Source: Gammaproteobacteria bacterium (lineage in GTDB: Bacteria; Pseudomonadota; Gammaproteobacteria; HTCC5015). From it: a stretch of DNA of 64,000 nt. The notes below the pieces were generated by a model. The model was not told where the DNA came from. It ran no database searches and saw only the letters and a list, made by a program, of their open reading frames with translations. A program made the translations under genes and the position numbers. Positions 1 through 64,000 of this stretch are shown here, one piece after another (positions within the stretch are counted from its first letter, which is position 1; each line of letters opens with the position of its first letter). The DNA lies in assembly GCA_013817245.1 (NCBI GenBank), contig JACDDA010000004.1:62001-126000 (forward strand), written 5' to 3'.

Positions 1-142
1 TAGAGACACGAGTATGGCCTACGGCGCCACCAGCATAAAATTCTGCTGCTTGAACGTTGAAAGAAAAAAGTCCTAATAAACCAACACAGAATCCCATATT
101 TAAGAAACGACTGGTTTTGGAGGTGAGAAGTATTAAATTCAT
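1..142 (-). CDS. N-terminus of a secreted/outer-membrane protein (cut by window edge)
   Basis: Only the first 47 codons lie in the window. The start is the ATG at 142-140, with AGAGG about eight bases upstream. The visible protein begins with a polar/basic stretch, then a hydrophobic core (MGFCVGLLGLFSF) ending NVQAAEF, a typical Sec signal peptide with cleavage after the Ala-Ala. The mature start, EFYAGGAVGHTRVS, resembles the first strand of small eight-stranded OmpA/opacity-type beta-barrels. That family guess is inference because nothing further is visible. One copy of the shared palindromic element (211-228) lies 68 bases upstream of the start codon, so the gene may belong to the same regulon as the stress genes that follow. 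Confidence 0.6.
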   Translation of the reverse strand, partial: MNLILLTSKTSRFLNMGFCVGLLGLFSFNVQAAEFYAGGAVGHTRVS

Positions 143-210
143 ATATAAACCTCTTAATTTGTTGTAGATAAAAATATTTCAGATTTGATCTTAACTTATT
201 GTCAATATGG

Positions 211-228
211 TTCTGTGCGGTTGCGCAC
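211..228 (-). promoter_or_regulatory. Shared palindromic element, copy 1
   Basis: The plus strand reads TTCTGTGCGGTTGCGCAC, that is GTGCG-N4-CGCAC with TTCT on one side. Read toward the minus-strand gene that starts at 142, the order is GTGCG-N4-CGCAC-AGAA, ending 68 bases before the ATG. A TTGACA hexamer (205-200, minus strand) follows directly, so the element would sit just upstream of a -35 box. The same arrangement recurs at 993-1010, 3014-3031 and 4351-4368. Confidence 0.55.
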
Positions 229-257
229 CGACTAAAGAAGTATGAAAACATATCACA

Positions 258-292
258 CAAAAAAATGCCATCTGGTGATAACCAGATGGCAT
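258..292 (-). terminator. Rho-independent terminator of the 350-856 gene
   Basis: A perfect 12-bp stem (265-276 with 281-292) closes a four-base loop. On the minus strand it is followed by a run of seven T (plus-strand A tract 258-264). It lies about 60 bases after the stop codon of the minus-strand gene 350-856. Confidence 0.85.
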
Positions 293-349
293 TGTGTTGT
301 TTAGAGCAGATCTTTGCTAAAGATTTATAAATGATAGTTGTTTAAAGAA

Positions 350-856
350 TTAACGTTGACCGCGGTCTTGTTGGTTTTGGCCTTGCCCTGGGCGCTTACC
401 TTGGTCTTGACGTTGAGCTTGACGTTCGCTTTCAGCTTGGTTGTCATCTTGATTTTCATCTTGGCTTTCATCTTGGTCAGCAGCATTAAGTTCATAACGA
501 CGTGGAGATTCTTCTTGTGAATCATTATCTACATTATTTTTTTGAAAGCTTTTATCTTGATTTTGGCCTAATTCAATATCTTGTGAAAATTTGTCATTAC
601 GATTTTTGGTTGGACGTGCGAAACCGTCTGCAAAATCATCGCTTTGATCGTCACGGGGGGTAACGTTAAAACCTTCTTGACGGTTTTTTTCCTGTTGATC
701 AAAATTTGTTTTATCGACACCAGAGTGTTGATCCCGTTTGCTAGAATCTGATTTAGAATCTTGGTTATTGTGATCCGCATTTTGGTTTTGGCTTTTGTTG
801 CTCTTATCACTACCTTTGTTATCCGTAGATGATGGATTTCTCGTGTTGTTATTCAT
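350..856 (-). CDS. Disordered, very hydrophilic N/Q/D/S/K/R-rich protein
   Basis: The protein has about 168 residues and almost no hydrophobic residues. It is dominated by Asn, Gln, Asp, Ser, Lys and Arg, with repeated short DN/DQ/QN units and a Gln/Arg/Gly-rich basic tail. There is no signal peptide, membrane segment, Cys or recognisable domain. I start it at the MNNNTRNPSS methionine (856) because GAGG lies eight bases upstream; an upstream in-frame ATG at 886 has no comparable site. Composition and setting beside yqjD-like, BON and CsbD genes recall hydrophilins or other desiccation/osmotic-stress proteins. That is inference from composition only. It has its own terminator, and no family is recognised. 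Confidence 0.7.
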   Translation of the reverse strand: MNNNTRNPSSTDNKGSDKSNKSQNQNADHNNQDSKSDSSKRDQHSGVDKTNFDQQEKNRQEGFNVTPRDDQSDDFADGFARPTKNRNDKFSQDIELGQNQDKSFQKNNVDNDSQEESPRRYELNAADQDESQDENQDDNQAESERQAQRQDQGKRPGQGQNQQDRGQR

Positions 857-992
857 GATAATTACCTCTGTTGTAAATTTAGGCACTTGGCATATGCTAA
901 GTGTGTAGGCTTAGAGTAATTATTGTAGATTCACTTGTGCGTGCGTTATGTAACTTAAACTGAAAATAAATTCATCTTGTGAGTTACATTAG

Positions 993-1010
993 GTGCGATG
1001 ACGCACAGAA
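993..1010 (+). promoter_or_regulatory. Shared palindromic element, copy 2
   Basis: The plus strand reads GTGCG-ATGA-CGCAC-AGAA, ending 67 bases before the ATG of the yqjD-like operon at 1078. It is the same arrangement as copy 1 but serves a plus-strand gene. A separate inverted pair, ATGTAACT and AGTTACAT, lies in the preceding 50 bases between the divergent genes. Confidence 0.6.
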
Positions 1011-1077
1011 GGATTGGCTCTAGGCTATTAATATGAAGCTGTAAATATTATAGTTTTTTTATTACTAGGAGATTACC

Positions 1078-1497
1078 ATGGACAATAAATCAAATACTTT
1101 TCCACATGATATAAGTTCATCAGCAAAATCTGCTGTTTCTAATGCATCTATTAGTCGTCAAGCTAATAATGTGAAACAGTCGGTAAGTTCTTTAGCCAGC
1201 AGCTCGCGTTCACGCATATCAGAAGAATTTCATAATTTTCTGGCGGATATCGAAGAGCTGATTACTCAAACCACTTCTTTATCAGGTGAAGATTTAGCGC
1301 GTGCTAAAGAAAAACTGAATGAGCGTGTAGAAATGGCACGTGAATCTTTAGACGATATGGGCGGTGTTATTGCGCAACGTGCTCGTCAAACAGCGGCAGC
1401 TACAGATAATTATGTACGTGATCAACCGTGGACTGCGATCGGTATTGGCGCTGCATTGGGCGTAATACTGGGCGTTGTTTTAGCGCGTCGTCAATAA
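1078..1497 (+). CDS. DUF883 (ElaB/YqjD-like) membrane-anchored protein
   Basis: The 139-residue protein has the DUF883 layout. A Ser/Ala-rich N-terminus is followed by a charged helical part (about 45-110, with EEFHNFLADIEELI and the ARAKEKLNERVE stretch). A C-terminal segment, WTAIGIGAALGVILGVVLARR, forms one membrane helix with the small-residue spacing typical of the family. E. coli YqjD and ElaB anchor to the inner membrane and bind ribosomes in stationary phase; that role is family knowledge and is not shown here. AGGAG lies upstream of the ATG. It is the first gene of a three-gene operon with the 1514 and 1963 genes, as in E. coli yqjD-yqjE-yqjK. Copy 2 of the palindromic element lies 67 bases upstream. 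Confidence 0.9.
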   Translation: MDNKSNTFPHDISSSAKSAVSNASISRQANNVKQSVSSLASSSRSRISEEFHNFLADIEELITQTTSLSGEDLARAKEKLNERVEMARESLDDMGGVIAQRARQTAAATDNYVRDQPWTAIGIGAALGVILGVVLARRQ

Positions 1498-1513
1498 ACT
1501 AGAGGATGCTGAT

Positions 1514-1966
1514 ATGACTTGGGTACCCCCAGTGACTAATGGAAGCCATTATGAACCATTACCCCACATACAGTCAGCTTCTAGAGGCGTAAATCCGCTG
1601 GATGCAATTCGTATATTGCGTTCAGCGGGTGGAGCCCTTATAGGGCAGATCTCTTTGTATGGGCAGCTTGCAGAAGTAGAGTGGGCAGAAGAGAAAGAGC
1701 GTCTTTTCAAAATGGGTTTAATACTCTTAGGAGGTTTAGCTTGTTTATTGTGCGCTATGCTGTTCGTAGGTGTAGTAGTTTTAATGTTAAGTTGGAATAC
1801 CGAATATCGTCTAATAGCAGGGGTTAGTTTAATCTTTGTGTATTTAGCCGGCTTAGGCGTTGCCTATAAATATTTTAATTCTTGCTTAAAAAGATCAGTG
1901 CGTGCGTTTTCGGCCACACGTGAAGAAATTGCAGCGGATATTGAAATGCTTAGGAGTAAAGTATGA
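1514..1966 (+). CDS. Phage-holin-3_6 family (YqjE-like) inner-membrane protein
   Basis: The 150-residue protein has a long cytoplasmic N-terminal part (to about 75, helical, with LYGQLAEVEWAEEKER). Two membrane helices follow, at about 75-100 and 108-130, and then a charged C-terminal helix ending in AADIEMLRSK. This is the YqjE/holin-superfamily-III layout found beside YqjD. The gene begins 16 bases after the DUF883 gene, with AGAGG upstream. Its TGA stop overlaps the next gene's start by four bases (ATGA), which indicates translational coupling. The holin name is only a family label; there is no phage context. Confidence 0.85.
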   Translation: MTWVPPVTNGSHYEPLPHIQSASRGVNPLDAIRILRSAGGALIGQISLYGQLAEVEWAEEKERLFKMGLILLGGLACLLCAMLFVGVVVLMLSWNTEYRLIAGVSLIFVYLAGLGVAYKYFNSCLKRSVRAFSATREEIAADIEMLRSKV

Positions 1967-2283
1967 CTACATTTACTAACCAATCATTGGCTGAGCAACG
2001 TAAAACTTTACGTGAACGGTTGCTCACTCAACGTCAATTAATTGCGCAGCAGATTCAAAAGCCTGCACGTACTGCTCCTGGAAATATGCGCAGTATGACT
2101 ATGCGTTTATTAACGCGTAAACCTGCATTAACCACTGGTATTGTGTCAGGGTTAAGTACATTTTTAGTGCCAGGAAAGTTATTAAAATCCGTAAGTGTCA
2201 TTATTGCCATTACAAAATTTATACAAGCCAGTAAAAGAAGTAGCTCCACATCTGATAATGCTAGCGTACAAGAAGACTATTAA
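1963..2283 (+). CDS. YqjK-like small basic protein
   Basis: The 106-residue protein is the third member of the yqjD-yqjE-yqjK-type operon and overlaps the preceding gene by four bases. The N-terminal third is basic and helical (EQRKTLRERLLTQRQLIAQQIQ). A moderately hydrophobic segment at about 57-85 could associate with the membrane. Sequence resemblance to E. coli YqjK is weak. The call rests mainly on position, size and charge pattern. A strong terminator follows directly. Confidence 0.65.
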   Translation: MTTFTNQSLAEQRKTLRERLLTQRQLIAQQIQKPARTAPGNMRSMTMRLLTRKPALTTGIVSGLSTFLVPGKLLKSVSVIIAITKFIQASKRSSSTSDNASVQEDY

Positions 2284-2288
2284 ATAAT

Positions 2289-2324
2289 ATAGCAACAGTT
2301 TTATTAAAACTGTTGCTATCTTTT
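2289..2324 (+). terminator. Terminator of the yqjD-like operon
   Basis: A perfect 14-bp stem (2289-2302 with 2306-2319) with a three-base loop is followed by CTTTT. It starts six bases after the operon's last stop codon. Confidence 0.85.
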
Positions 2325-2339
2325 CAAGCATGTATCTGG

Positions 2340-2513
2340 TTATTTATTTGGATCGTTAAAACGGTTTAAGCGGCTGCTTTTTAAAACAATCAAACCTAAA
2401 ATAATAGCTGCAACTGCAATCAACCATTCAGTCGGAATATTAAGTAATGTGCCTGCGTAAATTAACCCGCTTATAAAAATGAGCGCGCCAATAATATATA
2501 AGTAATATGGCAT
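2340..2513 (-). CDS. 57-residue two-helix membrane protein
   Basis: This short gene reads MPYYLYIIGALIFISGLIYA at its start, then a short polar turn (NIPTEW), a second hydrophobic helix (LIAVAAIILGLIVL) and a basic tail ending RFNDPNK. AGG lies eight bases before the ATG at 2513. The two-helix hairpin with the charged C-terminus facing the cytoplasm resembles many unnamed stress-induced small membrane proteins. I do not recognise a named family. It lies between the yqjK-like operon and the BON lipoprotein gene, on the same strand as the latter and separated from it by a terminator (2556-2586). Confidence 0.7.
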   Translation of the reverse strand: MPYYLYIIGALIFISGLIYAGTLLNIPTEWLIAVAAIILGLIVLKSSRLNRFNDPNK

Positions 2514-2555
2514 GTGTTTACCTATCTGGAATATGTGGCTATGAAAACGAGATAA

Positions 2556-2586
2556 AATAAGGCAGGAAATATTTTCCTGCCTTATT
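2556..2586 (-). terminator. Terminator of the BON lipoprotein gene
   Basis: A perfect 14-bp stem (2556-2569 with 2573-2586) has a three-base loop. The minus-strand 3' arm ends in TTATT, then TTATC. It lies ten bases beyond the stop of gene 2597-2944. Confidence 0.75.
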
Positions 2587-2596
2587 AACGAGCGCT

Positions 2597-2944
2597 TTAC
2601 TTAGTGACAGGCTTGTGGATCAAGTCACTTTTAACATCTTTAACGCCTTTAACATTCTTTGCGACTTGAACGGCTTTATCTATTTGCCATTTTGAATCAA
2701 CAAAACCTGCTAATTGCACATTGCCATTAAAAGTAGTGACGCTAATGTCAAAAGAATTAACATCTTTTTCAGCTAATAAAGCGCTTTTGACTTTTGCAGT
2801 AATGCCCACATCAGTCATAACTTCGCCATTTTTTTGATCATTTTCGGCATTATTTTTGTCATATTTAGAAGTGTTCGTGCAAGCACTCAATAAACCGACG
2901 CTGCTAATAATGAAAATGCCAGCTAATAATTTATTAATCTTCAT
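2597..2944 (-). CDS. Single BON-domain lipoprotein (OsmY-like)
   Basis: The 115-residue protein has a lipoprotein signal peptide with lipobox LLSAC (Cys22). An Asn/Asp/Lys-rich linker follows, then one BON domain (about 46-112) with the usual hallmarks: ITAKVKSALLAEK, a VTTFNGNVQLAGFVDS core and a VAKNVKGVKDVKSDL helix. BON domains of the OsmY/YraP group sit in the periplasm or outer-membrane inner leaflet and are thought to bind phospholipid. A GTTCG-N4-CGAAC-AGAA element (3014-3031) ends 69 bases upstream of the ATG. A second palindrome (2971-2985) lies closer to the start. This is a single-gene unit with its own terminator. Confidence 0.9.
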   Translation of the reverse strand: MKINKLLAGIFIISSVGLLSACTNTSKYDKNNAENDQKNGEVMTDVGITAKVKSALLAEKDVNSFDISVTTFNGNVQLAGFVDSKWQIDKAVQVAKNVKGVKDVKSDLIHKPVTK

Positions 2945-2970
2945 AATTTTATTTCCTTAGGTTTTTAAAA

Positions 2971-2985
2971 TATGCGGATCGCATA
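2971..2985. promoter_or_regulatory. Perfect palindrome TATGCG-GAT-CGCATA upstream of BON lipoprotein gene
   Basis: A 15-bp perfect dyad begins 26 bases upstream of the ATG at 2944. It lies between the start codon and the upstream 18-bp element. Its TGCG/CGCA half-sites resemble the GTGCG/CGCAC core of the shared element, so it may be a second operator or an untranslated-leader hairpin. Confidence 0.45.
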
Positions 2986-3013
2986 CCCTAGTATTGAATA
3001 CCCCCTTATAACA

Positions 3014-3031
3014 TTCTGTTCGATATCGAAC
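3014..3031 (-). promoter_or_regulatory. Shared palindromic element, copy 3 (GTTCG variant)
   Basis: The plus strand reads TTCTGTTCGATATCGAAC, so the dyad is GTTCG-ATAT-CGAAC, with AGAA on the gene-proximal side. The base change is symmetrical in both half-sites, as expected if a dimeric protein constrains them. The distance to the ATG at 2944 is 69 bases, against 67 and 68 for copies 2 and 1. Confidence 0.55.
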
Positions 3032-3074
3032 ATATGATTTAAGGTCAGTATTTTAATGGCGCTGCTAGCTCTTT

Positions 3075-3926
3075 CTATTTATTGGAGGTGAGGTTATTCA
3101 ATTGTACGCTTTTCACACCTTGTACATTTTTGGTCAATTCTATGGCTAACGCACGTTCTGCGCCGCTATCCAGTGTGCCGGTAAGGGTAACCACTGCCTG
3201 GTCTGTAGTAACCGTTATGTTACTGCTATTGATATTACTGGAATATAACAGGGTAGATATTACTTTGGCAGTAATCCATCCGTCGTTAACGTTATATTTA
3301 ACTTCAGTGGCAGCAGCTTCAAGTTTATTAGTAAAGGAATTGCTACCGATTAGCAATTGATTATTAACGGAGATAACACCCTTCGTGTTTTTAGCCAAAT
3401 TTTCAGCAAGGGTTTTGGCTTCAGCGCTGTTGGCCCGACCACGTAAAGTAACTTTTCCGAATAAGGTGTCTACATTGATTTCTGTGCTATCCGTATATCG
3501 ACTCCAAATGAGTTTGGATTTTATAGTAGTTGTGATAGTAGTATCGTCAATGATTTGACCATAACTCCGCTCTGATGGATTGAGCGCAGGTTTGTAGTTC
3601 TCTTGAACCATGAGTCTATTGTCGACGGTTCTGATGCCTTTTACCCCTAAGGCTATTTGTTCTGCTAAGTCTTTATTAATGTCTTCATTAACTATGCCCG
3701 TTATAGTGGCTTTGCCATCCCGAACAAACACTTTTATATCTTGTGTGTGTAAATAAGGATTTAATGCATAGGTTGTCCAAATTTGGCTTTCTTGACGTGC
3801 ATCAATCACCTCTTGACTCATTTTATTTTCAGCAATGGAGGTGCTGCTTATGGCCATTAGGAACAAGACGCTAATAGACACGCTACAAGCTATTATTAAT
3901 TTTCGAAATGTATTATAGAAATACAT
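3075..3926 (-). CDS. Periplasmic protein with three BON domains
   Basis: The 283-residue protein has a Sec signal peptide (hydrophobic core ACSVSISVLFLMAISST, cleavage near SIAEN). Three BON domains follow, at about 38-108, 123-193 and 210-280. Each has the VFVRDGKATITGIV / VDTLFGKVTLRGRA / VTTDQAVVTLTGTL strand pair and a helix ending in VKGI.TV or similar. Proteins with two or three BON repeats are common periplasmic stress proteins of the OsmY type. I saw no copy of the 18-bp element upstream, unlike the single-BON gene. GGAG lies upstream of the ATG. Two tandem BON genes on the same strand suggest a local family expansion. Confidence 0.9.
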   Translation of the reverse strand: MYFYNTFRKLIIACSVSISVLFLMAISSTSIAENKMSQEVIDARQESQIWTTYALNPYLHTQDIKVFVRDGKATITGIVNEDINKDLAEQIALGVKGIRTVDNRLMVQENYKPALNPSERSYGQIIDDTTITTTIKSKLIWSRYTDSTEINVDTLFGKVTLRGRANSAEAKTLAENLAKNTKGVISVNNQLLIGSNSFTNKLEAAATEVKYNVNDGWITAKVISTLLYSSNINSSNITVTTDQAVVTLTGTLDSGAERALAIELTKNVQGVKSVQLNNLTSNK

Positions 3927-4002
3927 AGCTTCTCCTTGATATAAATATTTTGTGTTATTAATTCAAAGCGCTTATATAAATAATTTAAAATCGAAAAATA
4001 GG

Positions 4003-4037
4003 AAAAACCTACTGCTTGCAAGGCAAGCAGTAGGTTT
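4003..4037 (-). terminator. Terminator of the CsbD gene
   Basis: A perfect 15-bp stem (4005-4019 with 4023-4037) has a three-base loop, followed on the minus strand by TTTTTCC. It lies 12 bases beyond the CsbD stop codon. Confidence 0.8.
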
Positions 4038-4048
4038 AGGACGTAATT

Positions 4049-4261
4049 TTAATATTGATTTTTTTTAAAGAAATCTTCGACTTGTTTTTCTGCATCTTCA
4101 CGTGATAAGGCATAACGTTCTTGAACTAGACCAGCCAGTTTTTGACCATTGCCTTCAATTTGCAATAACTCATCATCCGTTAACTTGCCCCAAGCAACTT
4201 TCGCATCGCCTGCATATTGCTTCCATTTTGCTTTTACTTGATCGCCATTTAAAATATTCAT
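4049..4261 (-). CDS. CsbD family stress protein
   Basis: The 70-residue CsbD-like protein begins MNILNGDQVKAKWKQYAGDA, with the diagnostic W-K-Q..G..K..WGKLTDDEL pattern and a C-terminal helix ending EDFFKKNQY. Members of the family are abundant general-stress proteins of unknown activity. The start at 4261 is chosen because GGAG lies about nine bases upstream. An in-frame ATG at 4375 would add 38 residues with no family resemblance and would run through the regulatory element. The leader contains a perfect CTCGCT-CCAC-AGCGAG hairpin (4298-4313). Copy 4 of the palindromic element is 89 bases upstream of the start. Confidence 0.92.
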   Translation of the reverse strand: MNILNGDQVKAKWKQYAGDAKVAWGKLTDDELLQIEGNGQKLAGLVQERYALSREDAEKQVEDFFKKNQY

Positions 4262-4350
4262 AATTAGATCTCCAGGTTGAAAGTGTTTAAATGGTTGCTC
4301 GCTCCACAGCGAGTTTCCATGAAACCATATTTGCGATTTTGGTGAAATTT

Positions 4351-4368
4351 TTCTGTGCGATGTCGCAC
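4351..4368 (-). promoter_or_regulatory. Shared palindromic element, copy 4
   Basis: The plus strand reads TTCTGTGCG-ATGT-CGCAC, which is GTGCG-N4-CGCAC-AGAA toward the CsbD gene. The gap to the CsbD ATG is 89 bases, longer than in copies 1-3. The extra length could be accounted for by the leader hairpin. Confidence 0.55.
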
Positions 4369-4430
4369 GTATCACTGGGGAGAAGATTTTTTTAATAGAA
4401 CGAACAAATATAAGAAGTAAAACGGGGAGG

Positions 4431-4462
4431 CAGGCTGATATAGAAAACTATATACCAGCCTG
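4431..4462 (-). terminator. Hairpin after the small membrane protein gene, possible terminator
   Basis: CAGGCTG (4431-4437) pairs with CAGCCTG (4456-4462), and ATATAG pairs with CTATAT around an AAAA loop. It lies just beyond the stop of gene 4474-4620. No strong T run follows on the minus strand, so termination is only probable. Confidence 0.5.
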
Positions 4463-4473
4463 ATTATTATCAA

Positions 4474-4620
4474 TTAAAGTTTACGGCCTCGAATTAAGCG
4501 AATCAACACGATCACGATGGCGATAACCAATAAAATATGAATAAAACCACCAATGGTATGAGAAGACACTAGGCCTAACACCCATAAAATGAGCAAGACA
4601 ACGGCAATAATTTCAAGCAT
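4474..4620 (-). CDS. Lmo0937-type small membrane protein
   Basis: The 48-residue protein begins MLEIIAVVLLILWVLGLVSS, continues HTIGGFIHILLVIAIVIVLI and ends RLIRGRKL. This is the recognisable pattern of the Lmo0937 family: a hydrophobic N-terminal helix, a G-x-x-I-H-x-L-L-V motif in the second helix and a basic tail. GAGG lies eight to ten bases before the ATG. The family is widespread next to stress genes such as csbD, and its function is unknown. Here it sits between csbD and a cupin gene, on the same strand. Confidence 0.85.
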   Translation of the reverse strand: MLEIIAVVLLILWVLGLVSSHTIGGFIHILLVIAIVIVLIRLIRGRKL

Positions 4621-4665
4621 GTTAAAAACCTCAAATATCAATTAATAGGACGCGGACGGCGCATG

Positions 4666-5133
4666 TTAATCGTTTTGAGGGTTATAGTTAAACCAATTTA
4701 CGATAGCAGGCATATTTTTCTCGAAATTTCCGGGAATCGAAAAATTTAAAACGCCGGCGCGCGCAGCGCTTCGATTTTCAAAGTCGTGGGGCACACCGCC
4801 CGGCGCTAAGACAAAAGCGCCTTTGGGTGCTTCCACCCATTCACCGTTAATGAAAATTGACATAATGCCTTCCAGAACATAAAAAACGTCATCCTCATTT
4901 TCGTGTGAATGGATACCGGGACCTTTCGTATAGGGCTCTAGCCACCATTCGGAAATCGAGTATTTGCCATTTGTTTCAACATCGTCGGCTTTAAACACAC
5001 TGCTTAAATTGCCCATCGAATAATGGCGACCTTCATTGGGTTGCAGGATGACAATTTGTGCGGTTTTTTTGCTCATACCATTACCGATTACTGAGAAATT
5101 ATATTGTGGGAAATTATAGTTTAAGTTTTGCAT
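4666..5133 (-). CDS. Cupin-domain protein
   Basis: The protein has up to 155 residues and one cupin fold at about 55-145. Motif 1 reads PGIHSHENEDDVFYVLEG, giving the H-x-H...E metal-binding set. Motif 2 reads APGGVPHDFENRS and supplies the second-motif His. The family commonly includes single-domain dioxygenases, isomerases or sugar-binding proteins, and the substrate cannot be read. The start is uncertain: the ATG at 5133 lacks a clear ribosome site, and an internal Met (MSKKTAQ, position 20) is an alternative. It is followed by the DUF4136 remnant and a DapA-like gene on the same strand. Confidence 0.8.
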   Translation of the reverse strand: MQNLNYNFPQYNFSVIGNGMSKKTAQIVILQPNEGRHYSMGNLSSVFKADDVETNGKYSISEWWLEPYTKGPGIHSHENEDDVFYVLEGIMSIFINGEWVEAPKGAFVLAPGGVPHDFENRSAARAGVLNFSIPGNFEKNMPAIVNWFNYNPQND

Positions 5134-5314
5134 GCACGAGGGTAGCTGTCTATCCCTACATTCCCAATGCGGCTTGGTAAGGGTCTATTTTCAAGAAGAG
5201 CCATAAATAGAGAGGGTTTTTAAATATCAGTAATTCCAATAACTACTATCGGAAATTGTGATTAACAAGAGAGCAGAGGCTTCTTATTATTGTAAACAAG
5301 GACAAAAGTTAGTT

Positions 5315-5442
5315 TTATTTTTCAGGGGGATATTTCTTAAAAATCTCTGCCATAGCTTTATTAATATGTTTAGTTATTTCTTCCAGATTTTCATCCGTAC
5401 TTTCATCGGTATTGGGACTATCGACCACCGTTGGAATTTGAG
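5315..5442 (-). pseudogene. 3' remnant of a second DUF4136 lipoprotein gene
   Basis: The minus strand in one frame ends DENLEEITKHINKAMAEIFK, then KYPPEK and a stop. This closely parallels the C-terminus of the intact DUF4136 protein at 6761-7306 (ESPEEITKLINQSVADIFKK, then YPPKK). A little further upstream the match continues only in another frame (an LKFQRW stretch against LKWRGN), so at least one frameshift is present. No start or N-terminal half can be found before the neighbouring genes. I read it as the decayed tail of a duplicated gene. It covers most of the gap between the cupin and the DapA-like gene. Confidence 0.65.
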
Positions 5443-5495
5443 AAAAGAAGCGCTAACGAGGTGCTCGTTTTATCTCGGTAACATCACGAGTAAGA

Positions 5496-6554
5496 TCAAA
5501 TGCCATTGGAGTTCATAGAAGAGGCCACAGGAGTGTGATCCATTTTAGAATAAATTGAACGGCCCATATAAAACTCTTCTGTATTTTGCCGGGGGACAAT
5601 ACCAATCATGTTAAATGCCATATTGGTTGCCTGCATTTCAAAATCATGTACTTTCATAGCCGGCTGGCGGGTAAGCCCACCGTTACCACCTACACACCAT
5701 TGATAATACTTTTGTTGATGAAAGTTGTAGGTTCCCGACATAACTGTCTTATTGAATTGTTCTTCAAAGATTACTCTTGCCGGCGTTAGCTTCCAGTAAA
5801 TTTCCATTGCTTCATTAAATTTTCCATCTAATAGCAACTTAAAATATTGGGTAAGGAATGGTTTTTCAGGCGATTGGAATACTTCATAACATCCTGCACC
5901 CATCCATTGCATTTTAAATCCTGCTGTTAGAAGAGGCGCATAGCGTTCTACCGGGCATCCTACAAGAATTTTGTCGCCTACCAAGGCATGACATTGCGCA
6001 AATAACCCCAGTTCACCCACTTTAATCGCAACTACATTTTCCAGATCAGCCACTTTTTCCAATATTTCTAACGGAAATCCGCTGGGATGAAATTTAGAAA
6101 AATGAAAATGGGGAGATGGATAAATGATTACATGCATATTTGTAGCATCGCAAAATCTTTTAGTTTGCTCATAAACTTCGGCTGCGGAGTGGGGATAAAA
6201 CGAAGGTGGATATCCAAGCAAAATCCCGTTTACACCTGATTTTTCAGCATGTTCCATGAGTTCCATGTTGTCTTCAAACGAATCAAGGATCAATGAAACA
6301 GAAACCAGAATTTTCCCTTTGGCTTCATCAGCTGCAATTTCAACGAAACGCTTGGTCTCGCTTAAGGAAAGTCCTGTTTCAGTTGCGCACATGGCTGAAA
6401 AAAAGCCGTGTTTTATGCTTTGTCTTACATCCAATCGTATTCCATCTTCATCAAGATTTTTCATATCCTTGGTGAAAGAGGGGAAAAGGGTATTTTCAAC
6501 ACCTTTTAAATGCTCTTTTGCCCATTCTTTTAATTCTGATTTTTTTCTGTTCAT
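5496..6554 (-). CDS. Dihydrodipicolinate synthase family aldolase
   Basis: The 352-residue protein has a DapA/N-acetylneuraminate-lyase type TIM barrel. The Schiff-base lysine is Lys178 (VVAIKVGE) and the conserved tyrosine is Tyr145 (HVIIYPSP). The motif that usually reads GTTGE appears as ATETGLSLSE near residue 57. The barrel is preceded by an N-terminal helix (KEWAKEHLKG) and followed by a longer C-terminal part than the 290-residue DapA standard. These features suggest a pyruvate- or other 2-oxo-acid aldolase/dehydratase rather than lysine-biosynthetic DapA. The substrate is unknown. AGG precedes the ATG. It stands alone between the DUF4136 remnant and the intact DUF4136 gene. Confidence 0.85.
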   Translation of the reverse strand: MNRKKSELKEWAKEHLKGVENTLFPSFTKDMKNLDEDGIRLDVRQSIKHGFFSAMCATETGLSLSETKRFVEIAADEAKGKILVSVSLILDSFEDNMELMEHAEKSGVNGILLGYPPSFYPHSAAEVYEQTKRFCDATNMHVIIYPSPHFHFSKFHPSGFPLEILEKVADLENVVAIKVGELGLFAQCHALVGDKILVGCPVERYAPLLTAGFKMQWMGAGCYEVFQSPEKPFLTQYFKLLLDGKFNEAMEIYWKLTPARVIFEEQFNKTVMSGTYNFHQQKYYQWCVGGNGGLTRQPAMKVHDFEMQATNMAFNMIGIVPRQNTEEFYMGRSIYSKMDHTPVASSMNSNGI

Positions 6555-6760
6555 TTATTTTACCTTTAAAGTACTTGGTGCGCTAATAACGCAATTTTAT
6601 TGTTTTATAGGAAATTTTATTTTTTAGTTTGTGCAAAGCTGTTCTGGTCAATCCAAATCAATCACATTCATTTGAGATAACCAAAAGTTAATGAGTTATG
6701 GTTTAAAAGTCGTGTCCGATTATTGCTGAATTGGCAAACGAAAAATGAGGTGATTAAATT

Positions 6761-7306
6761 TTACTTTTTAGGTGGATATTTCTTAAAAATATCTGCGACA
6801 GATTGATTAATCAGTTTGGTTATTTCTTCAGGACTTTCATCGCTTATTTTGATCGTATTATTGCCGCGCCATTTTAAGGTTTCTGTTTGAGGTTCTAAAA
6901 AATCCACAATTATGCTTACATCACGTATGGTTTTGCTTTTACCTAGTGGAATACCTAATGAAATGCCCATCCCTAAACCACCGCTACCGCCACCTAAGCC
7001 AATACCACCGCGTTTATTGGATGATTCACTGGAAATAGTACTCTGGATATCTGTTCGCACTAACAAGTCAGGATTTGTTGTTGTCTCTATAAAGCCGGCA
7101 TCTTTTAATTGCTGTGTGACCGCTTGTTTTGCGCGCTCATCTAATAAGGGATTTTGAGAGTTTGGAGCGGAAGCCGGAATTTTCCAGCTATAAGAATCAA
7201 ACAGAGAAAAATCAGTTTGGACATCATAGTCCACCCGCGCTCTGTTGGTCTGGCAGGCGCTTAAGAATATGAAAGCTATGATCGCAAAATGATTAATTTT
7301 CAACAT
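6761..7306 (-). CDS. DUF4136 lipoprotein
   Basis: The 181-residue protein has a lipoprotein signal peptide with lipobox LSAC (Cys18). The DUF4136 signature DYDVQTDFSLFDSYSWKIP follows at about 26-45, then RAKQAVTQQLKDAGF, a Gly-rich insertion (GGIGLGGGSGGLGMG, about 102-118) and VDFLEPQTETLKWRG. The C-terminus is ITKLINQSVADIFKKYPP. DUF4136 proteins are periplasm-facing lipoproteins of unknown function, often next to envelope-stress genes. A degenerate copy of the palindromic element (7336-7353) is 29 bases upstream of the ATG. A decayed paralogue tail is at 5315-5442. Confidence 0.9.
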   Translation of the reverse strand: MLKINHFAIIAFIFLSACQTNRARVDYDVQTDFSLFDSYSWKIPASAPNSQNPLLDERAKQAVTQQLKDAGFIETTTNPDLLVRTDIQSTISSESSNKRGGIGLGGGSGGLGMGISLGIPLGKSKTIRDVSIIVDFLEPQTETLKWRGNNTIKISDESPEEITKLINQSVADIFKKYPPKK

Positions 7307-7335
7307 ATCGTAATTATATATGGAGTTTAATTTAT

Positions 7336-7353
7336 TTCTGTGCGGTACAGAAC
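7336..7353 (-). promoter_or_regulatory. Degenerate copy of the shared palindromic element
   Basis: The plus strand reads TTCTGTGCG-GTAC-AGAAC. The gene-proximal half (CGCACAGAA on the minus strand) is intact, but the distal half is AGAAC instead of CGCAC. It is only 29 bases upstream of the DUF4136 start, so it may be a chance match or a weaker site. Confidence 0.3.
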
Positions 7354-7435
7354 AGAGTTTAATAAAAAAATAGGGTGTTATGGTGGGATAAATTCCTTCC
7401 TTAAAAACATATAATAGCGCCTGCGGAGCTAGATA

Positions 7436-7840
7436 ATGATAAATGCATTAAAAACGCAAGTTTGGTACGCACAGCTTACCAAACCTTTTTTTGCGCCGCC
7501 TGCTGAAATATTTGGTCCCGTATGGACGGTTCTCTATATTGTTATTGCGATTAGCTTTGGCTATGTTTTAATTCAGTTTATAAAACGTCGTTTACCTTTT
7601 TCAGTATTGTTACCGTTTATTTTAAATTTTATTTTTAATTTTACGTACCCTCCAATTCAATTTGGTTTAAAAAATAATTTTCTGGCTACTGTCGATATTA
7701 TTATCGTGTTAGTGACCTTAATATGGGCAATGATTGCAATCTGGAAATATATAAAGTGGGTATCCTATGCCAACATTCCTTATTTGTTATGGGTGATTTT
7801 TGCAACCATCTTGCAAATCAGTATTACCTATTTAAATTAA
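7436..7840 (+). CDS. tspO: TspO/MBR family membrane protein
   Basis: The 134-residue protein has five predicted membrane helices. TspO landmarks are visible: WYAQLTKPFFAPPAEIFGPVW at about 10-30, LNFIFNFTYPPIQFG at about 62-76, and the helix-five motif PYLLWVIFATILQ at about 118-130. Bacterial TspO binds porphyrins and modulates stress or pigment responses; that is family knowledge. At 134 residues it is slightly shorter than the usual 150-160. The tryptophan-rich W-x-P found in loop 3 of most members is replaced by TYPP. GGAG precedes the ATG by nine bases. The gene is divergent from the DUF4136 gene and monocistronic or followed by the CinA-like gene. Confidence 0.88.
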   Translation: MINALKTQVWYAQLTKPFFAPPAEIFGPVWTVLYIVIAISFGYVLIQFIKRRLPFSVLLPFILNFIFNFTYPPIQFGLKNNFLATVDIIIVLVTLIWAMIAIWKYIKWVSYANIPYLLWVIFATILQISITYLN

Positions 7841-7879
7841 GGGTTGTTGAGTCGTGTAATTATTTTTTAAAAGGGCATA

Positions 7880-8425
7880 ATGAATAACATTGACACAGTA
7901 GTAGAGTTTTTTGCGCAACGAAATTTAAAAATTACGACAGCAGAATCGTTTACAGAGGGTTTAGCGGCGTCGTTGTTGAAAAAAGCCACTGGGTCAGAAG
8001 CGGTCTTTGAGTTTGGGTATGTTGTTTATTCAGAGCACGTAAAACATAGTTCTTTAAAAGTTTATCCAAAAAATATTTCTCTGTTGGGATTGGGCACTGA
8101 GCTGACCGCAAGAGAAATGGCTTTGGGTGCTTTAGAATTAAATAACTTCGATATGGCTCTAGCTATAACCGGATGCGCAGAATCGGAGGATGGGTTAGAA
8201 GAGGTTATGTGTTTTGCTTATGCTTTTCGTGGTAAAACGCAGATTTCTGTATTAAGTGAAGCCGTTAAGTTTAGTGGTGGTCATAACAAAATTAAACAAG
8301 CTGCTGCTGAACACGGGATTGTGCAATTACCGATTTATTACGAAAAACTTCAAACTCAAACGACTAAAGAGGGAAAGTTGTCAATGATAACTGAACCTTC
8401 TTGGCTCAACCGTCTTGGATTATAA
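7880..8425 (+). CDS. Divergent CinA C-terminal-domain protein
   Basis: The 181-residue protein shows the CinA-C (nicotinamide-nucleotide amidase, PncC) fold pattern throughout. It has TTAESFTEGLAASLLKKATGS at about 19-39, a YVVYSEHVK stretch, AREMALGAL and ALAITGCAES. Active members read AESCTGG and ITGxAGP at these places. Here Cys is Phe, the GG pair is EG, and AGP is AES. NMN-deamidase activity is therefore doubtful, and the protein may have another role. The gene has AAGGG upstream. Directly after its stop, in the same frame, comes a decayed DUF6766 gene. Confidence 0.8.
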   Translation: MNNIDTVVEFFAQRNLKITTAESFTEGLAASLLKKATGSEAVFEFGYVVYSEHVKHSSLKVYPKNISLLGLGTELTAREMALGALELNNFDMALAITGCAESEDGLEEVMCFAYAFRGKTQISVLSEAVKFSGGHNKIKQAAAEHGIVQLPIYYEKLQTQTTKEGKLSMITEPSWLNRLGL

Positions 8426-8431
8426 ATTGTA

Positions 8432-8640
8432 TTTTTAAGCTTTAGCGTTTTAACGTTAATAGGGAAAGCTTATACCGGCTGGCATGAAAACAATGAAGAA
8501 CATTTGAAAAAAGATTTGCCCATCTTTACATTGGGTGAGCATTTGTATTCAAGCCATTTTTTGAAAACTGCGCTATAAAATTGGCAAAGTTAATTTCTCT
8601 CCATTTATTGGTACTTTGTAATTTAGTTATGTATCAAAAA
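8432..8640 (+). pseudogene. Remnant of a DUF6766-like membrane protein gene
   Basis: In the frame continuing after the CinA-like stop the plus strand reads FLSFSVLTLIGKAYTGWHEN, then NEEHLKKDLPIFTLGEHLYS, SHFLKTAL, a stop, NWQS, a stop and FLSIYWYFVI. This matches the DUF6766 pattern as I remember it: a hydrophobic helix, A-TGW-x-x-NEE, P-x-S-x-x-x-YL-x-S-x-HF and ENWQSEFLQ. The two Glu codons of that last motif are TAA stops here. There is no usable start codon. I conclude that it is a dead gene with at least two nonsense changes. Confidence 0.55.
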
Positions 8641-8700
8641 AAACTAATTATAAAAACATTAAACAACGGCTAATTAACTATTAATCCATTTTTTAAATAT

Positions 8701-8729
8701 AAAAGGCTCCATAAAGGAGCCTTTTATAT
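8701..8729 (+). terminator. Terminator-like hairpin after the DUF6766 remnant
   Basis: A perfect AAAAGGCTCC/GGAGCCTTTT stem (8701-8710 with 8716-8725) with a five-base loop is followed by ATATTT. It probably ends transcription from the CinA-like gene. Confidence 0.75.
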
Positions 8730-8750
8730 TTGGCGGCGGCGGGATTGTTC

Positions 8751-8839
8751 GGCTCATCCTTGAGCCTCACCCCTTTGGGGTCTTTGCTTTGCAAAGTCCA
8801 AAATCGTTCCAGACGATTTTGTCGACCCGCTACGCGGGT
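8751..8839. repeat. Tandem array of five perfect short hairpins
   Basis: Five perfect stem-loops follow each other with at most four bases between them: GGCTCA/TGAGCC (8751-8766), ACCCC/GGGGT (8769-8781), CTTTGC/GCAAAG (8782-8796), AAAATCGT/ACGATTTT (8800-8820) and ACCCGC/GCGGGT (8825-8839). Loops are three to five bases. A short GC-rich lead, GGCGGCGGCGGGA, precedes the array and resembles the 3' end of the neighbouring tmRNA gene in part. No gene is encoded. It looks like a dispersed repeat or mobile hairpin element, or a decayed insertion at the ssrA end. Confidence 0.6.
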
Positions 8840-8863
8840 TGCTTAATTCCACGGTAATCAAAA

Positions 8864-8907
8864 ATCATCAAAACAAAAGGCCCTTGCGGGCCTTTTGTTT
8901 TGATGAT
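8864..8907 (-). terminator. ssrA terminator
   Basis: A perfect 20-bp stem (8864-8883 with 8888-8907) with a TTGC loop is followed on the minus strand by a T-rich run. It begins at the CCA end of the tmRNA gene. Confidence 0.85.
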
Positions 8908-9259
8908 GGTGGAGGCGGCGGGAATCGAACCCGCGTCCGAAAGTGCTCCGCCTTTGGATACTACATGCTTAGTCGCTTATTTAGTTTAGCCGCGAAGCCA
9001 CGAACCGACACGTTGCTGCTTGGCGAGTTCGGATTGCTTTAGTGACTACGACGCCGAACGCGGTCAGTCACGATCTTGTGTGGATGACCTCTGGGTCTGA
9101 GCGCACAAGCACATATCAGTCAGAGGTTAGCTGCGATTAAGCAGCTAAGGCGTAGTTGTCGTCGTTGGCAACTAAAAGTTTTGCAGCTGATTTACGAGGT
9201 GACTGCACCTCGGCATGCACCTCCAGTTTTGCTACCCCCGTCGAATCCAGGTCGCCCCC
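8907..9259 (-). ncRNA. ssrA: Transfer-messenger RNA (tmRNA)
   Basis: This is a one-piece tmRNA of about 353 nt with an encoded CCA end. The 5' GGGGGCG (at 9259) pairs with CGCCTCC before the CCA through seven base pairs, including the G-U third pair typical of tmRNA. CTGGATTCGACGGGGG follows the 5' end and CGGGTTCGATTCCCGCC forms the T arm. The resume reading frame (9169-9137) encodes ANDDNYALAA and a TAA stop. tmRNA rescues stalled ribosomes with SmpB and tags the peptide for proteolysis. The smpB gene is not in this window. Several spurious reading frames cross this locus. Confidence 0.97.
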
Positions 9260-9504
9260 TTTTGGTTTGGTGATTCTACGTCAATTTCACCTTATAAGCT
9301 TAGGTTTAAGGGCATTGGTTAAAAATTCAAGGTGCCATATATATAGAGTGATTGAAAAGGCGGATTGATAATTGGCCATGGGGCGGCTTTGCTTTATTAT
9401 GGCGGCTGGTTTTTCCTGTTGCTCAGTTCCCCGACGTCGTTCGCATTTAGCGCGGCACTTCGGCTATTGATAGTCTCCGAATTTGTTCTTTGAAGGTTGT
9501 TTTC

Positions 9505-12500
9505 ATGCTGTCTGCCGCGCGTGTGTTGTTGTTCTATCCTGGTTCTAGTGCTTTATCATCTTTTCGCCACGCTAAATTACTGGCTGTTGCCCGGCAACAG
9601 GTGCCAGATTTGGCGGTATTGGAAAGCCATTATGTGCATTTGGTAGATAGTGCACCTTTAGACGTTGAGCAAACGCAGCGTTTAGCGACCTTGCTGCAAT
9701 ATGGTGAATTTCCTGCGCAACAAATTACCCAGCCCAACTTGATCGTGATTCCACGCATCGGCACGATTTCGCCGTGGGCATCGAAAGCGACCGATATTGC
9801 GCATAACGCAGGTTTAACGTTGGTACGGCGCATTGAACGCGCACAAGTATATTCATTGCAGTGCACGGATGCGCGCGACTTAACCACGAGTGAGTTCGCA
9901 GCATTAGCCGCTTTATTGCATGACCGTATGACTGAATCAGTATTAACTGATTTAGCGCAAGCGCACGTTTTGTTTGAAGAACAAACGCCGCGCGCTTTAC
10001 AACGCATCGCCTTATTAAAAGAAGGGCGGGCGGCCTTAGTGATCGCGAATCAACGTTTAGGTTTAGCGTTGTCGGATGATGAAGTCGATTATCTTGTCGA
10101 AAAATTTACCGCCATGCAACGCGATCCTAGCGATGCAGAATTAATGATGTTCGCTCAAGCCAATTCGGAACATTGCCGACACAAAATTTTTAATGCTGAC
10201 TGGGTCATTGATGGCGCGCCGCAGAAAAAATCATTATTCAAAATGATTAAGCATACGTATGAAACACATCCTGCGGGTGTGATTACTGCGTATTCAGATA
10301 ATGCATCTATTATTGAAGGCGCTGTTGCGCAGCGTTTAAGTTTAAATGTTGATAGTGGTGAGTATCATCACATTACTGAAGCTGTGCATATTTTAATGAA
10401 AGTCGAAACGCATAATCATCCTACTGCTATTTCACCTTTCGCGGGTGCTGCGACGGGTTCGGGTGGAGAGATACGTGATGAAGGTGCAACCGGTCGTGGT
10501 TCGCGTGCGAAAGCGGGCTTGTGTGGATTTTCTGTTTCAAATTTAAAAATCCCGGGTTTTGAACAACCGTGGGAAAAAGATTTTGGTAAACCGGATCGTA
10601 TTGCATCAGCGTTAGAGATTATGTTGCAAGGCCCGATTGGTGCCGCGGCTTTTAATAATGAATTTGGTCGGCCTAATATTGTTGGTTACTTCCGTACCTA
10701 TGAAGAAGCTGTAAATGATAACGGCAGCACTTCACTGCGTGGTTATCATAAACCCATCATGATCGCCGGCGGCATGGGTAATGTGCGTCCGATGTTAACT
10801 AAAAAAGCGACATTGCCTGCGCGCACCGCAATCGTTGTGTTGGGTGGGCCCGCAATGTTAATTGGTTTAGGCGGTGGCGCTGCATCATCTGTTGCATCGG
10901 GTAGTAGTGCAGAGGCGTTAGATTTTGCGTCCGTGCAGCGCGGCAATCCTGAAATGCAGCGTCGTTGCCAAGAAGTGATTGATCGTTGCACTGCGTGCGG
11001 TGATGAAAATCCTATTTTGTCGATACACGATGTAGGTGCAGGTGGTTTATCGAATGCGTTGCCAGAAATTATTAATGATGCCGAGCGCGGTGGTCATTTT
11101 GATTTACGCAAAATTCCCTGTGATGAACGCGGCATGTCACCCATGGAAATTTGGTGTAATGAATCACAAGAGCGTTATATGTTGGCTATTTCACCGGAAC
11201 GATTAACGCGCTTTGTTGAGTTTTGTGAACGAGAGCGCTGTCCTTATGCGGTGTTAGGTTACACGCAAATCGAAAAAGATTTAATCGTTGAAGATAGCTT
11301 GTTAAACGATACGCCCGTGCATATGCCCTTAGATGTATTGTTAGGCAAGCCACCTAAAATGGTACGACACGGCCAACATGCGAATAAATCATTACAGCGT
11401 TTTGATACTGCATCTATAGAGCTGCGTGACGCAGTTCGCCGCGTATTGCGCATGCCCAGTGTTGCTAGCAAAAACTTTTTAATTACGATTGGTGATCGCA
11501 GCGTCGGCGGTTTAGTGTGTCGCGATCAAATGGTCGGGCCGTGGCAAGTGCCTGTTTCGAATGTGGGTGTGACTACTACTACTTATGAATCTTATACCGG
11601 CGAAGCAATGGCGATGGGTGAACGTGCACCGTTGGCGTTAGTGTTAGCGCCTGCATCGGGTCGCATGGCAGTAGGTGAAGCGATTACGAATATATTGGCA
11701 GCGGATGTAAATGATTTAAGTGATATTAAATTATCTGCGAATTGGATGGCCGCTTGCGGCGATCCCGTAGAAGATGCGGCGTTATTTGATACCGTGCGTG
11801 CAGTGGGTGAGGAGTTATGTCCTGCTTTAGGCATTTGTATTCCAGTGGGTAAAGATTCTTTATCAATGCGCACTGCGTGGCAACAAGCAAGTACATCGCA
11901 AGTGATGACGGCACCCTTGTCTTTAGTAGTGTCTGCTTTTGCGCCGGTAACCGATGTACGTCGTACTTTAACGCCGATGTTGCGCACTGATATTGGCCAA
12001 ACTGATTTAGTGTTATTAGATTTAGGTAAAGGCAGACAGCGTATGGGCGGTTCTGCTTTAGCGCAAAGCGTAAATCAAATTGGCCATGAAGCACCGGATT
12101 TAGACGATACCCATTTATTTAAATTGTTTTTTAAAACCATGACGCAACTAAAGCGCGAAGGTTTAATTAAAGCCTATCACGATCGTTCCGATGGTGGCTT
12201 GTTAGTCACACTGTGTGAAATGGCATTTGCTGCGCATTGTGGCATGACTATTAATCTAGATAGTTTAGGCAATGATCCAATTGCGGCTTTATTTAACGAA
12301 GAATTAGGCGTGGTGATTCAAGTGCGGCGCAGTGATCGCGCGAAAGTGCAGGCGATCTTAGCTAAATCTGGATTAGTGTCGATTGCGCATTTTTTAGGTT
12401 GGCATTCCGGCACTGATCAAATTCTAATTCGCCAAGCCGATGCGAATTTATTAATCGAGCATCGCAGCTATTTACAAAAGCTATGGACAGAAACCAGTTA

Positions 12501-13404
12501 TCACTTGCAAAAATTACGCGATAACCCGCAGTGCGCGGAAGAAGAATTTAACGCCTTGCGTGATATTAACGATCCAGGCTTACATGCAACATTAAGTTTT
12601 GATCCGAAAGAAAATATAGTCGCGCCGTATATCAATAGCAAAACCAAACCAAAAATTGCTATTTTTCGCGAGCAGGGCGTCAATGGGCAGTGGGAAATGG
12701 CGGCTGCATTTGAACGTGCGGGTTTTATGCCTATTGATGTGCATGTTAGTGATTTACTGGCGCAACGCATCAATTTAAATGATTTTAAAGGTTTAGCTGC
12801 CTGTGGCGGTTTTTCTTATGGCGATGTATTAGGTGCGGGTGGTGGTTGGGCGAAAACCATTTTATTTAATTCACAGTTAGCAGATGCATTCAGTGAATTT
12901 TTTAAGCGCACCGATACGTTTGGTTTAGGTGTGTGTAATGGTTGCCAAATGATGTCGCAATTAAAAGACTTGGTGCCCGGCGCGCAACATTGGCCACAAT
13001 TTTTACGTAATCGCTCTGAGCAATTTGAAGCACGTTTATCTATGGTTGAAATTATGCCTTCGCGTTCTATTTTATTACAAGGCATGGCAAGTACACGCGC
13101 ACCTATTATAGTGTCGCATGGTGAAGGTCGTGCGGTATTTGCGAATAACGGATTGGCATCATCTGATATCGTCATGCGTTATGTAAATAATTACGGCGCG
13201 GCGACGGAGCAATATCCTTTTAATCCGAATGGTTCTCCTCAAGGCGCAACGGCGTTTACTAATGATGATGGTCGCTTCACTATTATGATGCCGCATCCTG
13301 AGCGAATATTCCGGAGCGTGCAAGCATCGTGGGCACCGCGTGAATGGGGCGAAGAAAGTCCATGGTTACGCTTATTTCAAAATGCACGTTCATGGATTGC
13401 GTAA
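9505..13404 (+). CDS. purL: Phosphoribosylformylglycinamidine synthase, large one-chain form
   Basis: The 1299-residue enzyme converts FGAR, glutamine and ATP to FGAM in de novo purine synthesis. The length matches the single-chain PurL of gammaproteobacteria. It has an N-terminal PurS-like domain (to about 150), a linker and two AIRS-type ATP-binding halves ([18 protein letters not shown] near 215; [20 protein letters not shown] near 300). The C-terminal glutaminase domain has Cys1144 in GVCNGCQMM and the His/Glu pair in MPHPERIF. The ATG at 9505 is chosen because GAAGG lies nine bases upstream; a TTG at 9490 would overlap that site. It is monocistronic, divergent from ssrA and convergent with ettA. 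Confidence 0.98.
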
Positions 13405-13422
13405 AAAATTATTAATATTACA

Positions 13423-13450
13423 AAAAAAGGGAGCATAAGCTCCCTTTTTT
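13423..13450. terminator. Bidirectional terminator between purL and ettA
   Basis: A 12-bp stem (13423-13434 with 13439-13450) with an ATAA loop has A and T runs on both sides, so it can serve both convergent genes. Confidence 0.9.
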
Positions 13451-13471
13451 ATTTAAAACATTTATTTTTTG

Positions 13472-15142
13472 TTACGCGAGACGACGATATTTGATACGTT
13501 GTGGTTGATTGCCAGTATCGCCTTTGCGACGTTTATAGTCTTCTAAGTAATCCGCATAATTACCTTCAAACCAAGTGACTTCGCTGTTACCTTCAAAAGC
13601 TAAAATATGTGTGGCGATACGATCTAAAAACCATCGATCATGCGAAGTAACAATCGCGCAGCCGGGAAAATCTAATAACGCTTCTTCAAGTGCACGCAAG
13701 GTTTCAACATCTAAATCATTAGTCGGTTCGTCGAGCATTAAGACATTGCCGCCGCTGCGCAGTAGTTTAGCTAAATGCACACGATTACGTTCACCGCCCG
13801 ATAAATCACCTACACGTTTTTGTTGATCGGCACCTTTGAAGTTAAAGCGTCCAACATAGGCACGTGAGGGGGTTTCATAACGACCGACTTGAATAATATC
13901 TTGGCCATCACCAATTTCTTCCCACACGGTTTTATCGTTATTGAGTGAGTCGCGGCTTTGATCGACATACGCAAGTTCAACGGTTTCGCCAATCGTGATC
14001 GTGCCGCTATCCGCTTGTTCTTGTCCGCTAATTAAACGGAACAGGGTAGTTTTACCCGCGCCGTTAGGACCGATTACACCGATAATGCCACCGGGCGGTA
14101 AACGGAAATTTAAATTTTCGTACAGCATTTTATCGCCGTAACTTTTGGTAACATTTTCAAACTCAATTACTTTGTCGCCTAAACGTGGACCGGGTGGAAT
14201 ATACAAATCTTTAGTTTCACTGCGTTTTTGATATTCTTGCGAAGATAACTCTTCAAAGCGACTTAAACGCGCTTTGCTTTTTGCATGCCGGCCTTTCGGA
14301 TTACTGCGTACCCATTGCAATTCAGTTTCCATGGCTTTGCGACGTGCGGATGCTTGTTTTTCTTCAGTCGCTAAACGATTGCCTTTTTGCTCTAGCCATG
14401 AAGAATAATTACCTTCCCATGGAATGCCTTGACCGCGATCTAATTCTAAAATCCAACCAGCGACATTATCTAAGAAATAACGATCATGTGTAACCGCCAC
14501 TACAGTGCCTGCGTATTCTTGTAAATACCGTTCTAACCACGCGACTGATTCTGCATCTAAATGGTTAGTTGGTTCATCAAGAATTAACATTTCGGGTGCC
14601 GATAATAATAAACGACATAAGGCCACGCGCCGACGTTCACCACCTGATAAATGTTCAACGCTGGCTTCCCAAGGTGGTAAGCGCAATGCATCAGCCGCGA
14701 TTTCTAATTTGCGATCAATATCCCAACCGCCAACAGCTTCTATTTTATCTTGCAAATCGGCTTGATCGGCAAGCAGTTGATTCATTTCATCATCGCTCAT
14801 GGGCTCAGCAAATTTCATACTGAGTTCATTAAATTGTTGTACTAATGCTTGGATACTAGCGACGGCTTCTTCAACATTGCCGCGCACGTTTTTAGTGTTG
14901 TCGAGTATGGGTTCTTGAGGCAAATAACCAATCTGCGTGCCGGGATGTGGACGTGCCTCGCCTAAGTGTTCTTTATCTATACCCGCCATGATGCGCAGCA
15001 AAGTTGATTTACCAGAACCGTTGTAACCGAGCAGGCCGATTTTCGCACCGGGGAAAAAATTTAAAGAAATGTTTTTTAAAATTTCTTTATTGGGTGGGAC
15101 AACTTTGCCCACGCCGGACATGGTGTAAATATACTGCGCCAT
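13472..15142 (-). CDS. ettA: ABC-F protein EttA, energy-dependent translational throttle
   Basis: The 556-residue protein starts [20 protein letters not shown], the standard EttA N-terminus. Length and start match the E. coli protein (555). It has two ABC domains without membrane segments: Walker [12 protein letters not shown] (about 39-49) and [11 protein letters not shown], signatures [15 protein letters not shown] and [15 protein letters not shown], and DEPTNHLD / DEPTNDLD Walker B ends. Between them lies the arm/linker region. EttA binds the ribosomal E site and gates elongation according to ATP/ADP ratio. An upstream in-frame ATG at 15205 would add 21 residues without family support. The gene is monocistronic. 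Confidence 0.96.
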
Positions 15143-15330
15143 ATGAACAATCACGTTTGAATAAGAATGGGCGCACATTATCAAGAATTTATGCGGTCTT
15201 TCCAAGGGAGAATGAGCGATTAAACGTCAACTAATTGGCGATTTGAGGCGTAAGGCAAGCAGATTACCCATTTATTCGCGGCATTGTTCTTGCAATAGCA
15301 GCTCTATTAAATTTTGTTATGGAGCACTAC

Positions 15331-17124
15331 ATGTCTGCCATTCTTCAGCAAATTTCTGTTGAACCTATTACTGCGTCTAAACCGCTAGAAATAGGCGATT
15401 TATTAGTCGCTTATCTTGAACAGCTTGGCGTTGAATACGTCTTTGGGATTCCCGGCGGCGCGATCGAGCCTTTATATAATGCGTTGGCGCGTAGTGCGCG
15501 CCGAGGCAGTGTCCGCGCCATTGTCGCGCGGCACGAAACCGGCGGCGCTTTTATGGCGCATGGTTATGCTCAAAACACGGGGCGTTTAGGTGTTTGTTGT
15601 GGAACTTCGGGGCCGGGCGCGACCAATTTAATCACGGGCGTTTCTTCAGCGTATGAAAGCCGCGTGCCTATGTTAGTCATTACTGCACAAACAGCGATTA
15701 CACATTTTGGCAGAGATGCTTTTCAAGAATCATCGTGTACCGGTGTAAACGTGTTGGGCATGTTTGAATATTGCACGGCGTATAACACGTTGATTTCACA
15801 TGTAGAACAATTTGAACATAAATTATGCGCTGCGATTATTACTGCTTTTCGTGAAAGTCGTCCGGTGCATATTAGTATTCCGGTTGATATTTTTAGAGCA
15901 CCCGCAAACATCAAAAATCCTTCTTATAATTTAGAAAATTTTATGCAACAAGACAATCTGTTGGATCAAGTGGCTGTCGATAAATTAAAAATAATATTAG
16001 CCGAAGCAAAAAAACCAGTTTTCCTAATTGGCGAAAGTGCAGCAGAAGGAATTGGTCATATTGCAGAATTAGCGTCACGTTTGAATGCGCCGATGATTTC
16101 TACACCTTTGGGTAAAGGTTTGGTCAATGCTTATCATTCATTATATAGAGGTATATTTGGAGTATCCGGCCATCAAGAAGCTAGCGATTTGCTCGATAAC
16201 CCCGATGTTGATGTAATCATTGCTATCGGTACTACACTCGGCGAATCCGCTAGTAATAGTTGGGATCCGCAATTATTACGCAATAAAAAATTAATTCATG
16301 TTGATGCACGATGGTCGCATTTTATGCATACGCCCATGGCAAGTTTGCATGTGCATGGAAGATTGTCAACCATACTTACACAGTTGCTAGAAGATTATCC
16401 TGTGAATAGTTGTTCGACATCGACTCTTACTGAAAATGACAACTTATCTTTCAGTTTGATAGAGCTTTATAAGTGCTATGAAGAAAATAAACTTTTAAAT
16501 CCACAACGACTAATGTACGAATTGCCTAAAAAAATTCCTGTGCACACTCTCTATTTAGCGGACACAGGAAATAGTGTTTATTGGGCAGCGCATTATTTGC
16601 ATCCTATTGATAGACGTATGAGTGGAGCACGTTCAATTAAAGGTGGAAATTTTCAAACAGGTATGGAATTTGGTTCTATGGGGTGGGCGATTGGTGCTGC
16701 GATTGGTGCTGCTTTAGGTAATAACGATATTCCAGTAGTGGCACTAGTCGGCGATGGTAGCTGGTTAATGAGCGGACAAGAGTTAACGGTTGCAGTACAA
16801 GAATCATTAAATATTATTTTTATAGTATTAAACGATGGGGCCTTAGGTACGATAAAACATGGGCAGCGTTTAGCGGGTGCAGAACAGTACGCTTATGAAA
16901 TTAGTTTTGTTGATTTTGCGAAAATGGCTGAAGCGATGGGGGCGCGAGGCATAACGATTAATACTACAGAAGATTGGATCGCATTAGATTTCGCAAATTT
17001 ATTACAAGAATCAGGTCCTTTAGTCATTGATGCACGCATTGATGGTGAGCAGGTTCCACCGATTAGTTCTCGTATGAAAGCGTTGGGCACAGTAAAGGCA
17101 GGGTATCATGACATTAATGAATAA
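15331..17124 (+). CDS. Thiamine-diphosphate-dependent enzyme, acetolactate-synthase-like
   Basis: The protein has about 597 residues and three domains of the ALS/benzoylformate-decarboxylase family. The N-terminal PYR domain has the cofactor-activating Glu69 in RHETGGAFMAHGYA. The middle domain covers about 200-330. The C-terminal PP domain has GDGS at about 474 and LNDGALG completing the ThDP/Mg motif. GGAG lies seven bases before the ATG at 15331; an ATG at 15319 is possible. No small regulatory subunit (ilvH/ilvN) is nearby. The partner genes instead are two citrate-synthase-fold proteins, and the next start lies inside this gene's last codons. Branched-chain synthesis is therefore unlikely. 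The reaction is unknown: it may decarboxylate or carboligate a 2-oxo acid handled by the partners. Confidence 0.88.
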   Translation: MSAILQQISVEPITASKPLEIGDLLVAYLEQLGVEYVFGIPGGAIEPLYNALARSARRGSVRAIVARHETGGAFMAHGYAQNTGRLGVCCGTSGPGATNLITGVSSAYESRVPMLVITAQTAITHFGRDAFQESSCTGVNVLGMFEYCTAYNTLISHVEQFEHKLCAAIITAFRESRPVHISIPVDIFRAPANIKNPSYNLENFMQQDNLLDQVAVDKLKIILAEAKKPVFLIGESAAEGIGHIAELASRLNAPMISTPLGKGLVNAYHSLYRGIFGVSGHQEASDLLDNPDVDVIIAIGTTLGESASNSWDPQLLRNKKLIHVDARWSHFMHTPMASLHVHGRLSTILTQLLEDYPVNSCSTSTLTENDNLSFSLIELYKCYEENKLLNPQRLMYELPKKIPVHTLYLADTGNSVYWAAHYLHPIDRRMSGARSIKGGNFQTGMEFGSMGWAIGAAIGAALGNNDIPVVALVGDGSWLMSGQELTVAVQESLNIIFIVLNDGALGTIKHGQRLAGAEQYAYEISFVDFAKMAEAMGARGITINTTEDWIALDFANLLQESGPLVIDARIDGEQVPPISSRMKALGTVKAGYHDINE

Positions 17125-17920
17125 CGCTATTCATGGGGACATGATAAGCACAAAAATATGGCAAGAAGAAACTACTGCAGAATCTCCCTTTGTTGCACAA
17201 CGCAGTTTATGTGCAGGTTACGATGTTTATAATCAAGTATTAGGCAACGCGAGTTGGGCGGAATTTTTATATTTATTATTTAAACAAGCACGACCCACAG
17301 CAAAACAAGCAACCATGCTCAATGATTTAGCGGTGGGTTTAGCGAATGCAGGTCCGCGCGATTTTGCAGTGCGCAGTGCTATTAATGCGTCTATTGCTGG
17401 TGGTACAGCAGCATCTGCATTGATGGCGGCATTAGCAACGGGTGCGGGTAGTTTGAATGGCGGGCATGCGGTGGTGTTGATGAGTCAATTGATTAAACAA
17501 TGCGGTAGTGATCTTGCTGCTTGGCAATTGGCATTTTCCACCGCGCAGTTTTATCAGAATAAAGATTGGCCTGCTGCACCGCAGCCACCGGGATTTGATG
17601 CGATGTCAACATCCACATCAGAACCTGTTTTAAAAATGTTAACGCATTTTTCAGCATTAGATGAAACCGCTTATTGTGCGTGGTGGCGAGAAAATATTGC
17701 TACCTTAGAGTCTTATGCGGGTTGGCCCTTAGGCATGCACGGTGTTGCCGCTATTGTATTGTCTGCTTTAGATTTTACTGCGCGGCAAGCGGAATATTTA
17801 TGGTTATTAATGCGTTTGCCCGGTGCCGCTGCGCATGCAGAAGAGCAATATATGCAATGGGGACAAACACAAGTATTCACCGATTGCATTGAATTTAAGA
17901 GACCATTAATCAATGCATAA
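17108..17920 (+). CDS. Citrate-synthase-fold protein A, catalytic residues replaced
   Basis: The 270-residue protein resembles the short citrate-synthase/citryl-CoA-lyase superfamily. GLANAGPRDFAVRSAINASI lies at about 77-96, then GAGSLNGGHAVVLM where citrate synthase has G-x-x-H-G-G-A-N, so the catalytic His is Asn117. The C-terminal block WPLGMHGVAAIVLSALDF has His where the usual NVDG Asp stands. PGAAAHAEEQ closes the fold as in family members. It overlaps the ThDP gene by 17 bases (or eight with the ATG at 17117) and overlaps protein B by eight bases, so the three are translationally coupled. I infer a non-catalytic or altered-chemistry subunit, perhaps a heteromer with protein B. Confidence 0.7.
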   Translation: MTLMNNAIHGDMISTKIWQEETTAESPFVAQRSLCAGYDVYNQVLGNASWAEFLYLLFKQARPTAKQATMLNDLAVGLANAGPRDFAVRSAINASIAGGTAASALMAALATGAGSLNGGHAVVLMSQLIKQCGSDLAAWQLAFSTAQFYQNKDWPAAPQPPGFDAMSTSTSEPVLKMLTHFSALDETAYCAWWRENIATLESYAGWPLGMHGVAAIVLSALDFTARQAEYLWLLMRLPGAAAHAEEQYMQWGQTQVFTDCIEFKRPLINA

Positions 17921-18740
17921 ACAACATAATCCAGTATTGGGCAAAGAGTTTCAGTTGAGTTTGCAAAAAGCCGCTGTACGTTGGCATACCCGTATGGGCT
18001 TGCTTTATCCAGGTGAAGAAGTGTGGTTACGCGATAAAAAATTATTAACTGATTTTCCGGAAAAAAATTGGTTTGCCATTTTGTTGTATGCCATCACAGG
18101 AAAAGATTTTACCGCCGCGCAATTACATATAATGGAAGCTATCTGGTCGATTTGTTTATGTTTTCCAGATCCGCGCATTTGGTGTAATCGAGTTGCCGCA
18201 CTGGGTGGCACCGCAGGCACCACCGGCAGTTTGGCGATTGCGGCGGCGTTAGCAGTTTCCGAGTCAGAAATATACGGTCAAAAACCGGTGCGTCGTGCCG
18301 TACAGAGTTTATTAGATATAGAAAATGAATTAGGTAGTAAAAAATTGCCGGATATATTAGAGGAATGGAAAATAAAAAATAAATTAATTTATGGGTTTGG
18401 CAGACCAGTAGCATTAAGAGATGAGCGTGTGGTTACATTATTTTATTTATTAAAATATCATAATCTTCATGAAGAAAAATTTATCTGCTTAGCGTTTGAT
18501 ATTGAAATAATATTGCAACAGCGCAATCAACGCTTATTTTTAAATGCAGGCGGTATAATGGGAGCGATCGCCTGTGATTTTGGTCTCACTGCTCAGGAAT
18601 TTTATTTGTTTACTTGCAGCGCGTATTCAGCGGGCATTACAGCTTGTTATTTAGATGCTTATCAGCAACCAGCTGGGCATTTTTTTCCTATGCCCGTGGG
18701 TGCTGTGAAGTACGCCGGACCAGAACATAGGGCCTGGTAA
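17913..18740 (+). CDS. Citrate-synthase-fold protein B, catalytic residues replaced
   Basis: The 275-residue protein is a second citrate-synthase-superfamily member. PDPRIWCNRVAALGGTAGTT lies at about 89-108, then SLAIAAALAVSESEIYG. YGFGRPVALRDERV corresponds to the GFGH-x-V-Y...DPR motif but with Arg in place of His. LNAGGIMGAIACDFGLTAQE corresponds to the NVDG...LG(L/I) block but with Gly in place of Asp. The C-terminus (FFPMPVGAVKYAGPEHRAW) is unlike canonical enzymes. Both proteins of the pair therefore lack the His/His/Asp catalytic set at the aligned positions, judged by eye. The start ATG lies inside the end of gene A. No terminator is seen before the TonB receptor gene 71 bases downstream. 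Confidence 0.68.
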   Translation: MHKQHNPVLGKEFQLSLQKAAVRWHTRMGLLYPGEEVWLRDKKLLTDFPEKNWFAILLYAITGKDFTAAQLHIMEAIWSICLCFPDPRIWCNRVAALGGTAGTTGSLAIAAALAVSESEIYGQKPVRRAVQSLLDIENELGSKKLPDILEEWKIKNKLIYGFGRPVALRDERVVTLFYLLKYHNLHEEKFICLAFDIEIILQQRNQRLFLNAGGIMGAIACDFGLTAQEFYLFTCSAYSAGITACYLDAYQQPAGHFFPMPVGAVKYAGPEHRAW

Positions 18741-18811
18741 TACGAAGCTACGTAAAGAAACTCTAAAGTCTACGGCTAGGAAGCCGTTATGAAGGGTAAG
18801 CAAGCATAAGG

Positions 18812-20956
18812 ATGATTGCAAGCATGGATGCGTACTGCAAAAAACAGAGTTCTATCCTCTGCCAACTGTGCATGGGTTTTATGGTTGCGCTCTTCAGTCA
18901 TGCCGCTGTTTCGGCCGAAGCATTTTTAGGCGCAGATGATGAGTTATTCGTTAGTATTGCGACTGGGCAAAGCAAATCTATCAAATTAGCACCGGCGGTA
19001 ACCACGGTTGTGACTGCAGCGGAAATTACTGCCATGGGCGCAACGACATTGTCCGAGGTTCTAGAGTCAGTCCCAGGTTTACATGTATCAGCCAATGCCA
19101 TTGGCTACGGCAAGCTTTATCTTACACGCGGCATTTATTCAGAATATAACCCACAATTTTTAGTGCTAATTGATGGTCAGCCCGTTACTGGTTTACAGTT
19201 TGGTAATCGAGGTTTCTATTTAGGCGAGTATTCTATTTATGGTATTGAGCGCGTAGAAATTTTACGTGGACCTGCATCTGCTGTATACGGCGCAGATGCT
19301 TTTTCTGGCATCGTTAATATCATTACAAAAAACGTTGAAGATATTGATAAAACTGAACTAGGCGTAGCGTTCGGTAGTTTTGAATCTAAAGAGGCATGGA
19401 TTTTAGCTGCTCACGAATGGCAAGGATTAAAATTCGCTTACAGCTTAACGGCTTCATCATCAGATGGCAGTGATCAAATTATCGAAAGTGATGCGCAAAG
19501 CAATTTTGATTCATTATATGGAACACAAGTCTCCTATGCGCCGGGCAGTGTTAATGCGGCTTCTGAAAAAATAGCCGGACATTTAAAAATTAATTACAAT
19601 GATTGGAATGCGCGTCTCGATTATCAAGTAAATCAGAATGTAGGTATGGGCGCTGGCGTCGCTTCTGCATTAGATCCGCTTGGCAAAGGTGATGCCGAGC
19701 GATATTTAGCTGAATTATCTTATGGCACAAATGTTTCAGATGTTTTGAAAGTTTCGTCATTTTTAAATTATCTCAATCTTCAATCAAATAGCTTCTTTTA
19801 TTTATTTCCTGCGGGCGTAAATTTTAATAGCCCAATCCCTCCGCTGAATGGCGATTATTTTCCAGAAGGTGTTTTTGGTGAATTAGTTTTGCGCGAGCAT
19901 CATATGCGTTTTGAGAGTTCTGCTTTTTATAGTGGTTTTGAGAATCAAAATTGGCGCGTAGGCGCCGGTTATTTGTTTCAAGATATGTATCATGTAGAAG
20001 AGCGTAAGAATTTTTATATCCAGCCTAATGGCATTCCCGGGAATTTGGGGAGCGTTGTTGATTATAGCGATAACAATGCATTTTTGCCGGAAACAGATCG
20101 TCGTGTTCAATATACGTTTTTGCAAAATGAGTGGCAGCTATATCCAGATTGGGAGCTGACCGCGGGTGTGCGTTATGATCGGTATTCTGATTTTGGTGAT
20201 ACAACTAATCCGCGTCTTGCTTTGGTTTGGCAAGCGGCTTATGACTTAACGTTTAAGGTTTTATACAGCGAAGCCTTTAGACCGCCTTCTTTTTCGGAAC
20301 AATTTAATATTAATAATCCGGTAGCGTTAGGTAATCCTAATTTAAAACCAGAAGAAATTAATACGATTGAATTAGTGGTCGATTACAGCAGCAGTGATGT
20401 GTTGCGTCATACGTTTAATATATTCCAATATAAAGCCAACGATCTTATTCAATTTATTCCAGATGCAGCCCCTGCAACATCTAAAACCGCACAGAATATC
20501 GGCGAGCAAAGTGGTTATGGCGTTGAATATGAATGGAACTGGCGTATAGACGATGTTACCAAAATAAAAGGTAATATTGCGTGGCAACATTCGGTGCAAG
20601 GGGTTAACGATGATGCAACTATTCATTCGCCGGCTTTGCAAGCGTATTTGCAGGCCAATAGAAATTGGCTAGTGAATTTTGATAGCGGCATGACATTAAA
20701 ATATGTTGCTGATCGAGAACGCGTCAGTTATGACGCGCGCGCACCTATTGATGATTATGTAACAGTCGACGGCTATGTGGCGTATTCATTTCTCAATTGC
20801 CATAAATCTAGATTGACATTACATGTAAAAAATATTTTTGATGAAGACATAAAAGAGCCTTCGGTTGGATCTGTGCCGCCGGTACCCACATCCATTCCTG
20901 ATGATTTGCCTATGAGTGGAAGAAGCTTTTTATTAACACTAAAAACTTATTGGTAA
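18812..20956 (+). CDS. TonB-dependent outer-membrane receptor 1
   Basis: The protein has up to 714 residues. A signal peptide (hydrophobic core LCMGFMVALFSHAAVSAEA) is followed by a TonB-box-like region. The plug domain at about 58-170 includes MGATTLSEVLESVPGLHVSA, VEILRGPASAVYGADAFSGI and VNIITK. A 22-strand barrel ends in SFLLTLKTYW with a C-terminal aromatic. There is no N-terminal signalling extension. The start may be the ATG at 18812 or the one at 18824, as spacing to AAGG favours neither clearly. It is a paralogue of the next gene, sharing FLGADDELFVSIATGQSKSI / LFGEDDKSFVEIASGQRQSI. The ligand is unknown. The adjacent ThDP/citrate-synthase-like genes are on the same strand, so a link to a small carboxylate or siderophore is possible but speculative. 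Confidence 0.92.
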   Translation: MIASMDAYCKKQSSILCQLCMGFMVALFSHAAVSAEAFLGADDELFVSIATGQSKSIKLAPAVTTVVTAAEITAMGATTLSEVLESVPGLHVSANAIGYGKLYLTRGIYSEYNPQFLVLIDGQPVTGLQFGNRGFYLGEYSIYGIERVEILRGPASAVYGADAFSGIVNIITKNVEDIDKTELGVAFGSFESKEAWILAAHEWQGLKFAYSLTASSSDGSDQIIESDAQSNFDSLYGTQVSYAPGSVNAASEKIAGHLKINYNDWNARLDYQVNQNVGMGAGVASALDPLGKGDAERYLAELSYGTNVSDVLKVSSFLNYLNLQSNSFFYLFPAGVNFNSPIPPLNGDYFPEGVFGELVLREHHMRFESSAFYSGFENQNWRVGAGYLFQDMYHVEERKNFYIQPNGIPGNLGSVVDYSDNNAFLPETDRRVQYTFLQNEWQLYPDWELTAGVRYDRYSDFGDTTNPRLALVWQAAYDLTFKVLYSEAFRPPSFSEQFNINNPVALGNPNLKPEEINTIELVVDYSSSDVLRHTFNIFQYKANDLIQFIPDAAPATSKTAQNIGEQSGYGVEYEWNWRIDDVTKIKGNIAWQHSVQGVNDDATIHSPALQAYLQANRNWLVNFDSGMTLKYVADRERVSYDARAPIDDYVTVDGYVAYSFLNCHKSRLTLHVKNIFDEDIKEPSVGSVPPVPTSIPDDLPMSGRSFLLTLKTYW

Positions 20957-20966
20957 TTAAATACTT

Positions 20967-23042
20967 ATGATAATTAAAAATATTTTGGCCATTCTAATTT
21001 TATTAGCATCTACTTCTGTATGCGCTGAGGATATGTTGCTATTCGGCGAAGATGATAAATCTTTTGTGGAAATCGCCAGTGGTCAACGCCAAAGTATCGC
21101 ACGTGCACCGGCTATTGCTTCACTCATTACTGCTGATGATATTCGTCGCATGGGTGCTACGACTTTAGAAGAGGCGCTGGAATCTGTGCCGGGTTTGCAT
21201 GTATCAGCGAATACGTTTTCTTATACTTCTGCATTTTATATTCGTGGTCTAGCTACTTCTAGTAACTCGCAAGTATTGGTGTTGGTTGACGGCGTGCCTA
21301 TGACGCAACTATATGGCGGCAATCGTGGTTTTACGTGGAATAGCTTTCCTGCACAATTAATCGCACGTGTTGAAATTATTCGTGGCCCGGCCTCGGCGGT
21401 ATATGGCGCAGAAGCATTGGCCGGTGTGATTAATGTGGTAACTCACGCTTCCCAAGGCACTAATGAAAGTGTGGGCGTACGTGCGGGATCTTATGACACC
21501 TATGCGGTATGGGTTAATGATTATTATAAAATTTCTGATTGGTCATTCGGGGTTAGTGCTTCATTTGGACAAACTGATGGCGCCACACCGCTTATTAAAA
21601 GCGATGCGCAATCATCACTAGACCGCCTTTTTTTTACTTCTGCTTCTTTGGCGCCAGGTCCCGCGCAGCTTGAAGGTAAAGGTCGTGATCTTTATTTGCA
21701 CGTTAATAACCAAAGCGTCGAATTAGATATCGGATACATGGCGAGAAATGATTTAGGCACCGGCGGTGGCCTTATTGCAGTTATAGATACGGAAGGTAAA
21801 CAAGATGGTGAGCGGATATTTTTGAATGGGACTTACCATATTCCAAGCGTCGGTGATTGGCGAGCTGACTTATCATTTAATTATATGAATAGCCAAACCG
21901 TAGCGGATTTGCGATTGTTGCCGCCAGGCATAGATTACACCTTCGCCGGTGGTGATTATTTTCCAGAAGGTGCTTTTGAAGATTTACGTATAAAAGAAAA
22001 CCATTTCCGTATTGAACCTCGAATTTATTATGATGGATTTGATGCGCATAAACTGTGGTTAGCGCTGGGTTATTATAAAGGTGATATGTATGAAATTAGA
22101 GAAGCGCGAAATTTCATAGTAAATCAAAATGGTTTTCTTGTTTTGTTGCCTGGTTTAGTTGATGTATCGACTTTTCTTCCAACGTTACCTGAGCAATCTA
22201 AAACCGTAAAATATATAAGCGTGCAAGATCAGTGGCAAATGGCGGCTGATTGGGAGCTTACGACGGGTGTGAGAATAGATGAATATTCCGATTTTGGTAC
22301 AGAGGTTAATCCTCGATTAGCGATTGTGTGGCAAAGCACCTATAACATAACTACTAAGATTCTGTATGGCCATGCCTTTAGATCACCATCTTATGAAGAA
22401 CAATTTGTTCAAACAAGTCCACTTGCACAAGGTAATGATGACCTTCAGCCCGAAACTATAGATACGCTAGAGTTAGGTGTTGATTACGCTATAACAGATG
22501 ATGTGCATATTACAGCAAATGTATTTATGTATGAGTTAAGCGATATGATCCGTTCAATCCAAGATCCTAATGAACCAAATCGTGCCCCCATTGAAAATGT
22601 AAACACTGTGCGCGCGCATGGCTATGAAGCGGAGTTAGCGTGGCATATTTCGCCTTCTTGGAATTTAAACGGTAACTACGCGTATCAAGAAACTGAAATA
22701 CAAGAAACGGGTGACACATTAGAAGCTGCTCCTCGTCATAAAGTGTATGGCTTGTTGAGTTTTGATGGGATAGCAGGATTTAGCAGCAGTCTTAAATCGT
22801 TGTATGTTGCAGACAGACGACGGTTAAGTATTGATAGTCGTGATGAAGTTAAAAATTACAGTCGGTTTGATTGGATAGTTAATTACGAAAATGCCGCTCG
22901 CAAACACAATGTTCAGTTGGTAATAAAAAATTTATTAGACAAAGAATATAATGAAGCCACGTATTATGGGCGGCTTTATCTCCAAGATGACTTGCCGATG
23001 CCTGGTAGATCGCTATCTACCCAGTACGAGTATCGGTGGTGA
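20967..23042 (+). CDS. TonB-dependent outer-membrane receptor 2
   Basis: The 691-residue protein has a signal peptide (NILAILILLASTSVCAED). The plug domain at about 40-150 includes MGATTLEEALESVPGLHVSA, LVLVDGVPM, VEIIRGPASAVYGAEALAGV and INVVT. The barrel ends GRSLSTQYEYRW. It lies ten bases after receptor 1 and shares its early mature sequence and plug, so the pair arose by tandem duplication followed by divergence, mainly in the barrel loops. Both lie directly before a periplasmic binding protein gene and a hybrid kinase. That arrangement recurs in aquatic proteobacteria and suggests uptake coupled to sensing. No iron-box-like sequence was recognised upstream. Confidence 0.93.
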   Translation: MIIKNILAILILLASTSVCAEDMLLFGEDDKSFVEIASGQRQSIARAPAIASLITADDIRRMGATTLEEALESVPGLHVSANTFSYTSAFYIRGLATSSNSQVLVLVDGVPMTQLYGGNRGFTWNSFPAQLIARVEIIRGPASAVYGAEALAGVINVVTHASQGTNESVGVRAGSYDTYAVWVNDYYKISDWSFGVSASFGQTDGATPLIKSDAQSSLDRLFFTSASLAPGPAQLEGKGRDLYLHVNNQSVELDIGYMARNDLGTGGGLIAVIDTEGKQDGERIFLNGTYHIPSVGDWRADLSFNYMNSQTVADLRLLPPGIDYTFAGGDYFPEGAFEDLRIKENHFRIEPRIYYDGFDAHKLWLALGYYKGDMYEIREARNFIVNQNGFLVLLPGLVDVSTFLPTLPEQSKTVKYISVQDQWQMAADWELTTGVRIDEYSDFGTEVNPRLAIVWQSTYNITTKILYGHAFRSPSYEEQFVQTSPLAQGNDDLQPETIDTLELGVDYAITDDVHITANVFMYELSDMIRSIQDPNEPNRAPIENVNTVRAHGYEAELAWHISPSWNLNGNYAYQETEIQETGDTLEAAPRHKVYGLLSFDGIAGFSSSLKSLYVADRRRLSIDSRDEVKNYSRFDWIVNYENAARKHNVQLVIKNLLDKEYNEATYYGRLYLQDDLPMPGRSLSTQYEYRW

Positions 23043-23044
23043 TT

Positions 23045-24001
23045 ATGAAAACGATAAACTTATTTAAAGTGGCAATTAAATTGGATAATGTCATGCGAAA
23101 TTTTCTTTTGGCTTGCGTGGTCTTTTTAATATGCGGAGTGACTACGAGTTATGCTGCGGAACGTACCGCAATTATTTTCCCTGATGTGCGTGAGCCATAC
23201 CGTACTATTTTTAGAGACATTGTAACGGGTGTAAAAAATTCGTCAGCAGTGACGCCTTTAATTTACAGCTTTGATGAAAATTGGCGCGCAGAAGAATTAC
23301 GCGCATGGGTTAGCACTAATCAGATCACCAATCTGGTGGTATTAGGTAATCAAGCATTAAATTTGGCGCATGCTGGAAATTTAACAGATGTACGTATTAC
23401 TGCCGGCGCTATTACTAACTGGCCTAATCATGTCGCAGTGAATGGTGTTGCTTATTTGCCGGCGCCGAGCGCCTTATTCAAAGAGTTGACTCGTTATGCC
23501 AACACTGTCCGGCGTGTTCATGTGATCTATGAATCTTCGGTGAATGCATGGCAAGTTGAGATCGCCCAGCGTGAAATAGAACGATTAGGTTTTAGCTTGC
23601 AAGTCTATAAAGTTGCAAGCCTTCAAGAGGCAGCAAAAACATATAGCAATTTATTGTCTGGCATCAATCCAAAAACGGATGCGATATGGCTGCCATTAGA
23701 TGATCAGTCATTAGATTCACGCGTTATTTTACCGATGATTCTTAAAGAATCATGGAATCGTGCGATTGTGGTGTTTTCAAGTAATCCCGCACATGTATCA
23801 CGCGGTGTGTTGTTCTCTTTGTATCCTGATAGTCGTTATTTAGGACAACAATTAGTCCCGCTAAGCCAAGCAACTACTGCTTCAGTATTGCCTGCGGATA
23901 AACTGAAAAAGGCCTTTAATATACGTACAGCGGAACATCTAAATATAAATATTACGGATGCAGAACTAAAGAAAATTGATATTTTATTTCCTGCTCGCTA
24001 G
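23045..24001 (+). CDS. ABC-type substrate-binding protein (ABC_sub_bind type)
   Basis: The protein has about 318 residues and a predicted signal peptide (MRNFLLACVVFLICGVTTSYAAE). It has the two-lobe layout of the ABC_sub_bind (YtlA/tryptophan-type binding protein) family: AIIFPDVREPYRTIFRDIV, ITNLVVLGNQALN and VRRVHVIYESSVNAWQVEIA. The DAIWLPLDDQSLDSRVI stretch and GVLFSLYPDSRYLGQQLVPL follow. No permease or ATPase gene is nearby, so it may act as a periplasmic ligand sensor for the kinase encoded 13 bases downstream. The start could be the ATG at 23045 or at 23093, the latter beginning directly with the signal peptide. The gene overlaps or abuts the end of receptor 2. Confidence 0.85.
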   Translation: MKTINLFKVAIKLDNVMRNFLLACVVFLICGVTTSYAAERTAIIFPDVREPYRTIFRDIVTGVKNSSAVTPLIYSFDENWRAEELRAWVSTNQITNLVVLGNQALNLAHAGNLTDVRITAGAITNWPNHVAVNGVAYLPAPSALFKELTRYANTVRRVHVIYESSVNAWQVEIAQREIERLGFSLQVYKVASLQEAAKTYSNLLSGINPKTDAIWLPLDDQSLDSRVILPMILKESWNRAIVVFSSNPAHVSRGVLFSLYPDSRYLGQQLVPLSQATTASVLPADKLKKAFNIRTAEHLNINITDAELKKIDILFPAR

Positions 24002-24014
24002 GTAATTTTGCATT

Positions 24015-27000
24015 ATGATGCAGACTATTAAAAATATAAAAAAAATAAATCGCTTTCATTATGGCTTTATGCAGCAATTGGGCATCGTATTCGCGATTGG
24101 TATACTTTTACTGGCTATTTGTTCTTCTATCGCGGTATCAACATTAACCTCAAAAATTGTTTCCAATCGGCTTGTTGACGAAGGTGCTCAGCTAACCAAA
24201 GTATTAGCCGATCAAAGTCCTTTGGCTTTGCTATATGGCAGCGCAGAAAATATTGAAGAAACCTTGAAAACCGTCATGCGGTCACCTGATGTCGTGGGCA
24301 TAAGAATTATAGATAAAGAAGGCGATGTCTTAGTTTCGATGGGCGAATGGGAATTTTTAGATACCGATATTAATAAAGTTAAAGAAATTCATTTAATAAG
24401 TGAGACAGATGAAATTTGGGAATATGCGGCTCCTGTTTATGTGCATGACAATAGCACGTCTGATTCTGGTTTTTTATTAAATCAAGCTCCAGTGGTTTCC
24501 GCGCAACGCATTGGTAGTGTGCGTTTGGCGCTCAGCAAAAAAACTTTGCACGCTATGACGTCGTCTATTTATAAAACTAATACTGCCGTTACGGCTGGTT
24601 TGGCTATTTTGTTATTATTAGTAATTTTATTAGTAACCAAAAGGATTACTAATCCATTAAGAAATTTAGGTAATATAATGCTGCGTGCCCAGAATGGAGA
24701 AACGCATCTACGTGCTAATACGCCAGGCCCCATTGAAATTTATATTATGCAACAATCATTTAATAAAATGATGGATGTATTAGAAGCACGAGAAAGTGAA
24801 TTAGTAAAAGCACGAGATATTGCATTAGAGTCGGCAAAAGCAAAAGGTGAGTTTGCTGCGAATGTCACGCATGAGCTGCGCACACCCATGAATGGAATTT
24901 TGGGTATGTTAGAGCTGTTAGCCGGCACGGGTTTAAATTTCAAACAAACTGAATATATAGAAACGGCTCAAAATTCTGCTCAAGCACTATTGTTATTGGT
25001 TAACGATATTCTGGATTTTTCAAAAATAGAAGCGGGTGCAGGGCAACTGAATCCAGAAGACTTTTATTTATATACTTTATTGGATGATGTAGTCGATTTG
25101 TTGTCGCATCAAGCAAACAAGAAAAATATTAGTTTAGGGTACGTAATTGATCCGTCAGTGCCTGCGGCGGTGCATGCAGATCAAAATAGAATGAGACAAA
25201 TCGTTATTAATTTAATTGGTAATGCTATTAAGTTCACTGCAAAAGGCGGTGTAAAAATTAGAGTTTCTGTGATCAAAGATGCTGCTAATGACACTGAGAT
25301 GCTAGAAATAGCCATCAAAGATACAGGCATAGGTATTCCTCACGAAGCGCAACAACGTATTTTTGAAGCTTTTCAACAAGCCGATGGCTCTACTTCTCGT
25401 CAATATGGCGGCACGGGATTGGGTTTGGCTATTTGTGCCAAGTTAATTAATTTTATGGAAGGCACTATTGCAGTAGAAAGTCATATAGGAGAAGGCAGCT
25501 GCTTTTCATTTAAAATTCCATTAAAGCGCGTCTTGCTTCCTCCTATACGTAAAAGAAGCGGAGTTAGTTCTATAGCTGGCGAGCATGTTGTGGTGTTTGC
25601 ACAAGATACGGCGATGGCTGAAGAAGTAATGCATTTGTTAGATAGCTGGCAAGTTATGTCTGCACATGTTAACAGCCTTGAGGCCTACCAATTATTGTTG
25701 CGTGAAAGTAACAATAAGGTTGTATTAGTCGCACATGATGAAGTTGATTACGTAAAAAATCTCATTGCTCTATTAAGAGAAGAATACCCTTTATCTAAAT
25801 TATCAATTATTTGGTTGTTACACGGTTCAGTCAGCAAGCTTAATATGCCGGCCGACAAAATTTCTGCGTTAATAGAATTGCCTGCCCAAGGAACACGTTT
25901 ATATGATGCGATTGCGGCGGTAACCGGAAAAATAAAAACTCATTCAGGCACGGAAAAATCCACAGAGCCTTCGATCCCACGAGGTCGTCAAGTATTAGTA
26001 GTGGATGATAATCGCACTAATCAGCAAGTTGCTTTTGGTATGTTGGAACGTATGGGTTGCATTGTTGATTTGGCATCTGGCGGTAAAGAAGCATTAGATG
26101 TTGTATTTACTAAATCGTATGACTTGGTAATGATGGACGTGCAAATGCCTGGCATGGACGGTTACGAAGTTACTGATCAAATTCGTCGCTTAGAAGAAGG
26201 CACTAATCAACATATTCCGATTATTGCGATGACGGCAAATAATAGTGATGATGATGTGCGCCATTGCTTAGCAGTCGGGATGGATGATTTTCTTTCAAAA
26301 CCTTTAAAAATGGCTTTCCTAAAAGAAAAACTAGCCATTTGGCTGAATACTGAATCGAATCACGCCATGGAAAACTATTTGCCGGCAGCAAATGAACAAG
26401 ATAAACATTTAGCCGCCGTTACGAGTTTACATTTGATCAATGAAGAAACCTTGGCTGAGTTAAAGAAAAATGCCGGCAATGTGTTTATGGAAATGATTGA
26501 AGTTTATTTAGAAGACAGCGAACTTTATATCGAGTCTATAAAGCGTGCATTAGAAGAAAAAGATGAGAAATTATTAAGACGCTCGGCGCATTCATTAAAA
26601 GGCAGTAGTCGTAATTTTGGTGCTGAGCGATTAGGTGAAGTTTGCCGTATTTTAGAAGAATGTGGGGAACAAGCGGATATTGATAAAGCGCGTACTTATG
26701 TTAATACCTTGATTGATGCGTTGGGTGAAGTGAGTGCTTTATTGCAAGCTCAATTAAATGCCATAAAAAACAAACAAGCAGGTCCGGTTAAAAATAGCAA
26801 AACCAGTTCCAAAATATTAGTAGTTGATGATGATCGCAGTCAACGTATGACGTTGCGCGCGGTGCTAGAAAATGATGGTTACACAGTAGAAGAAGCTAAT
26901 ACTGGCGGACACGTAGTGACGATGTGCGCGAAATCTATGCCGGATTTATTATTGATGGATGCAATGATGCCAGGCATTGATGGTTATACTGCATGTCGTC

Positions 27001-28505
27001 GTATTCGTGAAATGCCGGGTGGTGCTCATGTGCCGGTGTTAATCGTAACGGCGCTGGATGATGAAGCTTCTATTGATAAAGCTTTTTCTGCTGGCGCTAA
27101 TGATTTTATTCCGAAGCCAGTCAATTTTGCTGTTATGCGCCAACGTATTTCACGTTTATTAGAAGCTAGCAAAACTGAGCAACACGTACGTCATTTGGCT
27201 TACCATGATCCTTTGACGGGTTTGGCTAATAGAACTACGTTCATTGAAACGTTAAATGATTACTGCGTCAAAGCGCGTGGTAATGGCGAGATGGTAGCGG
27301 TTTTATTTTTAGATTTAGATAGATTTAAAATGGTTAATGACACGATGGGTCATGACGCCGGCGATTTATTATTAAAAGCAGTTACGCAACGCATACAAGG
27401 TGTTGTCCGAACTACTGATTTAGTTGCGCGTTTAGGTGGTGATGAATTTACCGTGATTTTAGGTGGTTTGAAAGAAATGGAAGTGATTGGGCGTATTGCG
27501 CAAAAAATATGCGAGTCGCTAGCGAAACCGTTTAATTTGTTAGAGCAAGAAGTTTATATTAGCAGCAGTATTGGCATCGCTATTTGTCCTAATGATAGCG
27601 ACGATATTAATGTCATTATTAAATATGCCGATACGGCAATGTTTAAAGCCAAAGAAAACCGTAATACCTTTTGTTTTTATGAAGCAGGAATGGATACTAT
27701 CATTGCAAAACGTATGGCCATGGAAGGTGCGATGCGGCGGGCTTTAGAGAGCGATCAGTTTTTATTGTATTATCAGCCGCAAGTTGCATTAAATACTTTA
27801 CAAGTGACCGGTATGGAAGCATTAATTAGATGGCAACATCCTGAAAAAGGCATGGTTTCGCCGGCTGATTTTATTCCAATTGCAGAAGAAACAGGATTAA
27901 TTGGTGCTTTAGGTTATTGGGTGTTGCGTGCAGGTTGTCAGCAGTTACGACGTTGGCTGGATAGTGGTTATAAACCTATTAAGTTATCGATTAACGTCTC
28001 TAGTCGTCAATTAGAAGATGTTAAGTTTTTAGAAAATGTATCAGTTATTTTACAAGAAACTCAGGTGCCTACACATTTGTTAGAGTTCGAAATTACCGAA
28101 AGTGCCATCATGAAAAATCCTGACGAAATGATTGAAGTGCTGCGAAAATTTCGGGAAATGGGTATAGAAATAGCGATTGATGATTTTGGTACAGGCCATT
28201 CTTCGTTAAGCTATTTAAAACGTTTGCCGGTTAACACTTTAAAAATTGATCGTTCTTTTGTTAATGATATTGATTCTAGTGATGATGCTGTTTTAGTCAC
28301 GGGCATTATTGCTTTAGCGAAAAGTTTACGTTTAAAAATAGTCGCTGAAGGTGTGGAAACACAATCGCAGCAAGATTTTCTAGCTGCCTGTGACTGTGAT
28401 ACGGTGCAGGGCTTTTATTTGTATAAGCCAATGCCCGCTGCGGATTTTGAAAAGAGAATATTTTTAGCAGATCTTGAATCCGTTAAAGTAATTCATTCTG
28501 GATAG
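24015..28505 (+). CDS. Hybrid histidine kinase with receivers, HPt, GGDEF and EAL domains
   Basis: The 1496-residue protein is built as follows. TM1 spans about 20-42, a periplasmic sensor about 43-185, TM2 about 190-212 and HAMP about 213-262. HisKA has His286 in THELRTPMNG. The HATPase domain follows (N box NLIGNAIKF; DTGIGIP; GGTGLGL). A degenerate receiver lies at about 515-620 and lacks the acceptor Asp. Receiver 2 has Asp708 in MMDVQMPGMDG, HPt has His859 in RSAHSLKGSS, and receiver 3 has Asp982. The GGDEF motif is intact at 1141, with an RxxD inhibitory site (RTTD) five residues before it. The EAL motif is intact at 1268. It should link periplasmic signals to phosphorelay and cyclic-di-GMP synthesis or breakdown. 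It is co-oriented with the binding protein and TonB receptors, and the likely input is the binding protein. Confidence 0.93.
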   Translation: MMQTIKNIKKINRFHYGFMQQLGIVFAIGILLLAICSSIAVSTLTSKIVSNRLVDEGAQLTKVLADQSPLALLYGSAENIEETLKTVMRSPDVVGIRIIDKEGDVLVSMGEWEFLDTDINKVKEIHLISETDEIWEYAAPVYVHDNSTSDSGFLLNQAPVVSAQRIGSVRLALSKKTLHAMTSSIYKTNTAVTAGLAILLLLVILLVTKRITNPLRNLGNIMLRAQNGETHLRANTPGPIEIYIMQQSFNKMMDVLEARESELVKARDIALESAKAKGEFAANVTHELRTPMNGILGMLELLAGTGLNFKQTEYIETAQNSAQALLLLVNDILDFSKIEAGAGQLNPEDFYLYTLLDDVVDLLSHQANKKNISLGYVIDPSVPAAVHADQNRMRQIVINLIGNAIKFTAKGGVKIRVSVIKDAANDTEMLEIAIKDTGIGIPHEAQQRIFEAFQQADGSTSRQYGGTGLGLAICAKLINFMEGTIAVESHIGEGSCFSFKIPLKRVLLPPIRKRSGVSSIAGEHVVVFAQDTAMAEEVMHLLDSWQVMSAHVNSLEAYQLLLRESNNKVVLVAHDEVDYVKNLIALLREEYPLSKLSIIWLLHGSVSKLNMPADKISALIELPAQGTRLYDAIAAVTGKIKTHSGTEKSTEPSIPRGRQVLVVDDNRTNQQVAFGMLERMGCIVDLASGGKEALDVVFTKSYDLVMMDVQMPGMDGYEVTDQIRRLEEGTNQHIPIIAMTANNSDDDVRHCLAVGMDDFLSKPLKMAFLKEKLAIWLNTESNHAMENYLPAANEQDKHLAAVTSLHLINEETLAELKKNAGNVFMEMIEVYLEDSELYIESIKRALEEKDEKLLRRSAHSLKGSSRNFGAERLGEVCRILEECGEQADIDKARTYVNTLIDALGEVSALLQAQLNAIKNKQAGPVKNSKTSSKILVVDDDRSQRMTLRAVLENDGYTVEEANTGGHVVTMCAKSMPDLLLMDAMMPGIDGYTACRRIREMPGGAHVPVLIVTALDDEASIDKAFSAGANDFIPKPVNFAVMRQRISRLLEASKTEQHVRHLAYHDPLTGLANRTTFIETLNDYCVKARGNGEMVAVLFLDLDRFKMVNDTMGHDAGDLLLKAVTQRIQGVVRTTDLVARLGGDEFTVILGGLKEMEVIGRIAQKICESLAKPFNLLEQEVYISSSIGIAICPNDSDDINVIIKYADTAMFKAKENRNTFCFYEAGMDTIIAKRMAMEGAMRRALESDQFLLYYQPQVALNTLQVTGMEALIRWQHPEKGMVSPADFIPIAEETGLIGALGYWVLRAGCQQLRRWLDSGYKPIKLSINVSSRQLEDVKFLENVSVILQETQVPTHLLEFEITESAIMKNPDEMIEVLRKFREMGIEIAIDDFGTGHSSLSYLKRLPVNTLKIDRSFVNDIDSSDDAVLVTGIIALAKSLRLKIVAEGVETQSQQDFLAACDCDTVQGFYLYKPMPAADFEKRIFLADLESVKVIHSG

Positions 28506-28510
28506 TGCTG

Positions 28511-29095
28511 TTAAGCTTTTTTTGTTTGTTTATTAATGGTGTTATTGGTTTCTCTTGCTTGAGGTTTTAAAAAACGATTAAGTGCTGCACGAATAATGGC
28601 ATTAATCGATACGCCTTTTTCTTTAGCTAATTTATTCAGTGCTTCTAATTGGTCTTCGCTTACTTCAATAGTCAATTTGTGAAACTCAACCGGTTTGGTT
28701 TTGGGTTTTATAGGCGTTGTGTTATTGCTAGCCGCCGAGTTAGTTGCGGGAGAGGTTTTGGTGATAGCGGGAGATGTGTCATTGGCTGCGGGTTCTTTGC
28801 TGATGATACGCGCGGCAAAACGTTCTAATCCTTGTAGTGTGCGCAGCATTAAGCTATCGGGTTCTTCATTACGATGCGGTGCTTCGAATTCAATGGGTGC
28901 TTTGGCGGATCGATTATTAAAATTAATAATCCAACCTTCTGGAGTAGTAATTACTTTTTTATGTATAAATGCTTTCTGAGTTTGCCCTGCTTGTTGGGAG
29001 GTCAGTAAATGTTCGATGACGTCATGGGGTACTTTCATTTTTTCCAAACAATGACGTAACTCTTGTTGTTGTTCTTTGGGTAGTCCGACGCGCAT
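28511..29095 (-). CDS. Protein with C-terminal ribbon-helix-helix domain
   Basis: The 194-residue protein has three parts. The N-terminal part (1-100) is a charged domain of unknown type (LPKEQQQELRHCLEKMKVPH, then GWIINFNNRSAKAPIEFEAP). A Ser/Thr/Asn/Ala/Pro-rich linker follows (about 103-132). The C-terminal part has the pattern KLTIEVSEDQLEALNKLAKE-KGVSINAIIRAALNRFL, a strand-helix-helix typical of CopG/Arc-type DNA-binding proteins. The tail is basic. It may be a regulator, but no operator or partner toxin gene is seen. Its stop codon lies only five bases from the end of the convergent hybrid-kinase gene, without a terminator between them, so antisense read-through is possible. Confidence 0.75.
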   Translation of the reverse strand: MRVGLPKEQQQELRHCLEKMKVPHDVIEHLLTSQQAGQTQKAFIHKKVITTPEGWIINFNNRSAKAPIEFEAPHRNEEPDSLMLRTLQGLERFAARIISKEPAANDTSPAITKTSPATNSAASNNTTPIKPKTKPVEFHKLTIEVSEDQLEALNKLAKEKGVSINAIIRAALNRFLKPQARETNNTINKQTKKA

Positions 29096-29209
29096 AAATA
29101 ACTCCGCTGCTGTCTAGGGTCTTACTCAATCACGCTGATTGAGCACGAGACATATATATAGTGTAGCTTTATGACAGGAATTCACCTGAATAAGTTTCAA
29201 GCTAATTAT

Positions 29210-29395
29210 GAAACCACAGCATACTGTGGTTTCGCGCCTACAAAACCCCAAGATTTGCATGCTTCTAGGGGAGACTTGCAGTATTATTCGCAGCCCCTAG
29301 GGTGTCTCCTTTGGGGGTGTGTCTTTCGGGCTTAGGCCCGCATTTATAAACGTCCTGGTACGTCCAGGCTCAGCCTAATATAGGATCACGGTCAG
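29210..29395 (+). promoter_or_regulatory. Structured leader of glyA
   Basis: The 300 bases before glyA hold no gene but several helices: GAAACCACAG/CTGTGGTTTC (29210-29233); CCCCAA (29246-29251) with TTGGGG (29311-29316), enclosing CTAGGGG/CCCCTAG (29265-29271 with 29294-29300); CGGGC/GCCCG (29328-29340); and CCTGG/CCAGG near 29354. GGAGAC (29270-29275) could alternatively pair with GTCTCC (29304-29309), which competes with the CTAGGGG helix. The layout suggests a cis-regulatory RNA. I could not assign it to a known riboswitch class. The bases 29096-29209 show nothing recognisable. Confidence 0.4.
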
Positions 29396-30652
29396 ATGTA
29401 TAACAAATCCATGACAATTGCTGGTTTCGACGCTGATTTATGGCATGCCATTGAGCAAGAAACCTTACGCCAAGAAGAGCATATCGAGCTGATTGCTTCG
29501 GAAAATTATGCCAGTCCCCGAGTTTTGGCGGCACAAGGTTCTTCTTTGACCAATAAATACGCGGAAGGTTATCCGGGTAAGCGTTATTACGGGGGTTGTG
29601 AATATGTAGACATTGCTGAGCAGTTAGCAATTGACCGCGCTAAAGCCTTGTTTGGTGCTGATTATGCCAATGTGCAACCGCATTCCGGTTCGCAGGCGAA
29701 TGCCGCTGTGTATCTGGCTTTGTTACAACCCGGCGATACCATTTTGGGTATGAGTTTGGCGCATGGTGGACATTTAACGCATGGCGCGAAGGTTAATTTT
29801 TCCGGCAAGCTTTTTAATGCCGTTCAATATGGTTTGGATACACGCACTGGCGAAATTGATTATGACCAATTAGATGCGTTGGCAGACGAGCATAAACCTA
29901 AAATGATCGTGGGTGGTTTTTCTGCTTATTCACGCGTAGTCGATTGGGCGCGTTTGCGTGCGGCGGCTGATCGCGTGGGTGCGTATTTAATGACCGATAT
30001 CGCGCACGTAGCGGGTTTAGTGGCAGCAGGTGAATATCCTAATCCGATTGCATTAGCCGATGTGGTGACGACAACCACACATAAAACTTTACGCGGACCC
30101 CGCGGTGGTTTGATTTTGGCGCGCAGCAATCCCGACATTGAGAAAAAATTAAATTCGATGGTGTTTCCCGGTACTCAAGGCGGACCTTTAATGCATGTGA
30201 TTGCAGCTAAAGCAGTCGCTTTTAAAGAAGCCTTGGAACCTGAATTTAAAACCTATCAGCAACAAGTGAAAAAAAATGCACGTGTGATGGCCAACACCTT
30301 AATTGAACGTGGTTATAAAATTGTTTCAGGCGGCACGGATAATCATTTGTTCTTGTTGGATTTAATCGACAAAAACATTACGGGCAAAGAAGCCGATGCG
30401 GTTTTAGGTAGCGCCAACATTACGGTAAATAAAAATGCAGTGCCTAACGATCCTCAATCACCTTTTGTCACCAGCGGGATTCGTATTGGTACACCTGCAA
30501 TTACTACGCGCGGTTTTGGCGAAACAGAAAGTCGTGATTTAGCGAATTGGATTGCGGACATATTGGCTGACATTAATAATCCGCAAGTGATTGCAAGCGT
30601 GCGCGACAAAGTTTTGGATGTGTGTCGCCGTTTTCCCGTTTACGCAAATTAA
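29396..30652 (+). CDS. glyA: Serine hydroxymethyltransferase
   Basis: The 418-residue PLP enzyme interconverts serine and glycine with tetrahydrofolate one-carbon units. The N-terminus [52 protein letters not shown] and the PLP-lysine motif [16 protein letters not shown] (about 221-236) are all canonical. Length equals the usual 417-420. A weak GGATCACGG precedes the ATG. The leader upstream is highly structured. nrdR follows after 24 bases, so glyA may read into the nrdR-rib operon, as in other gammaproteobacteria. Confidence 0.98.
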
Positions 30653-30676
30653 TACGTAACCTAAAGGCGAAACCTA

Positions 30677-31177
30677 GTGCGTTGTCCTTTTTGCGGTGCG
30701 CAAGATACCAAAGTCATAGACTCGCGTTTAGCGAGTGATGGCGATCAAGTGCGTCGACGCCGTGAATGTTCTGAATGCTCAGAACGTTTTACGACGTTTG
30801 AACAAGCTGAACTTAGTATGCCGCGCATTGTGAAAACCAATGGTAGTCGTGAACCTTTTACAGAAGAGAAATTGCGTGCGGGTATGTTGCGCGCATTAGA
30901 AAAGCGTCCCGTTAGTACCGACAGTATTGAAACCGCGGTTGCGCATATTAAACGTGAATTGTTGCATCGCGGTGAACGCGAAACGGCTTCACGCGTCATT
31001 GGTGATTTGGTTATGCAGGAATTACGTAAGCTGGATCAAATAGCTTATATTCGTTTTGTTTCTGTTTATCTTAGCTTCGCTGATATCGATGCGTTTCGTG
31101 AAGTGATTAATCGTTTAGAACAAGATCCCACACCTGAAATGCATCGTGATCAAATTTCTTTATTGCACGATTCTTGA
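30677..31177 (+). CDS. nrdR: Transcriptional repressor NrdR
   Basis: The 166-residue protein starts with GTG and the zinc-ribbon [20 protein letters not shown]...[17 protein letters not shown] (four Cys: CPFC and CSEC). An ATP-cone (about 49-139) follows, beginning [18 protein letters not shown]. NrdR represses ribonucleotide reductase genes by binding NrdR boxes when it senses nucleotide levels. A length slightly above the usual 150 is due to the C-terminal tail. It lies between glyA and ribD, a classic location. Confidence 0.97.
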
Positions 31178-31198
31178 TTGGAATAAGAAATCAAGCGC

Positions 31199-32332
31199 AT
31201 GCATAATTTTATATTTACAGCTGACGATTCGCGCTACATGGCGCAAGCTTTACGTTTAGCAGAGCAGGGTTTGTATACCACGGATCCTAATCCGCGCGTC
31301 GGTTGCGTCATCGTGCGCGAGCATAAAATTATTGGTGAAGGTTATCATCAAGTTGCTGGCGACGCGCATGCGGAAGTGCATGCTTTACGCGCAGCGGGTG
31401 AGCAAGCGCGTGGCGCGATTGTCTATGTAACGTTAGAACCGTGCGCACATCACGGCCGTACACCACCGTGTGTTGATGCATTAATTGCGGCAGGTGTTAG
31501 TGAAGTAGTGTTTGCTGTGCAAGATCCCAATCCGCGAGTTGCAGGTAAAGGCATGTTAGCGTTGCAAGCCGCGGGCATTCAAGTTCGTTGGGGTTTAATG
31601 AGCGAACAAGCGGAATTATTGAATGTGGGTTTTATAAGTCGTATGCGTCGTGGTCGCCCTTGGCTACGTTTAAAATTAGCCGGCAGTTTAGATGGTCGCA
31701 CCGCATTAAAAAATGGTGAAAGTCAGTGGATCACGGAAGAAGCTGCGCGTACGGATGTACACCAGTGGCGTGCACGTGCGTCGGCTATTATGACCGGTAG
31801 TGGCACTATTATGACGGATGATCCACGTTTAAATGTACGTTGGACTGCGCCTCATCAATCATCGCCTAAAATTATTCCTCGCGTGATTTTAGATAGTCAG
31901 TTGCGCATACCAACAACAGCAAAAATTTTTCAACATCCGGGGCCTGTTTGGTTGATGAGCAAAGCTGGTTTAGTAGCTAGACCTGCTTTTCTAGATGATG
32001 CACAGACGCCAGTTGAAATTATTCAAATCTCCACTAATCAAGACAGGCGCTTACATTTGCCAGATGTGTTAAATGAGCTAGGCCGTCGTGAAATTAATGA
32101 ATTGCATGTTGAATGTGGTGAAACATTAGCGGGCGCTTTATTAGAAGCGGGCTTAGTAGATGAGCTGATTGTTTATCTTGCGCCTTGTATTTTAGGTCGT
32201 GATGCACGTGCCATGTTTGGTTTGTCGATCATTAATAAATTATCTGCGCGAATAACGTTAGAGTTTGCCGATATTCGTCAAGTGGGACGCGATTTGCGTA
32301 TCATTGCAAAACCTGTATTTCTGAATCAATAA
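31199..32332 (+). CDS. ribD: Bifunctional riboflavin deaminase/reductase RibD
   Basis: The 377-residue enzyme deaminates the pyrimidine made by GTP cyclohydrolase II and then reduces its ribosyl group. The N-terminal deaminase has the zinc motif HAEVHALRAAG...VTLEPCAHHGRTPPC (about 59-92). The C-terminal reductase (from about 155) has LKLAGSLDGRTAL and ESQWITEEAARTDVHQWRA. ECGETLAGALLEAGLVDELI lies near 300. It is the first rib gene of the cluster. A weak ribosome site precedes the ATG at 31199. The next gene starts ten bases later. Confidence 0.97.
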   Translation: MHNFIFTADDSRYMAQALRLAEQGLYTTDPNPRVGCVIVREHKIIGEGYHQVAGDAHAEVHALRAAGEQARGAIVYVTLEPCAHHGRTPPCVDALIAAGVSEVVFAVQDPNPRVAGKGMLALQAAGIQVRWGLMSEQAELLNVGFISRMRRGRPWLRLKLAGSLDGRTALKNGESQWITEEAARTDVHQWRARASAIMTGSGTIMTDDPRLNVRWTAPHQSSPKIIPRVILDSQLRIPTTAKIFQHPGPVWLMSKAGLVARPAFLDDAQTPVEIIQISTNQDRRLHLPDVLNELGRREINELHVECGETLAGALLEAGLVDELIVYLAPCILGRDARAMFGLSIINKLSARITLEFADIRQVGRDLRIIAKPVFLNQ

Positions 32333-32341
32333 GGCTTAAGC

Positions 32342-32917
32342 ATGTCAACCATTGTAGTTGTACGTAAAAATAATCAAGCTTGCATCGCGGCGGATACGTT
32401 GACGACTTTTGGCGATTTAAAATTAACGGCTGCGCGCGATCGTTTTCACGAAAAAATTCAAATAAGCAACACGAGTTTTTTTGGTATTGTCGGTAGTGCA
32501 GCACATAGTTTGGTAATGGATGATGTGATCAGTGAAGGTGAAATTACTTTAGATTTAACGTCTCGCCATGCCATTTTTCAAAGTTTTTTAAAATTGCATA
32601 GCGTCTTAAAAGATCATTATTTTTTAAATCCAAAAGGCGAAGATAATGATCCGTATGAAAGTTCGCAAATTGACGCGTTGATTGCTAATCCTTCAGGGAT
32701 TTTTGGTGTGTTTGGGTTGCGTGATGTAAATGAGTTTACGCAATTTTGGGCAATAGGTTCGGGCGCTGATTATGCTTTAGGTGCAATGCACGTGTTATAT
32801 GATCAGCTTGAAAGTGCAGAAGCAATCGCGTTGGCGGGCGCTGCTGCAGGTGCGGCATTTGATAATGCATCGGGTTTGCCGCTTACGCATCGAGTTATTA
32901 CCTTGGCAGGAAATTAA
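32342..32917 (+). CDS. HslV/20S-proteasome-like Ntn-hydrolase
   Basis: The 191-residue protein begins MSTIVVVRKNNQACIAADTL, which follows the HslV pattern [20 protein letters not shown]. After Met removal the first residue would be Ser in place of Thr, and Asp18 falls at the proteasome Asp17 position. The FFGIVGSAAHSLVMDDVI segment and AIGSGADYALGAMHVLYDQL correspond to the later conserved strand-helix units, including the SGG/SGAD loop. It is longer than HslV (about 175) and lacks an hslU neighbour. AAGG precedes the start. It sits inside the riboflavin cluster between ribD and ribE. Databases sometimes misname such proteins as MFS transporters. Protease activity is inferred, not shown. Confidence 0.75.
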   Translation: MSTIVVVRKNNQACIAADTLTTFGDLKLTAARDRFHEKIQISNTSFFGIVGSAAHSLVMDDVISEGEITLDLTSRHAIFQSFLKLHSVLKDHYFLNPKGEDNDPYESSQIDALIANPSGIFGVFGLRDVNEFTQFWAIGSGADYALGAMHVLYDQLESAEAIALAGAAAGAAFDNASGLPLTHRVITLAGN

Positions 32918-32918
32918 A

Positions 32919-33521
32919 ATGTTTACCGGCATTATTGCTGATGTAGGTTCCATTGCATCATTAGAATCGCTGGGTGGCGATGCGCGCATTTCTATATCCG
33001 TAAATAATTTAAATTTAGCTGATGAAACGATGGGTGCAAGCATTGCGGTCAATGGCGTTTGTTTAACGCTGGTTGAAAAATCTCCACGGCATTTTTCGGC
33101 TGATGTTTCTTTGGAAACCTTGGCTCGTACTACTTTAGGCAAATTAGAAATTGGTAATCGTGTTAATTTAGAATCCGCACTGCGTCCTCAAACTGCTTTA
33201 GGTGGACATTTAGTCAGTGGTCATGTTGATGGTGTTGCAACGGTTGTATCGCGTGATGCTGATGCACGTTCAGAACGTTTTGTATTTTCTGCGCCAACGG
33301 GACTTGCACGTTATATAGCCACAAAAGGTTCGGTGTGTTTGGACGGTGTAAGTTTAACGGTGAACGAAGTAGATGCGCTGCACTTTGGCGTTAATATTGT
33401 GCCTCACACCTTAGCGAATACGATTATGGGTGATTATAAAATTGGCAGTATTGTTAATTTAGAAGTAGATATTATTGCGCGTTATTTAGAACGTTTATTA
33501 AATGCTCAGCAGAGCCATTGA
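32919..33521 (+). CDS. ribE: Riboflavin synthase alpha chain
   Basis: The 200-residue enzyme has two homologous lumazine-binding halves. The first begins MFTGIIADVGSI and has VNGVCLTLVEK. The second begins near 98 with SGHVDGVATV and has SVCLDGVSLTVNEV. It dismutates two 6,7-dimethyl-8-ribityllumazine molecules to riboflavin. The ATG at 32919 is chosen because AGGA lies seven bases upstream and MFTGII is the canonical start; an upstream in-frame start inside the preceding gene is spurious. The stop lies 14 bases before the ribBA start. Confidence 0.97.
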   Translation: MFTGIIADVGSIASLESLGGDARISISVNNLNLADETMGASIAVNGVCLTLVEKSPRHFSADVSLETLARTTLGKLEIGNRVNLESALRPQTALGGHLVSGHVDGVATVVSRDADARSERFVFSAPTGLARYIATKGSVCLDGVSLTVNEVDALHFGVNIVPHTLANTIMGDYKIGSIVNLEVDIIARYLERLLNAQQSH

Positions 33522-33535
33522 GTGAAACTAACGAT

Positions 33536-34642
33536 ATGTCCTTAAATACGACCGAAGAAATTATTGAAGACCTACGTTTAGGTAAAATGGTCATCATCAT
33601 GGATGATGAAGATCGAGAAAATGAAGGTGATTTAGTAATGGCGGCTGCAGCCGTCCGCCCTGAAGATATTAACTTCATGGCCTTATATGGTCGCGGTTTA
33701 ATTTGTTTGACCTTAACGCGTGAACGTTGCAAACGTTTAAATTTGCCCTTGATGCCAAAATTTGGTCAAGGATTACATTCCACTAATTTTACTGTGTCTA
33801 TTGAAGCGGCGCACGGCGTCACCACTGGCATTTCTGCGGCTGATCGTGCGGCGACGATTCGTGCCGCAACTAAACCCGATAGTAAACCGGAAGATTTAGT
33901 GCAACCCGGTCATGTGTTTCCATTGATGGCAGAAGACGGTGGTGTTTTAGTGCGTGCCGGTCATACAGAAGCAGGTTGTGATTTAGCGCGTTTAGCTGGT
34001 TTTGAAGCATCAGCAGTGATTGTGGAGATTTTAAAAGAAGACGGCAATATGGCGCGTCGTCCAGACTTAGAAGTTTTTGCGGCTAAACATAATTTAAAAA
34101 TCGGTACTATCGAAGATTTAATTCGCTATCGAATCTTAAATGAACACACCGTTGAACGTATTGATGCAACACTTTTTTCCAGCGAATACGGTGATTTTGA
34201 ATTAGTAGTTTTTAATGATCGCATTCATCATGCAACGCATATCGCATTAGTCAAAGGACCTATCGATTCAAATAAAACCACGTTAGTGCGCGTGCATGTA
34301 GAAAATCCTTTATATGATATGTTTGCCGCACGTGATAGCCGTGGGTGGCCCTTGCATGATGCGATGAAACGTATCGCATCGGCTGAGCAAGGTGTATTAG
34401 TTTTCTTAACACGCGCACATGCCGGTTTGGGTTTACTTGATCAAGTGCAGCGTTTAAAAGCGAGTCATAATCAGCAAGAAGTTGAATCTGATCAAAAGCC
34501 CACTGATTTACGTACCTATGGTATAGGTGCGCAAATCTTGGCAGATTTAGGTGTAAAGAAAATGCATATTTTAAGCGCACCTAAAGTCCTGCATGGTTTG
34601 GGTGCTTTTGGTTTGGAAGTGTTGGATTATATTTCTGAATAA
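33536..34642 (+). CDS. ribBA: DHBP synthase with degenerate GTP cyclohydrolase II-like domain
   Basis: The 368-residue protein starts [20 protein letters not shown]; an upstream TTG (33518) is unlikely. The N-terminal RibB domain is complete ([33 protein letters not shown] near 83, and [12 protein letters not shown]). It makes 3,4-dihydroxy-2-butanone 4-phosphate from ribulose 5-phosphate. The C-terminal half is RibA-like only in fold. The zinc Cys cluster of GTP cyclohydrolase II and the R-G-x-G-I-G-L signature are absent, with [15 protein letters not shown] and HAGLGLLDQ in their places; only [14 protein letters not shown] remains. This matches the RibBX-type fusion in many gammaproteobacteria, so active GTP cyclohydrolase II must be encoded elsewhere. 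Confidence 0.93.
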
Positions 34643-34658
34643 GAATTAGCGAGCGATT

Positions 34659-35153
34659 ATGTCAAACGATTTATTATATTCATCGGGTAAGACCTCGGCA
34701 TTGCGTGCGGAAAATTTTCGTTTTGCAATTGTTGCAGCGCGTTTTAATGCGCATATCGTTGACAAATTATTAGCAGGCGCTGAAAAAGCTTTGCTCACAC
34801 ACGGTGCTGATTCTAAAGCGCTTACAGTGGTGCGTGTGCCTGGTGCGTTTGAATTGCCTTTAGCGGCGCAAAAATTAGCTGCGACGGGGCGTTATGATGC
34901 AGTGATTACCTTAGGCTGTGTCATTCGTGGTGACACACCCCATTTTGACTATGTTTGTAATGAATGCGCACGTGGCATTAATGAAGTTGCATTAAAATAT
35001 AATATGCCGGTTATTTTTGGTGTATTAACGACCGATAATACGATGCAAGCCGAAGTACGTGCCGCAGATAATAATAACAAAGGCATTGATGCGGCTTTAA
35101 CAGCGATTGAAATATTACAGCTTTATCAAACTGAGGCATTTAAACCCGCATGA
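34659..35153 (+). CDS. ribH: 6,7-dimethyl-8-ribityllumazine synthase
   Basis: The 164-residue protein has the lumazine synthase landmarks IVAARFNAHIVDKLLAGA (about 24-41), VRVPGAFELPLAAQKLA, LGCVIRGDTPHFDYVCNECA (about 86-105, including the catalytic His in the TPHF segment) and FGVLTTDNTMQAEVRA. It condenses the RibB and RibD products, and RibE acts on its product. It overlaps nusB by four bases (ATGA). Confidence 0.97.
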   Translation: MSNDLLYSSGKTSALRAENFRFAIVAARFNAHIVDKLLAGAEKALLTHGADSKALTVVRVPGAFELPLAAQKLAATGRYDAVITLGCVIRGDTPHFDYVCNECARGINEVALKYNMPVIFGVLTTDNTMQAEVRAADNNNKGIDAALTAIEILQLYQTEAFKPA

Positions 35154-35590
35154 GTATGAGTCGTCAACATCAAGGCCGACGTCATGCACGTCGTCGTGCG
35201 TTACAGGGCTTATATCAATGGCACATGAATGCGGTACCAGCGTCAGATATTTATACACAGTTTGTTGAGACGCAAGATATGCGCAACACTGACATGGAAT
35301 ATTTTAAACAGTTGTTAGTGGGTGTGATCGCTGGTGTTGAAGCGTGGGATCAGTTTATCAGTAGCTACGGTCATATCCCTTTAGTGCAAATGGATCCCGT
35401 AGAACGCAATATTTTACGAATTGCATTTTATGAGTTGCGTGAATGTTTAGATATTCCTTATCGCGTGACTATTAATGAAGCGGTTGAGCTCGCCAAAGTG
35501 TTTGGTGCAGAAGATGGCCACAAATATATTAATGCCGTATTAGATAAAGCCTGTAAAACATTACGTTCGGAAGAGCAAGGCCGTCCCTAA
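35150..35590 (+). CDS. nusB: Transcription antitermination protein NusB
   Basis: The 146-residue all-helical protein begins with an Arg-rich box (SRQHQGRRHARRRALQGLYQW) and continues with VQMDPVERNILRIAFYELRE and YRVTINEAVELAKVFGAEDG, then HKYINAVLDKA. NusB with NusE binds boxA in rRNA leaders. The start could be either ATG at 35150 or 35156. It is coupled to ribH by a four-base overlap and to thiL by a TAATG junction, the usual ribH-nusB-thiL order. Confidence 0.96.
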   Translation: MSMSRQHQGRRHARRRALQGLYQWHMNAVPASDIYTQFVETQDMRNTDMEYFKQLLVGVIAGVEAWDQFISSYGHIPLVQMDPVERNILRIAFYELRECLDIPYRVTINEAVELAKVFGAEDGHKYINAVLDKACKTLRSEEQGRP

Positions 35591-36540
35591 TGGAATTTGA
35601 TCTCATCAAACGTTTGACGGAATTAAATAGCGTACAACGTGAAGATGTGATTTTAGGGATTGGTGATGATGCGGCGCGCTTATTAGTGCCCGATGGTCAT
35701 GAACTAATCGTTAGCATGGATACTTTGGTTAGTGGAGTGCATTTTCCAGAAAATACGACTCCACAAGCGATTGGCTACAAAGCGCTTGCCGTTAATTTAA
35801 GTGATTTAGCTGCGATGGGCGCAGAACCTGCGTGGGTAACATTAGCGTTAACGATGCCGCAAGCCAATTCTTTGTGGTTAGAAGCATTCGCGCAAGGTTT
35901 TTTAACACTAGCACGCGAACACAATGTGCAATTGATTGGTGGAGATACCACGCAAGGGCCACTCAGTATTACAGTGCAAGCGCATGGTTTTACACCACGA
36001 GGTCAAGCGTTGACGCGTGCAGGTGCAAAAGTAGGTGATTACATTGCCGTAACTGGCTATCTGGGTGATGCGGGTCGTGAACTTAAAAGCTTAAATAAAT
36101 CATCACCACTTAATGATGCTATTAATCGTTTAAATTATCCTTATCCACGTGTGCAAGCAGGATTGGCATTGCTTGGCATTGCAACTGCTTGCATTGATAT
36201 TTCAGATGGTTTGATTGCAGATTTAGGCCATATCTTAGAACGTAGTCAAGTTGGCGCGCGTGTTTTACTTGATAAAATTCCCATATCAGAAGCAAGTTTG
36301 CACAGTAAAGGTTTTCCTGTTTTAGAATTAGCGTTAACCGCAGGCGATGACTATGAGCTGTGTTTTACTTTTCCTGAGTCACGTATAGATGATATTAATA
36401 AAATTCAACATCAGCTCAGTTTGCCTATGACGCATATCGGGTTCATTGAAGAAACTAGAGGTTTACGTTTACACAGACCTGATGGCCGTCCTATAGAAAT
36501 TGCTAATAATGGTTATCAGCATTTTTCTAAGAAAAAATAA
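35590..36540 (+). CDS. thiL: Thiamine-monophosphate kinase
   Basis: The 316-residue ATP-dependent enzyme makes thiamine diphosphate. Landmarks are EFDLIKRLT at the N-terminus, LGIGDDAARL (about 21-30), SMDTLVSGVHFPE and AVNLSDLAAMGAEPAWVTLA (about 68-87). LIGGDTTQGPLSITV, CIDISDGLIADL and LTAGDDYELCF follow. It belongs to the PurM/SelD-type fold. The start codon overlaps the nusB stop by one base and the stop overlaps pgpA likewise, so the operon is tightly coupled. Its product, ThDP, is the cofactor of the enzyme encoded at 15331. Confidence 0.96.
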   Translation: MEFDLIKRLTELNSVQREDVILGIGDDAARLLVPDGHELIVSMDTLVSGVHFPENTTPQAIGYKALAVNLSDLAAMGAEPAWVTLALTMPQANSLWLEAFAQGFLTLAREHNVQLIGGDTTQGPLSITVQAHGFTPRGQALTRAGAKVGDYIAVTGYLGDAGRELKSLNKSSPLNDAINRLNYPYPRVQAGLALLGIATACIDISDGLIADLGHILERSQVGARVLLDKIPISEASLHSKGFPVLELALTAGDDYELCFTFPESRIDDINKIQHQLSLPMTHIGFIEETRGLRLHRPDGRPIEIANNGYQHFSKKK

Positions 36541-37028
36541 TGAACCAACCTAATTTTAAAACCTTATGGTCGCGTCCTATTCAATGTTTAGCATTTGGTT
36601 TTGGGGCGGGGCTGTCGCCTAAAGCGCCTGGCACTATAGGTACTCTCATCGCTATACCTATTTGGTGGGCGTTAATACAATTTTCTTTTACTTTTTATTT
36701 AATCGCCAGCATTTTTATTGCAATTGTCGGCATATATATTTGTCAGCGCGCCGCCGAGCAGTTAGGTGTACATGATCATGGTGGTATTGTTTGGGATGAA
36801 ATTAGCGGCTTCTTATTAACTATGTTGTTTTTGCCGCCAACGTGGCAAGCCGTTGTTGCAGGATTTTTAGCTTTCCGCTTATTTGATATTGTAAAACCTT
36901 GGCCCATTAGTTGGTGTGATCGAAATGTGAAAGGTGGCTTCGGTATCATGCTCGACGACTGGCTAGCAGGTTTATTGGCTGGTTTTTTAATCTTCTTGCT
37001 GCAATATTATTGTCATTGCTTGTTCTAA
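36540..37028 (+). CDS. pgpA: Phosphatidylglycerophosphatase A
   Basis: The 162-residue inner-membrane protein has three or four hydrophobic helices. PgpA motifs are AFGFGAGLSPKAPGTIGTL (about 18-36), HDHGGIVWDEISGF (about 76-89) and FRLFDIVKPWPISWCDRNVK, then GGFGIMLDDWLAG. It dephosphorylates phosphatidylglycerophosphate, completing the path begun by PgsA, whose gene is at 51211. It is the last gene of the rib-nusB-thiL operon. A CTATGTTAACATAG dyad lies 36 bases after the stop. Confidence 0.95.
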   Translation: MNQPNFKTLWSRPIQCLAFGFGAGLSPKAPGTIGTLIAIPIWWALIQFSFTFYLIASIFIAIVGIYICQRAAEQLGVHDHGGIVWDEISGFLLTMLFLPPTWQAVVAGFLAFRLFDIVKPWPISWCDRNVKGGFGIMLDDWLAGLLAGFLIFLLQYYCHCLF

Positions 37029-37064
37029 TTTTTGCGCTAGCAAGTTTTTCGAATTTATAAAAAA

Positions 37065-37078
37065 CTATGTTAACATAG
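37065..37078. terminator. Palindrome after pgpA, possible weak terminator
   Basis: The 14-bp perfect palindrome CTATGTTAACATAG is followed by CGCGCTTTTATTTTTCT. It may end the nusB-thiL-pgpA transcript or act as an operator for the cytochrome gene at 37143. A stem without a loop is atypical of a terminator. Confidence 0.35.
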
Positions 37079-37142
37079 CGCGCTTTTATTTTTCTAAGAC
37101 TATTTTAAAAAAGACAATAACACATCAAATGGAATTATTACT

Positions 37143-38906
37143 ATGAGCATCATGCTGCGTTTATTTATTATTTTATTGTTTACACTTTCTCAATCTGCTT
37201 GCGTTAAAACCCCTGAAGCTGAAAAAACTGATGAAGTTTATTGGTTATCCAGTCAGAACTGGCAGCCAGGTGAGTGGCATTGGTGGTATCACATACAACA
37301 AGGCACTTCCTTATTTCCTTACGATTGGTTTGTGGCATTAGAACAACCGACGTTATCTTGGACAGTTTTTGGTGAAGTACCTTTATTTTCTGCGCCAGAT
37401 TATTTAGGGCGCTTTGGATTTTTGCCGGATCATGAAAGCAAAATAAATCCAGATAGTTTGCCTGTTGGATTTGCCAAAGGGGATGAGTTTGTTGATCCCT
37501 ATACAGACGAAGCTCAAACCGTATTAGATCTAACATGCGCGGCGTGTCACACTGGCCAATTAAATATTCGTAAAGATAATAAATTAATTGGTGTGCGTAT
37601 CGATGGTGGCCCGGCCATGATCGATTTGCAGAGTTTTGAAAAAGCGTTAGGTTATTCCACGGTTTTCACCGATAAAATTCCAGGTCGCTTTGATCGTTTT
37701 GCTAAGCGTGTATTAAAAGAAAATTATAATGATCAAACTAAAGCAGCATTAAAAGCTAAATTCAGTGCTTTTTTAAAAACGGGTTTAGCTGAACAAAAAA
37801 TTATTAAAGATAAAAAAATCTATCCAGTAGAACCTGGTTTTGCACGAGTTGATGCACTTGGACGTATTGGCAATCAAGTGTTCGGCTTTCAATTAAATCT
37901 AGATAATTTGCGACCTGCTGATGCGCCAGTAACTTATCCGCATCTTTGGGATACTTCATGGTTTGATTGGGTTCAATATAACGGTTCAGTACAACAGCCT
38001 ATGGGACGCAGTGTAGGTGAAGCTTTAGGCGTGAAAGCACCTATTGTGTTGCGTGGCGATAAGAAAAATCATTTTAAAACTTCTGTGCATGTTGAAAATC
38101 TTCATAAAATTGAATCGTTATTAGCAGGTTCAAAACCTTATGCTGGTTTGCGTGCGCCAGCATGGCCAGAACAACATTTTGGCAAAATAGATCGTGACAA
38201 AGCCGCCCGCGGTAGAGCGCTGTATGAGGATTATTGTCAGAGTTGTCATTTGCCCACTATTGAAGTGTTGATGTCTGATTTGGATACGAAAGAACCAAAA
38301 TATTGGACAGCTAAAAATAATCATGGCCGTCGTTTTATTAAAATGGTGATGGTTGATTTAGATGTTATTGGCACAGATCCTAAACAAGCTATCAATTTTA
38401 TGGAACGCAAAGCGCAAACCGATGATCTTGGTTTAGGTGAGCAGGGGGCAGGCATTGGTTTGGATCATGTCAGTACCTCTGCTACACAACGTTATTATGC
38501 TGATAATAATTTCGATAAAACTAAACAAGATAAATATAATCAGTACCGAGATTTTGCCGAAGATGGTGCGCGTGAATTAAAAGCTTACAAAGCGCGTCCC
38601 TTAGATGGCGTGTGGGCAACGCCGCCATTTTTACATAATGGTTCGATCCCTAATCTTTATCAATTATTATCTCCGGTGGAAGAGCGTGTTGCGAGTTTTT
38701 ATTTGGGCACACATGAGTTTGATCCGGTGCAGGTCGGTTATGTGCTAAAAGATATCAAAGGTGGTTTTTTATTTGATACCCGTATTATCGGTAACAGTAA
38801 TAAAGGCCACGAGTTTGCTGATAAACCGCTAAGTAATGGGGTTATCGGTCCAATGTTAACCAAAGAAGATCGTTGGGCTTTGATAGAATTTTTGAAAAGG
38901 ATCTAG
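37143..38906 (+). CDS. Di-heme cytochrome c lipoprotein, peroxidase/RoxA-like
   Basis: The 587-residue exported protein has lipobox QSAC (Cys20). Two heme c sites are seen: CAACH at 132-136 and CQSCH at 365-369. The first heme region follows TDEAQTVLDL and is trailed by HTGQLNI. The middle part has FARVDALGRIGNQVFGFQL and TYPHLWDTSWFDWVQYNGSV, and after the second heme comes ATPPFLHNGSIPNLYQLL. The latter is typical of di-heme peroxidase/MauG- and RoxA-related proteins, where it contributes near a heme pocket. The W/H-rich N-terminus (QPGEWHWWYHIQQG) is unusual. It probably sits in the periplasm, anchored to a membrane. Substrate is unknown. It is monocistronic with a strong terminator. Confidence 0.82.
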   Translation: MSIMLRLFIILLFTLSQSACVKTPEAEKTDEVYWLSSQNWQPGEWHWWYHIQQGTSLFPYDWFVALEQPTLSWTVFGEVPLFSAPDYLGRFGFLPDHESKINPDSLPVGFAKGDEFVDPYTDEAQTVLDLTCAACHTGQLNIRKDNKLIGVRIDGGPAMIDLQSFEKALGYSTVFTDKIPGRFDRFAKRVLKENYNDQTKAALKAKFSAFLKTGLAEQKIIKDKKIYPVEPGFARVDALGRIGNQVFGFQLNLDNLRPADAPVTYPHLWDTSWFDWVQYNGSVQQPMGRSVGEALGVKAPIVLRGDKKNHFKTSVHVENLHKIESLLAGSKPYAGLRAPAWPEQHFGKIDRDKAARGRALYEDYCQSCHLPTIEVLMSDLDTKEPKYWTAKNNHGRRFIKMVMVDLDVIGTDPKQAINFMERKAQTDDLGLGEQGAGIGLDHVSTSATQRYYADNNFDKTKQDKYNQYRDFAEDGARELKAYKARPLDGVWATPPFLHNGSIPNLYQLLSPVEERVASFYLGTHEFDPVQVGYVLKDIKGGFLFDTRIIGNSNKGHEFADKPLSNGVIGPMLTKEDRWALIEFLKRI

Positions 38907-38923
38907 ATTTTAATATTTATTGC

Positions 38924-38958
38924 AAAAAAGGCGCTGTCCATGTGATAGCGCCTTTTTT
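38924..38958. terminator. Bidirectional terminator after the cytochrome gene
   Basis: AAAAAAGGCGCT (38924-38935) pairs with AGCGCCTTTTTT (38947-38958) around an 11-base loop. It serves the plus-strand cytochrome gene and the minus-strand acyltransferase operon. Confidence 0.9.
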
Positions 38959-38996
38959 TATTATTCGGTTTTATTTGTTATAAGATTTGCGTTTGG

Positions 38997-39692
38997 TTAA
39001 GACGCTTTATCACGAGCTTTGAGATAAAGCTCGTACATATACTTTTGCATATTCTGTGCGTGAGTTTCTATTTCTGTTTCCGTTGCTTTGGCGTCTATTA
39101 TTAAAGGCTCACCAATCGTTAAAACAAAACGTGTGAAAGGTTTTGGCAATATAAAGCCATCCCAGGAATTAAATTTCCAGCATTTATCAGCGTGTACACT
39201 TAAGGGTATAACCGGTGCACCTGTAAAGCGCGACACAATCAATGCGCCCGATTTAAATTCATGTACTGGGCCGCGAGGCCCATCGGGTGTTATGCATAAA
39301 GAACGACCTTCACGTTTAATAATGTTAGTCATTTGGCGTAAGGCGCTAGCACCTGTTTTAGATGAAGATCCACGTACAGTAGGAATGCCCCAGTCGCGCA
39401 TAGCGCCGGTTGGTATTTCTCCATCTTTGGAAGGACTGATGAGAAAGGTTAATTTAAGACGGCGTTGTTGATGCAATCGAATGATTAACATTGAGGGCGC
39501 CAACATATGTTGGTGCCAAAAACACGCAATAATAGGTTTTTTGGCAAGCAGAAATGGTTCTATATGTTGCATGCCTATAATGGTTTTACGAGATCCCCAC
39601 CATAAAACACGTAGATATAATTTTAGAACTTGTCGGCCTAGCCAAAATTTGAAGGCTTTGTCTTTTTTGGGTGCGGTAGTTTCATCGCTCAT
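38997..39692 (-). CDS. DUF374 lysophospholipid-acyltransferase-like protein
   Basis: The 231-residue protein has a hydrophobic N-terminal region and DUF374 motifs: PIIACFWHQHMLAPSMLI, FLISPSKDGEIPTGAMRDWG, GSSSKTGASALRQM and ITPDGPRGPVHEFKSG. The family belongs to the PlsC/LPLAT acyltransferase superfamily, and several members modify lipid A or Kdo regions. The start at 39692 makes an ATGA overlap with the stop of the upstream PPTase gene, and GGAA lies nine bases before it. An ATG at 39707 would extend the overlap. It is the last gene of a four-gene minus-strand run that begins at 41663. Confidence 0.87.
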   Translation of the reverse strand: MSDETTAPKKDKAFKFWLGRQVLKLYLRVLWWGSRKTIIGMQHIEPFLLAKKPIIACFWHQHMLAPSMLIIRLHQQRRLKLTFLISPSKDGEIPTGAMRDWGIPTVRGSSSKTGASALRQMTNIIKREGRSLCITPDGPRGPVHEFKSGALIVSRFTGAPVIPLSVHADKCWKFNSWDGFILPKPFTRFVLTIGEPLIIDAKATETEIETHAQNMQKYMYELYLKARDKAS

Positions 39693-40360
39693 AGTGAAGT
39701 GTTCCAAATAGCGTTAATGTATTTAATGGTAACTTCGCTGATGTTTTCGCTGGCTAAACATCCTGCATAGTTTTCATCAGGTGAAAAATAATGTAAATGC
39801 CATTTTTTTTTGTGTAACAAGGCAGATTTTTCAGCAGATAGATTATTGCTTAAACGAACTTTGCGCAAATTAGATAAACCAACGGTGCCCGCGGCTTTGA
39901 TGACGGCTTCTAGAGCTGTCCAATGTTGATAAAATTCTTGTAAGTTAAGTTTATCAAAGTCAGGAATGCTATCTGCCAAATAAGTAGAAAACTGCTGATA
40001 ATTGCGTTGACGAATATATTCAATATCCAGCCCAATACTTTGTTGACTGATGGCGCAACTGATGATGTCTTTAGAATGGCTTAAATTAAATTGCCAAGCG
40101 TTAAACTGATTTATTAAATAAGGTTTCGCATAATCATTGGGATAAACGAGGTCTTTAAAATCGAAATGTTGATGATGAATGGATTGCATGCCGAGCTGCA
40201 ATAAGCGTAATCCGATGCTGCGACGATAGCGTAGCGCAGGATCTTTAAGTGTTAATACCGAATCGCGTTTGTCGCAAGGCAAGGTTTGCAGCCAATCATC
40301 TAGTGGCGCCAGCTCTGCTTGATTCATATGATGAATCAATAACAAGGAGGTGTTGAGCAT
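39689..40360 (-). CDS. 4'-phosphopantetheinyl transferase family protein
   Basis: The 223-residue protein has the Sfp/AcpT-type pattern. There is an RYRRSIGLRLLQLG helix, FNLSHSKDIISCAIS (about 90-104), the magnesium-binding GLDIEYI (about 109-115) and WTALEAVIKAAG (about 147-158). The last motif normally reads W-x-x-K-E-x-x-x-K. Here the first Lys is Leu, while the Glu and second Lys are kept. The enzyme should transfer phosphopantetheine from CoA to an acyl/peptidyl carrier protein. No polyketide or peptide synthetase gene is in the window, so the carrier is unknown. It touches the preceding amidotransferase gene at its start and overlaps the next gene by four bases. Confidence 0.83.
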   Translation of the reverse strand: MLNTSLLLIHHMNQAELAPLDDWLQTLPCDKRDSVLTLKDPALRYRRSIGLRLLQLGMQSIHHQHFDFKDLVYPNDYAKPYLINQFNAWQFNLSHSKDIISCAISQQSIGLDIEYIRQRNYQQFSTYLADSIPDFDKLNLQEFYQHWTALEAVIKAAGTVGLSNLRKVRLSNNLSAEKSALLHKKKWHLHYFSPDENYAGCLASENISEVTIKYINAIWNTSL

Positions 40361-41070
40361 TAGCTTATTAAACCGCTGATCTTTAACCAGCGTTGATAAA
40401 ATGGTTTTGAAAAACTCTGCAATTTATTAATGCGCTGATCTAGATCCTTAGCAATGTCTTCAGGAGTTTGCACATAGGTTTGATTAGGCGTGAGCTGTTC
40501 AGCGAAATGTTGGAGCCAGGTATGCACGATAGTGGGAGTAACTTCTATATGACATTGCAAGGCTAAAATATTATTTAAAACCCATGCTTGATGTTGGCAG
40601 GCGGTGCTGCCAAATAAATGTTGTGCGGCAGTAGGAATTTCAAATTGCTCGCCATGCCAATGAAAAATTTCGCAGCTTAAATCTAAATCTTGTAACCATT
40701 CATTGCTGACAGCCGAGTTAACTGGATTAACAGGATGCCAGCCAATTTCACGATAGCCCATAGGCGCTACTTTTGCACCCAACGCTTTGCTAAGTAGTTG
40801 TCCTCCCAAGCAGTGTCCGAGCATCGGAATGTTGTGTTGATGTGCGTACTGAATTAATGCGAGCTCCGCGTGTATCCAGGGGAGGTCATCATTAACGCTC
40901 ATGGGGCCGCCCATAAATACTAAGGCGCTGATTTCATTAACGTTATGTGGAATGGTATCGCCTTGTTCTATATTGATAATGCGATACGCTAATTTATGTT
41001 CATCAAATAGTTCCGTTAAATAACCCGGACCTTCGCAATGTATGTGTTGAAAAATAGTAATTTTTTTCAT
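40360..41070 (-). CDS. Class I glutamine amidotransferase domain protein
   Basis: The 236-residue stand-alone GATase1 protein has the nucleophile motif GHCLGGQLLSKALGA (about 86-100), FMGGPMSVND for the oxyanion region, HWHGEQFEIP, and the His/Glu pair in LQCHIEVTPTI (about 170-180). It has the form of the YfeJ/GMP-synthase-like amidotransferases that often act alone or with an unlinked synthetase. The specific role is not known. The stop overlaps the next gene's start by one base (TAATG type), and it begins nine bases after the maf-like gene. Confidence 0.9.
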   Translation of the reverse strand: MKKITIFQHIHCEGPGYLTELFDEHKLAYRIINIEQGDTIPHNVNEISALVFMGGPMSVNDDLPWIHAELALIQYAHQHNIPMLGHCLGGQLLSKALGAKVAPMGYREIGWHPVNPVNSAVSNEWLQDLDLSCEIFHWHGEQFEIPTAAQHLFGSTACQHQAWVLNNILALQCHIEVTPTIVHTWLQHFAEQLTPNQTYVQTPEDIAKDLDQRINKLQSFSKPFYQRWLKISGLIS

Positions 41071-41078
41071 GATATAAA

Positions 41079-41663
41079 TTAAGGTATAGCAATACCTAAT
41101 TGATTGAACATGCGGGTCAGGGCAATGAGCGGTAAACCAATTAAAGCCGTGGGATCATCGCCTTCGAGTTTTTCAAATAAGCTAATGCCTAAACCTTCGG
41201 ATTTAAAGCTGCCTGCTGCATTATAAGGTTGTTCCATCTGTAGATAGCGTTCGATTTGCGCTGGCGTCAATTGACGAAATAAAACGCTGAAATGAATATC
41301 TTCGCAAAAACTTTTTTGAGTTTGAATATCGAGCACACAAAGTCCGGTGTGGAAATGCACCCATTTGCCCGATGCTTGAGTGAGTTGCTGCACTGCATTT
41401 TGATGGTTGCCAGGTTTACCTAATATGTCGCCTTCAAGTTCTGCAACTTGATCAGAGCCAATGATAATAGCGTCAGGATATTGCGTACTGACGGCTTGCG
41501 CTTTTTCTTGTGCTAGACGTTTTACTAAATGCGTGGGCGCTTCGTGGTTTAAGCGGCTTTCATCAATATTCGGTGAACAAATTTCAAATTCAATATGTAA
41601 GCGTTCTAATAATTGCTTACGAAAAGGGGAGCTTGACGCAAGTATGATTTTTCTGTTGGACAT
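41079..41663 (-). CDS. yceF: Maf-family nucleotide pyrophosphatase, YceF type
   Basis: The 194-residue protein begins RKIILASSSPFRKQLLERLH, the Maf signature. IIGSDQVAELEGDILGKPG (about 67-85) and AAGSFKSEGLGISLFEKLEG (about 149-168) follow, with ALIGLPLIAL near the C-terminus. Maf proteins hydrolyse non-canonical or modified NTPs, and YceF homologues prefer 7-methyl-GTP. In E. coli yceF lies next to yceD-rpmF-plsX-fabH. Here it is 3.5 kb from yceD on the opposite strand, separated by the pyruvate carboxylase genes, so the ancestral neighbourhood is partly preserved. Confidence 0.93.
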   Translation of the reverse strand: MSNRKIILASSSPFRKQLLERLHIEFEICSPNIDESRLNHEAPTHLVKRLAQEKAQAVSTQYPDAIIIGSDQVAELEGDILGKPGNHQNAVQQLTQASGKWVHFHTGLCVLDIQTQKSFCEDIHFSVLFRQLTPAQIERYLQMEQPYNAAGSFKSEGLGISLFEKLEGDDPTALIGLPLIALTRMFNQLGIAIP

Positions 41664-41671
41664 ATAATGAC

Positions 41672-43492
41672 TTATTCGATTTCAATCAAGGTTTCGTCAG
41701 GATTAACGCTGTCGCCTTTTTGTACATGAATGGCGACAATTTTTCCATCAATAGGCGCTTGAATTTCGGTTTCCATTTTCATCGCTTCCGTAATCAGAAT
41801 AGCATCACCTGTTTTGACCATAGCGCCTTGTTTGACTAATACTTCAATGATAGTGCCGGGCATTGTCGTTGTCACATGACCGGGTTTAGTAGCTTTCATA
41901 CGTTTTGATTGTTTGCTACTGGTATTAGGTTGGCCTTTGCCACCATCTGGATTTATTACTTCAATTGTTTCTAAGAAAACTTCTTCGCGTTGTCCGTCTA
42001 CCGTTAAATAGAAAGGACGTTTGTCTTGGGTTTTGTGGCCGGTACCATCAACACGAATATGATAGGTTTCACCATGCAAAGTAATTTCAAACTCTACAGG
42101 TATAGGTTCTTTTGATGCGTTATTAGGGCTTATAGATTTTAAAGGCTCGGGTACTAACGTGCCGGCGTTACGTTGTTCTAAAAATTCACCGCCGATATCA
42201 GGAAACATTGCATAAGTTAGTACATCTTCTTCGCTGTTGGCGAGGCCTGCAATTTTACTGCGTAATTTTTCTAATTCGTTAGGTAGTAAGTCTGCTGGAC
42301 GACAATCAATCGTTTGCTCATCACCAATGGCTTGTCGGCGTAAAGCTTGATTAATTTTTCCCGGTGCTTGCCCATATTTGCCTTGTAAATATAATTTCAC
42401 TTCATTCGTAATGGTTTTGTATCGTTCGCTAGTTAAAACATTCATCACCGCTTGGGTGCCGACAATTTGCGAAGTAGGCGTGACTAATGGTGGGTAACCT
42501 AAGTCGGTACGAACACGAGGAATTTCTTCTAACACCGCACTCATTTTGTTAAGTGCATTTTGTTGTTTAAGTTGATGGCTTAAATTAGAAATCATGCCGC
42601 CCGGTACTTGATTGATTTGTACGCGTGTATCAACACCGGTGTAGTCACTTTCAAATTGTTTATATTTTTTACGAACATCATGAAAATAAAAACCAATTTC
42701 TTGCAAGGCTTCTAGATTTAAACCGGTGTCGTAAGGTGTGTCACGTAAAGCGGCAACCATGCTTTCGGTAGGAGGATGACTTGCACCTCCTGCAAAAGCG
42801 GATATAGCGGTATCAATATGCGTGCAGCCATTTTTAATCGCTTCCCATTGGCATAACTCAGCAAGTCCAGAAGTCGCATGCGAATGTAATTGAATCGGTA
42901 CATCTAGTGCAGCGACGAGCGCTTTGGTCAGTTCGCCGGTCGCTTGCGGCGTTAATAAACCGGCCATATCTTTAATGGCGATGCTGTCACAACCCATGTC
43001 ACGCATTGCGATGGCCATCGTAACGAATTGTTCATTCGTGTGAACGGGGCTTACGGTATAAGAAATAGTGCCTTGTGCATGTTTACCGGCTTTTTTTACT
43101 GCTTCGATAGCCGTGCGTACATTGCGGACATCATTCATTGCATCAAAAATGCGAAATACATCGATGCCATTGGCGGCTGATTTTGCAATGAAAGCATTAA
43201 CAACATCATCGGCATAGTGGCGATAGCCTAATAAGTTTTGACCCCGCAGTAACATTTGTAAACGCGTGTTGGGTAATGCGGCGCGGAGTTTACGTAAACG
43301 CTCCCACGGATCTTCTTTTAAGAATCGCACGCACGCATCAAAGGTTGCTCCGCCCCAGCACTCTAATGACCAATAGCCAATATCATCTAATTTTTTGCAA
43401 ATAGGTAACATGTCTTCTGTGCGCATGCGGGTGGCGATTAAACACTGATGAGCGTCACGCAAGATGGTTTCGGTTATTTGTATTTGTGTCAT
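41672..43492 (-). CDS. pycB: Pyruvate carboxylase subunit B (carboxyltransferase and biotin carrier)
   Basis: The 606-residue protein begins with a DRE-TIM carboxyltransferase barrel (ITETILRDAHQCLIATRMRT, then ECWGGATFDACVRFL and RGQNLLGYRHYADDVV), with IKDMAGLLTP and QLHSHATSGLA. Next come a PYC/OADA conserved domain (about 300-480), a linker rich in Lys/Thr/Gly and a biotinyl domain with Lys572 in TEAMKMETEI. The same architecture is shared with oxaloacetate decarboxylase alpha. No membrane beta or gamma subunit gene is present and a biotin carboxylase gene lies 30 bases upstream, so two-subunit pyruvate carboxylase is favoured. It supplies oxaloacetate for the TCA cycle. Confidence 0.9.
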   Translation of the reverse strand: MTQIQITETILRDAHQCLIATRMRTEDMLPICKKLDDIGYWSLECWGGATFDACVRFLKEDPWERLRKLRAALPNTRLQMLLRGQNLLGYRHYADDVVNAFIAKSAANGIDVFRIFDAMNDVRNVRTAIEAVKKAGKHAQGTISYTVSPVHTNEQFVTMAIAMRDMGCDSIAIKDMAGLLTPQATGELTKALVAALDVPIQLHSHATSGLAELCQWEAIKNGCTHIDTAISAFAGGASHPPTESMVAALRDTPYDTGLNLEALQEIGFYFHDVRKKYKQFESDYTGVDTRVQINQVPGGMISNLSHQLKQQNALNKMSAVLEEIPRVRTDLGYPPLVTPTSQIVGTQAVMNVLTSERYKTITNEVKLYLQGKYGQAPGKINQALRRQAIGDEQTIDCRPADLLPNELEKLRSKIAGLANSEEDVLTYAMFPDIGGEFLEQRNAGTLVPEPLKSISPNNASKEPIPVEFEITLHGETYHIRVDGTGHKTQDKRPFYLTVDGQREEVFLETIEVINPDGGKGQPNTSSKQSKRMKATKPGHVTTTMPGTIIEVLVKQGAMVKTGDAILITEAMKMETEIQAPIDGKIVAIHVQKGDSVNPDETLIEIE

Positions 43493-43522
43493 GAATGATT
43501 CCGACGAGGACTAGTAGTGTAT

Positions 43523-44956
43523 TTAAAGTTGTAAATGCGCTGCAATGGCTGCGCTGACAACCGCCGCGAGTTCATTGCGTGATGCTTTTACGGAGTATTG
43601 CGTCAATTCGGGATGTTGTTCAACAAAGCTAGTATCAAAAGAACCCGCGATGAAATCTGGATGTTGCAAAATTTGTTGATAATAAGGCAGTGTGGTTTTA
43701 ACGCCTTGCACTTTAATATCTTTGAGCGAACGTTTAGCACGCGCGATAACGGCATCCCAATCTAATGCCCAAACAATTAATTTTAATAACATGGAATCAT
43801 AATGCGGTGGAATATGATAACCAGTATAAATGCCACCATCGGTGCGCACGCCTGGCCCGCCAGCAGCAAAATAGCGTGTGATGCGACCAAAGCTGGGTAG
43901 AAAATCATTTTGCGGATCTTCTGCGTTAATGCGCATTTCCATCGCATAACCACGAATGCGAATATCTTCTTGCTTGAAGCGTAAGACTTCGCCTGCGGCA
44001 ACACGAATTTGTTGTTGAACTAAATCGATGCCGGTAATAGTTTCGGTAACCGGATGTTCAACTTGCAAACGTGTGTTCATTTCCATGAAATAAAATTGTT
44101 GATCTTGAGTTAACAAAAATTCAACTGTTCCCGCATTTTCGTAATTGACAGCTTGCGCTGCGCGCACGGCGAGTGCGCCTAAATATTCGCGTTGTTCGCT
44201 ATTAATTTGAGGAGATGGTGCAATTTCTAATAGTTTTTGATGACGACGTTGAATAGAACAATCGCGTTCATATAAATGTACGGTGTTGCCATGGCTGTCG
44301 GCTAACACTTGTACTTCGATGTGACGGGGATTGATGATGGCTTTTTCGATAAAGACATCGCTGTTGCCAAACGCTTTGGTCACTTCTGAAATAACACGAT
44401 CATAATTGCGGATTAACTCCGCTTCGTTATGACAAAGCCGAATGCCGCGACCGCCGCCGCCCGCAGTGGCTTTTAACATCACGGGATAGCCAATTTCATT
44501 TGCGATCTGTTGCGCTTCTTCTAAGTTTGCCAGGCTGTGATCACTACCAGGCACGACTGGAATTTGCGCTTGCTGCATGGCTAAACGTGCTTCGATTTTA
44601 TTGCCCATGCGACGAATGATGTCCGCATTAGGACCAATGAAACGAATACCGCGTGCCGCGCATTGTTCAGCCAAAGCCGGATTTTCAGATAAGAAACCAT
44701 AACCCGGATGGATGGCATCGCAGCCGGTGGCCACCGCTAAATTGACGATTCGAGGAATGCTTAAGTAGCCGGCGACTGACTCGGGACCAATATTATAAGC
44801 TTCATCCGCTTTGCTAATGTGCAATCCATAGCGATCTGCATCGGTATAAATAGCCACGCATTTTATGTCCATTTCAGCGCAGGCGCGGGCAATTCGAACT
44901 GCAATTTCCCCGCGATTCGCAATCAGAATTTTTTGTATAGGTTTTTGAATATTCAT
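43523..44956 (-). CDS. pycA: Pyruvate carboxylase subunit A (biotin carboxylase)
   Basis: The 477-residue ATP-grasp enzyme is AccC-like: KILIANRGEIAVRIARACAE, HPGYGFLSENPALAEQC and MLKATAGGGGRGIRLCHNEA (about 160-179). VQVLADSHGNTVHLYERDCS, FMEMNTRLQVEHPVTE (about 290-305) and MRINAEDP follow. It carboxylates biotin carried by the PycB partner. It is slightly longer than AccC (about 450) at the C-terminus. It forms an operon with pycB, divergent from yceD. Confidence 0.92.
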   Translation of the reverse strand: MNIQKPIQKILIANRGEIAVRIARACAEMDIKCVAIYTDADRYGLHISKADEAYNIGPESVAGYLSIPRIVNLAVATGCDAIHPGYGFLSENPALAEQCAARGIRFIGPNADIIRRMGNKIEARLAMQQAQIPVVPGSDHSLANLEEAQQIANEIGYPVMLKATAGGGGRGIRLCHNEAELIRNYDRVISEVTKAFGNSDVFIEKAIINPRHIEVQVLADSHGNTVHLYERDCSIQRRHQKLLEIAPSPQINSEQREYLGALAVRAAQAVNYENAGTVEFLLTQDQQFYFMEMNTRLQVEHPVTETITGIDLVQQQIRVAAGEVLRFKQEDIRIRGYAMEMRINAEDPQNDFLPSFGRITRYFAAGGPGVRTDGGIYTGYHIPPHYDSMLLKLIVWALDWDAVIARAKRSLKDIKVQGVKTTLPYYQQILQHPDFIAGSFDTSFVEQHPELTQYSVKASRNELAAVVSAAIAAHLQL

Positions 44957-45162
44957 TTTAAAATCAAAAGGATAGAGCTACTATTTAATCCTGTTAAGCA
45001 TATGAAGGCCGGTCAAAAACCAAGGTTTGAAAGGAGGGCGAACATAATCCCGACGGCTTATGGGGCGCAAGTGTAGCAGGTTTGCTCTGAGTGAGGCTTT
45101 TCTGATAGCGCGTAAAACCGCAGAATCTTCAGCAGAAATAATGACTTATTGCATCATGATCT

Positions 45163-45191
45163 TTGACAGTGAGCCCATAGATTCATAGAAT
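45163..45191 (+). promoter_or_regulatory. Strong sigma-70-type promoter of yceD-rpmF
   Basis: TTGACA (45163-45168) and TAGAAT (45186-45191) are separated by exactly 17 bases. The -10 box ends nine bases before the yceD ATG at 45201. Transcription would then start at about 45197-45200, leaving almost no untranslated leader. Confidence 0.7.
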
Positions 45192-45200
45192 TGCGCGCCT

Positions 45201-45755
45201 ATGCATCCGGACAAATTGCCTGACGTTCTGCACCCGGCAAGGTTCGCCAAAGCACGGCTGGATATTGCGGGATCTTTTCCTCAAAGTCGGCTGTTACGCT
45301 TAGCGGAATTGGTTGGTTTGCAAAGTGATGTAGACGTTGAGTTGAGCTTTGCTGAGACGCATTTTAATCGCATTAGCGTGCTCGGTCAGTTGCGTTGTAC
45401 GGTGCGTTTAACGTGTCAGCGTTGTCTTGATGAGTTCGATTACATCTTGGATGCGCAAGTGAAGTTGTTAGTTACGACGGATGAAAAAGATTTAGCGCAA
45501 GCTGAATCGGAAGATTTCGAAGCGTTGCAAGTTGATGCCGATGGTTCTGTAACCACTGTGCGTTTGATTGAAGATGAACTGATTGTGCGATTACCCATTT
45601 TTCCCGCACATGAAACATTGGCAGCGTGTAATGCGGATATGTTGGTGCGTTTGCGTGCCGACTTAAGTACGGAGCCAGCAGTTGATAAACCTGTTGGATC
45701 ACGACCCAATCCATTTGCGGTTTTGCAATCACTCAAATCACCGAGTGAAAAGTAG
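45201..45755 (+). CDS. yceD: YceD family (DUF177) 23S rRNA accumulation protein
   Basis: The 184-residue protein has KLPDVLHPARFAKARLDIAG at its start, which parallels E. coli YceD. CTVRLTCQRCLDEFDYILDA (about 67-86) carries the conserved C-x-R-C-L pair, then DLAQAESEDFE and EDELIVRLPIFPAHE. RPNPFAVLQSLK is the family's C-terminal signature. YceD is needed for normal 23S rRNA levels and is transcribed with rpmF. Homology supports the ATG at 45201 even though no ribosome-binding site is visible and the promoter lies only nine bases upstream. rpmF follows 36 bases later. Confidence 0.93.
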   Translation: MHPDKLPDVLHPARFAKARLDIAGSFPQSRLLRLAELVGLQSDVDVELSFAETHFNRISVLGQLRCTVRLTCQRCLDEFDYILDAQVKLLVTTDEKDLAQAESEDFEALQVDADGSVTTVRLIEDELIVRLPIFPAHETLAACNADMLVRLRADLSTEPAVDKPVGSRPNPFAVLQSLKSPSEK

Positions 45756-45791
45756 ACATGATTGTTTTAATTTTTTAGTGGAGTATTTAGC

Positions 45792-45992
45792 ATGGCTGTA
45801 CAACAAGCCCGTATGACCCGTTCGCGTCGTGGCATGCGTCGTTCGCATGACGCATTGTCTGCACCGACTTTGTCAGTAGATTCAACTTCTGGCGAAACCC
45901 ATATTCGTCATCAAATCACCGCTGATGGTTTTTATCGCGGTCGTAAAGTACTCGACTTAGCGAGTGCACCTGAAGTCGATAGCGAAGAATAA
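45792..45992 (+). CDS. rpmF: Ribosomal protein L32
   Basis: The 66-residue protein begins [20 protein letters not shown] and continues [20 protein letters not shown] and GFYRGRKVL. The acidic tail EVDSEE is slightly longer than that of E. coli L32 (57 residues). The zinc-binding Cys found in some L32 proteins is absent, so this is the Cys-free type. GGAG precedes the ATG. Together with yceD, plsX and fabH it forms the well-known ribosome/fatty-acid cluster. Confidence 0.97.
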
Positions 45993-46012
45993 TCTTTGAA
46001 ATACCTCTGCGC

Positions 46013-46045
46013 CGAGCGAGCGGCCGATATCGGTTGTCTCGCTCG
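46013..46045 (+). other. Hairpin between rpmF and plsX
   Basis: CGAGCGAG (46013-46020) pairs with CTCGCTCG (46038-46045), and the inner CCGATATCGG (46024-46033) is self-complementary. Only a short TTTT follows at 46051. It may partly terminate or process the yceD-rpmF transcript, lowering plsX-fabH expression relative to the ribosomal protein. Confidence 0.5.
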
Positions 46046-46092
46046 ATGCGTTTTGTGGCGACCAAAAATAATCGTCACGTTTAAGGTGTTGA

Positions 46093-47127
46093 ATGAGCCC
46101 TAAAATAATAAGCGTTGCACTGGACGCGATGAGTGGTGACCATGGCCCGCAAGTCACTGTGCCTGCTGCATTAACTATTGCTAAAGAATATCCGAATTTA
46201 CATTTAATATTGGTTGGTCAAACACCCGTATTAGAATCTATATTAAAAATCCATCCTGATTATGCTGCGTGCGTTGAGCGTATAACGATTCAACATGCCT
46301 CAGAAATTGTAGCGATGGATGATCCGCCGGCGCAGGCGATGCGCAATAAAAAAGATTCTTCTATGCGCGTGATGATTAACCTCGTAAAAGAAGGCAAGGC
46401 GCACGCGTGTGTGAGCGCTGGCAATACAGGCGCATTAATGGCGACTGCACGATTTGTTTTAAAAATGATTCCAGGAATTGATCGTCCTGCTATTTGCTCG
46501 CCATTGCCCGCGATGCAGGGCCGTACTTATATATTAGACTTGGGTGCCAATGTTGATTGTACCGCTGAACATTTGCAGCAATTTGCAATTATGGGCAGTG
46601 TGTTAGCGTCAGCGGTGACCGGTATTGTGCGACCACGAGTGGGTTTATTAAATATTGGTGAAGAAGATATTAAAGGCAATGAAGTTGTTAAAGAAACCAG
46701 CGTCTTATTAAATAAAAGTTCTTTGAATTATATTGGCTACGTTGAAGCGAATGATATTTTTACACGCAAAGCCGATGTAGTCGTTGCTGATGGTTTTGTC
46801 GGGAATGTGTTATTAAAAACCGCAGAAGGCACCGCAAAATTAATGGCGCATTTTATGGAAGCAGAGTTTAAGCGTAACCTCTTCAGTAAAGTAGGCGCGT
46901 TGTGCGCGTTGCCCGCATTGCGCGGTTTGAAAAAAAGAATGGATCCACGTATGTATAACGGCGCGAGCTTATTAGGCTTGCAAGGTATCGTGGTTAAAAG
47001 TCATGGTGGCGCGGATCAAGTGGCATTTGCTGCGGCTATTCGTGTTGCAGTGCTTGAAGTTGAGCATAATGTATTGTCACATATTGCCGCAGGTATCAGC
47101 AGCGCCAGCGCTGAGCCGGTTAATTAA
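46093..47127 (+). CDS. plsX: Phosphate acyltransferase PlsX
   Basis: The 344-residue enzyme begins SVALDAMSGDHGPQVTVPAA. ASEIVAMDDPPAQAMRNKKD, SSMRVMINLVKEGKAHACVS and AGNTGALMATARFVLKMIPG are canonical, with LLNIGEEDIKGNE and VVADGFVGNVLLKTAEG later. It makes acyl-phosphate from acyl-ACP for phospholipid synthesis. AAGGTG precedes the ATG. fabH follows within 12 bases. Confidence 0.97.
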   Translation: MSPKIISVALDAMSGDHGPQVTVPAALTIAKEYPNLHLILVGQTPVLESILKIHPDYAACVERITIQHASEIVAMDDPPAQAMRNKKDSSMRVMINLVKEGKAHACVSAGNTGALMATARFVLKMIPGIDRPAICSPLPAMQGRTYILDLGANVDCTAEHLQQFAIMGSVLASAVTGIVRPRVGLLNIGEEDIKGNEVVKETSVLLNKSSLNYIGYVEANDIFTRKADVVVADGFVGNVLLKTAEGTAKLMAHFMEAEFKRNLFSKVGALCALPALRGLKKRMDPRMYNGASLLGLQGIVVKSHGGADQVAFAAAIRVAVLEVEHNVLSHIAAGISSASAEPVN

Positions 47128-47138
47128 GGAGATTGTTT

Positions 47139-48071
47139 GTGGTGTATTCGCGGATTAAGAGCACGGGTGGATATTTACCTGATAAAGTTTTAACTAATAA
47201 AGACTTAGAAAAAATAGTTGAAACCTCGGATGAATGGATTCGTGATCGTACGGGTATAAGCGAGCGGCATATCGCAGAAAATCAAACCGCCACTGATTTG
47301 GCTGAGCATGCTTTGCGTTCGGCTTTAGAAGCTGCTTCTATGGAAGCCAGCGCTTTAGAATTAATTATTGTTGCAACCTGTACGCAAGAAAGTAGCTTTC
47401 CGAGTACCGCAGCACGTTTGCAAAAACGTTTTAATGTAAAAGGTTTCGCTGCCTTTGACGTGAATGCGGCTTGCTCTGGTTTTATTTACGGCATCGCCAT
47501 TGCGGATGCGATGATTCGTTCAGGACAAGTTAAAACGGCTGCCGTTATAGGCGCCGAAAAAATGTCGTCTATCGTTGATTGGACTGATCGTGAAACTTGC
47601 GTGTTGTTTGGTGATGGCGCGGGCGCCATTATTTTAGAAGCAGCTGCTGAACAAGGTGTGATTTCTACTCATATTCATGCCGATGGCAGTTACGAAGATT
47701 TGTTGTATCACGAACCCGTGTGCAATGTGATTAAAATGAAAGGCAATGAAGTGTTTCGAGTCGCGGTGCGTACCTTAGAACGTATTGTTGATGAAACCTT
47801 AGAAGCTAATAACATGACTAAAGAAGATGTGGATTGGTTAATTCCGCATCAAGCAAATATGCGTATTATGTCGGCGACAGCAAAAAAATTAAATTTGCCG
47901 GCGGATCGTATGGTGGTAACAGTTGATAAACATGGCAATACCTCAGCGGCCTCCATTCCTTTAGCATTAAATCATGCAGTGCGCGCAGGCAGCATAAAAC
48001 GTGGTGAAGTGTTATTGATGGAAGCGTTTGGCGGCGGTTTTACATGGGGTTCCGCTTTAGTACGTTATTAA
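47139..48071 (+). CDS. fabH: 3-oxoacyl-ACP synthase III (FabH)
   Basis: The 310-residue enzyme starts at GTG 47139, seven bases after AAGGAG; a TTG at 47133 is a poorer choice. The catalytic Cys112 lies in NAACSGFIYG, the His in PHQANMRI and the Asn in GNTSAASIP, forming the Cys-His-Asn triad. EWIRDRTGISERHIA and FGGGFTWGSALVRY are diagnostic. It starts fatty-acid chains by condensing an acyl-CoA with malonyl-ACP. The usual downstream fabD, fabG and acpP are not next. Instead a GacA-type regulator gene begins 16 bases later, so the fab cluster has been broken here. Confidence 0.97.
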   Translation: MVYSRIKSTGGYLPDKVLTNKDLEKIVETSDEWIRDRTGISERHIAENQTATDLAEHALRSALEAASMEASALELIIVATCTQESSFPSTAARLQKRFNVKGFAAFDVNAACSGFIYGIAIADAMIRSGQVKTAAVIGAEKMSSIVDWTDRETCVLFGDGAGAIILEAAAEQGVISTHIHADGSYEDLLYHEPVCNVIKMKGNEVFRVAVRTLERIVDETLEANNMTKEDVDWLIPHQANMRIMSATAKKLNLPADRMVVTVDKHGNTSAASIPLALNHAVRAGSIKRGEVLLMEAFGGGFTWGSALVRY

Positions 48072-48087
48072 TCACTGGGCAGTGAAG

Positions 48088-48750
48088 ATGATAAAACTAT
48101 TGGTCGTAGACGATCATGATTTAGTGCGTGCCGGCGTGGTGCGTTTGTTAAGTGATGTGCCAGAAATAGAAGTCATCGGTCAATGTTCTAGCGGCGAAGA
48201 TGCATTGAAGGCGTGTCAAGAAAAATTCCCCGACGTAGTGTTGATGGATTTGCATATGCCCGGTATGGGCGGCATGGAAGCTGCAAAACGTATTATTGAT
48301 CGTTATAAAAAAACGCGGGTAATCATTCTCACCGCGGAATCTGAAACACCCATTTCAAAACATACTATTAAATTTGGTGTAGCAGGCTATCTCACCAAAG
48401 GTTGCGATTTAGATGAAATGATTCGTGCCATTAAACAAGTGTGTGTAGGACAGCGTTATATTTCTCCGGTGGTTGCGCAAAAACTAGCGTTATCTATTTT
48501 AGATGGCGACATGTCGCCGTTGGATAGATTATCTAAACGAGAAATTGAAGTGTTAATTCGAATTAGCCAAGGTTTTAGTAATCGGCATATTGCAGAAGAA
48601 TTACATTTAAGCCCTAAAACCACGAGCACCTATCGCTCACGCTTGCTAGAAAAACTTAATTGTGCAAATGATGTTGAGTTGACTCGCATGTGTATGGAAG
48701 GCGGATTGCTCAATCGCCCCGCAAGTCGACCCGGCACCGATGATGTATGA
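48088..48750 (+). CDS. uvrY: LuxR-type response regulator, GacA/UvrY/LetA type
   Basis: The 220-residue protein has a receiver domain (1-120; Asp54 in VLMDLHMPGMGG, the DDHD acid pair at 8-11, Lys near 104 in YLTKGCD) and a C-terminal LuxR/NarL helix-turn-helix (LSKREIEVLIRISQGFSNRH, then IAEELHLSPKTTSTYRSRLL). Immediate proximity to uvrC and pgsA is the hallmark position of uvrY/gacA. In gammaproteobacteria it partners a BarA/GacS/LetS kinase and controls small RNAs that titrate CsrA, including virulence and life-stage switches in Legionella. I start at the ATG 48088; a GTG lies at 48082. It overlaps the next gene by four bases. Confidence 0.92.
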   Translation: MIKLLVVDDHDLVRAGVVRLLSDVPEIEVIGQCSSGEDALKACQEKFPDVVLMDLHMPGMGGMEAAKRIIDRYKKTRVIILTAESETPISKHTIKFGVAGYLTKGCDLDEMIRAIKQVCVGQRYISPVVAQKLALSILDGDMSPLDRLSKREIEVLIRISQGFSNRHIAEELHLSPKTTSTYRSRLLEKLNCANDVELTRMCMEGGLLNRPASRPGTDDV

Positions 48751-49382
48751 GTGTGTATTTTAATTTAGAGTGTCAGCAATGTCCTCGGTTAGCCCAGCAC
48801 TTAAAACAAATTAGAGTTACTCACCCCGATTATTTTGCGAAACCCGTGCCGCCGTTTGGTGATCCGCACGCGCGTTTGGTGATAGTAGGCTTAGCACCGG
48901 GTATGCATGGCGCAAATCGTACTGGCCGACCTTTTACCGGTGATCATGCGGGTATTTTGTTGTATGAAACCTTATATCGTTTTGGTTTTTCTACTCAAGC
49001 GGTTGCTGAACATGTGGATGATGGTTTGATATTAAAAAATTGCCGTATTACGAATGCTGTCAAATGTTTACCGCCGGAAAACAAACCCACGACTGACGAA
49101 ATTAATATGTGCAATCAATATTTAGCGGCAGAGTTAATAAACGCCGTGCCGCATGATGCTGTGATAGTTGCGTTAGGAACGGTGGCGCATAATGCCGTAT
49201 TAGCTGGATTCAAATTAAAAAAATCGTCTTATCCTTTTGCGCATGCAGCGCAACATAAACTTCCATCAGGACAATGGTTAATTGATAGTTATCATTGCAG
49301 TCGTTACAACACGCAAACTCGCCGTTTAACCACGGAGATGTTTCACGCTGTATTCGCCACGGCCAAGCATTTACTTGATTAA
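48747..49382 (+). CDS. Uracil-DNA glycosylase family protein, UDGb (family 5) type
   Basis: The 211-residue protein has VIVGLAPGMHGANRTGRPFT and GDHAGILLYETLYRFGF (about 46-82), which is the family-5 motif 1. The second motif appears as SYHCSRYNTQTRRLT (about 191-205), where most UDGb read H-P-S-x-x-N-x-x-T-x-x-L. Cys pairs CQQC near the N-terminus and Cys residues around NCRITNAVKCLPP fit a 4Fe-4S cluster. It would remove uracil or deaminated bases from DNA. The gene is inserted between the uvrY-like gene, which it overlaps by four bases, and uvrC, making a repair-centred operon. Confidence 0.87.
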   Translation: MSVYFNLECQQCPRLAQHLKQIRVTHPDYFAKPVPPFGDPHARLVIVGLAPGMHGANRTGRPFTGDHAGILLYETLYRFGFSTQAVAEHVDDGLILKNCRITNAVKCLPPENKPTTDEINMCNQYLAAELINAVPHDAVIVALGTVAHNAVLAGFKLKKSSYPFAHAAQHKLPSGQWLIDSYHCSRYNTQTRRLTTEMFHAVFATAKHLLD

Positions 49383-49387
49383 TTATT

Positions 49388-51208
49388 ATGTTCGACGCCA
49401 AAGCTTTTCTCGCTAATGTCAGCACCTTGCCGGGTGTTTATTGGATGCTGGGTGAGCGCGATGTTATTTTATATGTGGGTAAGGCCAAAAATCTTAAAAA
49501 TCGTTTAAGTAGTTATTTTCGTCAAAGCGGTTTAGCGGTCAAAACTCAAGCATTGATGGCGCAAGTGGTCAATGTTCAAATTACTATTACACGCAATGAA
49601 GTGGAAGCTTTGTTGCTGGAAAGTAATTTAATTAAAGCGCATAAACCCCGTTATAACGTTTTATTGCGCGATGATAAAAGTTATCCCAATATTTTTATTT
49701 CGCCGCATGTGTATCCGCAGCTGGCATTTGATCGGGGCAAACAACGCGGTCAAGGTGAATATTTTGGACCTTATCCAAGCACGGTCGCGGTGCGCGACAC
49801 GCTAAACTTATTACAAAAAGTTTTCCAAATTCGACCCTGTGAAGATAATTTTTTCAATAATCGCTCGAGACCGTGTTTGCAATACCAAATTAAACGCTGC
49901 ACAGCGCCTTGCGTAGCATTCATCAGTCCAGGAGATTATCAACGGGATGTTGATAGCGCGCGTTTATTTTTGCAAGGTAAAAATCAAGCCGTGATTGATC
50001 GCTTAATTGCGCAAATGGATGTTGCTGCGGAAAAATTGGATTATGAACATGCCGCACGGTTACGCGATCAAGTACAACAATTGCGACGCGTGCATGAGCA
50101 GCAATATATAAGCGGTGAAAAAGGCGATCTGGATATCGTCGCGGTCGCTGTGGAAAATGGCCTAAGTTGTGTGCAAGTATTTTTTATTCGCCATGGGCGT
50201 AATTTGGGGAATAAAAGTTTTTTCCCGAGCACGCCCGCTAATGCTACGGCGGAAGAAATTGCGCAGGCTTTTATTTCGCAGTATTACAGTCAAGGCCAAC
50301 GCGTGCCTGCAGAAATTATTGTGAATGTAGAAATTTCCGAGCGCGACTTGCTAGAAGTCGCGTTGCAAGAAGTGATGCAAAGTAAACAACGCATCATTAT
50401 TACGCATCGAGTTAGAGGCGAGCGATTACGTTGGCTCAATATGGCGCAAGCGAACGCGGATAATGCATTGAAGGCGCGTTTACGTTCGCGGCAAGGCATG
50501 ACGGAGCGTTTAGAGGATTTAACTGAAGCGTTGAGCTTGGAAACGCCGCCTACGCGTATGGAATGTTTTGATATTTCGCATACGCAAGGCGAAGCTACCG
50601 TAGGTGCTTGTGTCGTGTTTGATAGTAATGGCCCGCTGAAAACGGATTATCGTCGTTTTAATATCGAAGGAATTACACCGGGTGATGATTACGCTGCGAT
50701 GCGTCAAGCACTGGAGCGCCGCTATACGCGACTTAAACGCGGTGAAGGTCGCTTACCCGATATTTTATTTATTGATGGCGGTAAAGGGCAGGTAGCAGAA
50801 GCGGTAGCGGTACTCACTGAATTACAAGTGGAAGGCGTGTTGATTGTTGGCATCGCTAAAGGCGCTGAACGAATTCCAGGGCAAGAAAAATTAATTTTAC
50901 CGACACTAGCACGAACCTTGTTACTCAGTCCGGAACGCCCGGGTTTTCATTTGATACAACAAATTCGTGATGAAGCGCATCGCTTTGCGATTGCGGGACA
51001 TCGCGCACGTCGTGGTCAAGCACGCCAACGATCTGTCTTAGAAGATATTCCGGGCTTAGGACCGAAACGTCGTCAGCAATTACTCAAAGCGTTTGGCGGT
51101 TGGCAAGGTGTGAAACAAGCCGGCATTGAAGAGCTGGCCAAAGTTCAAGGAATCAGCCCTAAGCTCGCGGAAGCCATATACAATAGTCTGCATACGGATG
51201 AGAGTTAA
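49388..51208 (+). CDS. uvrC: Excinuclease ABC subunit C
   Basis: The 606-residue nuclease makes both incisions in nucleotide-excision repair. The N-terminal GIY-YIG domain reads LPGVYWMLGERDVILYVGKA and KNLKNRLSSYF. A Cys-rich CLQYQIKRCTAPC lies near 160-172, then a UVR domain (RLIAQMDVAAEKLDYEHAAR). The RNase-H-like endonuclease has ECFDISHTQGEATVGACVVF and DILFIDGGKGQ. The HhH pair lies at the C-terminus (LEDIPGLGPKRRQQLLKAFG). Length is typical. It is followed after two bases by pgsA. Confidence 0.97.
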   Translation: MFDAKAFLANVSTLPGVYWMLGERDVILYVGKAKNLKNRLSSYFRQSGLAVKTQALMAQVVNVQITITRNEVEALLLESNLIKAHKPRYNVLLRDDKSYPNIFISPHVYPQLAFDRGKQRGQGEYFGPYPSTVAVRDTLNLLQKVFQIRPCEDNFFNNRSRPCLQYQIKRCTAPCVAFISPGDYQRDVDSARLFLQGKNQAVIDRLIAQMDVAAEKLDYEHAARLRDQVQQLRRVHEQQYISGEKGDLDIVAVAVENGLSCVQVFFIRHGRNLGNKSFFPSTPANATAEEIAQAFISQYYSQGQRVPAEIIVNVEISERDLLEVALQEVMQSKQRIIITHRVRGERLRWLNMAQANADNALKARLRSRQGMTERLEDLTEALSLETPPTRMECFDISHTQGEATVGACVVFDSNGPLKTDYRRFNIEGITPGDDYAAMRQALERRYTRLKRGEGRLPDILFIDGGKGQVAEAVAVLTELQVEGVLIVGIAKGAERIPGQEKLILPTLARTLLLSPERPGFHLIQQIRDEAHRFAIAGHRARRGQARQRSVLEDIPGLGPKRRQQLLKAFGGWQGVKQAGIEELAKVQGISPKLAEAIYNSLHTDES

Positions 51209-51210
51209 TC

Positions 51211-51774
51211 ATGCTTTGGACTTTACCTAATATATTGACCGTTTCCCGAATGCTGCTCATTCCCGTAATGATGCTGATATTTTTTCTGCCTTATTCGTGG
51301 AGCTCACCAGTAACCGCAGTAATATTTTCGCTTGCAGCAATTACAGATTGGTTAGATGGCTATTTGGCACGTCGTTTAAAACAGCATTCCGCGTTTGGCG
51401 CGTTCCTTGATCCCGTTGCCGACAAGCTCATGGTCGCCGTTGCACTGGTTCTCGTCTTATATAAAGAACCTACATTAGTGTTAGCCGTAGCAACGGCGGT
51501 TATCATTGGTCGTGAAATAACTATTTCGGCTTTACGTGAATGGATGGCGGAATTAGGCAAACGCGCCAGCGTGTCCGTCTCAGCTTTAGGTAAATTTAAA
51601 ACCACCTTTCAAATGATCGCCATTATTTTGCTGCTATATCGTGAACCTTTATTCGGCATATCAATTTATCACCTGGGTTATGTGTGTTTAATTATCGCCG
51701 CGATCTTGACGGTGGTCTCCATGTTGATTTATCTGCGCGCGGCGTGGCCCTACATGAAAGAAAACGCAAACTAA
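51211..51774 (+). CDS. pgsA: CDP-diacylglycerol-glycerol-3-phosphate phosphatidyltransferase
   Basis: The 187-residue integral membrane enzyme begins LWTLPNILTVSRMLLIPVMM. Its CDP-alcohol phosphotransferase motif is D-W-L-D-G-Y-L-A-R-R...G-A-F-L-D-P-V-A-D-K (about 47-71), with all three Asp and the Gly kept. It makes phosphatidylglycerophosphate, the substrate of PgpA encoded at 36540. It is the last gene of the uvrY-udg-uvrC-pgsA operon and precedes three tRNA genes. Confidence 0.96.
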   Translation: MLWTLPNILTVSRMLLIPVMMLIFFLPYSWSSPVTAVIFSLAAITDWLDGYLARRLKQHSAFGAFLDPVADKLMVAVALVLVLYKEPTLVLAVATAVIIGREITISALREWMAELGKRASVSVSALGKFKTTFQMIAIILLLYREPLFGISIYHLGYVCLIIAAILTVVSMLIYLRAAWPYMKENAN

Positions 51775-51802
51775 TATCTTCCGAAAGAAAGCATTTGATT
51801 GC

Positions 51803-51830
51803 TTGACTCAAATAAACGCGCCGCTACAAT
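51803..51830 (+). promoter_or_regulatory. Promoter of the tRNA-Gly gene
   Basis: TTGACT (51803-51808) and TACAAT (51825-51830) are separated by 16 bases. The tRNA begins 14 bases after the -10 box. Confidence 0.7.
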
Positions 51831-51844
51831 ACGCACCTCACCAG

Positions 51845-51920
<76 letters not shown>

Positions 51921-51933
51921 AATATTTTGCAGG

Positions 51934-51958
51934 AAACCTCGGTTTACCGAGGTTTTTT
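51934..51958 (+). terminator. Terminator after tRNA-Gly
   Basis: A perfect AAACCTCGG/CCGAGGTTT stem (51934-51942 with 51947-51955) with a TTTA loop runs into TTTG. It separates tRNA-Gly from the Cys and Leu tRNAs. Confidence 0.8.
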
Positions 51959-52030
51959 GTTTTAGGTGATGTGGTGTTGGTGGCAGACTTGTCATCAACA
52001 ACATAATAAGAGAGGATTAAGCGACCCAGA

Positions 52031-52104
52031 GGCTGGGTGGCAGAGTGGTTATGTACCGGCCTGCAAAGCCGAGGATGCCGGTTCGATTCCGGCCCCAGCC
52101 TCCA
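52031..52104 (+). tRNA. tRNA-Cys (GCA)
   Basis: The 74-nt cloverleaf has acceptor GGCTGGG/CCCAGCC, anticodon GCA at 52063-52065 in CCTGCAAAG, T arm GGTTCGATTCC and encoded CCA. Confidence 0.96.
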
Positions 52105-52147
52105 TTTCGCTTTGCGGCGCTAAACAAAGTAAGTGTAAGTTCAAGAT

Positions 52148-52237
52148 GCCCGGGTGGCGAAATTGGTAGACGCAAGGGACTTAAAATCCCTCGAGGCTTA
52201 ACCCCTCATGCCGGTTCAAGTCCGGCCCCGGGCACCA
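52148..52237 (+). tRNA. tRNA-Leu (UAA)
   Basis: The 90-nt class II tRNA has acceptor GCCCGGG/CCCGGGC, anticodon TAA at 52182-52184 in a seven-base loop, a long variable arm, T arm GGTTCAAGTCC and encoded CCA. The Gly-Cys-Leu order after pgsA matches E. coli glyW-cysT-leuZ. Confidence 0.96.
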
Positions 52238-52320
52238 TTAGTTAGTATCGAAATTTTAGTAAGCTATCGTCTAGATACCTATATATATTCACAATCTCTA
52301 TGTGGCGCTGAAGTACATTT

Positions 52321-53262
52321 ATGTCTCAACACGCTCACGATCATCAAGTTCACGCGCCAGATCACGATCATCATCAGCATTTTAATTTACAAAATCGCCG
52401 CGCATTTATATTCGCGTTAATTTTAAATGGCGGTTTCGTCATTGTTGAATTAGCGTTTGGTATCTTTGCGCATTCTTTAGCGTTAATTGCTGATGCCATT
52501 CATAACTTCGGTGATGTTTTAGGTTTGATGTTAGCGTGGGCGGCTTTGCATTTTGCCCAACGCAAAGCGACGGCGCGGTTTACGTACGGGTTTGGTAGTG
52601 CGACTATTTTGGCCGCTTTAGTGAACGCTATTTTATTAATACTAGTAGCGTGTGGCATTGCTTGGGAAGCGTTACATCGTATGCAACAGCCTATTGCAGT
52701 TAATACTTCGGTAATGATGGCGGTTGCAGGCATTGGCATTGTGATTAATGCAGCAACGGCGTGGTTGTTTGTTGCGCGTCAACACGAAGATATCAATATC
52801 AAAGGCGTGTATTTGCATATGGTGGCCGATGCTTTGGTGTCGGTGGGTGTGGTATTAACCGGTATCGGTATTGCCTTCACTGCATGGCAATGGTTAGATC
52901 CAGCCATCAGCGTGCTTATCGCAGTTGTGATTATCGGCAGCACGTGGTCTTTATTGCGTGATGCTGTGCGCATGGCTTTACATGCAGCACCGAATAATAT
53001 TGATGTTGAAGAAGTGCGCGCTTATCTTCAAAGTTTACCAGGGGTCGCACAAGTACATGATTTACATGTTTGGCCTATCAGCACGACTATCACCGCATTG
53101 ACTGCTCATTTGCTGATACCAGAAGGTAAGACGAGCGATGCTTTCTTATTAAATACCGCTGCTACCATTAAACAAAAATTTGGCATTGGGCATAGTACTT
53201 TGCAAATTGAAACATCTTCGACTACGGAACATATGTGTCATAGTTGGGATGCTGATAATTAA
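52321..53262 (+). CDS. Cation diffusion facilitator (CzcD/ZitB type)
   Basis: The 313-residue protein has a His-rich N-terminus (HAHDHQVHAPDHDHHQHF, about 4-21). Six membrane helices follow between about 30 and 215, and then a cytoplasmic ferredoxin-like domain (VEEVRAYLQSLPGVAQVHDL). Metal-site motifs are LIADAIHNFGDVLGL (helix 2) and HMVADALVSVGVVL (helix 5), giving the HD-HD set typical of zinc transporters. It exports Zn or related divalent cations in exchange for protons. It lies directly after the tRNA cluster, and its stop is three bases from the convergent PepSY gene. Its own promoter was not identified. Confidence 0.93.
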   Translation: MSQHAHDHQVHAPDHDHHQHFNLQNRRAFIFALILNGGFVIVELAFGIFAHSLALIADAIHNFGDVLGLMLAWAALHFAQRKATARFTYGFGSATILAALVNAILLILVACGIAWEALHRMQQPIAVNTSVMMAVAGIGIVINAATAWLFVARQHEDINIKGVYLHMVADALVSVGVVLTGIGIAFTAWQWLDPAISVLIAVVIIGSTWSLLRDAVRMALHAAPNNIDVEEVRAYLQSLPGVAQVHDLHVWPISTTITALTAHLLIPEGKTSDAFLLNTAATIKQKFGIGHSTLQIETSSTTEHMCHSWDADN

Positions 53263-53265
53263 TAT

Positions 53266-54660
53266 TTAAACGGGATTTCTATACTTTAAATATTTTTGCA
53301 CAAGGCTATCGATAATCCATAACAATAATAATGAAATACCTAAAGCCGGTAATAAAATTCCCAATAAAATAATTAGCCAAATTAGATTACCCGAAACGTT
53401 AAAGTTTTTTGGCAATGGCGGAGCAGAGGCTAAAGAAAAACCATTGATGGATTCTGGCCGACGTTGCCACCACATGATGATGCCGCTAATGCAGATTAAC
53501 AAAGTGCCTAATGCTGTTATGAGGCATAACACGAGATTCGCGGTGCCGAAATAGTGGCCTTCATGAATCGCAACTCCAATTTCAATTGCGCGTGCCATTA
53601 ATGGCATATCTTCCCAGCATTGCTGACCTAAAACCGCGCCTGTGTATTGGTCAATGTGAAAATAACATTGTTGAGCAGGATTCGGTGAATTCACTATAAC
53701 GTGATAAACGCTGTCGGGATTTTTAGGAAAATTGATATTGACGCTAGTATCTTGTGATATTTTTTTATTAATGGCGTGGATAACCGTATCAATGCCAATC
53801 GGTGTCGTTAATTTATCTGGTACCACGGATGAATATAAATTCGGCAACCATGCGGGCTCGCTAGACTGCCCAATCCTTTTTTGGATGAGGTGCATGCTGC
53901 CGCCCCAGATGTCGGTCCAGGGCAAGCCGCTTATTAATAATACCGATAACAATATGGATAGATAGATGCCCGTTACGGAATGTATATCTCGCCAAAAAAT
54001 CCGCTTACTGCTTTTTAAGCGGGGCAGTAATAAACCCCATGGTGAAAATGTGCCGCGTGGCCACCATAAATAAAATCCGCTGATTAATAATACTAAAGCC
54101 CAACAAGCGGCGAGCTCAACAAATTTTGTGCCGAATTTACCCAATAATAATTCTCCGTGTAATTCGCGTATCCACGGCATCCATCGCTGGCTTTCATCAA
54201 ACTTGCCTACTATTTCGCCAGTATAAGGATTTAAAAATACAGTTAGATGCGTTTGCGAGGCGTCACTGATAACTTTGTTATGGTGATTATTATTAGAATC
54301 TATCGGAGTTGCTATTCCACTATGTGAAGCATGCGATTGAATAAGGCTTATTTCATTGGCGTGATGAGCGTCGTTTGATAACCTTATCGCGGTTATTTTT
54401 GCCGTCGGATAAATTTTCTTGATGATATAAATTTGTTGTGTGACGCTTAATGACGTTTGACTATCGGTGGGTGGTTTTATTAGATATTCATCCCGGATCG
54501 ATTCATTGTAATAAGGCTCGAATAAATAAATGCCACCACTGATCGCAAGTAGCATAATAATCGGCAGAAAGATTAATCCTGCATAAAAATGCCACCGCCA
54601 AATCAAGGCGTAGAGTTTTTTATATTGATTATCGGAATTTTTTTCAATAGTGGTTTTCAT
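53266..54660 (-). CDS. PepSY-associated TM helix protein
   Basis: The 464-residue inner-membrane protein has four or five helices. The N-terminal signature LIWRWHFYAGLIFLPIIMLL lies at about 18-37. A large periplasmic part carries PepSY-like units (VTQQIYIIKKIYPTAKITAI and VFLNPYTGEIVGKF), then WIRELHGELLLG, WWPRGTFSP, RDIHSVTGIYLSILLSVLLI and a C-terminal WWQRRPES. This family is regularly found beside TonB-dependent siderophore receptors and is thought to help ferric-siderophore reduction or release. It lies 72 bases after the TonB receptor gene on the same strand, so they probably form one operon. Confidence 0.9.
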   Translation of the reverse strand: MKTTIEKNSDNQYKKLYALIWRWHFYAGLIFLPIIMLLAISGGIYLFEPYYNESIRDEYLIKPPTDSQTSLSVTQQIYIIKKIYPTAKITAIRLSNDAHHANEISLIQSHASHSGIATPIDSNNNHHNKVISDASQTHLTVFLNPYTGEIVGKFDESQRWMPWIRELHGELLLGKFGTKFVELAACWALVLLISGFYLWWPRGTFSPWGLLLPRLKSSKRIFWRDIHSVTGIYLSILLSVLLISGLPWTDIWGGSMHLIQKRIGQSSEPAWLPNLYSSVVPDKLTTPIGIDTVIHAINKKISQDTSVNINFPKNPDSVYHVIVNSPNPAQQCYFHIDQYTGAVLGQQCWEDMPLMARAIEIGVAIHEGHYFGTANLVLCLITALGTLLICISGIIMWWQRRPESINGFSLASAPPLPKNFNVSGNLIWLIILLGILLPALGISLLLLWIIDSLVQKYLKYRNPV

Positions 54661-54732
54661 TTTTTAAATACCCAAAGGCCATCCGTTTCTAAGGGATGGC
54701 CTTTTGATTAAGCTATGGTTGATGACGTGATG

Positions 54733-56844
54733 TTAAAAAGAATAAGCCACCCCAGCGCTCGCTGTGCGCGGTGTGCCGGGACGATAAACACCATCAGGTG
54801 CCCACGAAGGTGCTTCTGCTGTAGTGGCGTAATGATTGTCGAGTACGTTTAATACTTTTACGTCAACAGACCATTGTGAAGTCATGTCGTAAGCCGCGCG
54901 CAAGTTTAAAATATATTCGTCGGGTGTTTTTGTGGTGTTGTCTTCGTCTAGGTACCAGCTACCCAGATGTTGTAATTCGCTTTCAACGTTAAAGCCATGT
55001 AATACGACAGGATGAAAATCTAGCCGTAAATTGCCAATAGTACGCGGCGATGAAGGAATGGTGTTGCCATCCGCAGGATCATTACCACTTGCTAATTTTT
55101 GTATATAAGTATTATCGGTAATCGCGAAAGCGAATTTCATACTGAAATTATTACCTAAAGGACTGCTCACGCCTAGTTCTATACCTTGATAACGCGCTTT
55201 GCCGCCATTTTCAGAAATATCACCGGCAGGTGTAGTAACTCCTGCAACGATGCCATCTTTAGTGTCCATGCGATAAGCAGAAATATCTAGGCCTATATTA
55301 TTATCAAGCCACGCTTTATAACCTAACTCAATGCTATCAATATTTTCCGGATCTAATTTGAATTGTGCTTGAGCAGGATCCAATTCATAAAGTTCAGTGG
55401 CATCAGGAATTCTGAAGCCATGTGCATACCGAGCGAATACACTTTGCATATGATTGATACGATAAGTAATGCCGAGTTTTGGATTAAGCTGTGAAAAATC
55501 ATCATCATCTCGTTCGCCAAGAATTAGGTAAGGATGATCAGGAGTAACATTGCTGCTGTTTAGATGATTAGTGAATTTGTAATTTGAATTTTCGTAACGT
55601 AAACCCGCTACTACGATCCAATGTTCACCTAGCGGTTGCGTATGCTGTAAATATGGCGCGAGACTAAGATAATCAACGTCGTAATCTAAATGCACACCTT
55701 GCGGGTAGGTAGTGCCATACACGATGCGCGTAACACGGGTCTGTTCAGTGCGTGTATTGAATTGGGTTGATTCAATATCAAATCCCAATACAGTTTCGGT
55801 GTTGTTACTGTAACTAAAATAGAGGCGATTAAGTAGACCCACAGTATCGGTAGTTTTATTGGTTAATGGTGTTGTTTCTGGTTCCCAGATAGCCATATAA
55901 CCGCTGTCAATGGTGCGGTAATAAGGTGTTATTTGTATTTTAGTTTGGGCAGATAGTTGTTTGCTCATTTCAGAACTTATACGTAAATATTGACTCGTTC
56001 CTTGTGCTTCATCACGATTAACTTCGGCATCTAAACCATCTTGACTCGGGTCATCATTGTATTGGTCTGCATCAAGAATGCCGGGCATTTGTGAATTAAA
56101 ATCTGTGTAGGTTAAAATGCTATTAATTTCCCACTCATTATTTTCATATAAGTGACGCGCTAGTAATTGCGCGCGCTCCCATGCAGAAGTCTCGCGCCAA
56201 CCATCATCTTGTTGATACGAAAAAGCAATCCGCACAGCGTGTTGTTCATTAATGGGAGTATTGATGTCTACGCGAGCATCAACCAGATTATTTTCGCCGC
56301 TACGTAAACCCATAGAATGTTTTTTATCGAAAGTAGGTTTTTGACTGAGTGTATTCACTACGGCTGCCATTGCATCGGATCCGTGCAATGCAGTGCCTGG
56401 GCCTTTTAAAACTTCCATACCACCAAAAGAAGTCAGCGCAGCGGAATAAGCAAAGGCTGCATGATTAAATGAAATAGGGGATTGTAGTGGTACGTTATCT
56501 TGTAAATATAAATAAACATTATTGTATGAAACAGGCAAACGAATCGCAGGTGCATCGACAGGGCCGCGTAGTTGTGTAAAAAATACACCCGGCATTTGAT
56601 TAATAGTTTCACCAATCCAGCTCGCGTGGTCATTCGCATTTTCTTCGCCGGATAAAGTAGAGATGCTGGCGGGTACAGCCAATGCTTCTTGTTGATTGCC
56701 GGAAGTCGTTACTACCATTTCTTCGAGATTTTTTTGATGTTTTTTCGTATCAAGGGTCGTAGCACTCACTTCTGCCGCGCATAAAGTGGGCAATGCCGTA
56801 GTGCTCAGCAGGCCAATAGCCAGCCATTGTTGTAAAGAGTACAT
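54733..56844 (-). CDS. TonB-dependent metal/siderophore receptor
   Basis: The 703-residue protein has a signal peptide (AIGLLSTTALPTLCAAE) and a TonB-box-like NLEEMVVTTSG. The plug domain (about 45-160) has MPGVFFTQLRGPVDAPAIRL, MEVLKGPGTALHGSDAMAAV and VNTLSQK. The barrel ends GTPRTASAGVAYSF. The second half includes FARYAHGFRIPDATELYELD and NIDSIELGYKAWL, typical of FecA/copper-type receptors. It heads an operon with the PepSY protein. The promoter has a TATAAT box and a perfect 9+5+9 inverted repeat next to the -35 region. It is only distantly related to the receptors at 18812 and 20967. The ligand is unknown, but the pairing with PepSY favours a ferric chelate. Confidence 0.92.
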   Translation of the reverse strand: MYSLQQWLAIGLLSTTALPTLCAAEVSATTLDTKKHQKNLEEMVVTTSGNQQEALAVPASISTLSGEENANDHASWIGETINQMPGVFFTQLRGPVDAPAIRLPVSYNNVYLYLQDNVPLQSPISFNHAAFAYSAALTSFGGMEVLKGPGTALHGSDAMAAVVNTLSQKPTFDKKHSMGLRSGENNLVDARVDINTPINEQHAVRIAFSYQQDDGWRETSAWERAQLLARHLYENNEWEINSILTYTDFNSQMPGILDADQYNDDPSQDGLDAEVNRDEAQGTSQYLRISSEMSKQLSAQTKIQITPYYRTIDSGYMAIWEPETTPLTNKTTDTVGLLNRLYFSYSNNTETVLGFDIESTQFNTRTEQTRVTRIVYGTTYPQGVHLDYDVDYLSLAPYLQHTQPLGEHWIVVAGLRYENSNYKFTNHLNSSNVTPDHPYLILGERDDDDFSQLNPKLGITYRINHMQSVFARYAHGFRIPDATELYELDPAQAQFKLDPENIDSIELGYKAWLDNNIGLDISAYRMDTKDGIVAGVTTPAGDISENGGKARYQGIELGVSSPLGNNFSMKFAFAITDNTYIQKLASGNDPADGNTIPSSPRTIGNLRLDFHPVVLHGFNVESELQHLGSWYLDEDNTTKTPDEYILNLRAAYDMTSQWSVDVKVLNVLDNHYATTAEAPSWAPDGVYRPGTPRTASAGVAYSF

Positions 56845-56877
56845 GCACGTAATCCGAAAGGTTAATTAATTGCGTGC

Positions 56878-56926
56878 ATTATATAGAGGAAAGTTGTCGG
56901 GCGTAATGCGACAAAATGTCGCATTA
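56878..56926 (-). promoter_or_regulatory. Promoter and operator of the TonB receptor-PepSY operon
   Basis: On the minus strand TATAAT lies at 56883-56878, 33 bases before the ATG. An inverted repeat TAATGCGAC-N5-GTCGCATTA (56904-56926) is perfect in both nine-base arms and sits at the -35 region. It does not resemble the Fur, Zur or NikR consensus known to me, so the regulator is unidentified. Confidence 0.55.
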
Positions 56927-57042
56927 GCAAAGCTAAAATGTGTATTTTGAGCAATCGCTGTGTGTTGTTGAGCCAGCGGACATCTTTAATTCAAAAAAAT
57001 CTTGCCATCCTTGGCAAGCAAGCATTTAGCTCAAGCTAATGC

Positions 57043-57612
57043 TCATTTAATGTAAGCATTATATTTTTTAGTTAACTGACTAAAATCAGTTAATAATGTT
57101 GTTAGACGATCTTGAATTTTTGTATCGTGTAAAACGTTATTTGCATCAAATGCATCGCCTGCATTGGGCAGTCCAAACAAAGTAGGGTAGACGTGAACGC
57201 CCATTGCTTCAAATGGAACACGCGTGTGCCATAAACCGCGAATACCCGCCAATCCACCGGGTGATGCGCACATCAATAGCATGGCTTTGTTGGCCCAAGG
57301 ATTGGGTTTTAAACGCGAGACCCAATCAGCCGTATTTTTAAAATGTCCGGGAATGCCGCCGTTATATTCCGGGGTGGCGATAATAATAGCTTGCGCTTGG
57401 CTGATTTCTTCACCGAGTGCTTTGACGGATGCGGGTATGCCGTTGTGTTCTTGAATGTCGCCATCAAAGGCAGGCATTGGATAATCATTTAAATCTAAAA
57501 TTTTGTGTTCTATGTCGGGCTGTACGGCATTGAGAATACGCTCAACATTGCGGATGAGTTTTTTGTTTAATGCATCTTTGCGTAATGAGGCAGCGATTAA
57601 TAAAAATTTCAT
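57043..57612 (-). CDS. NADPH-dependent FMN reductase family protein
   Basis: The 189-residue flavodoxin-fold protein begins MKFLLIAASLRKDALNKKLI, with the phosphate-binding loop SLRKDALN. PAFDGDIQ and IIIATPEYNGGIPGHFKNTA (about 75-94) and MCASPGGLAGIRG follow. It resembles ChrR/YieF/azoreductase-type quinone or flavin reductases. The start at 57612 has AGGA upstream, and an ORF start at 57657 would run into the preceding gene. It lies ten bases after the pirin gene, so both probably form a redox operon. Confidence 0.9.
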   Translation of the reverse strand: MKFLLIAASLRKDALNKKLIRNVERILNAVQPDIEHKILDLNDYPMPAFDGDIQEHNGIPASVKALGEEISQAQAIIIATPEYNGGIPGHFKNTADWVSRLKPNPWANKAMLLMCASPGGLAGIRGLWHTRVPFEAMGVHVYPTLFGLPNAGDAFDANNVLHDTKIQDRLTTLLTDFSQLTKKYNAYIK

Positions 57613-57622
57613 GCTTAATATC

Positions 57623-58321
57623 CTAAGCAAGATCAAAAAATAAAAATTCAGCATCACTAAGGGCTTCTAAGCGAAGCATATTTTCTTCGCTAATCGCCAC
57701 ACCATCGCCACGTATGAGTTGATGTTCATTAATACGTAAATTGCCATCAATCATTTGCAGCCATCCATGCCGATGATTTAACAGTGTAATGTCGTGTTGT
57801 TGTCCCTGTTTAAATTTACCCGCATAGATATTCACATCTTGATGCAAAGAAACTGAATTTTCGCGGCCGTCTTGTGAAGCCACTAATACAAATGATTGTT
57901 GTTTAAATGCATCTAAAAATGATTTTTGCTCATAACCCGGCGCAATGCCGGTACGCTCAGGCAAAATCCAAATTTGTAAAAGGCGAGTGCTGCGATCTTT
58001 AAAATGATTAAATTCCGAATGACGTATGCCTGTGCCCGCGCTCATGCGTTGCACATCACCGGCTAGGATGGCAGTGCTGTTGCCCAACGTGTCGCGATGT
58101 TCTAAAGCGCCTTCGGTAACATAAGTGATAATTTCCATATCATTATGCGGATGTTCTCCAAAACCGCCGCCGCCGGCGATACGATCTTCATTAATGACTC
58201 TTAAAGCACGAAAACCCATGTGCTGAGGATCGTAATAATTAGCGAAGGAAAAGCTGTGATATGAATCTAGCCAGCCATGATTAGCGTGGCCACGTTGTTG
58301 ACTAGCACGAATTTTAAGCAT
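57623..58321 (-). CDS. Pirin family protein
   Basis: The 232-residue bicupin has the pirin core: LDSYHSFSFANYYDPQHMGF and RALRVINEDRIAGGGGFGEH. PHNDMEIITYVTEGALEHRD (His/His/Glu metal ligands about 53-75), then AGDVQRMSAGTGIRHSEFNH follow. Bacterial pirins such as YhaK have quercetinase-like or redox-sensing functions. The start ATG at 58321 is preferred to a TTG nine bases upstream. It is followed by the FMN reductase gene. Confidence 0.93.
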   Translation of the reverse strand: MLKIRASQQRGHANHGWLDSYHSFSFANYYDPQHMGFRALRVINEDRIAGGGGFGEHPHNDMEIITYVTEGALEHRDTLGNSTAILAGDVQRMSAGTGIRHSEFNHFKDRSTRLLQIWILPERTGIAPGYEQKSFLDAFKQQSFVLVASQDGRENSVSLHQDVNIYAGKFKQGQQHDITLLNHRHGWLQMIDGNLRINEHQLIRGDGVAISEENMLRLEALSDAEFLFFDLA

Positions 58322-58422
58322 TGTATTCAACCGGTGATTATATTGTGCTTACTATAAAGGTAAGTTCACCATCACCGCAATCAAACGCTGCTACGCCACA
58401 GAATTAGTGCATGCAAATAGTT

Positions 58423-59685
58423 TTAAATCTTTAGGGTTAATCCATCAGCCAGTGCTTGGCGGTAAGCGCGCAGGGCAGGAATGCAGCCTACGAGAATAGC
58501 CCCAATGATGACGCTGCTTAATAGAAAAATTTCATAATAACTGGGTAGATTTATGCTTAATGACAGAGAGAATTTTTCTGCGAGTAAAGATTGGGCAGAT
58601 AATAAAAATCCATATAGTAATAATAAACCTAGCAGACAGCCTACTGTGCTAACGATGATAACTTCGCTGAGTAATAATGCGACGATATGAATAGGGCGTG
58701 CACCGATAGCGCGCAAGATAGCCATTTCGCGACGACGTTCAGCTAACGAGCTTAGAATGACACCTAACATACCGCTTAAGCCGGTTAGTACTACGAAAAT
58801 TGAAATGAATTGCAGCGTTTTTTCTACCATGCTCAAACTGTCCCACAATTGTTGTAGGGTAACGCCCGGTAAAATCGCAAGTAATGCTTCTTTGGGATAA
58901 CGATTGATACTGCGTTGAAGTTGAAAAGTGTCGATTCTATTATGTAAGCCCAGCATAAATGCCGTAATCGTTTTGGGTGTTAAATCGCTTTGTCGGTTAG
59001 TCACAACGTTAATTTCCTCACCGGGTGCAGGTGGTACACCGGCTTGCCAATCGATGTGAATAGCTTCTATCGCCGCTAAACTGACATGCACGGTACGATC
59101 AACGGGGGTACCGGTTTTAGCTAATATCCCCGCGATCCGAAAAGGTTTGTCATCGTGCAAAGAAAAACTAACTTGCGAAGTGCCATGAGCGATAACAATC
59201 GATTGATTTAGTTTGTAATTAAGTTCCTTCGCTACTTCTGCGCCTATGACTGCATCATATAAATCGCTAAAAGGTTTGCCTGTTGCAAATTGCAAATCTT
59301 TTGTTCGCGCATAACGATAATGTTTAAAGTAATCTTCCGTTGTACCTAATACTCGATAACCGCGATGTGAGTCGCCCAGCGACAAGGGAATGGACCATGC
59401 CACTTTTGTGCTGCTGCTAATTGTTTGATAAGTATCCCATGAAATATTATTAACTGCGTCACCCATTCGAAATACAGAATACAATAATAATTGCACTGAA
59501 CCCGTACGTGCACCGACTATTAAATCAGTTCCAGAAATTGTATTACTAAAACCAGAACGCGCTTCTACCCGAACACGCTCCACAATAAGCAATAAAGCTA
59601 CGCTGGTCGCAATCGTAAAAACTGTTAATAGAACAGTAAATTTTCTATTGAGCAAGCTGCTAAAAGCGAGTTTAAATATATTCAT
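58423..59685 (-). CDS. FtsX-like ABC transporter permease
   Basis: The 420-residue protein has the MacB/LolC/FtsX layout. There is an N-terminal helix (KFTVLLTVFTIATSVALLLI), a large periplasmic domain (about 45-285) and three C-terminal helices near 290-415 (FISIFVVLTGLSGMLGVILS, then EVIIVSTVGCLLGLLLLYGF, then IFLLSSVIIGAILVGCIPAL). The RRREMAILRAIGARPIHIVAL coupling segment lies between. It overlaps the ATPase gene by four bases. In Vibrio a comparable DUF2796-ATPase-permease set (Zrg) takes part in zinc acquisition. By context I infer a zinc-related role here. Confidence 0.87.
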   Translation of the reverse strand: MNIFKLAFSSLLNRKFTVLLTVFTIATSVALLLIVERVRVEARSGFSNTISGTDLIVGARTGSVQLLLYSVFRMGDAVNNISWDTYQTISSSTKVAWSIPLSLGDSHRGYRVLGTTEDYFKHYRYARTKDLQFATGKPFSDLYDAVIGAEVAKELNYKLNQSIVIAHGTSQVSFSLHDDKPFRIAGILAKTGTPVDRTVHVSLAAIEAIHIDWQAGVPPAPGEEINVVTNRQSDLTPKTITAFMLGLHNRIDTFQLQRSINRYPKEALLAILPGVTLQQLWDSLSMVEKTLQFISIFVVLTGLSGMLGVILSSLAERRREMAILRAIGARPIHIVALLLSEVIIVSTVGCLLGLLLLYGFLLSAQSLLAEKFSLSLSINLPSYYEIFLLSSVIIGAILVGCIPALRAYRQALADGLTLKI

Positions 59686-60425
59686 AAATAAGTGGATGGT
59701 TCGTTGGTAAGCGCTCTATTAAGCGATTTCATGTCAAGACAGCGATCAAAAGCCGTAGCCAATTGCTGATCATGACTAACGAAGATAAGTGTGCTGTGGG
59801 TTTTGTCGCATTCTTCAAATAATAATTCAAGGAAATTATGCCGGCTGTCTGCATCTAGGGAAGAGGTGGGCTCGTCGGCAATAATTAATGCAGGTTGTCC
59901 AATTAATGCACGTGCCACGGCTACTCGTTGTTGTTGGCCGACACTTAAATCGGCGACATTGCGTTTATGTAAAAAATTATTATTAATCCCAAGACGCTCC
60001 GCCAGTCGACTTGCTTCATTAGCAAGTGTGGTGTTTTCTTTTAAAACGTTGTGTTTTCTACGTTTCGAGAAGTGGCAGGGCTGAATAATATTATCGACAA
60101 TGGAAAGATAGGGTAGCAAATTAAATTGCTGAAAAATAAAACCTATATTGTCTGCTCTAAAGCGATCACGTTGCGCACCCGACAAAGCATTAAGCGAGGT
60201 GTCTAGCACCGTAATGTCGCCAGTATTTGGTTTAAAAACGCCGCCTAATAAATTAAGCAAAGTGCTTTTACCGCTGCCGCTAGCGCCTTTGATAAATATT
60301 TTTTCATTTCTATAAATCGTTAATTCTTCGATTTCGAGTGCCCAATGTTGTTGCCGGGGCCAACAAAAACCGAGATTTTGTATGGTGACAATAGATTCAC
60401 GGTTTTCGATGGAAGGCGTTTGCAT
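59682..60425 (-). CDS. ABC transporter ATP-binding protein (LolD-like)
   Basis: The 247-residue ATPase has Walker [17 protein letters not shown] (about 40-55), Q-loop IFQQFNLLPYLS, signature LSVGQQQRVAVARAL, Walker B ALIIADEPTSSLD and switch His in FVSHD. This is the LolD/MacB clade that works with FtsX-like permeases. The signature motif has V in place of the usual G (LSVGQ). The gene is 15 bases after the DUF2796 gene and overlaps the permease gene. Confidence 0.9.
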   Translation of the reverse strand: MQTPSIENRESIVTIQNLGFCWPRQQHWALEIEELTIYRNEKIFIKGASGSGKSTLLNLLGGVFKPNTGDITVLDTSLNALSGAQRDRFRADNIGFIFQQFNLLPYLSIVDNIIQPCHFSKRRKHNVLKENTTLANEASRLAERLGINNNFLHKRNVADLSVGQQQRVAVARALIGQPALIIADEPTSSLDADSRHNFLELLFEECDKTHSTLIFVSHDQQLATAFDRCLDMKSLNRALTNEPSTYL

Positions 60426-60440
60426 ATTGGTTTTTCTGAA

Positions 60441-61013
60441 TCAAAAGGTAATAGTAGATTTTTTCTTGGAAATTACCGCTGCGCTTTGTCTGTCTTGATT
60501 AATTAATTGTACATTTAATGTTTCTAAATTCGGAAAGTCTTTAAATAGATTTACGTTCAGGATTTTAAGACGGCTGATATTCTGGCAACTGAATGTATAG
60601 CTAGCATCAAAATCCGCATGACTTTCTTCGTTTGCGTGTGCGGCTTTATCGTGCTTATGCTTGCCATCATTGTGCGCATGCTCAGAACTTATGAGTGCCG
60701 ATTCTATGTCAGCGGATTGTAATTTGCAGCCGGCTTCTGGATTAAAGATAAATAAGACATTGCCATTTTTAAGGGTGGCTACAGATTTGCTAATAGCTTC
60801 TCGTTGTTTTTTATTCTTAGGTTTGTGTTCAAAACCCACGATATCGTCAGCCGGTGATTCTAAATTAATTTGAATAATGGATTTTTCAATGACGATGTCT
60901 AATTTGCCCGTACCGTGTTTATGAGCATCATGATGTTCGGCTAATTCTGCGTTAGCTAATGATGCGACAGTGGCGATGAGGAGTAAACTAAAAAAACGAA
61001 TTGTCGTATGCAT
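60441..61013 (-). CDS. DUF2796 (ZrgA-like) periplasmic metal-binding protein
   Basis: The 190-residue protein has a signal peptide (LLLIATVASLANAELAE). The mature N-terminus HHDAHKHGTGKLDIVIEKS, then INLESPADDIVGFEHKP and NPEAGCKL are typical DUF2796. An internal His-rich stretch SEHAHNDGKHKHDKAAHANE (about 109-128) probably binds zinc. The C-terminal part has TFSCQNISRLK. In Vibrio, ZrgA-type proteins belong to a zinc-acquisition system with an ABC transporter. The present order (cobW-like, zrgA-like, ATPase, permease) and the Zur-like boxes upstream support that role here. Confidence 0.88.
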   Translation of the reverse strand: MHTTIRFFSLLLIATVASLANAELAEHHDAHKHGTGKLDIVIEKSIIQINLESPADDIVGFEHKPKNKKQREAISKSVATLKNGNVLFIFNPEAGCKLQSADIESALISSEHAHNDGKHKHDKAAHANEESHADFDASYTFSCQNISRLKILNVNLFKDFPNLETLNVQLINQDRQSAAVISKKKSTITF

Positions 61014-61030
61014 AAAGATTGCTCCTAGTA

Positions 61031-62251
61031 TCAGTGTAAAGAGTCGTCGGTAGTCGGTTGTTCCCAGCTAGGGAAGGGATCGTTATAGTTTGACCATTGT
61101 GCGGGAGATTGTTGCATTTCTTCGTCAGTGAGCAAACAAGCATTCAGTTGTTCGCGGGCTGATGCTTCGTCGATATTTTGGCCAATGAAAACAATTTCTT
61201 GGCGACGATCCCCAAAAGGTTCAACCGATTTTTCTAAGATACGTTGAATATCAGCGGGATGTTGCGGCCATTGATCTTCGGCAACCGCTGCCCACCATAA
61301 ACCCGCAACACCATGATGCATGAGGCCTCCGGCTTGTGACCACGCACCTGCATAATCGGGGCGCGTGGCTAACCAAAAATAACCTTTGGAGCGTAGCAGG
61401 GTACCATTATTCCATCCTTGTGATAAAAAGTTGTAAAAACGTTCAGGATGAAAAGGTCGACGTGCGCTGTAAGTGAAATTAGTAATACCATACTCTTGTG
61501 TTTCAGGAATATGTTCACCGCGCATTTCTTTTAACCAACCAGGAGCTTGTGCAGCACGGTCGAAATCGAATAAATGAGTGTTAAGAATTTCCTTGAGCGC
61601 CACATCTCCCATTCTCATGGGTAAAATTTTTGCTTCCGCATTAAGGCTGCGCAGAATCGCTTGCAGATTTTTAGTTTCTTCGGCAGAAATTAAATCGGCT
61701 TTGCTAATGAGTAAAACATCGGCAAATTCAATTTGTTCGATTAATAAATCTGCAATATTGCGATCATCGTCTTCACCACTTGATTGCCCGGTATCTCGTA
61801 CGCTTTCGGCCATTTGATAATCATTCATGAAGTTAACGGCATCGACCACTGTCACCATAGTATCTAATCGAGCAATATCCGATAAGCTCACGCCATCATC
61901 ATCGCGAAAGGTAAATGTTTCAGCCACCGGTAAAGGTTCTGAGATGCCAGTCGATTCTATCAGCAAATAATCAAAACGATTTTCTTTGGCGAGTTGCGTT
62001 ACTTCTTTCAGTAAATCTTCGCGTAAAGTACAGCAAATGCAACCGTTGCTCATTTCAATTAATTTTTCTTCGGACCGATTTAATGAGATTTCATTCGCTA
62101 CTATGCTGGCATCAATATTAATGTCACTCATATCGTTTACAATTAAAGCGATACGTAAATTATGTTGATTACGTAAAATAGCATTCAGTAACGTTGTTTT
62201 TCCCGCGCCTAAAAAACCAGATAAAACCGTGACGGGTAATATTTTTTGCAT
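61031..62251 (-). CDS. CobW/COG0523 GTPase, probable zinc metallochaperone
   Basis: The 406-residue P-loop GTPase has Walker A GFLGAGKTTLLNAIL (about 12-26), metal motif GCICCTLREDLL (about 70-81), ESTGISEPLPVAE and SKAD for base recognition. The C-terminal CobW_C domain begins GITNFTYSARRPFHPERFYN, with RSKGYFWLATRP. This ZigA/YciC-like form is usually induced by zinc limitation and delivers zinc to client enzymes. It stands second in the operon from 62668, which is headed by a pair of Zur-like palindromes. The adjacent ZrgA-like protein and Zur gene support the assignment. Confidence 0.92.
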   Translation of the reverse strand: MQKILPVTVLSGFLGAGKTTLLNAILRNQHNLRIALIVNDMSDINIDASIVANEISLNRSEEKLIEMSNGCICCTLREDLLKEVTQLAKENRFDYLLIESTGISEPLPVAETFTFRDDDGVSLSDIARLDTMVTVVDAVNFMNDYQMAESVRDTGQSSGEDDDRNIADLLIEQIEFADVLLISKADLISAEETKNLQAILRSLNAEAKILPMRMGDVALKEILNTHLFDFDRAAQAPGWLKEMRGEHIPETQEYGITNFTYSARRPFHPERFYNFLSQGWNNGTLLRSKGYFWLATRPDYAGAWSQAGGLMHHGVAGLWWAAVAEDQWPQHPADIQRILEKSVEPFGDRRQEIVFIGQNIDEASAREQLNACLLTDEEMQQSPAQWSNYNDPFPSWEQPTTDDSLH

Positions 62252-62260
62252 ACCAATACC

Positions 62261-62668
62261 TTAAGAGAGTGATTTTGTCGGACGCGAAGAGTGATGTTGA
62301 TGACTGTGCCAATTTAAACAATGAGCGATTGCGATTAGAATAACGCCACTCACCGTGAAGTAAGTTTCTTGGCTTTCATTGTTGGCATACATTATTGCGA
62401 GTGTCATCAGTGTTAATCCGATTATGCCGATCAGCAGCCATGCGAGTTGTCGATGCTGGCGAAAACCTAGCCATAATCCCAGCAAACTTACTGGAATAGC
62501 GGTAGTCAATAAGCCGATATGTAACCATTCGGCATCAGTGAATATGCTTATGAGAGGCGAGGCGGTGATGAGCAGGGGCAGCAATAAGCAGTGAGCCAAA
62601 CAAATAAGCGATAGTAGTAGCGCGCTACCATCGAAATAACGGAGTTCTGGATTATTACGATTAGGCAT
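62261..62668 (-). CDS. MerC-domain membrane protein
   Basis: The 135-residue protein has four membrane helices. Helix 1 carries LICLAHCLLLPLLITASPLI (about 20-39) with the Cys-x-x-x-Cys pair C-L-A-H-C. The C-terminus is His-rich (AHCLNWHSHQHHSSRP). MerC was first described as a mercury uptake protein, but many MerC-domain proteins lie in zinc-limitation operons. Here it is the first gene of the minus-strand zinc operon, nine bases before the CobW-like gene. It has two Zur-like palindromes upstream and the DUF3299 gene divergent. A zinc-related role is inferred from context. Confidence 0.87.
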   Translation of the reverse strand: MPNRNNPELRYFDGSALLLSLICLAHCLLLPLLITASPLISIFTDAEWLHIGLLTTAIPVSLLGLWLGFRQHRQLAWLLIGIIGLTLMTLAIMYANNESQETYFTVSGVILIAIAHCLNWHSHQHHSSRPTKSLS

Positions 62669-62698
62669 GGTGGGTCAGCGTTTTAGAATTCAAGATAC

Positions 62699-62734
62699 GT
62701 AATATTATTACACATCCAATATTGTTACAATATT
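62699..62734. promoter_or_regulatory. Two Zur-box-like palindromes in the divergent promoter region
   Basis: GTAATATTATTAC (62699-62711) and AATATTGTTACAATATT (62718-62734) are both perfect dyads with one central base. The stretch TGTTACAATATTACA resembles the gammaproteobacterial Zur pattern TGTTATAATATAACA at 13 of 15 positions. The sites lie between the merC-like operon and the DUF3299 gene. Confidence 0.6.
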
Positions 62735-62752
62735 ACATAAATAGGTGTTTTT

Positions 62753-63328
62753 ATGAATCGAGTACGGTATTTGGTCAGGCAAAATTTAGCGCTGTGCTTG
62801 CTGTTATTTTGTGCGGCTGGAATTGCAGCGCCAGCGAGTAAGCCCATAGTTGAAAAGTCGGTAAAAATGGCGCCAGCAAAGCCCAAAACTATTGAATGGA
62901 CCGCGTTAATGCCATCCAGTGATCAAAAAGCTTTGCAACTGGCGCCCCCGATTAGTCACAACATCGTGATGGATTTTGATGAAAATGGGGAGCTTAAGTG
63001 GGAGTTACCAGAGGTTTATAGTTCGGCCAAAACCGTCCCGACCATGCATGGCCAGTACATCAAGATTGCCGGATTTATTGTGCCGATTGAAATGGATGAA
63101 AAGCACATTTATGAATTTTTCTTGGTGCCGTATTTTGGTGCTTGCATCCATGTACCGCCACCACCGCCTAATCAAATAATCTATGTTCGATATCCACAAG
63201 GTTTAACCGCGGCGGAAATAATTGATCCCTTTTGGGTAGTGGGGACGTTGCAAATTGAAAAAGTTGCGAAGGGTATCGCCGCGTCTAGTTATACATTGAA
63301 GGCGGATAAAGTTTACATCTATAAATGA
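62753..63328 (+). CDS. DUF3299 periplasmic protein
   Basis: The 191-residue protein has a signal peptide (LALCLLLFCAAGIAAPAS). The mature domain has IEWTALMPSSDQKALQLAPP and IKIAGFIVPIEMDEKHIYEF. FFLVPYFGACIHVPPPPPNQ (about 122-141) and VGTLQIEKVAKGIAASSYTL follow. The invariant Cys and His in GACIHVPPPP are the family signature. DUF3299 proteins are regularly found in zinc-limitation gene sets with Zur, CobW or ABC genes. The function is unknown, and a zinc or lipoprotein-export accessory role is possible. The gene is divergent from the merC-like gene across the Zur-like sites and convergent with zur, four bases away. Confidence 0.88.
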   Translation: MNRVRYLVRQNLALCLLLFCAAGIAAPASKPIVEKSVKMAPAKPKTIEWTALMPSSDQKALQLAPPISHNIVMDFDENGELKWELPEVYSSAKTVPTMHGQYIKIAGFIVPIEMDEKHIYEFFLVPYFGACIHVPPPPPNQIIYVRYPQGLTAAEIIDPFWVVGTLQIEKVAKGIAASSYTLKADKVYIYK

Positions 63329-63332
63329 TATG

Positions 63333-63788
63333 TTAGCCGCAGTGCTGACAAATTCCATGTGCTTCAATGGTTTGTCGATTAATCTTAAATCCAATCTTAG
63401 CTGCTTGCGCCTCCAATGACTGCATTGAAACGCTGGTATGCGCCTCGGTGACGGAGCCACAGCGTTCACAAATGAGTAATTGACCGACACTCGTGTCTTG
63501 AGGATGGCGGCACACGACAAAAGTGCTATCTGACGCAATGCGATGAATAAAGCCGTACGCACTTAAAAAATCAAGGGCTCTATAAACAGTGATAGGTTTG
63601 GCCGAAGGTGTGGTCGTTTGCAGCATATCTAATAAATCATAGGCACCGATGGCGTGGCCTGACCTGAGCATCAGCTCAAATACTTCGCGACGGCTTTTAG
63701 TTAAACGTAAGCCTTGTTGCTGGCATAGCGTATCAAGTGTCGCTAATAAATGATCATTTTCAATATTCACGTGAACAAGCCTAAACAT
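63333..63788 (-). CDS. zur: Fur-family zinc uptake regulator Zur
   Basis: The protein has about 151 residues. The winged-helix domain reads CQQQGLRLTKSRREVFELML, then AIGAYDLLDML and KPITVYRALDFLSAYGFIHR. The C-terminal dimer/metal domain has FVVCRHPQDTSVGQLLICER, then CGSVTEAH, and ends AHGICQHCG. The two CxxC pairs (CERC and CQHC) bind structural zinc, and the remaining His/Cys residues fit the regulatory site. Position beside zinc-homeostasis genes favours Zur over Fur. The start is uncertain: ATG 63788, GTG 63770 (AGG ten bases upstream) or ATG 63821. A Zur-like half-match (63794-63808) directly upstream suggests autoregulation and argues against 63821. Confidence 0.92.
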   Translation of the reverse strand: MFRLVHVNIENDHLLATLDTLCQQQGLRLTKSRREVFELMLRSGHAIGAYDLLDMLQTTTPSAKPITVYRALDFLSAYGFIHRIASDSTFVVCRHPQDTSVGQLLICERCGSVTEAHTSVSMQSLEAQAAKIGFKINRQTIEAHGICQHCG

Positions 63789-63793
63789 AAGGT

Positions 63794-63808
63794 TGTTTAG
63801 TATAACGA
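63794..63808 (-). promoter_or_regulatory. Partial Zur-box-like sequence upstream of zur
   Basis: TGTTTAGTATAACGA matches the TGTTATAATATAACA pattern at about 11 of 15 positions. It lies immediately upstream of the ATG at 63788, where an autoregulatory site could be. Confidence 0.35.
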
Positions 63809-63877
63809 AAGCAGCTATCACTCGGATGTCGGTATTTCAAAGCTATTCAGAAGATCGCACTGCACACTGATTGCGAA

Positions 63878-63894
63878 TGTTATTCTATTTAACA
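63878..63894. promoter_or_regulatory. Inverted repeat TGTTA-N7-TAACA upstream of zur
   Basis: This dyad, followed by TAATACACATTATG, is AT-rich and has Zur-like arms but two extra central bases. It could serve zur or a gene beyond it. The bases 63895-63950 show nothing else recognisable. Confidence 0.3.
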
Positions 63895-63953
63895 TAATAC
63901 ACATTATGCGAAGTAAATAATAAAGCGCAAAGCACGGGTTTAAGGCTATTTAG

Positions 63954-64000
63954 TCAGTAAAGCCCATCTTCACTGCGGCTGGCATTAATTACCGTTTCCC
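63954..64000 (-). CDS. Possible C-terminal end of a minus-strand gene (cut by window edge)
   Basis: One minus-strand frame is open from the window edge to a TGA at 63956-63954 and would encode ETVINASRSEDGLY. The stretch is too short to recognise or confirm. It could be chance. Confidence 0.2.
   Translation of the reverse strand, partial: ETVINASRSEDGLY

Follow-up and report, generated by a model that had tools for sequence, protein, structure and literature searches.

What might a ThDP-dependent enzyme make when its gene forms an overlapping trio with those of two proteins that resemble citryl-CoA lyase (CCL) but lack the catalytic residues? A preliminary description of a 64,000-nt window of gammaproteobacterial DNA (the whole stretch analyzed here) had singled out three such genes at 15331–18740 and read them as a heteromeric enzyme with new chemistry or as a pair of regulatory pseudo-enzymes beside a carboligase. 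We confirmed a ThDP enzyme and two CCL-fold proteins, A and B, in three overlapping genes (17 bases between the ThDP gene and A, 8 bases between A and B). The unit as first delimited was, however, too small. The trio, at 15319–18740, opens a seven-gene operon on the + strand that runs to 28505, and the receptor, binding-protein and kinase genes had been missed. The ThDP gene starts at 15319, with a second ATG at 15331. The features of the operon, based on mechanically called ORFs, are as follows:

15319–17124, + strand: ThDP-dependent enzyme, 601 aa (Pfam TPP_enzyme N/M/C, PDB matches, family alignment)
17108–17920, + strand: A, CCL-fold protein without the catalytic His/His/Asp triad, 270 aa (NCBIfam, fold search, residue counts)
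17913–18740, + strand: B, CCL-fold protein without the triad, 275 aa (NCBIfam, fold search, residue counts)
18812–20956, + strand: TonB-dependent outer-membrane receptor 1 (Pfam plug and beta-barrel; conserved next gene in relatives)
20967–23042, + strand: TonB-dependent outer-membrane receptor 2, a tandem copy (Pfam plug and beta-barrel; operon maps)
23036–24001, + strand: periplasmic ABC_sub_bind/TrpX-like binding protein without a permease (Pfam PF04392, NCBIfam TrpX, co-occurrence with B)
24015–28505, + strand: hybrid histidine kinase, 1496 aa (Pfam domains; N-terminal region co-occurs with B)

Intergenic distances along the seven genes are, in order, −17, −8, 71, 10, −7 and 13 bases, and such short gaps and overlaps on one strand lead us to read the genes as a single operon of 13.2 kb. 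Scans for promoters and terminators returned matches at or below chance expectation.

Distribution and linkage of the six components

Relatives of B (E <1e-12) were detected in 41 of 369 sampled genomes of the window's class, spread over 26 families by hand count, and also in other classes of the phylum. Sampled members of the window's own family contained none, so that the distribution, although wide, is patchy. Scanning genome contigs with the single protein A as query gave no relatives, while the B alignment as query, applied to named genomes, then recovered 132. The best 80 of these 132 came from Porticoccus, Cycloclasticus, Collimonas, Shewanella salipaludis, Exilibacterium, Methylococcaceae, Gallionella, Azonexus, Sedimenticola and many uncultured lines. 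Searches of plasmids for A relatives and of viral contigs for B relatives returned none.

Because loci were picked by B alone, the other five components (ThDP enzyme, A, TonB receptor, binding protein and kinase) count as separate observations. Metagenome assemblies are the source of many loci, and the operon is cut off by the contig end in some. The counts that follow refer to named-genome loci with full flanks, defined as at least 3 kb before B and at least 9 kb after it. In all 46 such loci the ThDP enzyme, A and B occur together, and 43 of the 46 carry all six components. Trio, receptor, binding protein and kinase are thus nearly always found in one operon. Conservation of the gene set beyond close strains, on which the preliminary description depended, was borne out: it holds in every testable locus, across the 26 families and in other classes.

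Genome-level data also indicate co-inheritance. In a set of 228 genomes, 22 of the 26 B-positive ones encode the binding protein (E <1e-20; Fisher p 2e-21) and 22 of 26 the N-terminal region of the kinase (Fisher p 1e-19), with p-values that ignore genome kinship and assume that the 228 genomes lie within the 369. All genomes with the binding protein had the kinase as well, and the co-occurrence of the binding protein and the kinase sensor region with B holds across separate contigs as well. This constant association with TonB receptor, binding protein and kinase moves the likely meaning of the locus from a new heteromeric enzyme to a system that makes and senses a small molecule. The enzyme part itself may still involve new chemistry or pseudo-enzyme subunits.

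The ThDP enzyme and its two CCL-fold partners

The ThDP enzyme carries all three TPP_enzyme Pfam domains (N, M and C), an intact Glu (in RHE) and the GDG...ND motif; this Glu position (E69) and GDG...ND are invariant across 22 aligned family sequences. Its best generic NCBIfam matches are acetolactate synthases, as would suit a divergent acetohydroxyacid synthase isozyme with unrelated neighbors. The score against TIGR00118 (acetolactate synthase), however, is 298 bits, below the cut-off of 538. The nearest solved relatives are BbmA (8x3x; 306 bits) and CsmA (8x3z; 227 bits), followed by Escherichia coli IlvB (203 bits). The window enzyme shares its fold family, the Glu and the GDG motif with acetohydroxyacid synthase, BbmA and CsmA alike, but at the position of the IlvB stretch GARFDDR it has GTTLGES, which resembles the GSSLG(E/D)-type stretch of BbmA (GSSLGDW) and CsmA (GSSLGET). 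In acetohydroxyacid synthases, an Arg of this stretch binds the second 2-oxo acid; on that basis, the acceptor of the window enzyme would be something else. A search of the open-licence literature for the function of BbmA and CsmA found nothing relevant.

As the preliminary description had stated, the enzyme lacks the regulatory small subunit of branched-chain synthesis: none is encoded within the operon, and ilvN lies elsewhere in the genome, as do a further gene of the ilvB type and one for a full citrate synthase (gltA). With these separate genes available, the trio is dispensable for central metabolism. Housekeeping branched-chain synthesis was rejected in view of the other ilvB-type gene, ilvN and the missing GARFDDR stretch. 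Considering also the strictly conserved neighbors, we regard an acetohydroxyacid synthase isozyme as a highly improbable explanation for the locus.

A and B match the NCBIfam CCL model weakly (E 2e-11 and 3e-8, respectively), under its curated cut-off, and their Pfam Citrate_synt matches are likewise below cut-off. Structures were predicted as monomers from shallow alignments, with a pLDDT of 77 for A, in which the final 30 residues are unreliable, and 81 for B. Superposition on the CCL structure 6hxp gave Z 16.9 and rmsd 3.3 over 206 residues for A, and Z 22.0 and rmsd 2.3 over 230 residues for B. According to these models, both proteins clearly adopt the CCL (citrate-synthase large-domain) fold. 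They share fold and length with citryl-CoA lyase and the CCL module of ATP-citrate lyase (6hxp, 6hxo and 6hxl) but differ from these in lacking the His/His/Asp triad and in forming separate tree groups.

Loss of the triad was assessed by mapping 105 A and 113 B sequences on the 6hxp alignment, which did not restore it in either family. Loci L082–L084 had been considered as a canonical CCL residue reference and were dropped, as they themselves lack part of the triad. In the A family, the first triad position is mostly Leu (His in 12 of 105), the second His, that of GYGH, is never present (Pro in 88, Ser in 11) and the Asp position never holds Asp (Thr in 45, Ser in 42). In the B family, the first position is mostly Ile, the second is Arg in 111 of 113 sequences and His in one, and Asp is again absent from all 113. 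The Arg of the DPR motif is kept in 112 of 113; window B has GYGR for GYGH and retains this Arg within DER. The earlier assertion that A and B lack catalytic residues therefore stands, and all four substitutions named at the time are present in the window (in A, SAHGG His to Asn and NVDG Asp to His; in B, GYGH His to Arg and NVDG Asp to Gly). The Arg of B is the family rule, but the Asn and His of A are not. The suggestion that A and B complement each other was not upheld, because both families are devoid of the triad.

In a maximum-likelihood tree, the A, B and CCL rows each formed one group (supports 99/98, 100/100 and 97/93, respectively). Window A and B sit on long branches of 1.23 and 1.32 changes per column, compared to a median end branch of 0.51. 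The deep splits within A are similar to those within B, a pattern that we read as that of an old pair that diverged together. At locus L017, from one groundwater genome, the ThDP enzyme and A are encoded as one open 886-aa protein, which argues for a physical association of the two.

These data bear on the proposal closest to the preliminary description, in which A and B would form a heteromer with a joint new active site performing acyl-CoA or 2-oxo-acid chemistry with the ThDP enzyme, the neighbors having a regulatory role only. It draws on the invariable pairing of A and B, on their clade structure (each a single clade with its own invariant residues), on the ThDP–A fusion and on the substrate Arg retained in B. 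With the triad gone from both proteins, however, such chemistry would need other residues, and the neighbors are as constant as the trio. We consider the heteromer possible, if on the unlikely side; it would also be compatible with an operon that makes and senses a small molecule.

Receptors, binding protein, kinase and operon variants

The window encodes two tandem TonB receptors, where most relatives have one, with a family-level likeness to heme, B12 and siderophore receptors. The binding protein, which has a signal-like segment at its N-terminus, falls just below the cut-off for Pfam PF04392 and matches NCBIfam TrpX with E 4e-8. In the kinase, a membrane sensor is followed by HAMP, HisKA, HATPase, REC, Hpt, REC, GGDEF and EAL, with no DNA-binding domain among the Pfam domains. 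Additional ORFs of at least 150 aa within the operon span encode SDR, methyltransferase, carbamoyltransferase and transposase-like proteins; none encodes an inner-membrane importer or permease. An exporter was likewise absent from the operon.

The receptor likeness raises the question of a metallophore: the trio might produce a metal chelator, such as an alpha-hydroxy-carboxylate, that is taken back up via the TonB receptor, with binding protein and kinase as its sensors, and iron oxidizers such as Gallionella do carry the set. Of the features of siderophore-type uptake, however, only the TonB receptor is present; a dedicated inner-membrane importer beside it is absent, and the operon span contains no metal-complex reductase. 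The binding protein furthermore resembles TrpX, an amino-acid binder, and the trio is kept in clades without a TonB receptor. A metallophore consequently seems improbable to us.

Operons from different lineages vary in both accessory and sensor genes. A short-chain reductase gene forms part of the operon in, among others, Collimonas, Azonexus and Rhodocyclales. The operons of L101 and L155 include an O-methyltransferase and that of L112 a carbamoyltransferase; in L088 a carbamoyltransferase gene adjoins A–B. Four loci from another class of the phylum (L193–L196) have the six components in a different order, TonB-A-B-ThDP-binding protein-kinase. Others lack TonB receptor and binding protein: in L066 and L068 the trio adjoins GAF/PAS hybrid kinases, and in L197–L200 a Ser/Thr-kinase-AAA-GAF-HisKA_3 protein followed by a response regulator. 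In L211, a single genome, ThDP enzyme, TonB receptor, binding protein and kinase are kept and a methyltransferase replaces A and B; some loci carry A and B but no ThDP gene close by. A subset of operons has chemotaxis genes as direct neighbors; among the first 44 loci, 9 have CheR in such a position.

This variation also informs a catabolic reading, in which the TonB receptor, together with the binding protein, detects a ligand that is scarce in the environment, the kinase adjusts behavior and the trio degrades or assimilates the ligand. TonB receptors often take in external compounds, many hosts among the best 80 of the 132 B relatives use hydrocarbons or C1 compounds, and ThDP enzymes and citrate-synthase relatives are known in catabolism too. 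On the other hand, the operon span shows no inner-membrane importer, the kinase has GGDEF-EAL as its output and no DNA-binding domain, the extra genes are of a biosynthetic tailoring type, and the sensor type is exchanged while the trio is kept. We therefore judge use of an outside compound to be unlikely, even though TonB receptor, binding protein and kinase, taken by themselves, could equally serve as its sensor.

A putative make-and-sense system

Constant coupling of the trio to sensor kinases of several types, the tailoring genes, a binding protein without an importer and the cyclic-di-GMP domains together point to small-molecule synthesis and sensing. Two kinds of known system offer parallels. 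LuxP/LuxQ of Vibrio, the autoinducer-2 receptor, combines a periplasmic binding protein with a membrane hybrid histidine kinase and senses without an importer. The window operon likewise pairs a binding protein with a hybrid kinase but differs in its ABC_sub_bind/TrpX-type protein, its TonB receptor, a synthase within the operon and the GGDEF-EAL part of the kinase. In alpha-hydroxyketone signaling by CqsA/CqsS (Vibrio) and LqsA/LqsS (Legionella), the synthase gene adjoins the sensor-kinase gene, as here, and a ThDP carboligase would be expected to yield alpha-hydroxyketones as well; in those systems the synthase is a PLP enzyme, whereas the candidate synthase of the window comprises a ThDP enzyme and two CCL-fold partners. 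Features of autoinducer systems, namely biosynthetic genes linked to a sensor kinase and a binding protein accompanying the kinase, occur in 43 of 46 loci. By analogy, the putative architecture would work like LuxPQ-type sensing joined to a CqsA/CqsS-type synthase; we claim membership in neither family.

We thus propose, as the likeliest reading but one evenly poised between right and wrong, a putative system in which a small molecule of the acyloin type, made by the trio, is sensed by the operon's own receptor, with cyclic-di-GMP as output. The ThDP enzyme would couple a 2-oxo acid, once decarboxylated, with a second substrate; A and B may bind to it as CCL-fold subunits and hold the acceptor or the acyl substrate while performing no citrate-type chemistry themselves. 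The resulting acyloin-type or alpha-hydroxy compound would in some lineages be tailored by the reductase, O-methyltransferase or carbamoyltransferase. After leaving the cell, it would re-enter across the outer membrane through the TonB receptor and be bound by the TrpX-like periplasmic protein, which would control the hybrid kinase and, through its GGDEF-EAL output, alter cyclic-di-GMP.

Consistent with this scheme are the six-component linkage and co-occurrence with B, the reordered operon in another class, the ThDP–A fusion, sensor exchange around a retained trio, the tailoring genes, the lack of a visible importer and the chemotaxis genes beside some copies, in addition to intact ThDP motifs, an acceptor region unlike that of IlvB and the presence of both GGDEF and EAL in the window kinase. 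Other observations speak against it: the operon lacks an exporter, L211 does without A and B, some A–B loci have no nearby ThDP gene, and a TonB receptor should be superfluous for a small, simple acyloin. In view of this last point, the actual product may be a larger, charged or metal-bound compound.

More tentatively, and with some doubt, we suggest that the operon represents a putative new class of chemical signaling in several classes of Pseudomonadota, in which a ThDP synthase with two triad-less CCL-like partners would generate a lineage-specific, tailored acyloin-type signal, perceived through TonB receptor, binding protein and hybrid kinase and relayed to cyclic-di-GMP. We found no description of the gene set in the open-licence literature, which is weak evidence of novelty. 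If the proposal is true, a broad set of environmental bacteria, among them Porticoccus, Cycloclasticus, Collimonas, Methylococcaceae, Gallionella and their relatives, have in common a private signal, complete with a dedicated receptor and a cyclic-di-GMP output. Paired pseudo-citryl-CoA lyases would have an unusual role, the trio would gain a testable product, and a new ThDP-based small-molecule route would emerge, one that the rules used in genome mining may overlook. Should the ligand not be a signal, the operon still represents a conserved six-component unit, with an enzyme trio that falls under the curated-family cut-offs tested, whose function is worth solving.

Gene content of the trio among relatives

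Some related loci differ in how the ThDP enzyme is combined with the two citryl-CoA-lyase (CCL)-fold proteins, A and B. At L017 (8276-10933), from the same genome as L144, the ThDP enzyme and A are fused into a single 886-aa protein, directly followed by the gene for B. Two further loci deviate in the number of CCL-fold genes:

L152 (Rhodocyclales MAG), 4716-11826: ThDP enzyme-SDR-A-B-A-B-B array
L211 (genome G134), 9408-15294, minus strand: genes for the ThDP enzyme and a SAM methyltransferase, together with those for the TonB receptor, the binding protein and the kinase

The former, with no TonB receptor in the array, is an expansion of the CCL-fold pair, and the latter, with neither A nor B, is an operon variant without it. 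Apparently decayed copies were found at L021 (G037), with A, B and the ThDP enzyme present as short fragments, and at L067 (G138), where B occurs alone close to transposase-like genes.

A separate CCL-like family was encountered near catabolic-type genes (L082-L084, L202, L203 and L205), for example adjoining a flavin monooxygenase gene in L084. The three members of this family that were aligned keep the GYGH-type His, with an incomplete triad.

Receptors and sensors

Most relatives carry a single TonB receptor; the operon in the window has two, as does L064 (the same locus as L139). Receptor and other genes of the window include:

18812-23042, plus strand: two TonB receptors in tandem
37143-38906, plus strand: RoxA-like cytochrome-c domain protein (PF21419, E 5.5e-16)
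54733-56844, minus strand: additional TonB-dependent receptor gene, outside the operon

At L197 (7629-17200) and L198-L200, an arrangement belonging to another class of the phylum than the window, the trio is followed by a ~1730-aa protein (Ser/Thr kinase-AAA-GAF-HisKA_3 in L197) and a response regulator.

Putative tailoring genes

Operons at L088 (185-4634) and L112 (12895-15635) include a carbamoyltransferase, joined in L112 by a reductase. The predicted role of these enzymes is product tailoring.
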